From a virus, in the IMG/VR virus record IMGVR_UViG_3300018420_000025, positions 1 to 52,665 of that record: a DNA stretch of 52,665 nucleotides. One strand, written 5' to 3'. Below the pieces are notes generated by a model that ran no database searches, was not told the DNA's origin, and worked only from the letters and a program-made list of their open reading frames with translations. The translations under genes and the position numbers were made by a program. The number at the start of each line of letters is the position of its first letter. Position 1 is the first letter of the stretch. Shown here one piece after another: positions 1 through 52,665 of the stretch.

Positions 1-1668
1 ATGCGATCGCTACAGTTCAGCGGAAAGCCGATTGAAATTAGTCCAAACCGTTTATACAACTGTAGCTACCTTCCTATCGACCACACTGATAGTTTTAGTG
101 AGTGTATGTTCCTTTTGCTATCTGGTTGCGGTGTTGGTTATAGCGTTCAAAAGCATCATGTAAAAAAGCTACCACATATAACTAAACCATTTAAAGGTAG
201 AACTAGAAGGTTTGTTATTGGCGATAGTATTGAAGGTTGGTCTGATTCAATAAAAGTTTTAATTAAGTCTTATTTAGGCTCTAAGAGATCATCTAAGATA
301 AAGTTTGACTTTTCTGATATTAGACCAAAGGGAGCTAGGCTTGTAACCTCTGGCGGTAAAGCACCAGGACCACAACCGTTAAAAGAGTGTTTAGTAAAAA
401 TTAAAGGTATATTAGAAAATCAAAACGATGGAGAACAATTATCAACACTTGATGTTCATGATATTATTTGTCATATTGCTGATGCTGTGCTTGCTGGTGG
501 TATTCGCCGGGCGGCTCTTATAAGTTTGTTTTCAGCTTATGACGAAGAAATGATTGCTTGTAAATCAGGTAATTGGTGGGAGACAAACCCACAAAGAGGT
601 AGGGCTAATAACTCTGCTGTATTAATGAGACATAAAATAACAAAGGAATTTTTCTTAGATCTGTGGAAACGTATTGAATTATCCGGAGCTGGTGAGCCTG
701 GCATATATTTTAATCACGATAAAGACTGGGGTACTAACCCTTGTTGTGAGATAGCTTTAAGGCCATATCAGTTCTGTAACTTGTGCGAAGTTAATGTAAG
801 TGACGTCACAAGCCAAGAAGATCTTAACAGTCGGGTTAAAGCTGCAGCCTTCATTGGCACGCTTCAAGCAGGTTATACGGAATTCCACTATCTAAGAGAA
901 ATATGGCAAGAAACAACAGAACGAGATGCGCTTATAGGTGTGTCCATGACAGGGATCGGGAGTGCCGCTGTGCTCCAGCTGGATATGAAGGCCGCTGCAA
1001 GTATCGTAAAACGAGAAAACACCCGGGTTTCAAAGTTGATAGGTATAAACAAAGCAGCACGTACAACCTGCATCAAACCAGCAGGGACTACGTCGCTAGT
1101 GCTGGGTACTTCATCAGGCATACATGCTTGGCACAACGACTATTATATAAGAAGATTAAGGGTAGGTAAAAACGAGTCTATATATAATTATCTGGTTAAA
1201 AACCACCCTGAACTTGTAGAAGATGAATATTTTAGACCACACGACACTGCTGTTATTGAGATACCACAATCAGCACCAAAAGGTTCTATATTAAGAACTG
1301 AGTCTGCTTTTGACTTATTAGAACGAGTTAAAAAAGTTGCTACCGAATGGGTTAAACCAGGTCATAGAGCTGGATCAAATACTCACAATGTGTCTGCAAC
1401 AATTAGTTTAAAAGCTGATGACTGGGAAAAGGCTGGTAAATGGATGTGGGATAACAGAAAATGTTACAATGGTTTATCTGTATTACCTTATGATGGTGGT
1501 ACATATACTCAAGCTCCTTTTGAAGATATAACTAAAAAAGAGTTTGATAAGTTAGTTAAACACTTACAAGATGTAAATTTACAAAATGTAGTTGAAGAAA
1601 CTGACGAGACTGATCTATCTGGTGAATTAGCTTGCGCTGGTGGATCTTGTGAAATAACAAGCTTATAA
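1..1668 (+). CDS. nrdJ: Adenosylcobalamin-dependent (class II) ribonucleoside-triphosphate reductase, N-terminus missing
   Basis: Reduces ribonucleotides to deoxyribonucleotides for phage DNA synthesis using coenzyme B12 as radical source. The visible 555 residues match the monomeric RTPR type. Cys248 and Glu250 in NPCCEI correspond to the thiyl-radical Cys408 and Glu410 of the Lactobacillus leichmannii enzyme. Cys259 in QFCNL lies exactly 11 residues on, like Cys419, and Cys21 in YNCSYLP fits Cys119. The tail CAGGSC (Cys545, Cys550) is the CX4C shuttle pair that is re-reduced by thioredoxin. About 100 N-terminal residues should lie left of the window, so the ATG at base 1 is probably internal. 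Bases about 661-1140 are richer in GC and use different leucine codons from the rest of the gene. It is followed after 14 bases by a small exported protein. Confidence 0.93.
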   Translation: MRSLQFSGKPIEISPNRLYNCSYLPIDHTDSFSECMFLLLSGCGVGYSVQKHHVKKLPHITKPFKGRTRRFVIGDSIEGWSDSIKVLIKSYLGSKRSSKIKFDFSDIRPKGARLVTSGGKAPGPQPLKECLVKIKGILENQNDGEQLSTLDVHDIICHIADAVLAGGIRRAALISLFSAYDEEMIACKSGNWWETNPQRGRANNSAVLMRHKITKEFFLDLWKRIELSGAGEPGIYFNHDKDWGTNPCCEIALRPYQFCNLCEVNVSDVTSQEDLNSRVKAAAFIGTLQAGYTEFHYLREIWQETTERDALIGVSMTGIGSAAVLQLDMKAAASIVKRENTRVSKLIGINKAARTTCIKPAGTTSLVLGTSSGIHAWHNDYYIRRLRVGKNESIYNYLVKNHPELVEDEYFRPHDTAVIEIPQSAPKGSILRTESAFDLLERVKKVATEWVKPGHRAGSNTHNVSATISLKADDWEKAGKWMWDNRKCYNGLSVLPYDGGTYTQAPFEDITKKEFDKLVKHLQDVNLQNVVEETDETDLSGELACAGGSCEITSL

Positions 1669-1682
1669 CTAAAACAATTATT

Positions 1683-2102
1683 ATGAACAAATTATTTTTA
1701 ACTATAGCTCTAGCTTTTATTACCAGTATAGCTTCAGCTCAGTTTTCTGTATTAACTACTTTTAACGAAGGAGTTGATTCAACATGGAACGTTACAGATA
1801 AATTAGGTATTAGTTACCAAGTAAACGATAAGCTATTAGTAGCTGTAACTAAAGATGGTGACGATGCTTATGAATTATTAGGACGTTATGATGTACACGA
1901 AGGAGTTTGGGCTACATGTATATATAACAGTTATGAAGATGAGTTAGCTGAAATAAAAGATAGGTTAGATATAGGCGTAGGTTATTCTTACTGTTTATGG
2001 AAAGCTCTTAATATTGAACCTTATTTTACAATGCCATTAAGTAAAAACGATGATGGTGAAAGAGAAGGTGAGTTTAAATTAGGAGTATCGTATAAATTTT
2101 AA
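1683..2102 (+). CDS. Small exported outer-membrane beta-barrel-like protein
   Basis: 139 residues. Residues 1-19 are a clear signal peptide (Lys3, a hydrophobic core, then ASA|Q at 17-20); Gln directly after the cleavage site is typical of Bacteroidota exported proteins. The mature part is made of alternating short beta-strand-like segments and ends in GEFKLGVSYKF. A C-terminal aromatic strand of this kind resembles the outer-membrane insertion signal of beta-barrel proteins. It follows the reductase closely and precedes a strong terminator, so the two plus-strand genes probably share a transcript. The 363-residue minus-strand protein at 10074-11165 ends similarly (FKLGVNYVIF). Role unknown; altering the infected cell's surface (receptor masking, superinfection exclusion) is only an inference. 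The start has no Shine-Dalgarno sequence. Confidence 0.7.
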   Translation: MNKLFLTIALAFITSIASAQFSVLTTFNEGVDSTWNVTDKLGISYQVNDKLLVAVTKDGDDAYELLGRYDVHEGVWATCIYNSYEDELAEIKDRLDIGVGYSYCLWKALNIEPYFTMPLSKNDDGEREGEFKLGVSYKF

Positions 2103-2122
2103 CATCATATTATTAAATAAAT

Positions 2123-2149
2123 AAAGGGAGCTTTCGCTCCCTTTTTTTT
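2123..2149. terminator. Hairpin terminator between convergent operons
   Basis: GGGAGC (2126-2131), a TTTC loop, GCTCCC (2136-2141), then eight T residues on the plus strand; AAA before the stem can pair with the first Ts. This is a textbook intrinsic terminator for the plus-strand genes. Read on the minus strand the loop is GAAA (a stable GNRA loop) and the tail is TTTATTTATT, so it may also stop the long minus-strand transcript, whose last gene ends 16 bases away. Confidence 0.88.
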
Positions 2150-2164
2150 ATAACTAAATATTTG

Positions 2165-2641
2165 TTATGCAACAACAGAAGCTACAAATACTTCCATTTG
2201 TACAGCAGCAGCTGCTGAATCAGCAATAATAGACTCTAAATTATTTAGTGTAGTTATTATAGTAGCCGCATCATCATCAACAGCAATACCATCGCTCGGT
2301 GATCCCATAATAAAACTTTTACCAGCTTCTAATAGTATAGTAGCTGAAGCATCTGCCGCGGAATCATCTTCATCAACATCAACCTGTAGTGATAAGTTTA
2401 TAGGATTACTACTATCAAGATTTGTGCATCTAATATACTTTACGTTTTCTACGTCAAGAGAAGAATCAGAAGCACCAACTGTAGCATGAAAATTTACTAA
2501 CGTAGTATCAGTATTAGCTGGTACTGTTATAATTCTATGATAAACATCATCAACACCAGCTACAGTCAGCGTGTTTGTTGATCCTCTAGCCGCGCCGTTT
2601 AATGTGACGCTTTCTGTAATTGTAACCGTTAAGTCTGCCAT
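2165..2641 (-). CDS. Beta-rich virion-type protein, last gene of the late block
   Basis: 158 residues, starting MADLTVTITESVTLNG, rich in Thr, Val, Ser, Ala and Asp with no catalytic motif, signal peptide or membrane segment. The N-terminal strand pattern and a central GKSFIMG segment resemble the neighbouring proteins at 3466-3867 and 3894-4286 (which have GNSVIG and GKSFSEL at similar places), so the three look like diverged copies of one beta-sandwich protein. Such proteins are common in marine phage structural modules and usually decorate the capsid or fibres, but no specific function can be read here. It is the final gene before the terminator. Confidence 0.6.
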   Translation of the reverse strand: MADLTVTITESVTLNGAARGSTNTLTVAGVDDVYHRIITVPANTDTTLVNFHATVGASDSSLDVENVKYIRCTNLDSSNPINLSLQVDVDEDDSAADASATILLEAGKSFIMGSPSDGIAVDDDAATIITTLNNLESIIADSAAAAVQMEVFVASVVA

Positions 2642-2651
2642 ATTTGTTTTT

Positions 2652-3107
2652 TTATATTACTTTGTATTTTGTTTTACCATCTTTTCGATAAGCTTTTAAA
2701 CATCTATTTCTGTTTTTATCAGGTGATACATAACTAATATGCACCCAGTCAGGATTATCATTATTACCAAACTCCCATATCATTTGATCAAAGTCTAAGT
2801 TTTCTTTTATCCACCAATACATCTCAGCGTTCGTAGCCTTACCGTATGTATCGTCTATATCAATAGCTTGACCTTTACAATGTTGTGATTTAGTTGAACC
2901 ACCAATAGCTTTATTTAAATCAGGTGATCTAAAAAAGCTATTAACTTTTATTGGTCCATTTATAAATATCCTAAGCGGTTCGAACACTTTTTCGGCAACA
3001 AGCTTCATATTCGCTAACTGCTCTTCATTGGGTTCATTGTCTATGCCTTTACGTATAGCTGTTATACTATGTATACCTTCTTTATATGAAATATGTTTAC
3101 TAATCAT
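2652..3107 (-). CDS. M15-family peptidase, probable endolysin (peptidoglycan-cleaving)
   Basis: 151 residues with the complete zinc site of the M15 D-Ala-D-Ala carboxypeptidase / L-Ala-D-Glu endopeptidase fold: SFFRSPDLNKAIGGS (57-71), then SQHCKGQAIDID with His76 and Asp83, and WVH with His123. These three residues bind zinc in the family. It is a single-domain enzyme of typical size and lacks a signal peptide, so release to the cell wall would depend on the holin encoded elsewhere in the block. Its ATG overlaps the TGA of the gene downstream in the sense ATGA, implying translational coupling. It sits among virion proteins, so a virion-associated role is possible, but lysis is the more usual one. 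Confidence 0.88.
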   Translation of the reverse strand: MISKHISYKEGIHSITAIRKGIDNEPNEEQLANMKLVAEKVFEPLRIFINGPIKVNSFFRSPDLNKAIGGSTKSQHCKGQAIDIDDTYGKATNAEMYWWIKENLDFDQMIWEFGNNDNPDWVHISYVSPDKNRNRCLKAYRKDGKTKYKVI

Positions 3108-3454
3108 GTGCTTATTATTACGTCTACATCTTTATTACTAGTACTTATTCTTAAAAAAAGACTATCGTTTCCAACTGTTGTTTTTAAGTTTATATCTTTC
3201 ATATCTACAAAAAAACGAGTACCATGAGTAATAGTGTGGTCTTTTATAATAAAAAACTCACTTCCATTGTTGTTTATAAATAAAGAAACATCAACGTCAC
3301 CACTAGCAGCAGAGTTAGCAATATTAATAGATTTTAATTTAGGAGCATTAGCACCAGCTTGTATTATCTCAAAATCTTCAGGCGCACTACTAGTAGTATG
3401 CTTCTGTAATCTTTCAAGTTTTACGCCCGGCGAAGGTAATGGTTGCGGTGCCAT
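3104..3454 (-). CDS. Small beta-rich virion-type protein
   Basis: 116 residues. A Pro-rich start (MAPQPLPSPGVKLERLQ) leads into alternating strands: SGDVDVSLFINN, EFFIIKDHTI, TRFFVDMKDINL, DSLFLRISTSNKDVDVIIS. This strand-by-strand pattern of a small beta-sandwich is familiar from marine phage structural gene clusters, where such proteins decorate the head or fibres. There is no signal peptide or enzyme motif. It is coupled to the M15 peptidase by an ATGA overlap and lies 11 bases from the next paralogous structural gene. The assignment as a structural protein comes from composition and position only. Confidence 0.6.
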   Translation of the reverse strand: MAPQPLPSPGVKLERLQKHTTSSAPEDFEIIQAGANAPKLKSINIANSAASGDVDVSLFINNNGSEFFIIKDHTITHGTRFFVDMKDINLKTTVGNDSLFLRISTSNKDVDVIIST

Positions 3455-3465
3455 TTATATAACTA

Positions 3466-3867
3466 TTAAGCCGCTTGATATATAATTACGTATTCTAACT
3501 CCATATTAGTTGTGCTAGAACTTATATCAATATCTTCTTCACCTTCATAAGGTATGAATAAGTAATCACCACCATATAATCTACCTATAACACTATTACC
3601 ACTAGCTATAGTTACAGTAAAATAATCAGTTGTAGAAGTACCTACATTTTTAATAAATACTCTAGCGTGAGTGTTATCATCATAATCACCTGCACTTATA
3701 AGAGTAGTATCACTTTGAGCAGCTGCGTATTTTCTTCTTTCGTGTTTTTGTTGATCTAATCCTATAGTAGTTCCTGCTTTATAAAGCGTAGAGCTAGAAG
3801 ATATAGACAAAGAGTTGCTGGAAAGATCAGAACTGCTAAGTGTTAAAGTTGCTGTTGTTGTTGCCAT
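3466..3867 (-). CDS. Beta-rich virion-type protein (paralogue of the adjacent gene)
   Basis: 133 residues, beginning MATTTATLTLSSSDLSSNSL, nearly the same opening as the neighbour at 3894-4286 (MATLTATLTLSSTDAASDV). Both then carry a segment on hydration-prone strands, a GNSV/GKSF turn and a YLFIPY or FLFVPV strand at about residue 100. This supports a local duplication of one structural gene. No signal peptide, no cysteine and no catalytic motif. Probable capsid- or fibre-associated protein; no more precise role can be read. Confidence 0.6.
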   Translation of the reverse strand: MATTTATLTLSSSDLSSNSLSISSSSTLYKAGTTIGLDQQKHERRKYAAAQSDTTLISAGDYDDNTHARVFIKNVGTSTTDYFTVTIASGNSVIGRLYGGDYLFIPYEGEEDIDISSSTTNMELEYVIIYQAA

Positions 3868-3893
3868 TTGTTATTATTGTTTTAATTGTTAAT

Positions 3894-4286
3894 TTATCCT
3901 TTTGTAAAATAAGCATATTCTGCTACAATAGTACCAGATGTTGCTTCTAGTTGTACGGCTACACTACCTGAGTTTTGTCCAACAGGTACAAATAAAAACT
4001 CTTCAGCAGCTAATTCAGAAAATGATTTACCATTTTCTATTTCTACTTGTAGTGTTTGTGAAGTACCAACATCACTAGCGTCTTTACCAGTGTGTCTTAA
4101 AAACAAGTACCTATTACTACTATGTGATGGTAATATTATTGTGTTACCACCTGTTGTATCTGCAGCTATTTTACTTAATCCTACTTGAGGATCAGTAATT
4201 GTTAAGCTGTCTGTTACTGTAAAATCTATTACATCGCTAGCTGCGTCTGTACTTGATAATGTTAATGTTGCTGTTAATGTAGCCAT
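3894..4286 (-). CDS. Beta-rich virion-type protein (paralogue pair member)
   Basis: 130 residues, Thr/Ser/Ala-rich, beta-strand-like throughout, with EEFLFVPVGQNSGSVAVQLE near the end matching GGDYLFIPYEGEEDIDISS of the next gene. The start is preceded by a run of TAAATAAATAAAT, an A/T-only leader without Shine-Dalgarno, as at the 1393-residue adhesin. It follows the secreted repeat protein by two bases. Most likely a minor virion protein; function unproven. Confidence 0.6.
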   Translation of the reverse strand: MATLTATLTLSSTDAASDVIDFTVTDSLTITDPQVGLSKIAADTTGGNTIILPSHSSNRYLFLRHTGKDASDVGTSQTLQVEIENGKSFSELAAEEFLFVPVGQNSGSVAVQLEATSGTIVAEYAYFTKG

Positions 4287-4288
4287 AT

Positions 4289-6151
4289 TTATTTATTTAT
4301 TAATTTTTCTACAGTACCGTCATCGTATATGTAGAGTAAAAGTTTATTTTTATTTATTATTGCAGGTCTACCTAGTAGATCTGTTATCATTAGTAGTTTT
4401 TTATTACCTCGCTTAAATAATGGTCCTGACCAACCATTAAAACAGTGGTCATATGTAGCCTGACATATTGTGTCCCACTCGTTTTCACAGCAATAATTAT
4501 CTACGCTTATAACCCATGAGTAACACTCATCGTTTAACCAATAAGGATTACCAGGTCCTGTTATACACTCCGCCGCATACAAGCAGGAAGCTGGATCGTC
4601 AACGTTAGCGGTAACATCATAATTGTACGCACCGTTATCCATACATCCATAAACCACTTCAATACACGAACCATTATCAGTATTAGCCAGCGAATCATAG
4701 TTAAGAGCAGTGCTATCCATGCAACCATAAATATAATCAATACAGCTAAAATCTTCTGTGTTTGCTTCCGGGTTGTAGTTAAGCATGCTAGGATCAGTAC
4801 AACCGTAAATGTAAGGCACGCAAGAATTATTGTCTGCATTTGCTAGTGGATTAAAGTTAAACATTGTTGAGTCTGTACAGCCAAACACGTAAGGCAAACA
4901 ACTACCATCATCAGCGTTAGCTAACGGATTATAGTTAAACATTGTTGGATCAGTGCATCCATACAAAAATGCTATACACGTATCAGCCGTATTAGCGTTG
5001 GGGTTGTAGTTATAAGCAAGTGGCTGCATACACCCGTATATAACCGGTATACAACCGCCGTTATCTATATTAGCGGTAGTATCATAATTAAAAGCTGTTG
5101 AATCAGTACAACCCCATATAGCTAAAGTATTACAACTACCATCGTTATAGTCAGCTGTAAAACCTTGCGTATAATATTCTAAATAACCAGAGTTAGTACA
5201 ACCTGGCGCATAATAACAACTACCGTCGTCTGTGTTAACTGTATCTATATAGTTTACTGCTAAACTATCCATACAGCCAAATGTTTTTTCTACGCACAAG
5301 TTACCACAATATGTTGGTGTTTTATATTTATACATTGGTTGTATAAATGGTGGTAACACTTCTATTATTATATTACCTAGTGGATTAGTAAGTTTAAATC
5401 CACAATGTGGTGTTGTTAACTGTGCTTGTGCTGTTACATAAAACCTAAACTCTACTGTTTGTGGTGCGTTTAAATTTATTGTAAAGTCTTTTGTGTAAGC
5501 AGTTGTATCTAAATAAAACTGCTGTACGTTTGTATCTTGTGTTACTTCTAAGTAAGAACCTACCCAACCATCACCTATTAAATCATATAGTGTTAAGGTA
5601 AAATCACAGTTAGGTACTAAAGCCATAGTGTTGGCTAATGAGTCGTAATTGTACATTGTTGAATCAGTACAACCAAAAACTCGCAGAGTAGTGCATGAAC
5701 CGTCATCTGTATCAGCTAGAGGATTAAACTCTATGTACATCGGATCCATGCACCCCGGTATGGGAGGACAACCATCTGATACAAATACATGTATTGAGTC
5801 ATTACCAAAAGCTGGATCATCACCATATACTAGTGTATCATTACATTGTATAACATAATATGAACCATCTAAACCACCCCAGAGCGCTCCGTTTAGCCCA
5901 TCACCGTATGAATCATATATAATAAACGTTAGATCGCCTTCTGGTAAGCATCTCTGCTCCACTACTGAAGCATAATCAGGTTGAGAACCATAACCAACAC
6001 CGTAAGTTAATAACGCACCAGAAGTATCGTAAATACCCCAACTAGTTTCACTTTGATATTGATCTAAATTTATTACAATAGTAGTTGGTACACAATTTGG
6101 CTGTGCAAACGTTATTATTGGTAATAAAACTAATAATAAAATTCTAATCAT
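4289..6151 (-). CDS. Secreted DDGSC-repeat protein with T9SS-type C-terminal sorting domain
   Basis: 620 residues from the chosen ATG; an in-frame ATG four codons earlier (base 6163) is possible, but the chosen one makes an ATGA overlap with the upstream gene and a clean signal peptide (MIRILLLVLLPIITFA|Q). The N-terminal part has two DSYGDGLNG / DLIGDGWVG style beta domains. These are followed by about ten copies of a GCTDSxxxNYDxxANxDDGSC repeat (acidic, paired cysteines), then a CCENEWDTICQATYDHC motif. The last 45 residues (KKLLMITDLLGRP ... LLLYIYDDGTVEKLI) look like the C-terminal sorting domain by which Bacteroidota type IX secretion exports proteins and anchors them to the cell surface. 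Such architecture is normal for host adhesins and unusual in a phage late operon. Function unknown; surface adhesion or receptor masking is inference. Confidence 0.8.
   Translation of the reverse strand: MIRILLLVLLPIITFAQPNCVPTTIVINLDQYQSETSWGIYDTSGALLTYGVGYGSQPDYASVVEQRCLPEGDLTFIIYDSYGDGLNGALWGGLDGSYYVIQCNDTLVYGDDPAFGNDSIHVFVSDGCPPIPGCMDPMYIEFNPLADTDDGSCTTLRVFGCTDSTMYNYDSLANTMALVPNCDFTLTLYDLIGDGWVGSYLEVTQDTNVQQFYLDTTAYTKDFTINLNAPQTVEFRFYVTAQAQLTTPHCGFKLTNPLGNIIIEVLPPFIQPMYKYKTPTYCGNLCVEKTFGCMDSLAVNYIDTVNTDDGSCYYAPGCTNSGYLEYYTQGFTADYNDGSCNTLAIWGCTDSTAFNYDTTANIDNGGCIPVIYGCMQPLAYNYNPNANTADTCIAFLYGCTDPTMFNYNPLANADDGSCLPYVFGCTDSTMFNFNPLANADNNSCVPYIYGCTDPSMLNYNPEANTEDFSCIDYIYGCMDSTALNYDSLANTDNGSCIEVVYGCMDNGAYNYDVTANVDDPASCLYAAECITGPGNPYWLNDECYSWVISVDNYCCENEWDTICQATYDHCFNGWSGPLFKRGNKKLLMITDLLGRPAIINKNKLLLYIYDDGTVEKLINK
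4555..5770 (-). repeat. Coding DDGSC repeats in the secreted protein
   Basis: About ten imperfect units of roughly 25 residues, each with GC(T/M)D at the start and DDGSC or a variant (DNGSC, EDFSC, DNNSC) at the end, plus a separate earlier unit. Some DNA units are more similar to one another than to the rest, suggesting recent expansion by unequal exchange. The Asp-rich loops resemble calcium-binding thrombospondin-3-like motifs, which is an inference from sequence only. Confidence 0.8.
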
Positions 6152-6426
6152 TTTTCTCCACATTTTTTCTTTGGATTATTCACCTGTCTCCAGTCTTCTT
6201 TCTGAAACCAGTCGCGTAATGTAGCACCTTTTTTACGAGCACCTTTTACGTTTGTTTTTGAAGAACGTCTATATTTACCAGCTTTACCAGACTTTTGTTT
6301 AGCAGCAACTAAACGTTGTCTTTCTTTTTTGCTCATACTAGCAATTTTAGCGGCAGGTAAACACGTTTTACGCGTACCGCCGCCTTTTTGCTTTTTCTTT
6401 ATAGGATTGTTCTTCTGAACGTACAC
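6148..6426 (-). CDS. Small basic protein with conserved KTCLPAAK / LRDWF signature
   Basis: 92 residues, strongly positive (many Lys and Arg). It opens with MYVQKNNPIKKK, then KTCLPAAKIASMSKKERQ, KRSSKT-like and GATLRDWFQKEDWRQV, and ends KKKCGEK. The core resembles a family of small basic proteins that I remember from large and marine viruses, but I cannot name it with certainty. The N-terminal NNPxKK tag is shared with the protein at 7821-8087. No membrane segment or enzyme motif. Located in a run of eight basic proteins; a DNA-binding role inside the capsid or in the infected cell is an inference. Confidence 0.65.
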   Translation of the reverse strand: MYVQKNNPIKKKQKGGGTRKTCLPAAKIASMSKKERQRLVAAKQKSGKAGKYRRSSKTNVKGARKKGATLRDWFQKEDWRQVNNPKKKCGEK

Positions 6427-6428
6427 TA

Positions 6429-6767
6429 TTACTTCTTTTTCATTTTCATACCAGCAGCTTTCTTCATCATCATAGCTGCTTTCTTCATCATCATACCTGA
6501 TTTTTTAAGTTTCATAGCCGACTCTTTCTTAAGTTTCATAGCAGCTTTTTTCATAGTTGCAGCTGAGTCTTTCATTTTTTTCATTTTCATAGCTGAAGCT
6601 TTTTTCATTTTCATTGCAGCTTTTTTCATTTTAGTAGCGGCCATATCATTTTTACCTTTACCATCTACAGCAAAATCAGGAACCATTTTACCATCAGGTC
6701 CTTTTACCATTTTCATTTTGTTTTTAGCTGGTGACTTTTTAGCCATTTTTGTTGGTGCTTTTTTCAT
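6429..6767 (-). CDS. Lys/Met-rich histone-like protein
   Basis: 112 residues of very low complexity. After MKKAPTKMAKKSPAKNK and a short non-repetitive stretch (VKGPDGKMVPDF), the remaining two thirds consist of Lys, Met and Ala in repeats such as KKAAMKMKK. This extreme cationic composition is like the tails of histone H1-type or HU-type DNA-condensing proteins, while the methionine content is unusual. The opposite strand forms a long but meaningless open frame because of the repeat. Probably binds nucleic acid; packing of the genome in the head is a guess. It ends two bases from the next gene. Confidence 0.7.
   Translation of the reverse strand: MKKAPTKMAKKSPAKNKMKMVKGPDGKMVPDFAVDGKGKNDMAATKMKKAAMKMKKASAMKMKKMKDSAATMKKAAMKLKKESAMKLKKSGMMMKKAAMMMKKAAGMKMKKK
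6430..6650 (-). repeat. Low-complexity Lys/Met coding repeat
   Basis: Imperfect repeats of codons for AAMKMKK and AMKLKK make up the 3' two thirds of the basic protein gene. The DNA shows recurring TTTCAT and CATCATC blocks on the plus strand, so slippage or recombination could change the copy number. Confidence 0.75.
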
Positions 6768-6768
6768 T

Positions 6769-7296
6769 TTAAATATTTTTATTTTTTATAAAGTTAAACA
6801 TTGAGTTACCTAAGTCTTCGCCCATTTTACTATCAGACTTATAGTGAGCGTGGGCAACTCGTCTACTATAAGATATATTTTTAGCAGTCTGCATAAACGC
6901 TGACTTACCATATTTCATTTTTAACACATTACCTATTAACATACCTTGTACTGAGTGGCCTGATGGATATGATGGTGTTTTCATAGACTTCATTACAAAA
7001 GCAGATAAATTTTTATCTAACTCGTATGGTCTAGGTCTATTATGATATTTCTTTAGCTTTAATATCACAGGTGCTGACTCTTTTATAAGCTTTTTAGCTA
7101 TACTTTTATCATAATCTTCTACACCTTGCTCTTTAGCTGTTTTAGCAAAAGCAGATTCTATATTATCAAACTTTTTAACAAAGTCTTTTTTTAAAGGTAT
7201 TTTTTTAAGCTCATTTATTTCTGTTCGAGTAGTATAACCACTATCAACCGGTGGTTTTCTTTTTTTAAATGGCTTTATATCAAAATCTTTAAACAT
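6769..7296 (-). CDS. PAP2-superfamily phosphatase
   Basis: 175 residues carrying the full PAP2 / vanadium-haloperoxidase signature KX6RP - PSGH - SRX5HX3D: Lys80 to Arg87-Pro88, PSGH at 111-114, and Ser144-Arg145, His151, Asp155. His114 and His151 are the general acid and the phosphorylated nucleophile in this family, which hydrolyses phosphate monoesters or lipid phosphates. There is no signal peptide and no transmembrane helices, so it resembles a soluble acid phosphatase rather than a lipid phosphatase in the membrane. It lies inside the basic-protein cluster and overlaps the next gene by 8 bases. Its substrate in infection is unknown; phosphate scavenging or lipid headgroup removal are possible. 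Confidence 0.9.
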   Translation of the reverse strand: MFKDFDIKPFKKRKPPVDSGYTTRTEINELKKIPLKKDFVKKFDNIESAFAKTAKEQGVEDYDKSIAKKLIKESAPVILKLKKYHNRPRPYELDKNLSAFVMKSMKTPSYPSGHSVQGMLIGNVLKMKYGKSAFMQTAKNISYSRRVAHAHYKSDSKMGEDLGNSMFNFIKNKNI

Positions 7297-7654
7297 TTTT
7301 TCTTGCTTTTCTTATTGCTTCTTTGCCTCTTCTAAATATAGCAGCAACCTCTGTTTTTTTCATTACCTTTGCTCTTTGTTCTCCTACAGTTAATATTTGT
7401 ATCTTACGTGCGTAAGGCTTATTTATTCTTTTAACTTTAGCTACGGTTGCTCTAGCATCACTAGGAGTTGCAAATTTAATGCTTACAGTATCTTTTGGAT
7501 TTTCATCTGTATATAAACGTCTACCGCTACCTTTAGGTTTTTTACCTGTACCTTTTATAGGATCTTTACGCTTAGCAATAGGTGAAGCTTTTACACAACT
7601 ACCTTTGCTAAATCTAGTAGTACCTGGTTTTCTTTTATACCCTTTCCAACACAT
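7289..7654 (-). CDS. Small basic protein with CWxGYxRKPGT motif
   Basis: 121 residues, very basic. It opens with MCWKGYKRKPGTTRFSKGSC (two cysteines framing a Gly/Lys-rich loop) and continues with a low-complexity basic linker. The compact C-terminal region (KDTVSIKFATPSDARATVAK, KPYARKIQILTVGEQR, EVAAIFRRGKEAIRKARK) reads as a small alpha/beta domain. The first motif is one I remember in small proteins of large aquatic viruses, but I cannot assign it a function. Its ATG overlaps the stop of the preceding gene as TAATG. Probable nucleic-acid-binding protein by charge. Confidence 0.6.
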   Translation of the reverse strand: MCWKGYKRKPGTTRFSKGSCVKASPIAKRKDPIKGTGKKPKGSGRRLYTDENPKDTVSIKFATPSDARATVAKVKRINKPYARKIQILTVGEQRAKVMKKTEVAAIFRRGKEAIRKARKNV

Positions 7655-7824
7655 TATTTTCTTCTTTTAGCAGTATGCATGTTAATAAACCAATTAGCTA
7701 GCTGCTTGTCTCTAGCTGTAGCTCCTTTTCTAGCTTTTAATTTTCTAGCTTTAGTGACTGTTACATCACCACCAAATAGTTTAGATATTCTAGCCTTTAA
7801 TACACCTCTATACGCTTTGCTCAT
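7654..7824 (-). CDS. Small basic protein, 56 residues
   Basis: Opens at MSKAYRGVLKARISKL and ends in NWFINMHTAKRRK; it contains no other distinctive motif than a high proportion of Lys and Arg (KARKLKARKGATARDK in the middle). It is supported as a gene by its tight packing: its ATG overlaps the TGA of the gene before it (ATGA) and its TAA overlaps the ATG of the next (TAATG). Function unknown; probably part of the same basic-protein group. Confidence 0.65.
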   Translation of the reverse strand: MSKAYRGVLKARISKLFGGDVTVTKARKLKARKGATARDKQLANWFINMHTAKRRK

Positions 7825-8087
7825 GCTTTATCTTTACCAAAACGTTTTCTAACTATATCTTGAGTTTTTCTCATTTTAGCAGCATAGCTAGGATTTTTTT
7901 TACGATTAAAAACTATTTGTTGATTTAAACTAGCTATTGATTTAGCTAAAGTTTTACGCGTTTTTATTATAAACGTAGCTAATGCCGATGGTGATAACGT
8001 TTTAAATTTACCTTTAGCATCTGGTGCGTCTGAGTGTTTAAAATCACCCATACGTTTTTTAAACGGATTATTATTTTGGCTGTACAT
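7821..8087 (-). CDS. Small basic protein with NNNPFKK N-terminal tag
   Basis: 88 residues. It begins MYSQNNNPFKKRMGDFKHSD, almost the same tag as the protein at 6148-6426 (MYVQKNNPIKKK), although the remainder differs: a helical stretch (LSPSALATFIIKTRKTLAKSI) with a likely coiled coil and a basic end (IVRKRFGKDKA). The reuse of the tag on unrelated bodies suggests a targeting or assembly signal. It is coupled on both sides by TAATG and ATGA overlaps. Function unknown. Confidence 0.65.
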   Translation of the reverse strand: MYSQNNNPFKKRMGDFKHSDAPDAKGKFKTLSPSALATFIIKTRKTLAKSIASLNQQIVFNRKKNPSYAAKMRKTQDIVRKRFGKDKA

Positions 8088-8254
8088 TATTTTTTCTTCT
8101 TACCGCCACCAAATTTACTTGGCCCACCGGCTCTAGTACATCTTACACCCCAACCAGAAGCATAAGCACTAGGCCATACTTTAAACTTACGTTTAGCAGC
8201 AGCTTTACACGCTGCAGATATTTTTTTTAATGCTGAGCTTTTTTTTATTTCCAT
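8087..8254 (-). CDS. Small basic Cys-containing protein, 55 residues
   Basis: Reads MEIKKSSALKKISAACKAAA then KRKFKVWPSAYASGWGVRC and ends in a Gly/Lys run (KFGGGKKKK). The central CKxAAKRKFKVWPSAYASGWxVRC element is a short conserved signature that I remember from small proteins in marine phages and giant viruses; its function is not known to me. The gene is confirmed by its TAATG overlap with the next gene. Two cysteines (16 and 39) could bind metal or form a disulphide. Confidence 0.7.
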   Translation of the reverse strand: MEIKKSSALKKISAACKAAAKRKFKVWPSAYASGWGVRCTRAGGPSKFGGGKKKK

Positions 8255-8264
8255 AATTTATTTT

Positions 8265-8654
8265 TTAACATCTCCATCTACGTCTAGCAGCTTTACCTCT
8301 TTCACCTGTCCAGTTTTTTGATCTAGCACAAAATGATTTTCTACGTTTAGCTGCTTTACTACCTGGTTTTACTTTACCTGTTACTGCTGTTTTTAATTTA
8401 CTACCTGGGTTTTTTCTTCTATATTCAGCAACACCTTTAGCTGTCATACCAGCACCTTCTTTAACTGTTCTAAAGTTACGATTTTTACCTTTAGTTGTTT
8501 TTCTAGGTTCGTTGCTCTTTTTTCTTTTAAATAATGGCGACCCATCATTTCTACGTCTACCACAACTAGTTACTGGCATAGGATTACCCTTCTGTATATA
8601 TTGTTTTACAGGTGATGCTTCAAACATGTTATTTTGTCTTTCGCTTCCAGGCAT
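8265..8654 (-). CDS. Basic protein with MTAKGVAEYRRKNPGSKLKT signature
   Basis: 129 residues, strongly basic. The C-terminal 65 residues carry a compact conserved block: GAGMTAKGVAEYRRKNPGSK, TGKVKPGSKAAKRRKSFCAR, and GERGKAARRRWRC at the end. I recognise this block from marine phages (a domain of unknown function, DUF6321-like as far as I recall). The N-terminal half has SPVKQYIQKGNPMP and SPLFKRKK, further versions of the short S/N-P-x-K motif found in this cluster. The ten residues before Met10 could be dispensable, since MFEASPVKQ would be a natural start. Function unknown; likely DNA- or RNA-binding. Confidence 0.7.
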   Translation of the reverse strand: MPGSERQNNMFEASPVKQYIQKGNPMPVTSCGRRRNDGSPLFKRKKSNEPRKTTKGKNRNFRTVKEGAGMTAKGVAEYRRKNPGSKLKTAVTGKVKPGSKAAKRRKSFCARSKNWTGERGKAARRRWRC

Positions 8655-8656
8655 AA

Positions 8657-9019
8657 TTAAAAGTCACTCATTAATTGATTATCTATTTCTTCTTGTACCT
8701 CTTCTCTAGTTGCTACCATTTTAAATGATAAGTCTGCTTGAAACCTAGCAACTTCTTCACCGTCTTTAAATATAATAATAGTAGGTACTACAGCTATTTT
8801 ATATTTTGTTTGCGCTTCTGTATTTTTAGCTACATCAACATAGCCTATTGTTTTACAGTCTTCTAGATCATGTACCCAGCCGATATCGTTAGCACTATTC
8901 CAAGCAGCATTAAACTGTTTAACTTCTATTTGACTATAAGCTGTGCTAGCAAGAAACACAAATACCATTATAAATATATACATAATGTATTGTGGCCAAG
9001 CTATTTCTTGTTCTTCCAT
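8657..9019 (-). CDS. Membrane-anchored or exported thioredoxin-fold protein without CXXC
   Basis: 120 residues. Residues about 11-27 are hydrophobic and end in STAYSQ, either a membrane anchor or a signal peptide cleaved before Gln30. The rest has the order of a thioredoxin fold: KQFNAAWNSAND, a strand IGYVDVAKN, then VVPTIIIFKDGEEVARFQ with cis-Pro79, and a final helix. The CXXC redox centre is absent; only one cysteine (55) is present. It therefore cannot be an ordinary disulphide reductase and may be a scaffold or binding protein in the envelope. It is coupled to the following gene by TAATG. The fold assignment rests on pattern only. Confidence 0.72.
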   Translation of the reverse strand: MEEQEIAWPQYIMYIFIMVFVFLASTAYSQIEVKQFNAAWNSANDIGWVHDLEDCKTIGYVDVAKNTEAQTKYKIAVVPTIIIFKDGEEVARFQADLSFKMVATREEVQEEIDNQLMSDF

Positions 9020-9300
9020 TATCTATTATATAATTTATCTTCTATTTTTTCTAACGTAACTTTTATTTCTTCTACATCTTTTTGTGTAGTCATAATAGTG
9101 TTACGTATCATTTGATCTTTCATGTCAAACTCCATACGAGTTACTTCTGGATCAGGTGGCGCAGGTAATTCTTTTGCTTCAGCAATATCTGCTTGCAAAG
9201 TAAACCACATGCCGACTAATGTAAATATTAAAGCAGCTATACCTGCCAAAGTTTTTATGCTTATATTAAAGCTTGTTTCTTCATTTAATTCTTTTGCCAT
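9019..9300 (-). CDS. Single-TM protein with coiled-coil tail (spanin- or holin-like)
   Basis: 93 residues: a short soluble start, one transmembrane helix at about 17-36 (LAGIAALIFTLVGMWF), a Pro/acidic linker (ELPAPPDPEV) and a charged coiled coil to the end (TQKDVEEIKVTLEKIEDKL). This topology is seen in inner-membrane spanins and single-pass holin-type proteins, which act at lysis, and similar small proteins are frequent in marine phages. It has no lipobox partner next to it that I can identify. Assigned as a lysis accessory protein with low certainty. Confidence 0.6.
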   Translation of the reverse strand: MAKELNEETSFNISIKTLAGIAALIFTLVGMWFTLQADIAEAKELPAPPDPEVTRMEFDMKDQMIRNTIMTTQKDVEEIKVTLEKIEDKLYNR

Positions 9301-9301
9301 T

Positions 9302-10069
9302 TTAAAATGGGAGTATTGGTTTAATTATTTTATTTCTTACAGGTTTTCTTTCAGCCGGTCTTTCAGCCTTGTCTTGCTTTGTTTTATTTTTTGGATTTAA
9401 TGTTTTTGATTTACCAATAAAACTACTTCCTGTTCCTTCTGCTAACCCTTCAACAACTGTTTCTGAAGCTCTTTTTGAAATATTTTTTAAATTTTCCCTC
9501 TGTTTTTCATATTCTTCACGCGCTATTTCATCGGGTGTTTTCTTATTTTTATTTCTTTTAAATATATTTTTTATTTTTATTTTTTTCACAGGTGTATTAC
9601 CAAACCCGCTAAAACCTTTCATTTTAAATATAGAAACGTTAAACTTAGATTTATCTATTTTCTTTTTTCCTTCTTTCATAATTGATTTTTGATTTGGATC
9701 AATTTTTCCACCAGAGTGTTTTTGTCCAGATTTATAAGCTCGATATAAATATTCTAACCCAAGACCAATACCAGATCCTCTTAAAACTTTAGATAATGTA
9801 CTAATAGGTTTTATACCTTTTTTAATCTGTGGTTTTAATTTTTTTACAAATTCTTTAGCTGTTGTTTTTTGAGTTTGAAATTTATCAAAGTTTTTCTTGT
9901 ACAAATCTTTTATGGTACCATGACCTGATTTAGCGCCGTGTATATTAAACTGTTTCTTAGCGTTTGCTTTAGCTTTTACATGATCAAAATCTAATGGAGT
10001 TCTTATAAATCCTTTTTGTTTCATTGGTGAGTTACCAAACCCACTAAAATTTTTCATTTTAAATGCCAT
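9302..10069 (-). CDS. Basic protein with duplicated FSGFGNxPxK motif
   Basis: 255 residues, very basic. The motif FKMKNFSGFGNSPMKQK occupies the N-terminus and recurs at about residue 148 as FKMKGFSGFGNTPVKK, so the gene looks like two units of the same architecture (motif plus basic body) fused head to tail. Between them is a Gly-rich hydrophobic stretch (GSGIGLGLEYLYRAYKSG). I remember this motif at the N-termini of proteins in uncultured marine phages, without a function. Structural or DNA-associated role is inferred from charge and location. It is followed by the exported protein at 10074-11165. Confidence 0.65.
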   Translation of the reverse strand: MAFKMKNFSGFGNSPMKQKGFIRTPLDFDHVKAKANAKKQFNIHGAKSGHGTIKDLYKKNFDKFQTQKTTAKEFVKKLKPQIKKGIKPISTLSKVLRGSGIGLGLEYLYRAYKSGQKHSGGKIDPNQKSIMKEGKKKIDKSKFNVSIFKMKGFSGFGNTPVKKIKIKNIFKRNKNKKTPDEIAREEYEKQRENLKNISKRASETVVEGLAEGTGSSFIGKSKTLNPKNKTKQDKAERPAERKPVRNKIIKPILPF

Positions 10070-10073
10070 AATG

Positions 10074-11165
10074 TTAAAATATTACGTAGTTAACTCCAAG
10101 TTTGAAGTCGTACCACTCTCTGTTCCAGTACTTATTGTATTTACCTTCAATAAAATACCCTAAATTTTTGTTTTGTTTTATCCCGTATATCAGCCCGCCC
10201 GAATAATCGTACCACTGATCATCTTCTATATAGTTATGATAGCTAAACTCGCTACCATCGTTGTAATGCCAAGGCATTAGATTACCCCATACATGTAACC
10301 AATTTTTCTTTGTATATTTATAATAATCAAAACCAACAACTATAGAGTGTTGTATAATTCTGTCTAGTTCGTTACGTTTTTTTGCTACGTAATCAGAGAT
10401 CACTCCTGGTATTACAACTGCTTCCCATACTTCAGGACTCGTAGCAACTAAAGTACCGTTAGGGTCAAAGTATTGATCGTTAGCAACGTCTATAGTATAA
10501 CCTTCTTGTATTGCTAGATAAGTATAATGTAAATTACCGTTTGATAACATTAATTCAGCTAAAGGATCATAACCGTATGGTTCTGCTAGCCTATGAGCCG
10601 CACCAATATTAAACGATAAGTTTTTATGTTTTCTATATCTATATCTTTCTGATGCTTCAAAATATTCCACGTCTGCAAAACCATCTTGTAAATACTCAAA
10701 TTTTAAAGCAAAAAAGTTTATACAAACATCTTCGTCGCAACCATCATCTGAACTCCAACGTATAAAATGATGTTGATCCATATAATCAACACCTTCTTGT
10801 CTTTTATAATCTACTTCAAATAAATATTCTAAACCTCTAACTTTACCAACCGTAGCGGCGTCACTATAGTTAGCTTCTGTACCGTCGTAAAACGTTTGTG
10901 CTTTGTTTTCGTAACCAAACCTAGCTATTTTACGAAGACCAACTGTAAAGTTGTAATCGTAAGGCGTGGATATAGTTGTAGTTGATAGTTTATTATCAAC
11001 TGAAAATACTTTTACATCAGATAATGATGTACCACCGTTAATAGCAGCATAAAATGTAGAAAACTTTAATAGTTTTTTAACATCTAGCTCTTGCGCACAA
11101 CAACTTTTTGGCGTTGAACAAGCTGTTAAAACAACCATTAGCAATATTATTAATTTTTTCACCAC
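10074..11165 (-). CDS. Phage-encoded outer-membrane protein (putative lipoprotein or beta-barrel)
   Basis: 363 residues. The start MVKKLIILLMVVLTACSTP is a signal peptide with a possible lipobox (LTAC, Cys16); alternatively signal peptidase I could cut at CCA|Q. The mature chain consists of many aromatic, alternating strands (YRYRKHKNLSFNIGAAHR, DYYKYTKKNWLHVWGNL, NLGYFIEGKYNKYW) and ends YDFKLGVNYVIF, like a porin-type beta-barrel with its C-terminal aromatic signal. The small exported protein at 1683-2102 ends in the same way. It follows the ejection proteins by 38 bases of A/T-rich DNA, so late expression is expected. Likely role: changing the host surface during infection (inference). Confidence 0.7.
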   Translation of the reverse strand: MVKKLIILLMVVLTACSTPKSCCAQELDVKKLLKFSTFYAAINGGTSLSDVKVFSVDNKLSTTTISTPYDYNFTVGLRKIARFGYENKAQTFYDGTEANYSDAATVGKVRGLEYLFEVDYKRQEGVDYMDQHHFIRWSSDDGCDEDVCINFFALKFEYLQDGFADVEYFEASERYRYRKHKNLSFNIGAAHRLAEPYGYDPLAELMLSNGNLHYTYLAIQEGYTIDVANDQYFDPNGTLVATSPEVWEAVVIPGVISDYVAKKRNELDRIIQHSIVVGFDYYKYTKKNWLHVWGNLMPWHYNDGSEFSYHNYIEDDQWYDYSGGLIYGIKQNKNLGYFIEGKYNKYWNREWYDFKLGVNYVIF

Positions 11166-11203
11166 AATACTTTTTGTTTATAATTACTTGTTTTTTTAAT
11201 GTT

Positions 11204-14200
11204 TTACATGCCTTTAAACCTAGGACCTCTATATTTCTTTTTTCTTTGTAAATCATCTTCAATGCCAAGACTCCATTTTGTGTAACCACTAAACAACATA
11301 ACTCTTTGTAACGCTGTATATTCATTATTCATAGCGTCTCTAAGATTTGTTGCTTTTTGATATATTCTATTAGCAGGTGGTCCAGCTACTTCAATATAGT
11401 TAGTAGCGGCAGACCAAGCAGGATTATCAGCATCAAAAGTTTCCATTTCGCTTATAATGTTTTCGTTATAGTTAAGTGTTTTTTCTGCATTAACTAGTTT
11501 TCTAGCTTTAATACCTACAACAGGTGAAAAGTTTAATAACTCCATTAGCACAGCGCTTTCATCTTTATTATAACCCGCTTCTCTTTGTTCTAAAAATTTA
11601 ATAGCCATGTTTTTTATAGTTGAAACAGCAACTCCGTATATACCAGATCCTCTTAATATAGTATCTATAGTACCATTAATAACTCTTTCTTTTTTCTTTA
11701 AAAACTGTTCGTTTTCTTCTTTATCGTCGTCAAACATGACCGCAAACAGTGCTGTTTGTAAACCATAGAATATTAAGTTTTGTATAGCGCCATAATACAA
11801 TATTCTAGACATGTTAGACGCGTCACTTTGGAACTGGGTTGTATTCGGCGGTGTTATTCTTCTATTAATAATATCACTACCAGCTTTTTTAATTATTCTA
11901 TTGTACTGTGATGGTGTGTTTAAAAAGTTCAATACTAACTTACCTATCCACATAGCTTGTTGTTTTGACGTCATGTCAGGTCTTGCTGATTGCTGCGTAG
12001 AATTAGTTATATCTTGTAAATCAGTAAACGCTTTTGCTTCTGCTTCTTTTTTACTTAAACCATCTTTAATATACTTATTAATTCTATTTCTATAAAAAGC
12101 AGCACCTCCAGTTGCAATAGCAATACTATCACCTATTTGTGTAGGTAAAAATCCTAGCTTAAGAGCTTTACCTGTTATAATAGCTACTTGATCAAACATA
12201 TTACCAGGTCTAGCTTTTTTAATAGCTTCAGCAAGTTCTGCACCGTTAATATCTGTTTGTAAGCCACCACGTCTTTGCTTAAGCATGTCTGAATTAAATA
12301 TAAAAGCAAAATCTTTCCAGTATTGTTTTTGATTTGCAAAAGCTTTAGCAGCCGCAATTATATTATTATCAGCAAAGTTTATAAAGTTTATATTAGATAA
12401 TTGCTGTAACAAAGCAGATCTAGTGTTAAAAAACATTACACCTGAAACAGAAGCGTTTAGCCAGTTCATAAACGCGTTTGGTCTTGCGCTAGCTCCTTTT
12501 GGTCTATTAACACCAGTCTTAATTCTATGAAGCATGTCTTCTAAAGCTTCCCTAAAACTTTTACCGTAAGCAGCTTCTATTTTATTAAGATTAGCTTCAT
12601 CAAACATCTTGTCAGCGTTTTCGTTAAACTCTGCAAAATAACTTGCTCTACCAACTCTACCAGTAGCATCTACTAAATCTATTCTTATATTACCAGTTTC
12701 CCAATTTGGCCCTGGGTCTACATAAGCCTCTTGTCTAGATATTTTATTTACTGCTTCAGCATAAGAAACAAGATCCGCGTTATCTGTTACTATTTTTACT
12801 AAATTAGCTTGATCTGTAGCAGCTAAACCAGGTATAGTGTAACCATGTTTGTTCCATAAATAAACTCTTATAGCATCTTGATAAGTAAAATCTTTATCTG
12901 GTGTTTTTTTAACTAACATATCGTTAATATCAGAAAACTGTTTATTTAAAGATTTATAATCATTAGCTATAGCTTGTTTAGCTGTGTCTATTTCTCTATA
13001 AGCTCTATTTAATGGTCTAACTAAAGCTTGCTCAAAAAATTTTCTGTGACTATCACCTAATCTACCTTTACCCATAAAATTGTAAAGTAAACCTACAAAG
13101 TCTTCATGCGATGGTGGTATAAAAAATCTAAACTTACCTTTACTTTCACCACGTTTTCTAGCTTTCATAGCTGAAAAACGTTTTTTAGAATCAATACCTG
13201 TAACGTCTTCAAGTATATTGTTAAAGTTTTCACTTATACCTAAACTAAATTTAGATTTAGCTTGTTGTACGTTAGACTTAATATCTAACTGCTCTAGAGC
13301 ATTTTTTACAGCTTTAACATTAGGTAAAGCGTCATCTACAAAATACATGTCATTATAGCCTTCTGAAAACTTTTCAAGCATCCACATGGCTTTTGCTTCA
13401 CCTGTACTATTACCTAAACCGGTTATATTTTCAAACGGTATATTTATACCTTTTGTTTTTAACCATTCATGTATTGCTGTAGCGCTTTGTGGTGGCCTAG
13501 CTGTTAGTACAAATACATTTTCAGGACCAAACTTTTTAACTTGATTACGCATTTTTTGCAATAGTGGTCCTTCAATACCACCTCTTACATTTACAAAATC
13601 TGTAAAATCAAATTCATATCCTAACTCAGCATATCTAGGTCCTTCTATAGGCCACTGCCCGCTACTTATTTTTATTTCTTCGTCATCTTTTTTAGCTATA
13701 ATAAAGTTTTCACCTTTATCAATAAGCGTTTCATCAAAATCAAATGTAGACATACCTCTTGATTCTTTGTTTGTAATTCTACCGTTTGATATAGCTTTAG
13801 AAAGCTTGTTTATATCGCCTATCGGTTGTTTAAACTCAGGTTGCAAACCAAGCATGTTACGTATAGACTCTTCATTAATCACTGATTGATCAGATGGTTT
13901 TTTTAAACCAGTCAATGTGTTTTGGTATTGAAGTGTAAAACGAACATATCTATCGTTTTGCATTTTACCTTTTCTCATTACTTTTACATTACTAGTTCTT
14001 TTATTCATTTTAGCTTTAGCGCCTGAATTAAAAACTCTTAACTTTGTTTTTACTTTACCAAGATCTTTTATATAAGGAACACCTTTTAGTCTAGAGTTTT
14101 CTACAAAAGAATAAAGACCTAAACCTAAAATTTCTATAGCTTCAACACCACCATAAGGTTTTGCTAAGTAATGATCTATAAGTGGTTGCAGGTCTTTTGA

Positions 14201-17200
14201 AATAACTTCGCTATTTCTAAATATATTGCCTGTAAATTTTTCTTTAACTAGTTCATTATAAATAGACTCAACCATAGCATGACCAATAGGATTTTTAGTG
14301 TCCATTAAAGGCTCGTTTGTTTTATTTTTTTTATTGTAAGCTGTTACTTTTTCGTTATAAGCTGTTACAAGTTTATTTATATCACCACTAACACTTTTTA
14401 ATATTCCACCAAAATTAATACTGTTTTCCATGGAGCTTTTAGCTATTTCAAACTTTCCAGTTTTAGTATTATAAGATGAAACTACTACGCTACCCATGGG
14501 TACTTTAGAGTCCATTTTAACTTCTAAATTAAGTCTTTGACCAAACAGTTCTAATGATATATCTGCTAACCCACCTTTTTCAGTAGCTCTTTCTTCAGCA
14601 AGTTTCAGTACTTCTGGTGGAAAACCGTATGCTTGTAAAACTTCTATCATAGCTTGTTCTAAAGCTCTACCTCTATCAGCAAACTCACCAGATTTATATA
14701 ATTCCTCTGTTCTTTCGCTTATAGATAAAGAAAATTTAACAGTATCAAAAGAAGCTAATTCAGCTTGAGTTTCATCTGCAGTTCTAGATATTTTTCTAAG
14801 TTTAGCTTCTACAATTTTATTTATATCCTTTGAGTTGTTTATTATATAATCATCTATAATTATATCAGCTTTTCTTTTAGCTACACGTCTTAATAAAGCT
14901 GTACGTCTTTCTGTTAAGTTTCTTTCGTTGCTTTCTAAAAACCACCTTATATACTCACGTTTATTAGTAATATTTTTTTGTGTGTCTTTTACGTAATTAG
15001 TCTTTTTACCTGTTTTCTTACTAATACCAGAATAATCTTTTTTACCTGTTTTTTCTTGCTTAAACCAAGATTTATAAGCTTTTCTTATAACCGAAATACC
15101 TAAGCTTGGAACAATCTCATCGTACTCATTTCTAATCCAAGCTTCATATTCTGGAGTTGGTTCTCTTTTGCCTGTTTTTTTATTTTTAGCAATTTTAGGA
15201 ACGTTATCATCAAGCATTTTACGTATATCCGTTAAAATTAACTTTTCCATTTTAGCTTCTAAATTTGCAGGATTTTGTTCTATTAAAGCTTCAACGGTCT
15301 GTAATACAGCTGCATCGACAAACTCTTGATCTTCTAGTTGAACGTCAAAATCTTTTAAAGCTCTAGCTTTAGTATCTGGAGTAGTAGGCTCTTGTTTTTT
15401 GCCTTGCGTATCATCAGCTATATCTCTAACATCTGGATCATCAAGCGAAACATCTTTTCTTTTTGTAGCTAATTTTTTAGCAGCATCTAGTTTAGCAAAA
15501 CCAATATCAGACATAATACGCTCACCTATAGTTATATCTTCTTTACTATCAGCTTTTCTTTGCGCTTGTGGATCATAACCCATTAATCTGTCACGAGCAG
15601 ATTCTATAGTAGCTTTTGTTTTTTCAGGGCTCATTTTTAAACCCTTTATATAGTTGTTTATAGCACCACCTGATAAAGCTATTGATTCAAATAAATCGTT
15701 AAATTCATTACTTTTTCTAAACTCATCTTGAGTGTATTCAATACCTTGTTCTTTTAATTTATCTTTTAGTTTTTGCTCTATTTCGTTTACAGCACTAACC
15801 GCTCCACTTCTTGATATAGATTTTGAAGCTTTTCCACCAACAACTTCTTCGTCAGGTGGTATTTGTAAAGATAAAGTTCTACCTAAAGCTCTGTTTTGAA
15901 AACTTCTAATATAAGCTAAAACATCTTCAGCTGTTCTCATATTAAACAACCAAGATTTATTTCCAAAAGCTTTTTTATAAACACCGTTTAAAAAAGACTT
16001 TAAGCTTAACATAACGTTTTCGTTGTTTTTAGACACTATACCAGCATTAATAAATTCACCGTATAATGGTTTTAACTCGTCTAATCTTATGCCTCCTTTA
16101 TTTATATATTGATCTAATCTTTTTCTTGCTGTTTTATATCTTTCTTTTTTAAGATCACCTCTTTGATATAAATTTTCTAAATGATTACTTAATTCTTTTA
16201 AAGCTTGTTTGTGTTTTGCTTCAGCTTCTACGCCAGTAATAACACCTGCTTTTATATCTTCTAAATGCTGTAATTCGTGAAGAGCAGAATAAGCTATAAA
16301 AGCTCTTTGGTCTCTATTAAGAGCTGGATCTTTAAGATTATTTATAACGTTGTCTTCTATTAATATTATTTGATTTAAGTTTTCTACAACAGTACCTGGA
16401 GCACTTTTAAGCTGATTAGAAAGGCTTTCGTACTTATCCATCGTTATATCTCCTTTCTCTACTAAACCTATTAAATGTTTTTGTGCAGCGGCAAAATCTT
16501 TAAACTCTAAAGTATCTGCGTTTTCAGTATCTTGAGCTACTTTTAAATAATTTTTATATTGACCAAAATAATAAGCAGATTCAACATCAACATTATCTTT
16601 ACCTAAAACGCTTTGTAAAGCCTCTAGTCTTCTTTCTTCTGGTTTTTTTCTTAATTGTTCGTTTTCGTTAACTAAAACGTTTATTTTATTTTTTATTTTT
16701 TGTAGCCTTTTGTTTTCATAATTTGTTCTTTCGCCAGGTCCTTTAATAGAACCTTGAGACATAGCCTCGCTTTTAAGCTCTCTAATTTTTGCCATGTTTT
16801 CAAAAAGCGTACGTATATCGCTATCGTCCATGTTAGCAACATCTGCAAAAGTAGTAAAATCAGCTAAAGCAGCTTCTTTCATTAGTTTCATTATTTCTAC
16901 TTCGTAATAACGCATTTCTTCTTGTTGAGCAGGTGTTAATGAAGTTGGGTTTCTTTCTAATAAATTATCATAAGAATTTTTTAAATCTATTAGTCTTGCT
17001 TGTCTTTCTGCGCTTTCTTTTCTTTCTTTTCTAGTAGTAACTTCACTTCTAACTGAGTTTATAACACTCATACCCATAGAAGGACCTTGAATAGCTAATG
17101 ATGAAAAAACTACGTTCATAAAAAAATCTGGATCAATACCATCTAAAAGACTCTTGTTTTCTTTTAATACAGCGTTATCAACTAAGTTATGACCTATTTG

Positions 17201-18889
17201 TGTTAATACTTCTTCTGTTGTTTCAACACCAGTGTTAAAACCATAAAAACCTACGCCTTTAACCACGTTTTTAAAAGTAATAGGACCAGTTGATTTTGCT
17301 ACTTGAGCTAATCTTTTCATGATATTCATAGTACCTAAACGCTCTGCTACCATTGCAATACCGCCATACGTTATAGAAGAAAAAGCTTTATCTCTTTCAG
17401 TTACGTTTAAATCATCTTCGTATTGATCTATTATTTTTAACAACCTTAATCTTTCGCTTTCGTTTTCTATAGTAGACAACTCTTTTCTTAATTTAGGTAA
17501 TTGTTTAGCAGCGTTTCTTTGTCTTTCTTCTAAAGAAGCTAATTTAGAACCTCCTTCAACAAGACCAAAGCTAGCAGAAATAGCAGTTGCTGCTCTATTA
17601 GCAACAGCTTGTTTAACAACACCTTTAGCCGCTGCCGCATATAAACCACCAGCTAATAAAGCACTAGAAATACTAAAAACATTTTCAGAAACAATATTGT
17701 TTATAATTTCACCAGACTCTCTAAATGTTAAATCTTTTGCTCTTTGTGGAAGAGGTAGCATAGCTTCTTTTTTAAGCTTTAATAACTCATTATAGCTATA
17801 TACCGCGTCATAATCAAGTGGATCTCCAACGCCTAACCACTTCATTATTCCAGCGCCTTGCATAGCTGCATCACTTAAAGCTAATTCAAGATTAATCTTA
17901 GATCTTTGATCAAAACGATAACGTAAATTAAAAGCTTTCATAGCAATATCAGCATTGTTTGTTTTTTCTACGTTGTCGTGAAACTTATTAATTACAGGTG
18001 TTAGCTTATTATATTTTTCTATTAAAGCGTTGTACTCTTTTATTTTTTGTGGAGAAGAGTTTTGATCTACTTTACCTATTTTTTTAAACTCTGACTCTAA
18101 TTCATCTATTTGTTTTTTTAGACTACTACTTTTTTCTTCTATATAATCAGACATAACTTTACTAGTGTTCTGCCCAGCATATCCTTTCCAGCTTTGTATT
18201 ATATCAATATTTCTTTCAGGATCTGTAAATAGTGGTAGGTTTTCAGTACCTTGTGTTTTAAGTTTTTTGTCTTTTTCAACAGCATCCTTAAACAATGTAA
18301 TATATTTTTCATCAACTTCATCACTAGCATCGAATACGCTGTAAAAATCGTTTTGCAAATTTTCTTGCATTTCAGCTCGCAGGTTATCATCATCTAAAGT
18401 ACTTATATATCTTTGCGCTGCTCTGTTTCTTTCTTCATTAATAGCAACCTCAATATCACCTTGTGATACTAAGTCAAAATTAAAAGTTTCATTATTTTTA
18501 AAGTCTTCATAATCACTATACTTTAAACCTCTACCTTTTTCAAAATAAGTTTTTAAATCTTCTTCTTCGCTTGTATTGTATCTCTTTTTAGAAAATATAC
18601 CAGCCTGTAGTTGTGTAAAGTTACCTTCTCTATCTCTATAATCTTGAAATCCTTTGTATTGAATATTGTCTATGTTAACATATTCGTTTGTTGAAAAATA
18701 CTTATTACCAACGCTTTGTATAACGTTAGGACTATTTCTAGTAATATTATTCATTATATTATAAACCTCAAACTTAGAGTCAGGTTTAGGTGTTAAAGCC
18801 TCTGCATCAGGATTTTGTTGTAAAAAATTTTGTAATGACTGAGGTCTAACAAACACTGTAGAACCATCTCGCAATTTATATTCTGACAT
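11204..18889 (-). CDS. Giant internal/ejection protein with peptidase, nuclease and HAD phosphatase motifs
   Basis: 2561 residues. The N-terminal third has acidic coiled coils and Gly/Ala-rich hydrophobic helices (around 400-600) of the type that cross membranes when virion proteins are ejected. Downstream, His871-Glu-Leu-Gln-His875 is an HEXXH zinc peptidase motif. Asp1443 with Glu1456 and Lys1458 (LADISL ... LNLEVK) fits a PD-(D/E)XK nuclease. DFDET (Asp1717, Asp1719), VLTARP and VDD (1852-1853) fit the HAD phosphatase motifs. The C-terminal 500 residues carry further hydrophobic helices and a basic end (KKKYRGPRFKGM). Multi-domain 'polyvalent' proteins like this are known to enter the cell with phage DNA. 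The order with the 592- and 263-residue proteins mirrors podovirus ejection-protein sets. Activity is not shown by motifs alone. Confidence 0.8.
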   Translation of the reverse strand: MSEYKLRDGSTVFVRPQSLQNFLQQNPDAEALTPKPDSKFEVYNIMNNITRNSPNVIQSVGNKYFSTNEYVNIDNIQYKGFQDYRDREGNFTQLQAGIFSKKRYNTSEEEDLKTYFEKGRGLKYSDYEDFKNNETFNFDLVSQGDIEVAINEERNRAAQRYISTLDDDNLRAEMQENLQNDFYSVFDASDEVDEKYITLFKDAVEKDKKLKTQGTENLPLFTDPERNIDIIQSWKGYAGQNTSKVMSDYIEEKSSSLKKQIDELESEFKKIGKVDQNSSPQKIKEYNALIEKYNKLTPVINKFHDNVEKTNNADIAMKAFNLRYRFDQRSKINLELALSDAAMQGAGIMKWLGVGDPLDYDAVYSYNELLKLKKEAMLPLPQRAKDLTFRESGEIINNIVSENVFSISSALLAGGLYAAAAKGVVKQAVANRAATAISASFGLVEGGSKLASLEERQRNAAKQLPKLRKELSTIENESERLRLLKIIDQYEDDLNVTERDKAFSSITYGGIAMVAERLGTMNIMKRLAQVAKSTGPITFKNVVKGVGFYGFNTGVETTEEVLTQIGHNLVDNAVLKENKSLLDGIDPDFFMNVVFSSLAIQGPSMGMSVINSVRSEVTTRKERKESAERQARLIDLKNSYDNLLERNPTSLTPAQQEEMRYYEVEIMKLMKEAALADFTTFADVANMDDSDIRTLFENMAKIRELKSEAMSQGSIKGPGERTNYENKRLQKIKNKINVLVNENEQLRKKPEERRLEALQSVLGKDNVDVESAYYFGQYKNYLKVAQDTENADTLEFKDFAAAQKHLIGLVEKGDITMDKYESLSNQLKSAPGTVVENLNQIILIEDNVINNLKDPALNRDQRAFIAYSALHELQHLEDIKAGVITGVEAEAKHKQALKELSNHLENLYQRGDLKKERYKTARKRLDQYINKGGIRLDELKPLYGEFINAGIVSKNNENVMLSLKSFLNGVYKKAFGNKSWLFNMRTAEDVLAYIRSFQNRALGRTLSLQIPPDEEVVGGKASKSISRSGAVSAVNEIEQKLKDKLKEQGIEYTQDEFRKSNEFNDLFESIALSGGAINNYIKGLKMSPEKTKATIESARDRLMGYDPQAQRKADSKEDITIGERIMSDIGFAKLDAAKKLATKRKDVSLDDPDVRDIADDTQGKKQEPTTPDTKARALKDFDVQLEDQEFVDAAVLQTVEALIEQNPANLEAKMEKLILTDIRKMLDDNVPKIAKNKKTGKREPTPEYEAWIRNEYDEIVPSLGISVIRKAYKSWFKQEKTGKKDYSGISKKTGKKTNYVKDTQKNITNKREYIRWFLESNERNLTERRTALLRRVAKRKADIIIDDYIINNSKDINKIVEAKLRKISRTADETQAELASFDTVKFSLSISERTEELYKSGEFADRGRALEQAMIEVLQAYGFPPEVLKLAEERATEKGGLADISLELFGQRLNLEVKMDSKVPMGSVVVSSYNTKTGKFEIAKSSMENSINFGGILKSVSGDINKLVTAYNEKVTAYNKKNKTNEPLMDTKNPIGHAMVESIYNELVKEKFTGNIFRNSEVISKDLQPLIDHYLAKPYGGVEAIEILGLGLYSFVENSRLKGVPYIKDLGKVKTKLRVFNSGAKAKMNKRTSNVKVMRKGKMQNDRYVRFTLQYQNTLTGLKKPSDQSVINEESIRNMLGLQPEFKQPIGDINKLSKAISNGRITNKESRGMSTFDFDETLIDKGENFIIAKKDDEEIKISSGQWPIEGPRYAELGYEFDFTDFVNVRGGIEGPLLQKMRNQVKKFGPENVFVLTARPPQSATAIHEWLKTKGINIPFENITGLGNSTGEAKAMWMLEKFSEGYNDMYFVDDALPNVKAVKNALEQLDIKSNVQQAKSKFSLGISENFNNILEDVTGIDSKKRFSAMKARKRGESKGKFRFFIPPSHEDFVGLLYNFMGKGRLGDSHRKFFEQALVRPLNRAYREIDTAKQAIANDYKSLNKQFSDINDMLVKKTPDKDFTYQDAIRVYLWNKHGYTIPGLAATDQANLVKIVTDNADLVSYAEAVNKISRQEAYVDPGPNWETGNIRIDLVDATGRVGRASYFAEFNENADKMFDEANLNKIEAAYGKSFREALEDMLHRIKTGVNRPKGASARPNAFMNWLNASVSGVMFFNTRSALLQQLSNINFINFADNNIIAAAKAFANQKQYWKDFAFIFNSDMLKQRRGGLQTDINGAELAEAIKKARPGNMFDQVAIITGKALKLGFLPTQIGDSIAIATGGAAFYRNRINKYIKDGLSKKEAEAKAFTDLQDITNSTQQSARPDMTSKQQAMWIGKLVLNFLNTPSQYNRIIKKAGSDIINRRITPPNTTQFQSDASNMSRILYYGAIQNLIFYGLQTALFAVMFDDDKEENEQFLKKKERVINGTIDTILRGSGIYGVAVSTIKNMAIKFLEQREAGYNKDESAVLMELLNFSPVVGIKARKLVNAEKTLNYNENIISEMETFDADNPAWSAATNYIEVAGPPANRIYQKATNLRDAMNNEYTALQRVMLFSGYTKWSLGIEDDLQRKKKYRGPRFKGM

Positions 18890-18890
18890 G

Positions 18891-20669
18891 TTATATTATA
18901 CTATTTAATTTTTCTATTAATGCCGCGTCTTTTACTTCTTTGCCTCCTGGAAAATAATATTTGTTACCTTCTTTTGTAAAATCATTATATCTTAACTTTC
19001 CTCTTATTATTGGATTTGTTTGATCTTGTATTTGCGTTTCTGTTAAGGTATTTAAGCCTTCTGGTTTGTTTAAATTTTCACCTTCAAATATTATATCAAA
19101 AGCGTTACCACTACCAATTGTACGCTGAAGCTTATCGGTATAGGTTCCTTTTTCAGCGTCTGCTATGTTTCTTTTATAAATCGAAGTAATACCGTTATTT
19201 GTTACAGCTTTGTATTGATCTTTACCATCACTATAGAAATAAGGTTGACCATTAGCTAGTGAGTCCATAAATCTATTAACATCGTTTTCAAGCACTTGTT
19301 TTTCTTCCATAAATTTTATTTCGCTAATTGATGGTTTTTCTGGCAGTTTATTAGCTGGATTATTTGGCGAGACTTTCCACTCTTGTTGTTGTTTAAATTT
19401 TGTTTGTTCTACACCGTTCTGAATTAAATAATCTTTAACATCAGGGCTATTAGGATTTAAAGCTGTTTTTAATTCATTAGTTACACCTTGTTTCCAAACA
19501 GCTAATTTACCCGCTTCTTCTTTAGTTAAAGTTTCTTCTGTTTTATCTTTACCAAACTCTCTTTCAATATATTTTTGAGTTCCATCAAAAACAGCTTTTG
19601 GAGTTTTAGGATCACCATCGTGATCTATTGTAACTTCAAAAGTAGGGTTGTCTATAAAATTATCAATTATTGTTCTTCCTGAGCTAGCTATACTACCATC
19701 TCTATTAAACTCAAGCGTTGAATCAAATAGACTACTCATCAATTCGTTAGGTGACATTTCATTAGTAGTCTTTTTTAGTAAAGTTGTATAAGTAGAGCCA
19801 TCAGTATTTTCGTCATAATCTCTAGCAAAACCCATTTTAATAGCATCGCCTTGCAGCTGAATAGAAATATTATCATATTTATCAGATTGACTTAATGTTG
19901 CTTTTGGCCATTTTTCCATAGGAACCAAATTAGCATCATCGCCGTACTTAGTATATATTCTTCTTAAGTCATTAATATCAGTTTGATCAAGCTTATCTGC
20001 TTTTTGATACTTATCAAAAAAACTTGTTACTTTATCTATATTTTCTACAATACCTTTAGGTAAATAAAACTTACCATCTTTTATTTCTATATAATCATCT
20101 AAAATACCATCAGCGTAAGCTTGTTGAAAAATAATATCTTCTGGAAGATTAAGACCGCTATAACTAGCGTTTATTTGTCTACCATCAGGATCTGTAATAA
20201 AACCTTTGTGTTGTATATCATGTGCATTTTTTTTACTGTTTTGATAAATTGAAGTTTCTTCTTCTAAACTTGATAAACCAATATCTGCTCGTGATATTAA
20301 ATCTCTACCTTCTTGTGATCTTCCTTTAGCTTCTTCACTTACAGGTAAATTAAATATTCCAACTTTTTTCTTTGTTCCATCGTTGTACATGTTTTGATAG
20401 TCTGTAATAGCTTTGTCTAAAGCTGGTATGGTATTATAAGCGTCTTTATTATCTACTTTAAAATCATCTATTTTAATAGAGTTTTTTTCATTCATTTCAA
20501 GCTTTTTATTAAAAGCTTTAGAAAATAAGTCTATAGCGATAGTACCAGCAAACTGCAAAAACTTATCCATGTTTCTGTTTTCTGGTTGTGACGGGGCTGT
20601 ACGAGTTTTACCTATTCTGCTTAAAGCAGCTATATCTACTACTCTACCTGTTGATGTTTTTTTAGCCAT
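18891..20669 (-). CDS. Probable internal virion protein
   Basis: 592 residues, mostly hydrophilic and helical, beginning with a basic stretch (MAKKTSTGRVVDIAALSRIG) and rich in Lys, Asp and Asn. No signal peptide, cysteines are rare, and no enzyme motif is recognised. It lies between the Gln-rich 263-residue protein and the giant ejection protein, ending two bases before the latter, in the position of the internal core proteins of podoviruses (functionally like T7 gp15). That neighbourhood is the only basis for the call. It could alternatively be a tail-hub component. Confidence 0.55.
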   Translation of the reverse strand: MAKKTSTGRVVDIAALSRIGKTRTAPSQPENRNMDKFLQFAGTIAIDLFSKAFNKKLEMNEKNSIKIDDFKVDNKDAYNTIPALDKAITDYQNMYNDGTKKKVGIFNLPVSEEAKGRSQEGRDLISRADIGLSSLEEETSIYQNSKKNAHDIQHKGFITDPDGRQINASYSGLNLPEDIIFQQAYADGILDDYIEIKDGKFYLPKGIVENIDKVTSFFDKYQKADKLDQTDINDLRRIYTKYGDDANLVPMEKWPKATLSQSDKYDNISIQLQGDAIKMGFARDYDENTDGSTYTTLLKKTTNEMSPNELMSSLFDSTLEFNRDGSIASSGRTIIDNFIDNPTFEVTIDHDGDPKTPKAVFDGTQKYIEREFGKDKTEETLTKEEAGKLAVWKQGVTNELKTALNPNSPDVKDYLIQNGVEQTKFKQQQEWKVSPNNPANKLPEKPSISEIKFMEEKQVLENDVNRFMDSLANGQPYFYSDGKDQYKAVTNNGITSIYKRNIADAEKGTYTDKLQRTIGSGNAFDIIFEGENLNKPEGLNTLTETQIQDQTNPIIRGKLRYNDFTKEGNKYYFPGGKEVKDAALIEKLNSII

Positions 20670-20683
20670 AATTTAAATTTTTA

Positions 20684-21475
20684 TTAAACACGAGCAAAAG
20701 TTCCAAAAGTTCTTTGAAACCAGCCTCTATTAGCAAGTTTAGATGCTCGTAAACCTTCTAGTTGACCAGCTTCTAAAGCTAATAAACCTTGTGTTTTTTG
20801 ATATTCTAAGTTTCTAGCGTCAACAGCACCTTGCAGTCTCATTTGTTCAGCAGCAAATCCACCTTGTGCAACTTGCATTTCAGCTTGTCTTTCCATTTGT
20901 TGAACTTGAGCAGCGCCTCGTGCTCTTAATATATCAGCTTGTCTTGTTTGTTCTGCTAAACTAGCTGTAACTTGTTGTTGTTGTTTTAATTGTGCATTTG
21001 CTATTTGCTGAGCGTTTATCATACCCATTTCTTGCATTTGCTGCAAAGCGTTAGCTTGTTGTTGATTAAAAGCTTCTGTAGCAATATCAGTAGCGGTTCT
21101 ATCAACACCAACCATATCTTCATATACGTTTTCAAAATCAGTTTGTATATTAGCGTATGGGTTTTCTACATCTTTAAAAATATTATCAGTACTTAAATCT
21201 TGAAAGTCACCTTTTAATCTGTCCATTCTACCTTCTGACTCAAGTATTTTATCACGATAACTTCTAGCAGTAGCATATCCTTTTCCTATAGTAGCGCCTA
21301 CAAGACCTCCAATTAAAGCACCTCCTACGGTTCCTACTGGTCCTGCGATTGTTCCAATTTTAGCTCCTAGTGTACCAGCTGCTGCTGCAGCTCCAACAGA
21401 TCCTCCAGCAGTTGCTCCAACATATAGGTTTTTAAAGGGTGATTTTTTTAACGCCATTGACTGTCTTTTCTTCAT
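20684..21475 (-). CDS. Glycine-zipper, Gln-rich internal virion (ejection) protein
   Basis: 263 residues. Residues about 22-65 form an Ala/Gly-rich membrane-active helix with GxxxG spacing (GPVGTVGGALIGGLVGATIG). Residues 130-250 are a long Gln/Ala-rich coiled coil (QQQQVTASLAEQTRQADIL and similar). This combination is characteristic of small ejection proteins that build a trans-envelope channel in short-tailed phages (compare T7 gp14, P22 gp7 in role). A second start at Met7 (MALKKSPFKNLYVG) would give the S-P-x-K tag seen in the basic cluster at the N-terminus. The next genes are the 592-residue protein and the giant ejected enzyme. Confidence 0.72.
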   Translation of the reverse strand: MKKRQSMALKKSPFKNLYVGATAGGSVGAAAAAGTLGAKIGTIAGPVGTVGGALIGGLVGATIGKGYATARSYRDKILESEGRMDRLKGDFQDLSTDNIFKDVENPYANIQTDFENVYEDMVGVDRTATDIATEAFNQQQANALQQMQEMGMINAQQIANAQLKQQQQVTASLAEQTRQADILRARGAAQVQQMERQAEMQVAQGGFAAEQMRLQGAVDARNLEYQKTQGLLALEAGQLEGLRASKLANRGWFQRTFGTFARV

Positions 21476-21510
21476 AATAGTTTTTTTATTATAGTTACAC
21501 TTTTTGTATT

Positions 21511-21861
21511 TTATTTACTATTTAGCTGTACCATAGAACCTATACTAAACATTTCGGATTTTTTATCAGAGTTATTTACAAATTGTACTTCTGCATGATA
21601 ACCTAATACGCTAGCTAAATTTACTGTATTATCTTTAGAAAACATATAATAATTATTTCCAGGTGGAATTGCAGACGAACTATTTATTCTTATAGTATAT
21701 TCATTAAAATTAGATACAAGTATTTCTGATACTGGCCCTATCTCAATAGGACTAGTGCTAGCTCTATCAAAACCCGCTACTTGAGATGTTTGCAAGTAAT
21801 AAACTATATCACCAACTTGTAAAGAAGTGTTTATTTGTCCTGTAAATTGTAATTCTATCAT
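21511..21861 (-). CDS. Small beta-rich protein between adhesin and ejection genes
   Basis: 116 residues with strand-rich pattern: QVGDIVYYLQTSQVAGF, IGPVSEILVSNFNEYTIRI, NNYYMFSKDNTVNLASVLGYHAEVQF and SEMFSIGSMVQLNSK. I recall similar small proteins next to fibre genes in uncultured marine phages, suggesting a tail- or fibre-associated protein, but no function is established. It follows the 1393-residue adhesin by one base. No signal peptide or cysteine. Confidence 0.6.
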   Translation of the reverse strand: MIELQFTGQINTSLQVGDIVYYLQTSQVAGFDRASTSPIEIGPVSEILVSNFNEYTIRINSSSAIPPGNNYYMFSKDNTVNLASVLGYHAEVQFVNNSDKKSEMFSIGSMVQLNSK

Positions 21862-24800
21862 TTATGATATTTTTAATATGTTATCTATTTTTAAATTAGC
21901 TGTAATATTGTTTTCACCCATTGATTTTACAGCTATATTTGCTGTTATTGTAACAGAGTTACTACTACCAATAAAAGTAAGAGTTTCACCTTGTCTAATA
22001 TTTTGATTGCTACTTAATATTACGTTAGAACCTTCTATTCTTTCAACGTAAGGTTTATTGTTAGAATCTATGGATTTTGCATCTACAAAAGTATTTGCAA
22101 AAGTTAGTTTACTACCAACTCTAAGCGTTTGAGGTGAAGAAAGAATAACAGCATTATCAGATTCTAACAATCTTACAATAGTAGGTGCTCCATTTATAGA
22201 TTGACCAGCTAAATTTTTTCCTTCAACTAAAGTTTGTCCAACAGCTAGATCGTCAATATTGTCATTAAAAGCTATTTTAGTAGTTGATACAAAAGTATTA
22301 TTAAGAGTTTTTTCTAATGCTTTAGGTTTTATACCAGATATACTACTTACAGGAATAATAGCGCTATCAGAAACGTTAGAAGTAGTTGTTGTTGTTAAAG
22401 CATTTAAAGTTGCTTTTAAGTTTCTTAACTCAAAATTAGTATTGTTAAAATTACTTGCCGCCTTTGCTCCAACGCCTGTAAATGTCAATGTTATACCGTC
22501 TGAAAAGTTTTGTCCCACACTGATTGTAATTTTTTTATCAGTAGAATCTATAGCAGTAATAGCAGGTGATCCAATTATACTACCAGAACTAACAGCGGTA
22601 ATAGTATTACCTACAGATAAATTTTCAACATTGTTCAGTGTAACTATTCTTCCACCTGTAGCATCACCAACATCAACAACGCCGTCAACAGTTTTTGTAA
22701 TTGTAGATTCAAAATCTTCTATTAAAGGCTGTCTTTTTATAACAATTCTTTTATCGTTACTAACTGTATAAGTCCAAGAAAGTGTTTGTTCTACCTCGCC
22801 AATAGGAACACTACTAGTTAAAACATCGTCTATAGTAACAAGAGAAGGAGATACATCTACCTCTACGTCTGTTGGGAAAGTAAGAACAGAAGTACTTGTT
22901 TCAGAAGAACTAGTAAAAGTAATTTTCTTTTTAGCATATTGATATATTTTCTTTGTTTGACTTATTTTAGATAAAACACCACTTAATTGTAGTTCTGTAT
23001 CAAAATGAGGTTCTGCTTGTAATCTTACGCTATAAACAACATTACTAGTTGACGTTGGAAACGTTATAGCTTGTTGATATATACCACTACTGTTTAATTT
23101 TTCAAAAGAAAGCTTATCAAATGTTGTACTAAATTTATTAGATGAAAAATTATAATACTTAACCGTAGCATCGTCTGTAGTAATAGTTAATGAAAAAGTA
23201 GCAAAAGGATCACCAACAATACTTAGTTGTTTAACGCCGCCAGGCTCAGATATATGCTCTTCGTTTATATTAAACTCAGTTATTACATATTCACCGCTTT
23301 CACCTCTACCACCTGGTTCTGATTCTGTACCACTACCAGTAATATTAGTGCCTTGCCAGGTTAAATGTCTGCAAAGCATGTTTGGTTCTCTTGTTGGTGT
23401 AGCTTGATTATCATAAATAAACTCATGAGTACTTTTATACCACGTAATGTTTGTCCATGTAGAACTAGTACCAGGCACACTACCATCACCTGGTTTAAAC
23501 TGCGCAAACCAAGGATGCAAGTTTATACTACTAAACGATTGATACAAACAAGGATTTGTTGGGTCACCCGGTATACATCCAACTGGAAAATTATTAAAAG
23601 TACCTGGCGTACCTTGGATAGGCTGTGGTCCAGTAGTGTTTGTACCATAAGCGGCATGATATATAGCTCTATTACCAACCATACCATGATTTCTACAGTT
23701 GTTAGTCACTTTTTTAAATTGATTACCCGTAATATAAGGAAATGTAAAAACAACACCCGAAGGAAAATTAGCAGATGGACCACACTTGCCATCGTGCGAT
23801 GGTATTTGGCCTAAATTTTGACCACACCAACCACCATGTGTTTCATCACAAATTACATTCATATGAAATTCATCTGTATTAGGTCCATTCATATGAGCAT
23901 AACCTTCTGACGCGTTATCAAAATAGTCGCATTTTATTAATATATATGCATAAGAGTTTGTTAACTGGTTTGGATTAAACTTTCCCTGATCTGAATAATC
24001 TTCATTTCTATGTCCAAAACTAGGTATAACTATACCATCTCCGTTTGGACTGTTTATAGCTGGTTTTATATTAAGACTAATTGCATTATAAGCTCCTATA
24101 TAATTTAAAAGCAAAGGTTTATTAGGTGTTGTTATTTGTCCTTTTACCCCAGCATGCATATTGTTGATTGTAGGTAGATAATGAACTTGCCCGTGATGAG
24201 TTGGGTAATTTTGATCAGGACCTAAATAATTGGATCTTCTACTATACCCGTATTGTATTATTTTATAGTGTTTACCGTGTTCATGGTGTCCATCTATCAT
24301 TTCAGGAAGCTTACCGCCATTAGTTGTAAAAAGTACTCTAAGCTTTTGCGAATCACATAACTCTGGAAAACTATTACACTGCATGTCTATTTCATTTCTA
24401 TAAGAAGAATTTGGTGCAGTTGATTTATGATATTTAACAGTTGGGTGCATAACTTGACAATTATCATATAACCAAGAACCTAGCAATCTTTTTCTTTTAT
24501 CCCATATTTTTATCAAATAACCATTTCTGTTTTGCGCTTTAAATTGAGCAACGTCTATTATATTACCTTTTGCATCTTGTTTAGATATATTTAAATTAAA
24601 CCAAGGTAAACCTACAACAGAATCCCAATTTTGGTTTGAACCTAAACTAGTAATTGCCGATGGATCTGGAGGTGTTCCACCAACTGGAACTGCTGGCGTT
24701 ACTCCACTAGAATGAAAAAATTTTTGCAACCATTGCGCCCATGAAAAGTTTTGAGTTGGCGTCATGCCAGGATTATAACCACCAGCACCTACTGGCGCGT

Positions 24801-26043
24801 TAGGAGGCACTGTCCAAGTAGTGGTGATTGAATAATCATTACCAACATTATCAAGATAAAGACCACCTGTACCAGTGTGAAATCCAGAACCACTTAAACC
24901 AGGTGTATATATAGGTGTTAGTCTAGGTGTCCAGTCTAAATTAACACCACCAACACCATCTCTATAATTATAACAATCCATTTCACTTGGAACGCAAGGG
25001 CTTGGCCCACCACCACAATCCCCGTTTTGTAAAGCTGTGTTACAATCTTGTAATGTTTGAAAAGCATTTAAAGGTGGTAAAGTAGAACCAAGAGGAACAT
25101 CTATACATTGTGTACCGCCAGTAGCACCAGGACAACGATATTCTCTTTCTATTTCTTCAAGCAAAAACATTCTAACCGGTCTAACGCCGTATACATGGCA
25201 TCTAGTAGCGTTTGTAGTTAAACCTGTTAATGAATCTACTATTCTAGCCTTTAATTTACCACCTCCAAGACCAAAGTCAGCTGTTGAAGTCCAATATTTA
25301 TTAGAGTTTGGATATGCAACGCCATTAAAGTTAGCATTTGGACCAAGAAAATTTGTAGCTTGATTGTATTGAGAATTAGGACCAATATTTGTCATCATTA
25401 ATCTAGCTTCCCTAGCAGAAGGTAAAAACCAGTCTTTATAATCTATAGGACCATCTCCACTTATTGGATCAACGCCTACTGTAGAATAATTAACACATAA
25501 ATCATGAGCGTTTGTGTGTGTAATAGCTTGAACGTTTTGTGGGCCAGCGCCACTAAAATTAGTAATATAGCTTTGGTTTAAAGTATTATTTCTTCCATCG
25601 CCTACGTCAGGTCCAGATGGACTAGTTGTATAAGGAGCTCCGTTAGATCCTATAAAAGCAGCTGTTGGTCCATATGTTGTTATCCATGACTGTGGCATTA
25701 AAAGCCAAAATCCTTGTTGCTGAGCTACTATTGGAGGCAAGCCCATACCAGCGTTTTTTAAAGAAGGTATAGGTCTACCAGGTGGTATTGTAGCTTTCAT
25801 CCAACCAAACTCAGCGGCTCCACTAACTACAGGCACGCCAGGACCTAGAACATTAGGATTTGCTAATACTTGCCAAGACGTAGGAGTAGAACAGCCATAG
25901 CCATAACTACCAGAAGGCATTTGCGAAATAGCAAGATCGTGAGGCCCTGCCTCAAAATAAAAACCAGTATTGTTACCAGGCGTTTGCGGTGTTGCAAATA
26001 TGAAACCACCAGCAGGACCTGGATCACCTATATTATATGACAT
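21862..26043 (-). CDS. Large tail adhesin with DUF1566-like N-terminal domain
   Basis: 1393 residues, no signal peptide. Residues about 1-300 resemble the DUF1566/Lcl family (C-type-lectin-like): DPGPAGGFIFATP, EAGPHDL, YKDWFLPSAREARLMM near residue 205, KYWTSTADFG and VYGVRPVR. A short cysteine-rich linker follows (CPGATGGTQC ... LQDC). The middle is rich in aromatic, Gly and His residues with no family I recognise. The last 300 residues form repeats (SVGNTITA, KKITISVGQNFSDGITLTF, LRVGSKLTF, RQGETLTF) of a beta-strand type found in fibres. Position right after the nozzle-like protein fits a receptor-binding protein or fibre. The leader is the TAAATAAAT type. Confidence 0.7.
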   Translation of the reverse strand: MSYNIGDPGPAGGFIFATPQTPGNNTGFYFEAGPHDLAISQMPSGSYGYGCSTPTSWQVLANPNVLGPGVPVVSGAAEFGWMKATIPPGRPIPSLKNAGMGLPPIVAQQQGFWLLMPQSWITTYGPTAAFIGSNGAPYTTSPSGPDVGDGRNNTLNQSYITNFSGAGPQNVQAITHTNAHDLCVNYSTVGVDPISGDGPIDYKDWFLPSAREARLMMTNIGPNSQYNQATNFLGPNANFNGVAYPNSNKYWTSTADFGLGGGKLKARIVDSLTGLTTNATRCHVYGVRPVRMFLLEEIEREYRCPGATGGTQCIDVPLGSTLPPLNAFQTLQDCNTALQNGDCGGGPSPCVPSEMDCYNYRDGVGGVNLDWTPRLTPIYTPGLSGSGFHTGTGGLYLDNVGNDYSITTTWTVPPNAPVGAGGYNPGMTPTQNFSWAQWLQKFFHSSGVTPAVPVGGTPPDPSAITSLGSNQNWDSVVGLPWFNLNISKQDAKGNIIDVAQFKAQNRNGYLIKIWDKRKRLLGSWLYDNCQVMHPTVKYHKSTAPNSSYRNEIDMQCNSFPELCDSQKLRVLFTTNGGKLPEMIDGHHEHGKHYKIIQYGYSRRSNYLGPDQNYPTHHGQVHYLPTINNMHAGVKGQITTPNKPLLLNYIGAYNAISLNIKPAINSPNGDGIVIPSFGHRNEDYSDQGKFNPNQLTNSYAYILIKCDYFDNASEGYAHMNGPNTDEFHMNVICDETHGGWCGQNLGQIPSHDGKCGPSANFPSGVVFTFPYITGNQFKKVTNNCRNHGMVGNRAIYHAAYGTNTTGPQPIQGTPGTFNNFPVGCIPGDPTNPCLYQSFSSINLHPWFAQFKPGDGSVPGTSSTWTNITWYKSTHEFIYDNQATPTREPNMLCRHLTWQGTNITGSGTESEPGGRGESGEYVITEFNINEEHISEPGGVKQLSIVGDPFATFSLTITTDDATVKYYNFSSNKFSTTFDKLSFEKLNSSGIYQQAITFPTSTSNVVYSVRLQAEPHFDTELQLSGVLSKISQTKKIYQYAKKKITFTSSSETSTSVLTFPTDVEVDVSPSLVTIDDVLTSSVPIGEVEQTLSWTYTVSNDKRIVIKRQPLIEDFESTITKTVDGVVDVGDATGGRIVTLNNVENLSVGNTITAVSSGSIIGSPAITAIDSTDKKITISVGQNFSDGITLTFTGVGAKAASNFNNTNFELRNLKATLNALTTTTTSNVSDSAIIPVSSISGIKPKALEKTLNNTFVSTTKIAFNDNIDDLAVGQTLVEGKNLAGQSINGAPTIVRLLESDNAVILSSPQTLRVGSKLTFANTFVDAKSIDSNNKPYVERIEGSNVILSSNQNIRQGETLTFIGSSNSVTITANIAVKSMGENNITANLKIDNILKIS

Positions 26044-26060
26044 ATTTATTTATTTTATTT

Positions 26061-29000
26061 TTATTTTGTATTGTAAGTACACATAGTGTTATCACTTTGG
26101 CAAACTAAAGGATTATAACCTCCACCATTAACATCAAGATAATAATTAATAGCAGTTGGATCAGTACATCCTTTGTGATAACAACAACAACTTAAATCAG
26201 CACCAACACCAACTTGCCCTAAAACTCTAGCTACAGAAAGATAAGCACCAGGCGTTGGAGTACCCATTGTTGATTGACCTGTAACGGGATCTACAAAGAA
26301 AAGCTCTGCTTTAGTACCAGCACAATCAGCACAAGTTCTATGAAAAACACTATCTGTAGTTTTAGCGCCATATTTTGGATAACTATTACTACAATCAACA
26401 CAAGTATCTGGACTTAGCTCTCCTTCAACAAAATAATTAATTCTTTGGTTGTTACCACCATACCATCTTGCTCTTCCTTCTTCTTGTGTGCTACTATACC
26501 AATTTGGAGTATCATCTAATCCAAAACCGTTATATTCAAAGTTGAAAGCGTTTGGATCAAGACATCCAGCTTGATAACAACAAGCTGTTTCGTTACCGTT
26601 ACCAGCACAAAGAGTTGGATCACCTGCACAAGTAGCATCTAGTTGCGAGAAAACACTAACACTATTTACAATATTACTACCATCATAACCAATAACAGGT
26701 ACGTCTGCTTGCCAAACACCAGATTGTAAAGTATTCGCATTTGAATCATAATTAAAAGCACCAGCAAAAGCTTGTTTGCTATTAAGATCTACTACATATC
26801 CTTTGTTAACGCCTTTATGATAACTTAAAGCATAACCAAAACCATCTGAAGTATCTGAAACGTTGCTTGTCGTAACACTAGGAATTGTATGTATATATCG
26901 ATGTGCAATATCATCTGTACATCCATTAATAGTACTAACACAACAATTTTGATTACTAGTATTAACATCTGTCCAAGGATCACCATCACCTACAGCGCCG
27001 GGTATACCCCAGCCAAAGTTACCGCTAGTACAGGCAGTATCTGTATTTCCTGCACTTGGATCTTGACAACCAAATATTATAGGGTAGCAACTACCATCAT
27101 CTGAGCTAGCAAGTGGGTTGTAATTAAATGCTGGTTGACCAGGTGTTAAAGAACCACTTACATATCCACTACCACCACCACCATAACCTGAGTTTACAGC
27201 TGCTTGACTAGCTACGTAAGAACTAGGCATGTTACCATTATCTGTACAACCACTACCTTCATAAGTACAATTAGCATATGTACCGTTACTTGGAGTGTTA
27301 TTTGGATTATGAGACGACATACCCCAATACTCAATTAAATTAGCTGTTGGATCATAATTTGTAGCGTTCCAACCATCTCTATTATCACTACCATCAATAC
27401 TAGAAATAGGATCTAATGTTCCATCTTTAGAACAAACATCATAAGTTGTTAATGGTCCTGGATCTGTATATTGCCATAAGTTTGCTGTTTGTGGTCCGTT
27501 AGAATACGTTGTACCTCTACAAACCTTTATCATAGTACCTGGGTTATTTGGATCTTCCATTTCACCAGCGTGAAAACCAAGAGCAGGATCAATACAACCA
27601 ATACAACTCGTATTTTCACACTGAGAAGGATTTCCGTTTTGACAGTTACCAGGATCACCGCTTGGATTACCAGGCGTTACAGCTCCTGGCGCTCCATAAT
27701 TACAATAACCAGGACTTGTATCTGTACAACAATAAGTAGTGTACTGGCAATTACCATCATCAGCAGTTGCCGTTGGATCATAGTTAACAGCCGTATTATC
27801 TATACAACCAAACACAGTTTCAATACAAGTACTTATGTCACTACCAGAAAGCGCGTTTACACTATCATAACAACAATTAGGAGGTACTGTAACAGATCCA
27901 TTTTCATCTATACCATTAGGATTATTTTGATTACAATCATAACACAAGTTTGGATCATAATTTATATGTAAATAACCACAATCACCACCTCCAGCTCCAC
28001 AACCACTAATATCAGTACACTTATCACATCCAGTATAATTACCATTACTTGGATCACAAACACCAACCTGCGTGCAACCTATAAAAGAAGGTGGCCCTGT
28101 ACAAGTTGAATTATTACAATATCCATATATATCAGGTTGCGTGCCTTGATAATGATCACCTTGGCTACAACCTCCGTAACAACAAGTACCATCATCTATT
28201 ACAGTAGTAATATTAGGATCAAAACCTGAGTTAAGATTACCATAATAATTACCAGCATTTGGATCAGCACACCCGCTAACAGTTGCTCCTGCCATATCAC
28301 AACAACAGTTGTCACCGTTTTGTCCGTTTATACAGTTAGATTGACCAGCAGGATCATTAACACTACCACACGATGCGTTTGCGTTTGGATCGTAGTTTGT
28401 TGCGTTTGAATCCGTACAACCCCAAGTTGAATAGTAACAACAACTAGTATCGCCAGGTGTATAAACACCATTAACATCACAACCTGTAAACCCAGCATTA
28501 TAATTAGCGGCTGTTGGATCGCTACAACCCACGCAAGTATAATCACAACTTCCATCGTCTATATCAGCATTTGAATCGTAATTACAAGCACCTTGATCTG
28601 TACATCCAAGAACAGGATAAACACAACAATTATCTGAAGCGCTTCCAGCTAAAGCCCCACCATCAAAAGCTGTTTGAGTATAACTATTACCAGCGTTAAA
28701 ATCACTAGGATTACTATTACACCAAGAGTTAGAGCCTCCACCTATTCCTCCACTATAATTTGTAGCAAATTGATCTAAACAACCATAAACATAAGGCAAG
28801 CATACGTTGTTAGGATTACTAGTAGCGTTTGGATCGTAATTAAACGCACCTGCATTTGTACAACCATAAAACTCACATGATCCATCGTCACAGGTAGCTG
28901 TTGCGTCATAGTTATTAGCAGAAGCGTCGGTGCAACCATAAATACAAACAATACATGATCCATCATCAGTATTAGCGTTTGGATCATAATTTTGAGCATT

Positions 29001-32000
29001 AGGATCTGTACAACCATAAATAACTTGTGGTGATGATACAGAACTTGGTATACCAAGACCTTGTAAACTTACCTCTGAAGGATCTATATTGTTAATATTA
29101 GTAGCTTCACCTTTAATATAATTAAACCACTTGCCTTCTTTTTCTATAAACTCATTAACCATACCATGTTGCTCTGTAGATTTTCCTTTATCTGTAACTA
29201 TTGAGTTTACAAACCAACCATCTCTTGCTACAAGATTATAATATTCCTGATCATTGTATGTAACACCATTGACAACCGCGGTTGTTATTTGATCTATTTT
29301 AGAATCACTACCTTCATAGTTTAATGTGTTAAAAGATTTTACTATTTCAGGATTTCCGTTTAAAACAACGTTAACAGAAGATGAAACTTTATAATTACCA
29401 TAAAGAGTACTATAAACTTCATAAGGATCATCAGGAAATCCTCTATAGCTTTGCCAAAGCCTACCTTCTCTAAAAGTGTAGTATCTATTATTTAGACTTA
29501 TACCAAAAAAATCAAGTGGGTAGTTAGAACTAGTATGTAATATAGTTTCATCGTAATCTTTAATTCTTGAAGCCATAGACTTAAAGCTTACCCAACCCTT
29601 AGCATCTTCACTAAAAGATACAGTTAAATCTGAAAAAGTAACATTATAATTTTTCTTTTTAGCATCATAACTACCTATAACGTAATTTTTATTAAGACCT
29701 TCTTGTCTCATTATTTGTTCATCAGATAAAAAATAATCTGCAAACCAGTTACGCATACCAAACTCATGTATTGGAGTTAAACCGTCTCTTGATAATCTTA
29801 GCACAGCACCTCTTTTGGCATCTGTAAAATAAGCTCTATAAGATTCTGAAGTAAAAGACTCTGGGTTTTTAGATATACCATACTCACCAACAAAAGGAAC
29901 TGCTTGTCCTAGTACGTTTGTAGACGATGTTAGATTTAGATTACCATCAGCGTTAAACAAAGCGTCTTTATTTGCTAAAACTTTTAAAACTTTATTTTCA
30001 CAAAGAGTTATTAAATCAGTATCTCTAGTGTGTAGTTTTTGTATACTACCATAGCTAGGATTTAATTCTTTAACGTTACCTTCACCTATTATAAATTGAT
30101 TTAAGTTATTTATACCAGACATTGAGTTGTATATACCTGAAAATATTAAACCATTTTTTCTTCTTTCTTCTTTATATCTACCTTCAATTACAGTTGTAGA
30201 TACTTTAGGCCCATTATCTACTGTTACAGCGTTAAAATCATCACGTATTCTGTCAGATTCAACACCTATGTCATCACCAAAAACATAACAATTAAACCAA
30301 TTTAAAGAAACTAAATTACTATGAAAATCTCCTTGTATACTAACCGAAGAATCGATAGTATAACCAGTATCATCAATATCATTTGCAACAATTACTTCTA
30401 TTTTAGCACCTTTAAAAATTATATCTAATATAGTACCTTCTTCTAATCTTATTTCACCATCAACATTAGCTGTATTACCTAGATTAATATTTAAGTCAAA
30501 ATCTACACTTTGTACTATAGCGTCTTCTTCAAACTCTGTATTTAAATTGTTTCTAGCAAGCCAAGTGTCTCCACTAGCATCTTCTACATTGCTATAATAA
30601 TCAGGATTTGATTTTGATACCCTAACAATAGCACCGTTTCTTATTGGTTGAGCTGTTGAGTTAATTATACTTACAGGATATGAACCACTAGCTTCATAGT
30701 AAAGATCTATATCAGTATCTTGTTTAGGTTCTGTTTCCCATATTACAGGGCTGTCAGCTATTACTTTTTCGCTGTCACCTATTGAATATTGATCTTCTAA
30801 AATTTTTATAAAAGTACCACCCCCAACACCTTGAGCGCCTTCATGATCTTTATCTGTTGAGTGTGCTGACGCAGTGTCAGACTCAGTAGCCCAGGGATAT
30901 GTAGCGCCACCTGTACATTCTTCACTAGGACAAGTTTCTATAGTGCCATCATCTCTTTCTATTTGAACATCTTTTAAAGTGTATAAAGGATTATAACCAC
31001 TAGTATTATAAACTGGATTACCAAAATGCTTGTCAAAAGTTATATTCCAACCTACTCGAAGTGCATAAGGATTATTAGGTGTAGCTTGTGAACTTCCACT
31101 TATATCTTTTGCGTGACCTATTATAGAAAATGGTCCTTCAACCTTTGTTATAGTACGTATTTGAGGGCCACCATCTTCTCCTGTTTGATCGTCAGAAAAT
31201 TTAACTTTAGTACCTACTCTTAATCTTTCGATAAAGTCTTTTTGCTCTGGATAATTATCAAGATTAAATTCACTTGCCGAAGGTATTGCCCCGTTATAAC
31301 CATCTGCATCTATAACTTGCGTAAAAGCAATACTTATTTTTCTCGGTGTTGGGTCTTCATTAAGACGCATACCTTTTCTTCTATTCAACTGGTAATTATT
31401 ACCAGCATTATATGGAATTGTTATACCACCACCTACATGACTTTCGTCCTGAGTGTTTCCAGCACCATACGGAGCAAAAGAACCTGTTGTAGTATTAAAG
31501 AAAAAATAAGTTCTATCTATATACCAAAATCCACCCTCAACCTCAGGGTAATTATTTGCTATAGGCGAATAATTACCACCATCATATTCATGAGTACCGA
31601 TATAATGCCTTAGTATATTCATTGCTCTTTCAGCGTTTCCAGCAGGTGTGTAAAACTTTCTATTATAAAAACCTCCAGCTATATTTGTATTACCACATTG
31701 TGGTATCAAAGCTTCTAGCTCATTACCACTTCCATTTACTGGATCATAATCGACGCCAGCTGCAGTTCTTATTCTACTTCCTGGAACAGAATCTACACTA
31801 CCATAAAGCTCATAATTTCCGTTAAAATCATTTTCATCACCACTATAATCTTTTCCAGCATATCTAGTAGTTTTACTAGTTGTTTTCATTCTTTCTAACT
31901 GTTTACCTTCTCCAGAGTGTAGATAGTACAAACGTTTTGAATCTACTTCAATCCAGTTTGTTTCAGGTGTAGTAATAACTTTGTTATCTACAATAGCATC

Positions 32001-34559
32001 TCTTTCTATTTTAACAAAAAACCTACCATCAAACCAAGACTTGTGTTCTTCTTTTTCTCTTCTAAACACTATTTTTGTTTCGTTAAAAGTTTGAACAACA
32101 CCTCCAGCGCCTAAAACATAAGAAAATTCTATATCTTCTTCAAAAGGTTTTTCCATTGTAAACTCAAAACCTAAAGAGTCGCTACTGTTAAATATTTTAT
32201 CTATTCTATACCACTGTGATCTTCCATTATATTGAGTTTCACTTTCATTTATTATTTTTAAACTAATTTGAACTTCTTCTTGACCAATGGTTAAAGGATC
32301 ACTACTAGCAAGATCTTTTTCTGCTCTTTTTTGTTTAAATATAGCTATTAATTCTGTTAACTCGTTATGTCTATCTCCAGTTATTTCAAATATTTTAGAA
32401 TCTTTAACAGGAATATTGGCATTGGCATTAAATAAACCAGTTTGACTAAACAAACTACCAGACACATCGTCGTAGGCTACTGTATCAAGAGCCGAAGCTT
32501 GTTGTTTTATAAAATCAGGAGCTTCATTTTTAACAGATAATATTTTATATCTAGCTTTTTCTTTTACAAAAGCACCATGAGCATCCTTTTTAAGTATTAA
32601 ATAAGTTTCTTCATCAACCTTAGCTCTATCTGATGAAGGAAAAGAAAGCCAAACGTTACCGTCTTCAGCATCAAAAACTCTATCCATAGCTAAGTTATAG
32701 TACTCGCTAGAAGTTTCTTTTATAAAATATTTAAAACTTGTAGCCCAATCAGGAGCATCGTTTAAAGGTTTAACTGTTAACCTATGTTGTTTTTTAGCAA
32801 TGTCTTTACTAGTTTTTATCACACCGCTTTCACCTGTTAACACTGGTGTTTGTCTACCATAATCATCTTCATAAACAATACCAACTTGATAAGTTCTAAG
32901 AGATTTTATTGAAGGTAGAGAATCAAAATAATTTCCTCTTGGTAATTGAAAATCTTGTTTTTCATAATCTTCTATGTTTACTTCAAAGCTACCTTTATAA
33001 GGTACGCTACTATCAGAGCCAGAATATAAATCGTAGTTTTGTAAATAATTACCATATACTAATCTATTAGCAACTACTTCTTGACTAAGCGCTGCTCTTG
33101 GCACATTATCCCAATGCCTTTGTGTTTGGTTTTCTGGTATTGCTTTAGATATAGTGTCACTAGTTATTTTATATGTACCTTTAAAACCAGAGTCTTCATC
33201 AGTGCTAATATTTGTTGTAAAACTATTATAATTATACTGAGAGTTCCAATAATTATAAGCTTGACCAGGTATAAAAGGATCATTTTTTGATATTGTATCA
33301 ACAACATATATAACAGGTGATCCTGCTTCTCTATATAATATATCAACAGAAACAACATCATCTGGTATGTCTTGAGCTATAAACTGCTCTACATGAGCAG
33401 CATATAAAGTATTGACCATACCTAAGTTAAAACCTTTTGTAGGATGATAACTAAAACTACCTGGCGAGAAAGCTATTTGGGAAAATGGAGAAAAAGGTGA
33501 GTATTCACCGTCAGAATATTTCCATCTAGTTGCAAAGCGTGGAAACTTTTTTTCAAATATTAAATCTGGATCTGCTAAGTTTGTGACAGTATAAGCAGAA
33601 CTATACAGATTACCTTTTTTAGTAATTACCTTACACTCAATTGGAGTACGCAAATTTATACTACTAGTATCTCCTATACTCTTTATTAAAAGCTCTATAT
33701 CGTGATCAAACTTAATACCTTTACTCCACTTATCTTCTAAATCATGATCAGATCCATCAGGTATTCTTTCTACGGCTTTTAAATATAAAGTATCGCCTAC
33801 GTTGTAATAGTCATGTAGTACATTGCCATAAAATTTACCTATTAAATTTTTAACATTTATTGTTACAGTACTACCAACCCCAACACTTGCCGCGTGAAAA
33901 GTATCAGGATATGGTTGTCCACAGTAAAGCTTTATAGAAGTAGAACCACTACTTTCTAATCTTAGCACAGGTGGTACTTTAGGTCCTTTTTTTATTACTG
34001 TTATATTTTCTTCTGCAATATTTATCCCAGAGTTAAAATCAATACCTCTTTCTGGAACTATTAATCTAGTGTTTACGTTACCACCATCAGAAGTTCCTTC
34101 TATAGACCTTGGTATATTTATTCTTTTTGGTTCTGTAAAATTATCAGTCCAAAACAACATATCATCTACAATATTAATACCAGTTATTAATCTCGTTTTA
34201 TCGTATTGTAAAACACCTAAACTAACATCAACAAAAACAGGTATTAAATCATTAGTAACATTATTGTAACTAATAATCATATCTTTTTGATCAGAAGCTA
34301 ATAACAAATAAAAAGTATTATTTTTATCATCTGCAATACCACCAACACAAACAGCATCACCTGGAATAGTATTAATAGATGGGTTATTACCTCTTATTCT
34401 AAAATTTCTTTTTATATTTTGCAATGAACCTACATCAGACTCTTCAGATGTAGAAACCTGTATATTCCAAGCATCTCTATATTGACCGTTAGGAACTAAC
34501 CTTTCATCAAGGTCTTTGTTCATCTTACCACCGGTAAAATTATTTTTTAACTCTGGCAT
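26061..34559 (-). CDS. Tail stabilisation/nozzle-like protein with long C-terminal DDGSC-repeat extension
   Basis: 2832 residues. It begins MPELKNNFTGGKMNKDLDER and continues LVPNGQYRDAWNIQV, an opening I recognise from tail stabilisation proteins (P22 gp10-like) of marine and crAss-like short-tailed phages. The first 1800 residues hold repeated strands and loops (IVDDMLFWTDNFTEPKRINI near residue 115 is blade-like) fitting a beta-propeller nozzle plus extra domains. From about residue 1843 to the end come some 17 GCTDPxAxNYDxxANxDDGSC repeats with many cysteines. The second half is therefore probably a surface adhesin fused to the nozzle. It lies between the connectors and the adhesin. Fold assignment from motif and position, not from a search. 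Confidence 0.75.
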   Translation of the reverse strand: MPELKNNFTGGKMNKDLDERLVPNGQYRDAWNIQVSTSEESDVGSLQNIKRNFRIRGNNPSINTIPGDAVCVGGIADDKNNTFYLLLASDQKDMIISYNNVTNDLIPVFVDVSLGVLQYDKTRLITGINIVDDMLFWTDNFTEPKRINIPRSIEGTSDGGNVNTRLIVPERGIDFNSGINIAEENITVIKKGPKVPPVLRLESSGSTSIKLYCGQPYPDTFHAASVGVGSTVTINVKNLIGKFYGNVLHDYYNVGDTLYLKAVERIPDGSDHDLEDKWSKGIKFDHDIELLIKSIGDTSSINLRTPIECKVITKKGNLYSSAYTVTNLADPDLIFEKKFPRFATRWKYSDGEYSPFSPFSQIAFSPGSFSYHPTKGFNLGMVNTLYAAHVEQFIAQDIPDDVVSVDILYREAGSPVIYVVDTISKNDPFIPGQAYNYWNSQYNYNSFTTNISTDEDSGFKGTYKITSDTISKAIPENQTQRHWDNVPRAALSQEVVANRLVYGNYLQNYDLYSGSDSSVPYKGSFEVNIEDYEKQDFQLPRGNYFDSLPSIKSLRTYQVGIVYEDDYGRQTPVLTGESGVIKTSKDIAKKQHRLTVKPLNDAPDWATSFKYFIKETSSEYYNLAMDRVFDAEDGNVWLSFPSSDRAKVDEETYLILKKDAHGAFVKEKARYKILSVKNEAPDFIKQQASALDTVAYDDVSGSLFSQTGLFNANANIPVKDSKIFEITGDRHNELTELIAIFKQKRAEKDLASSDPLTIGQEEVQISLKIINESETQYNGRSQWYRIDKIFNSSDSLGFEFTMEKPFEEDIEFSYVLGAGGVVQTFNETKIVFRREKEEHKSWFDGRFFVKIERDAIVDNKVITTPETNWIEVDSKRLYYLHSGEGKQLERMKTTSKTTRYAGKDYSGDENDFNGNYELYGSVDSVPGSRIRTAAGVDYDPVNGSGNELEALIPQCGNTNIAGGFYNRKFYTPAGNAERAMNILRHYIGTHEYDGGNYSPIANNYPEVEGGFWYIDRTYFFFNTTTGSFAPYGAGNTQDESHVGGGITIPYNAGNNYQLNRRKGMRLNEDPTPRKISIAFTQVIDADGYNGAIPSASEFNLDNYPEQKDFIERLRVGTKVKFSDDQTGEDGGPQIRTITKVEGPFSIIGHAKDISGSSQATPNNPYALRVGWNITFDKHFGNPVYNTSGYNPLYTLKDVQIERDDGTIETCPSEECTGGATYPWATESDTASAHSTDKDHEGAQGVGGGTFIKILEDQYSIGDSEKVIADSPVIWETEPKQDTDIDLYYEASGSYPVSIINSTAQPIRNGAIVRVSKSNPDYYSNVEDASGDTWLARNNLNTEFEEDAIVQSVDFDLNINLGNTANVDGEIRLEEGTILDIIFKGAKIEVIVANDIDDTGYTIDSSVSIQGDFHSNLVSLNWFNCYVFGDDIGVESDRIRDDFNAVTVDNGPKVSTTVIEGRYKEERRKNGLIFSGIYNSMSGINNLNQFIIGEGNVKELNPSYGSIQKLHTRDTDLITLCENKVLKVLANKDALFNADGNLNLTSSTNVLGQAVPFVGEYGISKNPESFTSESYRAYFTDAKRGAVLRLSRDGLTPIHEFGMRNWFADYFLSDEQIMRQEGLNKNYVIGSYDAKKKNYNVTFSDLTVSFSEDAKGWVSFKSMASRIKDYDETILHTSSNYPLDFFGISLNNRYYTFREGRLWQSYRGFPDDPYEVYSTLYGNYKVSSSVNVVLNGNPEIVKSFNTLNYEGSDSKIDQITTAVVNGVTYNDQEYYNLVARDGWFVNSIVTDKGKSTEQHGMVNEFIEKEGKWFNYIKGEATNINNIDPSEVSLQGLGIPSSVSSPQVIYGCTDPNAQNYDPNANTDDGSCIVCIYGCTDASANNYDATATCDDGSCEFYGCTNAGAFNYDPNATSNPNNVCLPYVYGCLDQFATNYSGGIGGGSNSWCNSNPSDFNAGNSYTQTAFDGGALAGSASDNCCVYPVLGCTDQGACNYDSNADIDDGSCDYTCVGCSDPTAANYNAGFTGCDVNGVYTPGDTSCCYYSTWGCTDSNATNYDPNANASCGSVNDPAGQSNCINGQNGDNCCCDMAGATVSGCADPNAGNYYGNLNSGFDPNITTVIDDGTCCYGGCSQGDHYQGTQPDIYGYCNNSTCTGPPSFIGCTQVGVCDPSNGNYTGCDKCTDISGCGAGGGDCGYLHINYDPNLCYDCNQNNPNGIDENGSVTVPPNCCYDSVNALSGSDISTCIETVFGCIDNTAVNYDPTATADDGNCQYTTYCCTDTSPGYCNYGAPGAVTPGNPSGDPGNCQNGNPSQCENTSCIGCIDPALGFHAGEMEDPNNPGTMIKVCRGTTYSNGPQTANLWQYTDPGPLTTYDVCSKDGTLDPISSIDGSDNRDGWNATNYDPTANLIEYWGMSSHNPNNTPSNGTYANCTYEGSGCTDNGNMPSSYVASQAAVNSGYGGGGSGYVSGSLTPGQPAFNYNPLASSDDGSCYPIIFGCQDPSAGNTDTACTSGNFGWGIPGAVGDGDPWTDVNTSNQNCCVSTINGCTDDIAHRYIHTIPSVTTSNVSDTSDGFGYALSYHKGVNKGYVVDLNSKQAFAGAFNYDSNANTLQSGVWQADVPVIGYDGSNIVNSVSVFSQLDATCAGDPTLCAGNGNETACCYQAGCLDPNAFNFEYNGFGLDDTPNWYSSTQEEGRARWYGGNNQRINYFVEGELSPDTCVDCSNSYPKYGAKTTDSVFHRTCADCAGTKAELFFVDPVTGQSTMGTPTPGAYLSVARVLGQVGVGADLSCCCYHKGCTDPTAINYYLDVNGGGYNPLVCQSDNTMCTYNTK
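26085..29045 (-). repeat. Coding DDGSC repeats in the tail protein
   Basis: Imperfect units of about 20-30 residues, most with GC(T/S/A/L/I)D and DDGSC or DDGTC, separated by variable cysteine-rich inserts. The same repeat builds the secreted protein at 4289-6151. Two short spurious open frames in this stretch (28328-28555 and 28775-29056) arise from the repeat and are not genes. Confidence 0.8.
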
Positions 34560-34563
34560 TTAA

Positions 34564-35988
34564 TTAATGTTTTATTTGTTTTGATTTACCTCTAAATATT
34601 TGAGTTATTTCTTCTAATTTTATGTTTGATAATCTAAGTTTTGCTTTTCTAGTTTCTGCAAATCTTTCTTTTTTATATCTTCTAACTACATATTCTGGAA
34701 CGTTTTGTCTTGTCGATAATATTGCGTATGCTATACACTTGTACATCGCTTCTTCGGCAAACTTATGTACTTTCATTTCTTCTTCTGTACCAAGACTATC
34801 ACTTATATAATCTAATATCACAGTTTTTCCAGATAAGTTAGAACTAAAATGTATTTTTCCTAAATCACAATCTATATAATAAGAACCATTTACTTGAGCA
34901 TGCTGCGGGTCTAAACCAAATCTTCTACCTTCATTTGGCCAGTATATATCATTTTGATAATCTTGATAATCATTAATATTATTTTCAGAAGGCTTATGTG
35001 ATTTATAGTTTTTCCAAGTATTAGATGTTTCTTCATCACCAACTCTAGCTATAGATATATTATCTATAACAACATTTAAATCGAGCGCTGATGTGTTGTC
35101 AGTTGTACACTCAAGATAAACAGAACTAGGTACATAACCAGTTGCATTATTAACAATGCTATAGTTTGCGTTCAATCCATCTGCAGTAATTGTTTCTGTA
35201 TAAGTACCATTAGCGCTTCTTGTAGTTGTAAGTGTTGGAATACCATTTTCATCTACTATAACAAAATTATAACTTCCAGTTGCATAGCTACTTATAGTAT
35301 ACGTTATAGTGTATTTTTCTCCATGTATTATATCAACTGAATCTTGTCTAAAAGCTTGAGATTCTGGTAGAGCATATCCTTTTATACTATTGTCTTCATA
35401 ATACCAACCAGACAAATTAAGACCAGCTGCTGAAAGCGCAAGACCACTTCCCACAGGGGTTGGTGCTGATTGAGCTTGACCATCAAACCCTACGTTTAAA
35501 TTCCAAGCGCCTGACCCGCCTTGAAAACTTCCGTTTTTTATTAAGTTTCCAGAAGGTAATAAGCTTTCAATGTTATTACTATAATCAGTGTCTTTACCAA
35601 ATAAAAAATCACTGTTAGCATCTGTTTGATATTTTTTAGGATTTGAAGTTTTGCTTAAAGCAGGATATAGTACATGTTTTATACCAGAGCTGTCTACAGA
35701 AGATATTTTAGTATAATTAACATAATCCTGAGGTAATGGCATTGTTAAGCTTGGTTGTACTTCTGTTTCTATTGACTTGCAAGATTTAAAAACATCAAAA
35801 CTTAATTCTTGCAAAGCTCTCTGTGCGTGATAAGCTACATCTATTCTTTTTATTTTAGATATTAATTTATCTTCACCGACGTAAGCAACTATAAATTGAT
35901 TTACAATATCTTTTAGTGAAGTAAATTGATAACCACCAAAATCTTCATTGTTATAGTACTCTTGTTGAGTTTGATTTATTAACGCCAT
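34564..35988 (-). CDS. Head-tail connector protein with inserted carbohydrate-binding-like domain
   Basis: 474 residues. Residues 1-125 (SLKDIVNQFIVAYVGEDKLI, YHAQRALQELSFDVFKS, MPLPQDYVNYTKISSVDSSG) and 330-474 (NEGRRFGLDPQHAQVNGSYY, ILDYISDSLGTEEEMKVHKF, the basic end KKERFAETRKAKLRLSN) are one connector-type protein familiar from marine phages. Between them, at about 148-318, a separate beta-sandwich module is inserted: LIKNGSFQGGSGAWNLNVG, GEKYTITYTIS, and LNVVIDNISIARVG, the signature of CBM_4_9-like carbohydrate-binding domains. The connector would sit at the portal exit; the module would project outwards. The gene order (capsid, small proteins, connectors, nozzle) supports this. Confidence 0.75.
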   Translation of the reverse strand: MALINQTQQEYYNNEDFGGYQFTSLKDIVNQFIVAYVGEDKLISKIKRIDVAYHAQRALQELSFDVFKSCKSIETEVQPSLTMPLPQDYVNYTKISSVDSSGIKHVLYPALSKTSNPKKYQTDANSDFLFGKDTDYSNNIESLLPSGNLIKNGSFQGGSGAWNLNVGFDGQAQSAPTPVGSGLALSAAGLNLSGWYYEDNSIKGYALPESQAFRQDSVDIIHGEKYTITYTISSYATGSYNFVIVDENGIPTLTTTRSANGTYTETITADGLNANYSIVNNATGYVPSSVYLECTTDNTSALDLNVVIDNISIARVGDEETSNTWKNYKSHKPSENNINDYQDYQNDIYWPNEGRRFGLDPQHAQVNGSYYIDCDLGKIHFSSNLSGKTVILDYISDSLGTEEEMKVHKFAEEAMYKCIAYAILSTRQNVPEYVVRRYKKERFAETRKAKLRLSNIKLEEITQIFRGKSKQIKH

Positions 35989-35991
35989 TTA

Positions 35992-36732
35992 TTATCTTTT
36001 TTGTTGTATAACTTTTTTCTGTTCTTCTGCTGTAGAAGCTTGATAAACATTTACACCTGTATCGGCTAACGTTATTCCTGCTAAAGCTAATATTCTATAT
36101 ACAAGATTAGATTCTTCTGAATCATGTAGCTCAAAGTCTACACTAGCATTCATATTGTACAAGGCTTTACCACTAACAACAACATAAGCCCAATTAACAG
36201 TTTGAGGTCTTTGCACATAACTACATCTTATATTACTAGAATTTGCTATTAAATCATTAAAAGGATATATATCTATGGTTTTTCTAGGTAAACTATTTAT
36301 AGTTCTTTTAACCGTTACATATACAGGGTTAGACAGTGTTGGAGAAGTTAAGGGCGAACTACTCATATTAACGTATTCGTTTTCATTAACTGGTTCTATT
36401 TCAGTAGAAACCCCACCTAAAACATGAGTTACAGTACCTACTTTGTAAGCGTCTTGTGGTATTACAAAAAAATCACCATTACCTTGAGCTAAGTTAACAT
36501 TTGTAGTAAGCATGTTTACTTTTTCGTGTATAAACTCTAGTATGTCACCGTACTCAGTATCATTACCTGATACTCTACTAGATTGACTTGTATCGTAAAA
36601 GTATTGATTTAATATTTCTAGTTGAGCTTGATTAGCGTATAAATTAAATTCCTGAGGTGTTATATAACCTCTTTGTTCTTTATTAGCTAGCGCTAAAACT
36701 CTTTGATATACTGTGTTTATACTTATAGCCAT
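35992..36732 (-). CDS. Head-tail connector/adaptor protein
   Basis: 246 residues. The helical opening (MAISINTVYQRVLALANKEQ, GYITPQEFNLYANQAQLEIL) and a beta-rich core (FVIPQDAYKVGTVTHVLGG, YVTVKRTINSLPRKTIDIYP) are the kind of sequence I recall for neck proteins in marine short-tailed phages. No membrane segment or enzyme motif. It lies between the 56-residue CGC protein and the second connector, an order typical for adaptor then nozzle. It starts with no Shine-Dalgarno, like its neighbours. Alternative: a tail-ring protein. Confidence 0.65.
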   Translation of the reverse strand: MAISINTVYQRVLALANKEQRGYITPQEFNLYANQAQLEILNQYFYDTSQSSRVSGNDTEYGDILEFIHEKVNMLTTNVNLAQGNGDFFVIPQDAYKVGTVTHVLGGVSTEIEPVNENEYVNMSSSPLTSPTLSNPVYVTVKRTINSLPRKTIDIYPFNDLIANSSNIRCSYVQRPQTVNWAYVVVSGKALYNMNASVDFELHDSEESNLVYRILALAGITLADTGVNVYQASTAEEQKKVIQQKR

Positions 36733-36733
36733 A

Positions 36734-36904
36734 TTATTTATCGTAATTATAAGGGAATAATCTATTTAAAGTTTCTTTTCTTTTACCACAGCCACAATCT
36801 TTACCTACAGCTTTACTAACCGTGTCTACAACTTTTTTAATCCCTGTTGCTTTTGTTATTTTTTCTATTGTGTCGCCTAAACCTTTTGATTTTTTATTTT
36901 CCAT
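36734..36904 (-). CDS. Small CGC...LNRLFPY protein, 56 residues
   Basis: Reads MENKKSKGLGDTIEKITKAT, then GIKKVVDTVSKAVGKDCGCG and KRKETLNRLFPYNYDK. The GLGDTxEKxTKATGIKKVV and CGCxxRKExLNxxFPY signatures recur in small proteins of Bacteroidota and marine phages that I remember. Function unknown. The Cys37-Gly-Cys39 pair and the C-terminal FPY are likely the conserved working parts. It lies directly between the head protein and the connector and has no obvious membrane segment. It is too short for routine gene calling but has coding-type codon usage and a good place in the operon. Confidence 0.72.
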   Translation of the reverse strand: MENKKSKGLGDTIEKITKATGIKKVVDTVSKAVGKDCGCGKRKETLNRLFPYNYDK

Positions 36905-36922
36905 ATAATTTTGTTTTGTATT

Positions 36923-36946
36923 ACGATCGCCCCGTAGGGCGACCGC
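36923..36946 (-). other. Stable UACG-loop hairpin between head-region genes
   Basis: On the minus strand GCGGUCGCCC - UACG - GGGCGAUCGU can form a ten-base-pair stem (two G-U pairs) with a cC(UACG)Gg loop, the extra-stable UNCG class. No U tract follows, so it is not a standard intrinsic terminator. It is located 12 bases after the stop of the 272-residue head-region gene and just before the 56-residue gene. It may protect or process the mRNA 3' end, or partly terminate. Confidence 0.6.
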
Positions 36947-36958
36947 TCTACAGTTTGA

Positions 36959-37777
36959 TTATTTTAATCGTTTTTCTATATTTGCATATATCTCCATACC
37001 TTCATCAGTTTTAAACCAATGCGCCAGAGCAGTGTATGGATGCTCGTCAAATGGTACTGTCATTACAGGTCTATCGTTAGATCCCCATAAAAACTTTCTT
37101 TGATCTTGAGATAATTTAATAATACCAAGCTCAACAGCTTTTATACCAAAATTTCTAAGTTGAACGTTATCATCAGCAGCTAATTCTAAGAACAAAGCAG
37201 GATTATTACGAGCAAATACTAGTAAATCTCTTTTAAGCTCCTTAGAACTCATCTTAGATACTTCAGAACCTTTTTCTACACGCATAATAGCTTCTGCTAA
37301 ATCAATATCTATTTCTCTAGCTATGACTATTGCATCTGCTTCAAGTTCTAATATCTCTATATCATCTGCAGCTTCTTGTATCGGATTATACTCGTAAAAC
37401 AATTTATTTTTATGTGGATGATATAAAGATAAAAGTTTTTGTAAAACTGTTTTTTCTTTTGGAACAAATAAACTACCATCTCTAAATATTATGTGAGCTA
37501 ATCTTTGATCACCTTTCATTTCATCTACAAATACTGTTTTTTGATTTTCACAATATTTTAACTCCCTTTCATAACCTTTTTTTTCATCGAAAAAATATAT
37601 TCCAGAACTTTTCATACTATAAGATATAGGTTTTTTGTTACCTACTAAATAATAAATTCTGTCTTTTATTTCCCATTCAGGTTTTTTAGTTTCAACTTTT
37701 TTAGGTTTTGGTGTTTCAACAACTGGTGTTTCAACAACAGGCACCTCTACCTCTGTGTTTTTTGTTTTTTTTGCCAT
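36959..37777 (-). CDS. Head-region protein downstream of the capsid gene
   Basis: 272 residues. It begins with a basic Lys/Pro linker (MAKKTKNTEVEVPVVETPVV, VETPKPKKVETKKP) followed by a folded part: WEIKDRIYYLVGNKKPISYS, KTVLQKLLSLYHPHKNK, a helical acidic middle and FARNNPALFLELAADDNVQL with HWFKTDEGMEIYANI at the end. I recall similar proteins beside capsid genes in uncultured marine phages; a head or head-completion role is inferred. It is separated from the capsid gene by a terminator, so it would be expressed at a different level or from read-through. No enzyme motif. Confidence 0.6.
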   Translation of the reverse strand: MAKKTKNTEVEVPVVETPVVETPKPKKVETKKPEWEIKDRIYYLVGNKKPISYSMKSSGIYFFDEKKGYERELKYCENQKTVFVDEMKGDQRLAHIIFRDGSLFVPKEKTVLQKLLSLYHPHKNKLFYEYNPIQEAADDIEILELEADAIVIAREIDIDLAEAIMRVEKGSEVSKMSSKELKRDLLVFARNNPALFLELAADDNVQLRNFGIKAVELGIIKLSQDQRKFLWGSNDRPVMTVPFDEHPYTALAHWFKTDEGMEIYANIEKRLK

Positions 37778-37800
37778 AATATAATATATAATAAAATTAA

Positions 37801-37834
37801 TAAAATAAAAAGCCGAGGCCGAAGCCCCGGTCTT
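37801..37834 (-). terminator. UUCG-loop terminator after the major capsid gene
   Basis: On the minus strand CCGGGGC - UUCG - GCCUCGG forms a seven-pair stem with an exceptionally stable tetraloop, then UUUUUAUUUU. It begins about 12 bases after the capsid stop codon. A strong terminator here suggests that the capsid gene is expressed separately (and probably at a higher level) from the tail genes. Confidence 0.85.
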
Positions 37835-37844
37835 TTAAAAGTGA

Positions 37845-39329
37845 TTATTTTAATAACATAAAGTTATTAGCACCTTGAGTAATTAAACATCTTTCAGTTA
37901 ACATATGCACTTGCATTGCGTCTAACGCAGTAGTAGCAGCACCAACAGAACCAGTAACCCAAGTTTTCATTCTTCGGTCATCAGTTTGTGAAGCTCTAAA
38001 TCTTACGTGTAAGAAAGGTCTTTTCATACTAGCTCCTACAGTTTGGTCATAAACTGAAGAAGTACCAGCAGGAATTAAGACACCTCTAATTGCATTAGCA
38101 GCGTTAGCATCGTTAATACTTCCTCTAGTAGCTTTGTCATTTAGGTATCTAAAATCAGATTTGTAGAAGTCATAAGAACCTCTTCTGAAACCAGAAAAAC
38201 CTAAATTTAACGCCATATCTTCAGAGTTGTTAAATACTCCGTAAGAAGTACCACCAGCTCCGTAAGAGTTCATTGAAGCTAACATATCATCAATAGCTAA
38301 ACTAGTTGATCTGTTAACAAACATCATATACTCTTCAATAGCTCCTTGCTTGTCAAACTCAGCAAGTATTGCATCAAACTCAGCTAAATCAGTAGCAGCA
38401 TTAACACCAGTAACACCAGTAGTAATATTACCTCTTGACTCAATAGCAGCGAATAAACCTTCAGTACCAAACGTATTACCAGCACCATTAATTAAAGTAT
38501 CAGCAGAACCAGCAGTATCACCGTTAACACTTTCTAACATTGACATTTCAATGTAGTCAGCAAAACGAGCTCTTGTGTCAGCTTCAGCTTTTAAATACCA
38601 TAAGTAACCTGATTGTCCAGTTTCAGAAGAAATTTCTACCCAACCAATTCTTGACGCATCAGAACCTGATACTTCGTAGTAATCTTTCATAATAATAGGT
38701 TTATTAGAAAAAGATTTGAAAGTAGGTTCGTTAGCACCTCTTTGATTAGTATCAGCTGCAGAAGCATCGTGATAATTAGTACCTTTACCAAATTCAGAAC
38801 CATAAACTAATATAGTAGTAGTTTGGTTAGTGTTCAAAGCGGTAATAGTAGAGTTGTCATAAGTAGCTACAGTAATATCGTCTGTAGATACAGCTGTAAC
38901 AAGACATTTAGTAACACCATTAGCATCAGCTAAAATAACAGTATCGTTAACTCTAATACCGTGTCTAACTTCTCCAGTATGTCCATTAGAAATACCTGAG
39001 TTATCAGAATCAGCACCGTCAATATCAGCTTGAACTAAAAATGATGTTGAATCAGTCATTTTACCTTTGTAAGAAAGGTGTAATCTACCTTGTTCAGACC
39101 ATACTACTTGATCAGCAGTCATAGCCTCTTCTGCACCAACTTGAGCAAGGAAACCAGAAATTGTACGAGGTCCAAAAACCTCAGCTTCTTTTTCCATCAA
39201 GTCTGGCAGGTATTGCTGTGCCCAACCTTCATTGGCTGTACCAGCAAGGTCTAAGTAGTTTGAAGCTAGCGCTTGCTGTCTTTGAGCAGGCACGCTATTC
39301 AACAAACCACCAGGATTTGAAATTGCCAT
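37845..39329 (-). CDS. Major capsid protein (HK97-fold, probable)
   Basis: 494 residues. It lies directly after portal and scaffold, followed by a dedicated terminator, the expected place and expression pattern. It begins MAISNPGGLLNSVPAQRQQA and has YLPDLMEKEAEVFGPRTISG, then a beta-rich insertion at about 100-200 (VNDTVILADANGVTKCLVTA), a long helix-rich core (AEFDAILAEFDKQGAIEEYM), and a C-terminal region RAWxxxVT-like ending in HMLTERCLITQGANNFMLLK. The layout (N-terminal arm, insertion, E-loop, P and A domain) fits an HK97-type capsid protein, resembling those of marine and crAss-like phages. The start has no Shine-Dalgarno. Identity from order and character; structural proof needs comparison. 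Confidence 0.85.
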   Translation of the reverse strand: MAISNPGGLLNSVPAQRQQALASNYLDLAGTANEGWAQQYLPDLMEKEAEVFGPRTISGFLAQVGAEEAMTADQVVWSEQGRLHLSYKGKMTDSTSFLVQADIDGADSDNSGISNGHTGEVRHGIRVNDTVILADANGVTKCLVTAVSTDDITVATYDNSTITALNTNQTTTILVYGSEFGKGTNYHDASAADTNQRGANEPTFKSFSNKPIIMKDYYEVSGSDASRIGWVEISSETGQSGYLWYLKAEADTRARFADYIEMSMLESVNGDTAGSADTLINGAGNTFGTEGLFAAIESRGNITTGVTGVNAATDLAEFDAILAEFDKQGAIEEYMMFVNRSTSLAIDDMLASMNSYGAGGTSYGVFNNSEDMALNLGFSGFRRGSYDFYKSDFRYLNDKATRGSINDANAANAIRGVLIPAGTSSVYDQTVGASMKRPFLHVRFRASQTDDRRMKTWVTGSVGAATTALDAMQVHMLTERCLITQGANNFMLLK

Positions 39330-39349
39330 AATTTTGTAATTTTAAATTG

Positions 39350-40528
39350 TTATTTATTGTTTTTAATTTTAAACTTAAAATCAGAAGAATTATTACCTAA
39401 TACTTTTACTTTCATACCTCCAACATTAATCTCTCCGTGAGCTTGTCTTGGATTCATATCAATATTTTTAGCTTTAGCAACGCTTGCTTTCATAGCATCA
39501 GCTTTACCTTGTTCGTAAAAGTGTTTTGCAATAGCATCAGCATTCATAGCTGTAAAAAGTGATTTATGATAACCTTTAGCGTCTGATAATGTAGCGTTTT
39601 TATCTAAAAACTTTTTAGTAAAATTGCTTATATCGCTTTGTGCTGTCTTAACTTCTTCAGCATTGTTTACATTAAATCTAAATTTTTTATCACCGACGTT
39701 ATATTCAAAACCTTTGAACTTATCGTTAAAAACTTTATTAGTCTTTAATTTAAAAACTTCAGATTGTGTTTTTGCTATTTTTTTATTTTCTTCCGACTCT
39801 TTGTTATATCTATTAAAAAAATCCCAAGCTTTTTGTTGTTCAGGCGTAAGCTTTGAACCAGCTTTGATTTCTTCATAGTATCTGGACTTTTGCCCGTCCA
39901 AGTGGCTTCTAGCGCTGGCAACTTGCTCTTTAAACGCTAGTTTTTTTCTTTTTATTTCTCTATCAGAATCTTCTTCTTCGTCTACTTTAAAAGTATCTTC
40001 CATTAAGAAATTTATTTCATCGTTAGTTAAATGTGGTTTTGTTTGTTTATAATATTCAAACACAACATCGCTATCATTTAACTTACTATAATCTTGATTA
40101 AGTTTTACGTAATCATTTATATCACCACCAGTTTCTTCCATAAAGTCAACTAACTTTTGAATATTTTCTGGTATTGGTTTACCAGTAGCTTCTGCTTCTG
40201 CAATAGCTTCTTCAACTTTTTCTTCTACTTCCGCTACTTCTTCTTCAGTTGAATCTTCAGTCACTTCTTCTAATACTGTTGTTTCTTCTTGTGCTTCAGC
40301 TTCCGGTTGTATTTCTTTTTGTTCTTGTGTGGACTCGGCATTTTCAGGCTCTGTAACCACTCCGCTGTCGTCAGCGTTATCTTCTTTAGTTTCATTTTCT
40401 TCTGGTTTAATTGGTTTATCTAAATTTACTTTTATAACGTTATCATCTTGTTTTGATTTTTTAACTTTAACTTTAGTAACGTTTTCTTGTGTAGTTTCTT
40501 CAACTACGTTTTCATTTTTTTCTTCCAT
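39350..40528 (-). CDS. Scaffolding protein (probable)
   Basis: 392 residues. The first 130 are an extremely acidic, Glu-rich disordered region (EEVAEVEEKVEEAIAEAEAT). The middle is helical and charged (EIKRKKLAFKEQVASARSHL, KLTPEQQKAWDFFNRYNKE) and the end is basic (MKVKVLGNNSSDFKFKIKNN). An acidic, helical, elongated protein between portal and capsid is the normal placement and character of a capsid-assembly scaffold. No protease motif is evident, so it may leave the head intact or be cleaved by another protein. It is flanked by 20-27 bases of A/T-rich DNA. Confidence 0.8.
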   Translation of the reverse strand: MEEKNENVVEETTQENVTKVKVKKSKQDDNVIKVNLDKPIKPEENETKEDNADDSGVVTEPENAESTQEQKEIQPEAEAQEETTVLEEVTEDSTEEEVAEVEEKVEEAIAEAEATGKPIPENIQKLVDFMEETGGDINDYVKLNQDYSKLNDSDVVFEYYKQTKPHLTNDEINFLMEDTFKVDEEEDSDREIKRKKLAFKEQVASARSHLDGQKSRYYEEIKAGSKLTPEQQKAWDFFNRYNKESEENKKIAKTQSEVFKLKTNKVFNDKFKGFEYNVGDKKFRFNVNNAEEVKTAQSDISNFTKKFLDKNATLSDAKGYHKSLFTAMNADAIAKHFYEQGKADAMKASVAKAKNIDMNPRQAHGEINVGGMKVKVLGNNSSDFKFKIKNNK

Positions 40529-40555
40529 AATATAATATAATAATAATTAATAATT

Positions 40556-42973
40556 TTATCTAGGATCAAACACGCCTAAATCAAAACCACTTCCTAGTAT
40601 ATCATTACCTGCTGACTCAAAGTTTTTAGGTGGTTTATCAGCTTTTCTTTGATCAATCATTTCGCTTTGTTGCGTTGCTTGAATCCTTGTTCTTTCATCT
40701 TTACGATCTTCTTTTTCTTTCTCTACAGATTTTTTTGATTTAGCTTCTACATCTTTTAACTGCATGTTATATTGAAACTCTAAAGCCATTAACTCTTTTT
40801 TATAAGCTACTTCTTGTTCCATTTTTTGAGCTTCTATTTGAGCTTTTGCTTGCTCTAGCATAACTTCGTTTTCAGAAATTATTTTACTTTTTTGAACATC
40901 AAGTTGAGCTTTAGCTTGAGCAGCCTGCGTATTAGACTGTGTTTGTGCCTGTATGTTTTCTAACTGCATCTGCCTGTCTCGCTCTTGTTTTTTCTTTCTA
41001 CGTAGTTTTAATATTTTGTTTGCTAGTTTTACATTGTTTATTTCTCTAACATCGATAGCATCTTCTAACTCTATACTTTGTTTTGATAAAGCTTGTTGTA
41101 TATTATTTTCTAGTAACATTTTTTCTTCTTCATCTGGTTGTAATTGTATAAATATACCAAAATCGTATAAGTATAAACTAGATATTTCTTCTAACGTAGC
41201 AACGTTATGAACACCTATAGCTTGAACAAAAGCGTCTGCTGTTGGTGAATATTCTAATATATCAGAAATTCTAAGGGACAAACACTCTGCTGTTTCAGCC
41301 GTTAAAAATAAACCAGCTTGCAGTATATGTCTTGTTGCTGTGTTACTATTAGCAGCAGCTAATTTTTGCACACCAACTAAAGCGTTTTTATCTGGCATAC
41401 TACCATCTCTAGCTTCGTTAAGCCCGGTAGTATCTCTAATCATTTGTAAATAATAATTATAATTAGCTATAAGAGCTTGCATTTTATTACCACCACTACC
41501 ACTAGTTATTTCTTGTATTGGTACTTTGCCAGGGTTTAAATCACCATCTTGCGTGAACGATCTACCGATAACACTACCTGTTTGGAAAAACATATTTAAA
41601 GCTTCTTGCGGATTATAGTTTGTACCGTTACCTAAATCTATTTCAGCTAAACCATCAGCATCTAAATAAACACCATCTGGTACCATGCGCGACATTACTT
41701 GCTGTAGCTTTAAATGCGTAAGCTGTATCATATCAGCAAAACCAGTTATTCTACCAACTAAAGATTCTATTTTACCTTCGTATATACGTGGAGCTACTAT
41801 ACTATAGTTCATTTTAACTTTAGTGTAATCACTTTTAGGTCTAAGCATGTTTCTTGCCATCTCCCATTTTAAAAGTTTATTAGTACCTAGTATTATAGCG
41901 CCATCATATAAAACTTCTATAGACCTTTGTAATTTAGCGTATTGACCTTCTTTATTTTCAGGTGGATTAAATTGATCGTCTTTTTGAATTATTTTATCAG
42001 CACCAGTACCAGTTTCTTTAACCTTATAAACTTCGTTCATATAAGTTTTATAATTAAAATATAAAACTTGTATTGTGTTAGTATCTTCTTTGTCTTTAGT
42101 ATAATTATTGTTATAATTAGATCTGTAAAAAGATTTATTTTTCATTATCTCATCAAGATCTTCGTGCTCTAAAAAAGGAAACTCTTTTGCTAGTTCATTA
42201 ACAGGTATATGTTTTACTTCACCAACATAATATATATCTTCAAAATAGGGTGAATCTGTATATGAATAAACAAGGTTTGCTGGATCTACATACTCAACAA
42301 TAGCACCTTCTGAAGTATTAAAACTAGTTTTAACAGCACCAATACCTAGAACTGTTAAATCATAATAAAAACGTTTTTTAATTAATTCATAGTTACTACC
42401 TTCTAACAACATGTTAATACCTTGCTCTTGAGCTAATTCGATAGCTTGCTTATATGATAGTTGCATGTGTAATGCTAACTCTTCTTCTGACTCGGGTAAT
42501 TTAGAAGGATCGTTTTCATATAAATCAACACCAAACTTTTCTTTTGCAGAATCATTAAAGTCTCTAGTGTTCATGTCTTTTAACAAAGACTCCATATAAG
42601 CTGTTCTTTGATAAGCTCCATATTGATCTTGAGAAAAAGCTGTTACATCATAAGTTCTTTCAGCTATACCATTTACAACTATATCTACAAACTTAGGTAT
42701 AATAGGAACAGGCGTCCAATCTAAATTTAAATAAGATAAATCACCGTTAATAGATAATTCATCTTTATATTTTTGTATTGACTGCTCACCTCTTGCATAC
42801 AATCTTAATCTATGAAAGTCATTACGACTATTCATATATCTATTTAAGTTTCTATCATTATTAAACCACTCTGCCTCTATAGCTTTAGCGACTTTTAAAC
42901 CATAGTCATAACTTAACTTTTCAGCATCACTTACAACTTGACTAGGAAAATAACTTTTATTAGAATATCCCAT
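40556..42973 (-). CDS. Portal protein
   Basis: 805 residues. The dodecameric portal forms the DNA entry vertex and binds terminase. Recognisable parts: YMNSRNDFHRLRLYARGEQS near the start, LNLDWTPVPIIPKFVDIVVNG (wing), MIRDTTGLNEARDGSMPDK with QKLAAANSNTATRHILQAGL (stem and crown helices), and a long Gln/Lys coiled coil at the C-terminus (ENEVMLEQAKAQIEAQKMEQ). Size and the TGLNEARDGSMP segment fit portals of marine short-tailed phages. It lies between the large terminase (2 bases away) and the scaffold. The C-terminal coiled coil is probably the barrel inside the head. Confidence 0.88.
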   Translation of the reverse strand: MGYSNKSYFPSQVVSDAEKLSYDYGLKVAKAIEAEWFNNDRNLNRYMNSRNDFHRLRLYARGEQSIQKYKDELSINGDLSYLNLDWTPVPIIPKFVDIVVNGIAERTYDVTAFSQDQYGAYQRTAYMESLLKDMNTRDFNDSAKEKFGVDLYENDPSKLPESEEELALHMQLSYKQAIELAQEQGINMLLEGSNYELIKKRFYYDLTVLGIGAVKTSFNTSEGAIVEYVDPANLVYSYTDSPYFEDIYYVGEVKHIPVNELAKEFPFLEHEDLDEIMKNKSFYRSNYNNNYTKDKEDTNTIQVLYFNYKTYMNEVYKVKETGTGADKIIQKDDQFNPPENKEGQYAKLQRSIEVLYDGAIILGTNKLLKWEMARNMLRPKSDYTKVKMNYSIVAPRIYEGKIESLVGRITGFADMIQLTHLKLQQVMSRMVPDGVYLDADGLAEIDLGNGTNYNPQEALNMFFQTGSVIGRSFTQDGDLNPGKVPIQEITSGSGGNKMQALIANYNYYLQMIRDTTGLNEARDGSMPDKNALVGVQKLAAANSNTATRHILQAGLFLTAETAECLSLRISDILEYSPTADAFVQAIGVHNVATLEEISSLYLYDFGIFIQLQPDEEEKMLLENNIQQALSKQSIELEDAIDVREINNVKLANKILKLRRKKKQERDRQMQLENIQAQTQSNTQAAQAKAQLDVQKSKIISENEVMLEQAKAQIEAQKMEQEVAYKKELMALEFQYNMQLKDVEAKSKKSVEKEKEDRKDERTRIQATQQSEMIDQRKADKPPKNFESAGNDILGSGFDLGVFDPR

Positions 42974-42975
42974 AT

Positions 42976-45192
42976 TTATTCTTTGATTATTTGAGACATA
43001 TTTCCATTGTTTGAAAACTTAGAAATATGTATATTTAATTTTGGTTTTTCAATTTTAACGTTTGGCGCATACAAATGTCTATTACAAGCCATTATAGCTA
43101 ATCCACTACTTATCGTAGCATCAAACTTTGTTCTTTTATTTATGTCAAACTTAGCCCAATCGTTTAATAATTTATTAAAATAAAGATCTCCATAGCTTCC
43201 ATCTTGTTTCATACCTACGTGATCTTGTATATACATTTCAATAGCAGCTGCATGAGCTTGTTTTATATCTTCACTAGAGTTTGGTATACCACCTATTTCT
43301 TTTTCAGCAACAGATAACTTGTTCCAAACTTTATCTGGTCTGTTCATACTAAAACCTCTGTAGCCTCTACGTCTTAAATAGTATAATAATCTAGGTTTAT
43401 TATTTTCTGCTAGTATTGGCATACCATAAAATACTAATGCCATTAATACATCTTCAAAAAATATTTCAGCCGTAGGTGGTCTTGATAAGTATTCTAAAAA
43501 GAAGCTGTTAGCAGGAGCGTCCTCCATGCTGAACTTAGTTAGTCCGTGAAGTGCTCCTTTTGAACCTTCACCATCTACGGTCCCGGATATATCATATGAG
43601 TCACAACCAAAAGCGCCCATGTGTTCATTGCCAGGGTATTTAATACCGTTCTTAATTACCACTCTATTTTGTAGTTGTTGTTTAGGTGTCCAGCTAATTT
43701 TAAATCTACCTTTTGGATCTGGATAAAATATAACACTAGTATCTTTAATACCATTAACCCAAGCAAAGTTACCTTGTGTTACACCTAAGCTACTACTTAG
43801 TTCTTCATTGTAATCTATTTGTTCATATATTTTTACTAAGTTAAATATACTGTTTTTTGTTTCATCTCTAAATGCATGTTCTTCAGTACGTGGAAACTGG
43901 CGGTAAAATTCATTTAAAGCATCTTGATCATCTTTTAAACCATCAGCTTCATTTTGCCAGTTATCTATTACACCTACGTCTATTAGTTCACCGTCTGGGG
44001 CGAAGACATCTGTGTCAGGTGTAGTAAATACTGGAACTCCGTACTCATCAATAAATCCTTCGTAGTTCCATTCCATTGGGATAAACAAAGAGTATAAACC
44101 AGACTTTGTTTGGCCATTTCTATTTCTCTTAGTGACATCGGATGCGTTATATAGTTTTTTAAAATTGTCTCCACCTTTATCTAATGAGTTTGAAGTCGAG
44201 CCCATCATACATTTACCTACTATTCTACTACCTAATCGTAAACATGTTTTAGTTACTCGCCAGTTATTTAATATGTTATCAGGTCTTTCCCACTTACCGC
44301 TTTCATCGTGTACTAGCAAGTTTAACTTTTCACCGTCATAACTATTATCACCTGTGTTTTTCCAGTCAATAGTTGTATCTAAACCTTCTAAGTGTTCAAC
44401 TTGTTCGTTAGCTGTTATCTTTTTTCTCGTAAATTTACTGGCTGGTACTCTATACGCAAGCTCTGATTTTGGCCTGTCCATACCATCTTGTATTGGTTTA
44501 AAGAAAAACGGGTAGTTAATACTAATTGGTACTACTTTATCTGTAAACATTTTTTTAGCATCAGCACCTGTTTTAGATAATATACCAAATCTACTATCAC
44601 TCGCCAATGTAGCTAAATTAACTGTTTCAGCAGATGACATAAAGCTAAAACCGCTACGACGATTTTTAAGATAACACATACCATAACATCGTTTGTCTGC
44701 TTTACAAGCTTCCCAGAATATATAAAATAATCTATTAGCCTCTCTAAAGTCTGGCGCACCTACATCTATTTTACTCCATTGTAAATACATGTAGTGCGCG
44801 CCTGTTATGTATGTTGGCTTGTTGTTATTTATAAACCAAAAGCCTTCGTCTCTACGTTTAAACTCTTCGTCTATATAATCAAACCATTTGTCTTTTTGCT
44901 CTTCTGGATATGCTCTCCAGTCAAATATATTTTTAAGCCTTGATAATTCTTTTGGTTGTTCTTGTTTTACCCACTTATTTAGCTTATGTGCTTGCAATTG
45001 CACTGGTCGTTTTGGCAACGCAATTCGCAAATTTTGTATCTCAAGTATTTCACCGATTCTACCAGTTTTTGATATAACGATAATATCGTGTTCTTTATTA
45101 TATCCATATTTCCATTTTTTAGATTTATTAAGTCTACTAATTGTAGTTTTTTTTACAGGCTCTATAACCTTAACTAAACTTTGCTCGTACAT
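42976..45192 (-). CDS. Terminase large subunit
   Basis: 738 residues. ATPase and nuclease of the DNA-packaging motor. The Walker A-like motif KNRRSGFS is at 176-183, preceded by CYL and followed by FMSSAETVN. The Walker B and catalytic Glu are LLVHDE with Asp296-Glu297. The nuclease domain is marked by FGCDSYDISGT (Asp531 and Asp534) and a conserved C-terminal DATIS segment. The N-terminus has an extended 100-residue region (ISRLNKSKKWKYGYNKEHDI) not present in all terminases. It starts by a TAATG overlap with the gene before it and ends next to the portal. The motif set is complete. Confidence 0.93.
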   Translation of the reverse strand: MYEQSLVKVIEPVKKTTISRLNKSKKWKYGYNKEHDIIVISKTGRIGEILEIQNLRIALPKRPVQLQAHKLNKWVKQEQPKELSRLKNIFDWRAYPEEQKDKWFDYIDEEFKRRDEGFWFINNNKPTYITGAHYMYLQWSKIDVGAPDFREANRLFYIFWEACKADKRCYGMCYLKNRRSGFSFMSSAETVNLATLASDSRFGILSKTGADAKKMFTDKVVPISINYPFFFKPIQDGMDRPKSELAYRVPASKFTRKKITANEQVEHLEGLDTTIDWKNTGDNSYDGEKLNLLVHDESGKWERPDNILNNWRVTKTCLRLGSRIVGKCMMGSTSNSLDKGGDNFKKLYNASDVTKRNRNGQTKSGLYSLFIPMEWNYEGFIDEYGVPVFTTPDTDVFAPDGELIDVGVIDNWQNEADGLKDDQDALNEFYRQFPRTEEHAFRDETKNSIFNLVKIYEQIDYNEELSSSLGVTQGNFAWVNGIKDTSVIFYPDPKGRFKISWTPKQQLQNRVVIKNGIKYPGNEHMGAFGCDSYDISGTVDGEGSKGALHGLTKFSMEDAPANSFFLEYLSRPPTAEIFFEDVLMALVFYGMPILAENNKPRLLYYLRRRGYRGFSMNRPDKVWNKLSVAEKEIGGIPNSSEDIKQAHAAAIEMYIQDHVGMKQDGSYGDLYFNKLLNDWAKFDINKRTKFDATISSGLAIMACNRHLYAPNVKIEKPKLNIHISKFSNNGNMSQIIKE

Positions 45193-45470
45193 TACTTAGA
45201 TCTACCTTCTGCGAATCCTTTAAAGACTTTTTCCTTTCTCTCTTCAGGTGCTTTGCCCTCAAGCAAGTTTTCTTCTTCTTGTATTCTGTTAAGTATTTCA
45301 AACGCGTCAAATATAGCTAGTTTTTTAGTAGCTGCAGCGTTTTTTAGTCTATCAGCAGAAACATCATCTTCTGTATTAGTAATAATTTTTTCTCTAGCTA
45401 CATTGATAAGTTCTTCAACCGCTCTGTGCCCAGCTTGGATTATAAGTTTCTTCGTTTCCTTGATATTCAT
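45192..45470 (-). CDS. Small-terminase candidate
   Basis: 92 residues, helical and highly charged: MNIKETKKLIIQAGHRAVEE, SADRLKNAAATKKLAIFDAF, NRIQEEENLLEGKAPEERKE. It lies immediately upstream of the large terminase (TAATG overlap), the standard place of the small subunit that recognises DNA. The size is smaller than most small terminases and no helix-turn-helix is obvious, so the identification rests on position. It overlaps the preceding gene by 56 bases. Alternatively a packaging-regulatory or head-assembly protein. Confidence 0.45.
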   Translation of the reverse strand: MNIKETKKLIIQAGHRAVEELINVAREKIITNTEDDVSADRLKNAAATKKLAIFDAFEILNRIQEEENLLEGKAPEERKEKVFKGFAEGRSK

Positions 45471-46002
45471 ATTTAATTGTAATAAATTTAGATAAAACTC
45501 TATATAATTTTTGTCCGTCTATTACGAACTCATATTCGCTGTTAGGTCTAAAACCAACTAAATCACCTTTGTTAAAACCTTTATCAGCGTATTCTATTAC
45601 ACCCATTAATGGTTGTTCTTGATCAATGTTAAACTTATCAAAACTTTTTATTGGTTTTACAAAACAATAACCAGGCATTGGTTTCCACTGTTTATCGTAA
45701 TAAGCAAATATTTGATCTTGTGATATAATATAAGTATCTTTTTTAAAATAGTTTCTGCTATTTTTCTCTATACCTTTCATGTTGTGCCATCTGCGAAAAA
45801 CATTATGATGCACTATTATTTTGCTACCAGATTTTATATTGCTGTAGTTAATCAAAGGCATAGATATAACTTCTGCTTCACGGTTAATATACTGATGATT
45901 AAATATTTCAGTGTTAAGTATTAAATCTTTATCACCAACTTTTTTACTATTATTATATCTACCACCTTTTGGTTTTACAACGTAGTTGTAAACGCTTCTC
46001 AT
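45415..46002 (-). CDS. Tandem GroES-like (co-chaperonin fold) protein
   Basis: 195 residues that read as two copies of a GroES-type beta-barrel. First copy: NYVVKPKGG ... INREAEVISMP, IKSGSKIIVHHNVFRRW, DTYIISQDQIFAYYD. Second copy: GYCFVKPIKSFDK, MGVIEYADKGFNKGDLVGFR, FVIDGQKLYRVLSKFITIKY. The order V(I)VK - strand - GxVIxxP - KxGDxVxF - LYxVxxxxIxxxx is that of GroES and of the 85-residue phage GroES in this window. The mobile loop of the true GroES is not clearly kept. It lies between two unknown genes and the terminase set, so a chaperone role in capsid folding is a possibility, as for T4 gp31. Fold-level call, no alignment run. Confidence 0.65.
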   Translation of the reverse strand: MRSVYNYVVKPKGGRYNNSKKVGDKDLILNTEIFNHQYINREAEVISMPLINYSNIKSGSKIIVHHNVFRRWHNMKGIEKNSRNYFKKDTYIISQDQIFAYYDKQWKPMPGYCFVKPIKSFDKFNIDQEQPLMGVIEYADKGFNKGDLVGFRPNSEYEFVIDGQKLYRVLSKFITIKYEYQGNEETYNPSWAQSG

Positions 46003-46223
46003 TAGTACTCTAGATTATATTCTACAGACACAGCCATGTTTTTATTAAAGTCTTTCCAAGGTAATACATTTTTATTTTTTCTAATATAAATAGAATACTT
46101 ATCTTCTTCTTCTAATATATCACAAATAGTATGACCGCCGTAAACTTCTTGACCAACTGCATAGTGCATGGCGTCGTTTTTATAGTCTTTACCTATACTA
46201 ATCTTTCTTATCAGCTTCGCCAT
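46002..46223 (-). CDS. Small protein of unknown function, 73 residues
   Basis: Begins MAKLIRKISIGKDYKNDAMH and contains YGGHTICDILEEEDKYSIYI and VSVEYNLEY. Mixed alpha/beta without membrane segment, signal peptide or enzyme motif. Its TAA overlaps the ATG of the tandem GroES-like gene (TAATG) and it overlaps the end of the previous gene by 26 bases. It is in the packaging module, but I do not recognise it. Confidence 0.55.
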   Translation of the reverse strand: MAKLIRKISIGKDYKNDAMHYAVGQEVYGGHTICDILEEEDKYSIYIRKNKNVLPWKDFNKNMAVSVEYNLEY

Positions 46224-46494
46224 TTTCTGGATAGTTTATTGTTCCGTCTTCAATATTAATATCAAATGTACCATAATCTTTTTCAAACTCACTTTGTAAT
46301 ATAGTTATTTGATCGTTAATACCAGCTATGTTATGAAGAGCGTTGTGTTTTCTTGATTCCATAATACCAACTTCCATTTGAAGCTTGTTTACGCTACTTA
46401 TTAAACCTTGAACTTTTTTTAACTGCTCGTCAGTAATTTTTTCAGGTTTAACGCCTTTTAATTCTTTAATTTTTTTACTTGTGTTTTTTGCCAT
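46198..46494 (-). CDS. Small coiled-coil protein, 98 residues
   Basis: Helical with heptad-like spacing (QLKKVQGLISSVNKLQMEVG, NIAGINDQITILQSEFEKDY), an acidic C-terminus and Lys-rich start (MAKNTSKKIKELKGVKPEKI). No known domain. Coiled-coil proteins of this size are often assembly or scaffold accessories in phage late operons; that is the only hint. Its end overlaps the next gene by 26 bases. Confidence 0.55.
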   Translation of the reverse strand: MAKNTSKKIKELKGVKPEKITDEQLKKVQGLISSVNKLQMEVGIMESRKHNALHNIAGINDQITILQSEFEKDYGTFDINIEDGTINYPENGEADKKD

Positions 46495-46518
46495 TTTATT
46501 TAATTTAATTGTTAATAT

Positions 46519-47232
46519 TTATCCTACACTAACTAAGTAGTTATATAGCTCATTTCTTTCAGAAGTACTAAGCGAGTCGTTACAAACAACAACTTCATAC
46601 CAGTTAGATTTATTTGTAGGTTTACCCATACCGTTTAAACCTATCGCTGTAGACGTAGCTACATTTAAACTATCACCATCAGCAGCTGTACCAGCAACAT
46701 TATCTTTGTAGATGGCAAGATCACCATTAGAAGCTCTTTCAAACCCTACAACAAAATCTACACCAATTCCTATTTCGTTAATAGTAAAATCATGTCTAGT
46801 ACCTATTTTTATACGACCTTGAGTAGTGTTAAATAATTTTAAGAAATCACCACCAGTACCATCCATTAAATCATCAGAGCTAATTACATTTGTTCCACTA
46901 CCTCCTGCCCAGTTTATTTTAAAATAAATAGCAAAAGTTCCTAAAGACAAAGGAGAACTAAACACTATGTCATCGTCTACTGTTTGAAATAAAATTGTAC
47001 CATCACTTTGCAACTGTGGCATATCTGTAGCATCGTTTATTACTGTAGGTCGCGCGTTGTTTGAGCCTTTTTGATCAGCCCAACCAGTTACAGCGTTAGC
47101 GTCACCACCTACTTCGTCTACAGTGATACCAGTATTAAACTTATACCAATGTATTAGTTTACTACCAAGATTTGTTGGAGCCCAACCACCTGGGTATTGA
47201 TTAGCAGTTATACTATTACCTAAACCTAACAT
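46519..47232 (-). CDS. Lectin-like (LamG/concanavalin-fold) virion protein
   Basis: 237 residues. LIHWYKFNTGITVDEVGGDA, NAVTGWADQKGSNNARPT and LSLGTFAIYFKINWAGGSGT, with a further strand pattern FVVGFERASNGDLAIYKDNV and a final helix LSTSERNELYNYLVSVG, are typical of LamG-like jelly-roll domains that bind glycans. The protein has no signal peptide and is coupled to the preceding gene by a TAATG overlap. A virion decoration or fibre protein that recognises surface carbohydrates is the natural reading; not proven. Such proteins are frequent in marine phages. Confidence 0.7.
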   Translation of the reverse strand: MLGLGNSITANQYPGGWAPTNLGSKLIHWYKFNTGITVDEVGGDANAVTGWADQKGSNNARPTVINDATDMPQLQSDGTILFQTVDDDIVFSSPLSLGTFAIYFKINWAGGSGTNVISSDDLMDGTGGDFLKLFNTTQGRIKIGTRHDFTINEIGIGVDFVVGFERASNGDLAIYKDNVAGTAADGDSLNVATSTAIGLNGMGKPTNKSNWYEVVVCNDSLSTSERNELYNYLVSVG

Positions 47233-47567
47233 TATTCTCCAAAGTAACAGATTATACCATTATCGTTTGCAGCATTCATTGTTACTGAACTAAATCTACC
47301 ATATATTGTTACTCCTTTAGGAAAAGTAACACTAGTATCTATTACAACACTATTGTTAGCTGTGTTTGCGGTGGTTCCTGTACCAAAATAAGTATCAGCG
47401 CCGTAAACTTGTTCTGGTACTAAAGCAGATAATACTATGTCATCTAAAAATGTAATAGCTACTATAACTTTACCAGTTGGAGGTGTTAAAGCGCTAGATC
47501 CAGCTTGTAAGTGACCACTACCAAGTTGACCAAAGCCGTATGCTACTTCTGTTGAATTTTGTCCCAT
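47232..47567 (-). CDS. Small beta-rich virion-type protein
   Basis: 111 residues. SGHLQAGSSALTPPTGKVIV and AITFLDDIVLSALVPEQVYG open a chain of strands that ends in GVTIYGRFSSVTMNAANDNG and IICYFGE. I recall very similar small proteins (the G-I-I-C-Y-F-G ending in particular) in uncultured marine phages. Likely a capsid or fibre component. Coupled by TAATG on both sides. Confidence 0.6.
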   Translation of the reverse strand: MGQNSTEVAYGFGQLGSGHLQAGSSALTPPTGKVIVAITFLDDIVLSALVPEQVYGADTYFGTGTTANTANNSVVIDTSVTFPKGVTIYGRFSSVTMNAANDNGIICYFGE

Positions 47568-47953
47568 TATTTTTTTACTTTTTCTAGTGATCTACCGCCA
47601 AAATAAGCACCGATCACTGTTATTAATACTAATTGCAATAAGTCTGTCCATTTGTCTTGTACTTGAAATGTAATAACACCAGCATCGATAAATATTAATA
47701 ATACTGTTGCTACTACTAAAAATACTAAGACTAATGGTCTTATATTTTTACTTAACCATGAATCACTGTTCATGTCTAACTTCCATCTCTCTGTTACTTG
47801 CTTTTGCATCTCAGCTTCGTAACCCATAATCATATCTTTAATTTTTCTTTCAGCATCTAGTTTTTCTTCTGCAGATGTATGTAAGTTATCTATAACTCCA
47901 CCTACGTTTTTAACTAGCTCTGCTGTTCCTTTTGATAATAAATTTCCTATCAT
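47567..47953 (-). CDS. Holin-like membrane protein of the 3-TM type
   Basis: 128 residues. The N-terminal half is a charged amphipathic helix (AEEKLDAERKIKDMIMGYEA). Then WLSKNIRPLVLVFLVVATVL and LLQLVLITVIGAYFGGRSLEK give the signature of the 3TM holin family known from gene transfer agents and marine phages (W-x-S-K-x-I-R-P, then hydrophobic helices ending FGGRSxEK). Holins open the membrane so that an endolysin (here the M15 peptidase) can reach the peptidoglycan. It is coupled by TAATG to the following gene. The best lysis candidate in this window. Confidence 0.85.
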   Translation of the reverse strand: MIGNLLSKGTAELVKNVGGVIDNLHTSAEEKLDAERKIKDMIMGYEAEMQKQVTERWKLDMNSDSWLSKNIRPLVLVFLVVATVLLIFIDAGVITFQVQDKWTDLLQLVLITVIGAYFGGRSLEKVKK

Positions 47954-47963
47954 ATTTTAATTT

Positions 47964-48308
47964 TTAATATCCACCGCCGCCTCCACCAGAAGGTGTTGAA
48001 GCTGGAGGTGTGTATATTGGTTGTTGTACAGGTTGTGGTGTTTGCACAGGTTGAGCAACTGGTTGCGCAATAGGCTGTACTGGTTGTATTGGTTGTGCAG
48101 TTTGCATTGGTTGCATTATTTGCATGTCATCTTTTCTAACTACAAACACTTTTTGTAATTCAATGTGATTTTCACCTGACATCCATCCTTTTCTTCCATT
48201 AAAAAAATGAACGTGAGTTCCTTTTAATTTAAACTTTTCACCCCAACGCAGCGCTTCCCACTCAGCGCTAAATAAAGGTATTCCATCAATTTTAGTTAGT
48301 ATACCCAT
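47964..48308 (-). CDS. Small protein with Pro/Gln-repeat tail
   Basis: 114 residues. A compact start (MGILTKIDGIPLFSAEWEAL, GTHVHFFNGRKGWMSGENHI, ELQKVFVVRK) is followed by a low-complexity Q-P tail (QPIQPVQPIAQPVAQPVQTP) and a Gly run (SGGGGGGY). The tail is probably an extended, flexible arm. No known domain. The position among virion proteins before the holin suggests a structural accessory, but this is a weak inference. Confidence 0.55.
   Translation of the reverse strand: MGILTKIDGIPLFSAEWEALRWGEKFKLKGTHVHFFNGRKGWMSGENHIELQKVFVVRKDDMQIMQPMQTAQPIQPVQPIAQPVAQPVQTPQPVQQPIYTPPASTPSGGGGGGY
47985..48125 (-). repeat. Coding Pro/Gln repeat
   Basis: A repeat of triplet pairs for Gln-Pro with Met, Ile, Val and Thr variants makes up the 3' half of the 114-residue protein gene. 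On the plus strand it shows as recurring GGTTG and TGTGC blocks. Copy number could vary by slippage. Confidence 0.65.
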
Positions 48309-48318
48309 TTATTATTAT

Positions 48319-48747
48319 TTAAATATTACCATTACCACCATTTGCTTCTACTTCCCAAGGAAAATCATGATCACCGGCTTCTTTTGCAACACCGTCTACT
48401 ATAATCATATCTTTACCATTAATAGTTTTTCTTGGATAAGTAATACCGTTATATTTAACAAAGTCATCACCATAAGCTAGCTTACCTATTTTCATATCAG
48501 TAGCATGACGCATCTCATGATTTACAACTTGTTTTTCTTCTTGACTACCAGGCTCTATGTTTTGATTTATATATATACTACCATCCATGTTAGCCTCACC
48601 CATTATACCTTGTCCTAATGGTTTTCTAATAACAGGTGTACCAGGAACAGACGCATCACTACCAGCTTCTTGGCCAAAGCGCATTTTAGAAGTTATATTG
48701 CCACCGTGCATATACGGAGTTCTATTTTTACCTAGTTTAAATCCCAT
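48319..48747 (-). CDS. HEXXH metallopeptidase-like protein
   Basis: 142 residues. VVNHEMRHATDMKIGKLAYG holds HEMRH (77-81), the HEXXH zinc motif, with a plausible third ligand in the acidic C-terminal region (HDFPWEVEANGG, Glu132 or Glu134). The N-terminal part is short (GQGIMGEANMDGSIYINQN). The pattern fits a small zincin, perhaps of the kind that acts on host or phage proteins at the particle surface. There is no signal peptide. It overlaps the next gene as TAATG. Another zincin-type motif occurs in the giant ejection protein. Substrate unknown. Confidence 0.75.
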   Translation of the reverse strand: MGFKLGKNRTPYMHGGNITSKMRFGQEAGSDASVPGTPVIRKPLGQGIMGEANMDGSIYINQNIEPGSQEEKQVVNHEMRHATDMKIGKLAYGDDFVKYNGITYPRKTINGKDMIIVDGVAKEAGDHDFPWEVEANGGNGNI

Positions 48748-49187
48748 TATCTATCTTTATCTTTTATCATATCATCTATAGCTTTATTATAAACTTTATC
48801 TGTATATGATTTGTTATTAAAAAATATACTACGTTCAGATGTAGGCATATCTTCTTCACCTAAAAGTATTCTGTATATTCTACTTATCATTTGACTACAT
48901 TTAAAAGAAACTTTAAATACAGAGTATTTTATAGTTGTTCTATTTCTATGTCTCCATACTTCTATCCAACCATCTCTTCGTAATCTCTCCCAACGGTTTT
49001 TGTCCCATGAATATGTGTAAGTACCGTCTAAAAACTCTTGTCGTGTAAATCTTTTTTTACAATCTAAATAAATTAATAATTCTAAATCTGCATCTGTTAA
49101 CCCGTAAGTTTTACAGACCCACTTTCTTGTGAGCCTGTAATACTTAAGGATATTCATGTCACGCAGATCTTGCGCGGTTAATCGCAT
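48747..49187 (-). CDS. Winged-helix-like DNA-binding protein
   Basis: 146 residues, basic. ILKYYRLTRKWVCKTYGLTD, ADLELLIYLDCKKRFTRQEF and NRWERLRRDGWIEVWRHRNR with TTIKYSVFKVSF look like a MarR-type winged helix: two helices, a recognition helix (RRDGWIEVWR region), and the beta wing. The C-terminus is helical (YTDKVYNKAIDDMIKDKDR). Such proteins often control late transcription or DNA delivery. It sits inside a block of virion proteins, which is a slightly unusual place for a regulator. No sequence-specific target can be read. Confidence 0.65.
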   Translation of the reverse strand: MRLTAQDLRDMNILKYYRLTRKWVCKTYGLTDADLELLIYLDCKKRFTRQEFLDGTYTYSWDKNRWERLRRDGWIEVWRHRNRTTIKYSVFKVSFKCSQMISRIYRILLGEEDMPTSERSIFFNNKSYTDKVYNKAIDDMIKDKDR

Positions 49188-49190
49188 TTA

Positions 49191-49841
49191 CTAGTAACTA
49201 GATTCTGGTGTATATATTAAACCATCAATACCAAGACCATTGAGCTCTTTAGCTAGTCTTGTTTGTCCACCGTGACCATCAATAACAGTTACGATTCCAC
49301 CATGTTTATTTCCGTTAACAATAGCGTTAATACCATTAACAATATCTTGGTATTTAGCGTTGTCATGGTTAATTGCAACCACGTCATCTGTGCCATCATT
49401 TTTAAGAGATTTAAATCTTAAAGTAGTTTGTCCAGTTGCTGTAGCTTCTATACCTATTAAACTACTAGCAGGGTACATAAAGCTAGTTTCAAGACCTTGT
49501 TGAAAAGTAATAACTACTTTATCATCGTCTTCAAGAGTATAACCACTATCAGCATCTTCAGTAGAGTTATTTAAAGTAATAACGCTGTTAGAAGTTGTTT
49601 TAACCGCTCCGTTAGCTATTGACAATGTAAGCTCGCCACCAGCACCTGGATGTGAGTATGCTGAACCAATGTTAGAGTTAGCAGCGTCTTTTGGTATAAC
49701 TACTAAACTAGCTACCTCTGTAATACTGTCAATATCATCTCCACCTAATCCAGTTATAGTATTAAGTGCTTGTCCTACACCATCATTTTCACTAGTGAAA
49801 GTTGCTGGTCTAAATTTTCTAAAATATAAATAAGTTTCCAT
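49191..49841 (-). CDS. Beta-rich structural protein, largest of three paralogues
   Basis: 216 residues. The second half matches the protein at 49843-50202: FMYPASSLIGIEATATGQTT against MFPRSRFLGAVSTNVTTLEF, YQDIVNGINAIVNGNKHGGI against CDKFAELANGNRNNTNNFTV, and a closing GI...I strand. The first half carries extra strands (LVVIPKDAANSNIGSAYSHP) that may be another copy. This suggests a family that has been duplicated and, here, lengthened. Probable virion component (capsid or fibre decoration). Not recognised by name. Confidence 0.6.
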   Translation of the reverse strand: METYLYFRKFRPATFTSENDGVGQALNTITGLGGDDIDSITEVASLVVIPKDAANSNIGSAYSHPGAGGELTLSIANGAVKTTSNSVITLNNSTEDADSGYTLEDDDKVVITFQQGLETSFMYPASSLIGIEATATGQTTLRFKSLKNDGTDDVVAINHDNAKYQDIVNGINAIVNGNKHGGIVTVIDGHGGQTRLAKELNGLGIDGLIYTPESSY

Positions 49842-49842
49842 A

Positions 49843-50202
49843 TTATCCTGTTGTTATTGTCATTGCAGATATTTCAGATATACCAGTAGCACTTATTGCT
49901 CCTTCGTTAGAAGGTAAGTCACCGTTTAAATCTTTAATAACTGTAAAGTTGTTAGTATTATTTCTATTTCCGTTAGCTAGTTCAGCAAATTTATCACAAA
50001 CTGTTTTATGTTCACCGCTTGTAATAGTGCAAGAAACATCATCGTTTCCTGGTCCAGCGCCTTCTCTATCTTCGAAAAAGAATTCTAATGTTGTTACGTT
50101 TGTAGATACAGCCCCTAAGAATCTAGATCTTGGGAACATTATAGCATCTTTATCCGCGTCGTTATCTCCGTCTTTTGCGAAGAATAAATAATTTTCTGCC
50201 AT
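49843..50202 (-). CDS. Beta-rich structural protein, paralogue
   Basis: 119 residues: AIMFPRSRFLGAVSTNVTTL, EFFFEDREGAGPGNDDVSCT, VCDKFAELANGNRNNTNNFT and ATGISEISAMTITTG. The order strand - loop - Phe-rich strand - acidic loop - F..LANG helix - closing strand is shared with the neighbours on both sides. No signal peptide. Probable virion protein expressed in the late block right after groES. Confidence 0.6.
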   Translation of the reverse strand: MAENYLFFAKDGDNDADKDAIMFPRSRFLGAVSTNVTTLEFFFEDREGAGPGNDDVSCTITSGEHKTVCDKFAELANGNRNNTNNFTVIKDLNGDLPSNEGAISATGISEISAMTITTG

Positions 50203-50214
50203 TGTAATAATTTT

Positions 50215-50538
50215 TTATAGAGTAACAGCTTGAACGCCTGTTATATCTGGGTGAATATACTTGCCATCTACATCATCTGCTATTTCTACAACAGAACCAT
50301 GTCTTGGATGACCTCCTAATGAGTTTGCCAAAGCTTGAAAAACTCTTTTTTGCTCAACGCCTGCAGCTCCATCTGTAACGTTTAATGTAACTAAAGAAGT
50401 TCCAGTTGCAGCTCCATTTGTTTTTTCAAAATCTAATGTAATCTGACCAGCAGCTTGTACAATTGCTCCTCTAAATTTATCAGGGTTAATTGTTAAACCA
50501 GCTGTAACAGAATCCACAAATTTTACCATTGTTGCCAT
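50215..50538 (-). CDS. Beta-rich structural protein, paralogue next to groES
   Basis: 107 residues: LTINPDKFRGAIVQAAGQIT, LDFEKTNGAATGTSLVTLNV, EQKRVFQALANSLGGHPRHG, SVVEIADDVDGKYIHPDITG and VQAVTL. The pattern (P-x-x-F/L-x-GA, then DFE or FFED, then VFQALAN or KFAELAN, then a strand ending TG..A) equals that of the next two genes. Its start follows a 69-base A/T-rich gap that holds no other gene and could contain a promoter, although I cannot identify one. Likely virion protein. Confidence 0.6.
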   Translation of the reverse strand: MATMVKFVDSVTAGLTINPDKFRGAIVQAAGQITLDFEKTNGAATGTSLVTLNVTDGAAGVEQKRVFQALANSLGGHPRHGSVVEIADDVDGKYIHPDITGVQAVTL

Positions 50539-50607
50539 AATTTGTTTTTTTTAATTAATAATTTGTTTTATGTTTTAAGTTTTAGGTTTTTGGATTATGG
50601 TTTAGGC

Positions 50608-50865
50608 TTAATCTACTAGAACAACGTCTCTATCTTGAATAACTCTGTAAAGTTTATCATTAAATGAAATATCGTGTCCAGCATGTTTATCGTAATATAT
50701 CGTGTCTCCATCTTTTAATACTTCAACTAAATTACCACACGATATTATTTTTGCTTTTATATAACGGTTGTCTGCATCAGTATCATCCGTCATTATAAGA
50801 CCAGCAACCTTTTTAGGCTCTAGTTTTATTTTATCTACTATTATATATCTATTTACTGCCTTCAT
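50608..50865 (-). CDS. groES: GroES (Hsp10) co-chaperonin
   Basis: 85 residues, slightly shorter than cellular GroES (about 97). MKAVNRYIIVDKI is the first barrel strand. VAGLIMTDDTDADNRYIKAK is the mobile-loop region with the hydrophobic anchor (compare GGIVL). Then IISCGNLVEVLKDGDTIYYD, KHAGHDISFNDKLYRVIQDR and DVVLVD close the fold. The roof loop is short. It caps GroEL to form the folding chamber; in phages such as T4 (gp31) a co-chaperonin is needed for capsid protein folding. Its start lies within the end of groEL (17-base overlap) and it follows groEL, the reverse of the usual bacterial groESL order. Confidence 0.88.
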   Translation of the reverse strand: MKAVNRYIIVDKIKLEPKKVAGLIMTDDTDADNRYIKAKIISCGNLVEVLKDGDTIYYDKHAGHDISFNDKLYRVIQDRDVVLVD

Positions 50866-52414
50866 TTACACGTATGTTTGAAATTACACAATCGGCAGAT
50901 ACTATAGTAGTTACAACAGAAACCGCATTTTTAAGTGCTGACTTAGTAACAAGCACTGGATCTATGATACCAGACTTAATCATATCAACACTTTCACCGG
51001 TAACTACATTAACACCTAAACCCTTTTTAGGGCGGGGTGCCACTTGTTCTAAACCAGCATTTGCTAATATAGTATCAAATGGTGCTTTAATAGCATTAAG
51101 TAGTATTTGTTCACCTACCGCGTCAGCGGTAATTTTTTGAGATGCGTTTAGTAGAGCTACACCACCACCTGGCACTATACCTTCTTGCAGCGCTGCTTTT
51201 GTAGCATATATTGCATCTTCAACTCTATCTTTCTTTTCTTTCATCTCAACTTTAGAGTTAGCACCTACCATAACTACACCTACGCTACCTGATAGCATTG
51301 CTAATCTTTGTTGGTGTTTCTTCTTTAAAAAAGGATTTTTATCTTCTTTATCAATTAACTTCTGTATAGACTTAACTCTTTCCTCTAGTTGTTCTTCTGG
51401 TGCATCTATAGTTAACACTGTATTTTTATCATTAGTTATAGCTGTATGCGCTTCACCTAAACAATCTATATCTATTAAATCAAGATCATCACCTAGTTCT
51501 TCGTTTATTACTTTAGCACCAACTAAAAATGCAAAATCATCACATGTATCTAGTTTAGTAGGACCAAAGCCTGGTAAATCAATTATATTTACTTTGATGT
51601 TACCTTTTACTTTGTTCATAAGTAGTGCAGCTTTAACTTGCTGTTCTACTGGAGCAACTATTAATAACGATCTTTTGTTCTTTATAACATGTTCTAATAC
51701 CTTTTGTATCTTACGTATGTTAGGTATTTCCGATGTAACGATCAATACTAACGGATTATCAAGCTCACAAACTTGTTTATCTTTATCGGTAACAAAGTGT
51801 GGTGATGTAAGTCCTGAATCTACTTGTACGCCGTCAACTACCTCGACGTATGTTTCTTCAGTTGGAGACTCTTCCATTAATACCACACCATCTTTACCTA
51901 CTTTAGTATAAGCCTCTGCTATAATCTTTCCTAGTTCGCTATCGTTATTACAACTAATCGAACTAACAGATTCCAGCATATCGCCCTCGATCTTGACAGA
52001 AGTCTTATCTAGGTATTCATTTACTTTTTTAAGTCCAGAATTTATACCGTCTTTTATTTCTCTAACAGTAGTATTACTATTATTTACTTCTTTTAGTAAA
52101 GATTCAGCAAGGACAGTAGCTGTAGTAGTACCGTCACCTGCTTCTCTTACTGTATTTCTAGCAGCTTCTTTAATAAGGGTTGCACCCATATTTTCAACCG
52201 GGTCAAACAAGACAACAGATTCTGCTACTGTTACACCGTCTTTTGTTATTACCGGTAAACCACGCGCATCTTCGTAAATAACACACTTACCAGATGCTCC
52301 TAAGGTTGATTTTACTGCTTTTGCTAGCTTTTCTACGCCAGCTATTACCTTGTTTTTAGCGTTTTCGCCGAAATTTACATCCTTAACGAACTCGCTAGGC
52401 TGATTATATTCCAT
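50849..52414 (-). CDS. groEL: GroEL (Hsp60) chaperonin
   Basis: 521 residues; folds proteins in an ATP-driven cage. Conserved parts are present: PVITKDGVTVAESV (Asp of KDG, the nucleotide-binding region), NMGATLIKEAARNTV, GDGTTTATVLAESLL (ATP site), and the hinge and ATPase segment VEDAIYATKAALQEGIVPGG followed by GVALL, with the catalytic Asp. The C-terminal Gly-Gly-Met tail of cellular GroEL is absent (ends SNIRVNEGSK), as in several phage GroELs. The gene leads the late block with groES, so its natural client is probably the capsid or another phage protein. The start has an A/T leader without Shine-Dalgarno. Confidence 0.95.
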   Translation of the reverse strand: MEYNQPSEFVKDVNFGENAKNKVIAGVEKLAKAVKSTLGASGKCVIYEDARGLPVITKDGVTVAESVVLFDPVENMGATLIKEAARNTVREAGDGTTTATVLAESLLKEVNNSNTTVREIKDGINSGLKKVNEYLDKTSVKIEGDMLESVSSISCNNDSELGKIIAEAYTKVGKDGVVLMEESPTEETYVEVVDGVQVDSGLTSPHFVTDKDKQVCELDNPLVLIVTSEIPNIRKIQKVLEHVIKNKRSLLIVAPVEQQVKAALLMNKVKGNIKVNIIDLPGFGPTKLDTCDDFAFLVGAKVINEELGDDLDLIDIDCLGEAHTAITNDKNTVLTIDAPEEQLEERVKSIQKLIDKEDKNPFLKKKHQQRLAMLSGSVGVVMVGANSKVEMKEKKDRVEDAIYATKAALQEGIVPGGGVALLNASQKITADAVGEQILLNAIKAPFDTILANAGLEQVAPRPKKGLGVNVVTGESVDMIKSGIIDPVLVTKSALKNAVSVVTTIVSADCVISNIRVNEGSK

Positions 52415-52443
52415 ATTTGATTAAATTTAATTAAATTGTACTT

Positions 52444-52665
52444 CTATTCGAATGTTTTTACCACTTTTGGGCCTTTTGTAGCCTCTAATTTTTTAGAGAA
52501 ATGGTCGATGCTGCCATCAATTGCTGCTTCTGCACCTTCTATGGTTTCTCTACGCGTAACATCATGCCAATTTTTATCATTTTCTGGATCATTTACTTCA
52601 GTTTGATAAAAACCGTTAGGTAATTGTGTAATTCTCCAATTACTTTTGTCAGCTAGATGCTTCCA
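52444..52665 (-). CDS. Protein of unknown function, C-terminal 73 residues only
   Basis: The gene runs off the right edge of the window. The visible end reads WKHLADKSNWRITQLPNGFY, QTEVNDPENDKNWHDVTRRE, TIEGAEAAIDGSIDHFSKKL and EATKGPKVVKTFE, then TAG. It is hydrophilic with mixed alpha/beta character and no motif I recognise; the codon usage is that of the neighbours. It is 29 bases upstream of groEL, with an A/T-rich gap (TTTAATTAAATTTAATC-like). The start and the function cannot be determined from this window. Confidence 0.6.
   Translation of the reverse strand, partial: WKHLADKSNWRITQLPNGFYQTEVNDPENDKNWHDVTRRETIEGAEAAIDGSIDHFSKKLEATKGPKVVKTFE

Follow-up and report, generated by a model that had tools for sequence, protein, structure and literature searches.

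Introduction

Polyvalent proteins, which occur in phages and conjugative elements, combine several effector-type enzyme domains in a very large chain, and the peptidase is the commonest of these domains in the survey by Iyer et al. (2017) (PMC5512222). Other large proteins are known as virion cargo: the crAssvirus proteins gp45-gp50 travel in the virion and are presumed to be ejected (PMC10172136), and the giant virion RNA polymerase gp50 of phage N4, which includes an HExxH domain, is ejected (PMC12633501). The closest described counterparts of the protein presented below are gp101 of phage phi38:1 (Pervagoviridae) and gp18 of Elemovirus.

This protein, P0001, is encoded in an IMG/VR virus record of 52,665 bases, the whole of which was analysed and is called the window. 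Like the polyvalent proteins of that survey (PMC5512222), P0001 is a very large phage chain encoded in a late or structural gene context that combines a predicted zincin-like peptidase with further effector-type enzymes, and the peptidase, near-universal in the P0001 family, is also the most common domain of polyvalent proteins. Its effector-type domains are a HAD domain, a predicted nuclease and a predicted peptidase; the LPD and PolyVal Pfam models, usual in such proteins and not required, gave no match. In text searches of the survey (PMC5512222), the terms phosphatase and polynucleotide kinase are absent and restriction endonuclease appears in a reference only.

With gp101 and gp18, P0001 shares its gene position and a homologous membrane-type domain, to which gp18 adds a homologous HExxH domain; however, both lack a HAD domain and any match to the P0001 C-terminal domain, and gp18 gives no PD-(D/E)XK match. 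In their annotation, the crAss cargo giants are associated with RNA polymerase (PMC10172136), whereas a pattern search of P0001 finds no DxDxD polymerase motif, and P0001 likewise differs in this respect from N4 gp50, although both are giants with an HExxH motif. A reading of P0001 as a virion RNA polymerase of the N4 or crAss type was dropped for this reason. The P0001 peptidase profile finds nothing in the N4 HExxH region beyond the motif itself, and the match to the N4 peptidase domain is not significant. P0001 would work like a polyvalent protein and be delivered like a crAss cargo protein.

Results

The virus and its gene order

By terminase and portal, the closest named relatives are the Manatee Spring phage, the Flavobacterium Elemovirus, Cellulophaga phi38:1 (Pervagoviridae) and the Pachyviridae phi46:3 group; matches to PHROG head-and-packaging families were obtained for the terminase, the portal and further structural genes (Table 1). 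The virus is a Bacteroidota-type podovirus akin to Elemovirus, Pervagoviridae and Pachyviridae, with crAss-type structural genes in common. It is an uncultured virus, apparently of marine or aquatic origin, and its host is apparently a Bacteroidota-type bacterium. The GTDB contigs that hold relatives belong to metagenome-assembled genomes (MAGs) of unrelated phyla and are probably viral contigs that were mis-binned, so that no host was assigned from them.

The gene order is that of phi38:1, namely terminase, portal, structural genes, a muzzle-type gene, a gene of about 200-263 codons, a gene of about 550-590 codons and the giant gene; in the window, an extra gene of 1393 codons follows the muzzle-type gene. 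This extra gene (21862-26043, minus strand) sits between the muzzle-type gene and a 116-aa gene, is absent there in phi38:1 and has no match in Pfam or PHROG. The 263-aa neighbour matches phi38:1 gp99, an annotated structural protein (E 1.8e-12), and Elemovirus gp20 (E 1e-8), and a homologue lies upstream of the giant gene in 134 of 140 family loci. The sequence of the 592-aa gene is poorly conserved.

Elsewhere in the window, a 624-aa protein (4289-6163, minus strand) contains repeats with the pattern GC(T/M)D..(M/A).NYNP.AN.DDGSC, presumably akin to the cell-surface repeat proteins of marine Bacteroidota. Small, highly Lys/Arg-rich proteins that could condense DNA adjoin the structural genes (6429-6767, 7289-7654 and 8265-8654, all on the minus strand), and positions 1-1668 (plus strand) resemble by eye a partial ribonucleotide reductase clipped at the contig end.

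Table 1. Features of the window discussed in the text (residue numbers refer to P0001).
Feature	Coordinates	Strand	Basis
P0001, giant virion/ejection-type polyvalent protein (putative), 2561 aa	11204..18889	-	ORF; synteny and homology with phi38:1 gp101
C-terminal conserved domain, ~670 residues (1889-2561)	11207..13225	-	41-row alignment
HAD phosphatase domain, residues 1697-1892 (DFDET 1717, T1796, K1833, D1852/D1853)	13214..13801	-
Predicted PD-(D/E)XK nuclease cassette, exchange zone II, residues 1383-1690 (E1411, D1443, E1456, K1458)	13820..14743	-
KFS motif (1385-1387), left boundary of the cassette	14729..14737	-	F and S invariant in 11/11 PD-(D/E)XK cassettes
Linker, residues 1022-1382, left flank of the cassette	14744..15826	-	Parts strongly conserved between close relatives
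Predicted zincin-like peptidase domain, residues 741-1021	15827..16669	-	Exchange zone I, jointly with the membrane region
E938, candidate third zinc ligand	16076..16078	-	Invariant 63/63 in alignment A1, 66/66 in a second alignment
HELQH (871-875), predicted zinc site	16265..16279	-	H, E, H invariant 63/63
N-terminal membrane-type domain, residues ~331-640	16970..17899	-	Common to structural proteins of cultured phages
592-aa gene directly upstream of the giant gene	18891..20669	-	Position of phi38:1 gp100, synteny only
263-aa conserved upstream neighbour	20684..21475	-	Homologue of phi38:1 gp99
2832-aa protein with crAss-type muzzle C-terminal domain	26061..34559	-	Pfam crAss_MUZ_C E 4.2e-6, PHROG 14478 E 2.8e-131
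Portal protein	40556..42973	-	PHROG 6547 E 1.5e-154; matches Elemovirus, phi38:1, Pachyviridae
Terminase large subunit	42976..45192	-	PHROG 6681 E 6.7e-171

A large family of giant proteins

The open reading frame of P0001 runs from 18889 to 11204 over 2561 codons with no internal stop; the first-pass annotation had given its extent and length correctly, and its orientation, the minus strand, is added here. Whole-protein searches of Pfam, PHROGs and PDB sequences returned nothing useful, and a search of INPHARED gave no match. Relatives were found in IMG/VR, 174 in a first scan and at least 540 when the HAD domain was used as the query. The loci fetched yielded 161 non-redundant HAD-bearing reading frames, 140 of which have a complete N-terminus and more than 900 residues ahead of the HAD domain; complete family proteins measure 1814 to 4318 residues, with a median of 2866. 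A universal N-terminal leader was suspected but found no support, the leaders being of several types. A serine-rich linker (~DPTM.Q..MGS.L..GSS.S) is common to several members (L006, L008, L045, L046, L112 and others) despite their unrelated leaders.

The motifs on which the first-pass annotation had based a peptidase, a nuclease and a phosphatase are all present: HELQH (871-875), D1443, E1456 and K1458, DFDET (1717-1721), VLTARP (1794-1799) and VDD (1851-1853). Chance does not account for them, as the conservation described in the following sections indicates for each.

The HAD phosphatase and the C-terminal domain

The identification of residues 1697-1892 as a HAD phosphatase domain is confirmed at the sequence level by family matches and catalytic residues. 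The HAD region of the window matches Pfam DUF2608 (E 1.9e-6, 28.0 bits, for a cut-off of 22.6), a family of the HAD clan. Among 59 HAD sequences of the family, 34 match the PHROG 415 polynucleotide kinase (best E 5e-9), two match TIGR01664, a DNA 3'-phosphatase, and six match TIGR01509, while the motifs occur in order (D1717, D1719 and T1721; T1796; K1833; D1852/D1853) and are invariant or at least 90% conserved. Its nearest known counterparts are polynucleotide kinase 3'-phosphatases and HAD phosphatases; no kinase domain was found in P0001.

The C-terminal domain that follows has 58 columns that are invariant when 41 divergent members are aligned, and searches of Pfam, PHROG and PDB brought up nothing consistent. 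A correspondence with the giants of phi38:1, Elemovirus and the Manatee Spring phage was tested for this domain and not found.

The predicted zincin-like peptidase

HELQH is the sole HExxH of P0001, and exactly one HExxH precedes the HAD domain in 134 of the 140 N-terminally complete relatives (one or more in 135), for an expectation of 1.55 in 140 after shuffling. In an alignment of 63 peptidase domains with a mean identity of 14%, the only invariant columns are those of H, E, H and E938; as its rows were selected for HExxH, the independent evidence lies in E938 and in the count of 134. The domain profile retrieves small zinc proteases as its best PDB matches, weakly (E 0.044 and 0.046), and scattered matches to M78, M1, M90 and Zincin_1 occur amid chance-like ones. 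It also matches Elemovirus gp18 around the HExxH of that protein (hhalign probability 94-96%, E 1.7e-7 to 8e-9), whereas ten shuffled controls reached a probability of at most 0.5%. The AlphaFold model of this region in a relative is of low confidence there, and no zincin appears among the PDB matches listed by Foldseek. The zincin assignment of the first-pass annotation is retained for residues 741-1021 as a prediction supported by invariance and profiles. The syntenic giant of the Manatee Spring phage, of 3859 residues (L087 741-12320, MW202828.1), has two HEFGH motifs separated by about 885 residues.

The nuclease slot

In P0001, the region between the linker and the HAD domain is a probable PD-(D/E)XK cassette. 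E1411, D1443, E1456 and K1458 are invariant across 11 divergent slot sequences (alignment A4), and in an enlarged set D, E and K are kept in 28 of 28 and the upstream Glu in 27 of 28. The AlphaFold model of the domain (pLDDT 75, pTM 0.72) has the expected order helix-strand-strand, and its plausible PDB neighbours in Foldseek are mostly PD-(D/E)XK proteins (Hjc Holliday-junction resolvases, RecU, R.BspD6I2, MGME1), all of them weak, with every E above 0.3, low TM-scores and a best PD-(D/E)XK match at E 0.55. The nuclease proposed from the motif pattern is supported by its invariant residues and by a predicted fold that is matched weakly.

Iterated profiles divide the slots without any overlap into 28 PD-(D/E)XK cassettes, to which one was added by eye, and 129 cassettes of an unrelated type with several subgroups, which we call EH and which has a conserved Glu-His pair and a near-invariant Arg. 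The combination described at first as uncommon is so in one part only: peptidase plus HAD is the rule among the several hundred family members, whereas the PD-(D/E)XK nuclease is a minority cassette (29 of about 158 classified). The EH domain folds confidently within a 1067-residue model (pLDDT 85-95; for example L012:12074-15274, model residues ~710-1040). Its interpretation as an HNH nuclease, drawn from the order of its elements, was dropped: neither HNH nor any other nuclease is among the Foldseek PDB matches listed, in which the helical parts of the large model may have crowded out nuclease matches. EH is possibly a new enzyme class.

The membrane-type domain and the virion

An iterated profile of residues ~331-640, which took in 54 of 136 members, matches phi38:1 gp101 (E 1.6e-24), Elemovirus gp18 (E 1.1e-23) and phi46:3 gp120 (E 7.5e-11). 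That the enzymes lie between membrane-active regions, as first noted, is correct only in part: there are two weakly hydrophobic stretches, at about 395-425 and at 2367-2386 (Kyte-Doolittle maximum 1.4), but the first lies within this domain homologous to annotated structural proteins. In phi38:1, gp101 is the last gene of the shared order and owes its label of structural protein to a similarity with another Cellulophaga phage, an annotation behind which reportedly stands the proteomics of Holmfeldt et al. 2013. Because its N-terminal domain is homologous, and its gene syntenic, to gp101, P0001 is well supported as virion cargo. Its ejection with the DNA, claimed from the outset, we infer from the same homology and synteny.

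Since gp101 has the membrane-type domain and neither HExxH nor HAD motif, the enzymes are dispensable for the status of virion protein. A protein of this composition at the same position is what one would expect if P0001 had only a structural part in ejection and its enzyme-like folds were inactive remnants, a view to which we give hardly any credence: the catalytic residues are the best conserved of the peptidase and the nuclease, and among the best conserved of the HAD domain, even in sequences that are hard to align.

Exchange of modules between close relatives

On a 149-row FastTree phylogeny of the HAD and C-terminal domains, the slot type switches 13 times, at least 11 of these being forced by well-supported branches. 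The 66 pairs whose C-terminal identity is at least 80% show a median identity of 80% in HAD, of 25% in the slot and of 27% over the peptidase region, shuffled slots giving 19%; both exchange zones are low together in 34 of the 66 pairs, and sometimes one zone alone is low. In one pair (L060/L068), DNA homology ends at residue 1091, two residues past the FS at 1089, and returns at 1486, 26 residues ahead of the first Asp of HAD (1512). In another (L004/L085), DNA about 95% identical is interrupted by the replacement of residues ~73-1047, a span that covers the membrane and peptidase region. In other pairs the breakpoints lie up to about 55 residues from the FS motif, and the linker (1022-1382) is 68-96% identical in many close pairs with a replaced slot or peptidase. 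The HAD domain is itself sometimes swapped (L006/L108, C-terminal identity 85%, HAD 49%). These sequences show that proteins which are otherwise near-identical have swapped the N-terminal/peptidase block and the nuclease slot, with HAD and the C-terminal domain mostly fixed; the block can change independently of the slot, and the breakpoints fall near the FS motif and just ahead of HAD.

The motif [KR]FS occurs about twice as often as shuffling predicts (141 copies against 74) and accumulates at the slot start, at the slot end and after HAD; the slot-start count is partly circular, the alignment column having been picked there, the copies after HAD are inherited, and the enrichment at the slot end is the cleanest. 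That it marks a cleavage site is speculation. Such an excess at domain junctions is nevertheless what cleavage sites could produce if the protein served assembly and maturation only, the zincin processing P0001 itself or other virion proteins within the particle, the nuclease and HAD tidying genome ends and the swaps being neutral drift among equivalents. Autoprocessing has been proposed for the MPTase domains of polyvalent proteins, and P1 DdrB is processed before packaging, according to the same survey (PMC5512222). This explanation is an unlikely one in our judgement: between proteins of equal C-terminal identity, the peptidase and nuclease regions have been substituted wholesale instead of diverging step by step, whereas one would expect a maturation enzyme with a housekeeping role to match HAD in conservation.

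That unrelated cassettes replace one another at a single position, in the manner of polymorphic toxins, and that a Pnkp-like HAD adjoins the nuclease would also suit a weapon against competing mobile elements or against defence. In this view, the ejected nuclease cassette attacks resident plasmids, prophages or co-infecting phages, and the HAD blocks repair or destroys defence signals; we regard this as quite improbable.

Discussion

The best explanation of the whole, to which we assign a probability of roughly 0.6, is that P0001 is a giant polyvalent virion protein that is packaged and ejected, with a fixed chassis and exchanged host-facing effectors. The protein would be packed into the head and be ejected together with the DNA or before it, its N-terminal membrane-type domain aiding the crossing of the envelope. 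The zincin-like domain would then cut its own chain or host proteins, the PD-(D/E)XK domain would act as a nuclease, and the Pnkp-like HAD would strip phosphate, most likely 3'-phosphate at the ends of nucleic acids or else phosphate on nucleotides; the pairing of a nuclease with such a phosphatase suggests an action on nucleic-acid ends. The fixed parts would form the delivery chassis and the exchanged parts the host-facing effectors under arms-race selection, homologous recombination within the conserved linker and the HAD flanks being presumably sufficient for the swaps. That precisely the peptidase and the nuclease are swapped points to host-facing roles for both, and the swapping of cassettes points to an arms race as infection begins. 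Against this explanation, an ejected nuclease might cut the DNA of the virus itself, and we found no explanation of how this would be avoided.

A different formulation, which we hold tentatively and at well short of even odds, describes a cassette system in which the C-terminal ~670 residues and HAD form a chassis with two bays for effectors: a membrane/peptidase module occupies the first, and a nucleic-acid-attacking module, either PD-(D/E)XK or EH, the second. The junctions, at the FS motif and ahead of HAD, would bound the bays for recombination and perhaps for proteolytic release, and EH would be a new nucleic-acid-attacking class.

What is new here is a large modular family whose nuclease slot holds a PD-(D/E)XK or an unrelated EH domain. 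In the open-licence literature and libraries, we found no description of the HAD/C-terminal chassis with its exchange bays or of the EH domain, which may exist elsewhere. Phages of Bacteroidota are abundant, and the roles of their large virion proteins in the first minutes of infection are largely unknown. A family of giant proteins several hundred strong allows the conserved parts to be told by comparison from the exchanged, probably host-facing, regions, the natural swaps being ready-made comparisons. The homologue of the membrane and peptidase parts in the cultured Elemovirus, which grows on Flavobacterium sp. BAL314, brings these questions within reach of the bench.
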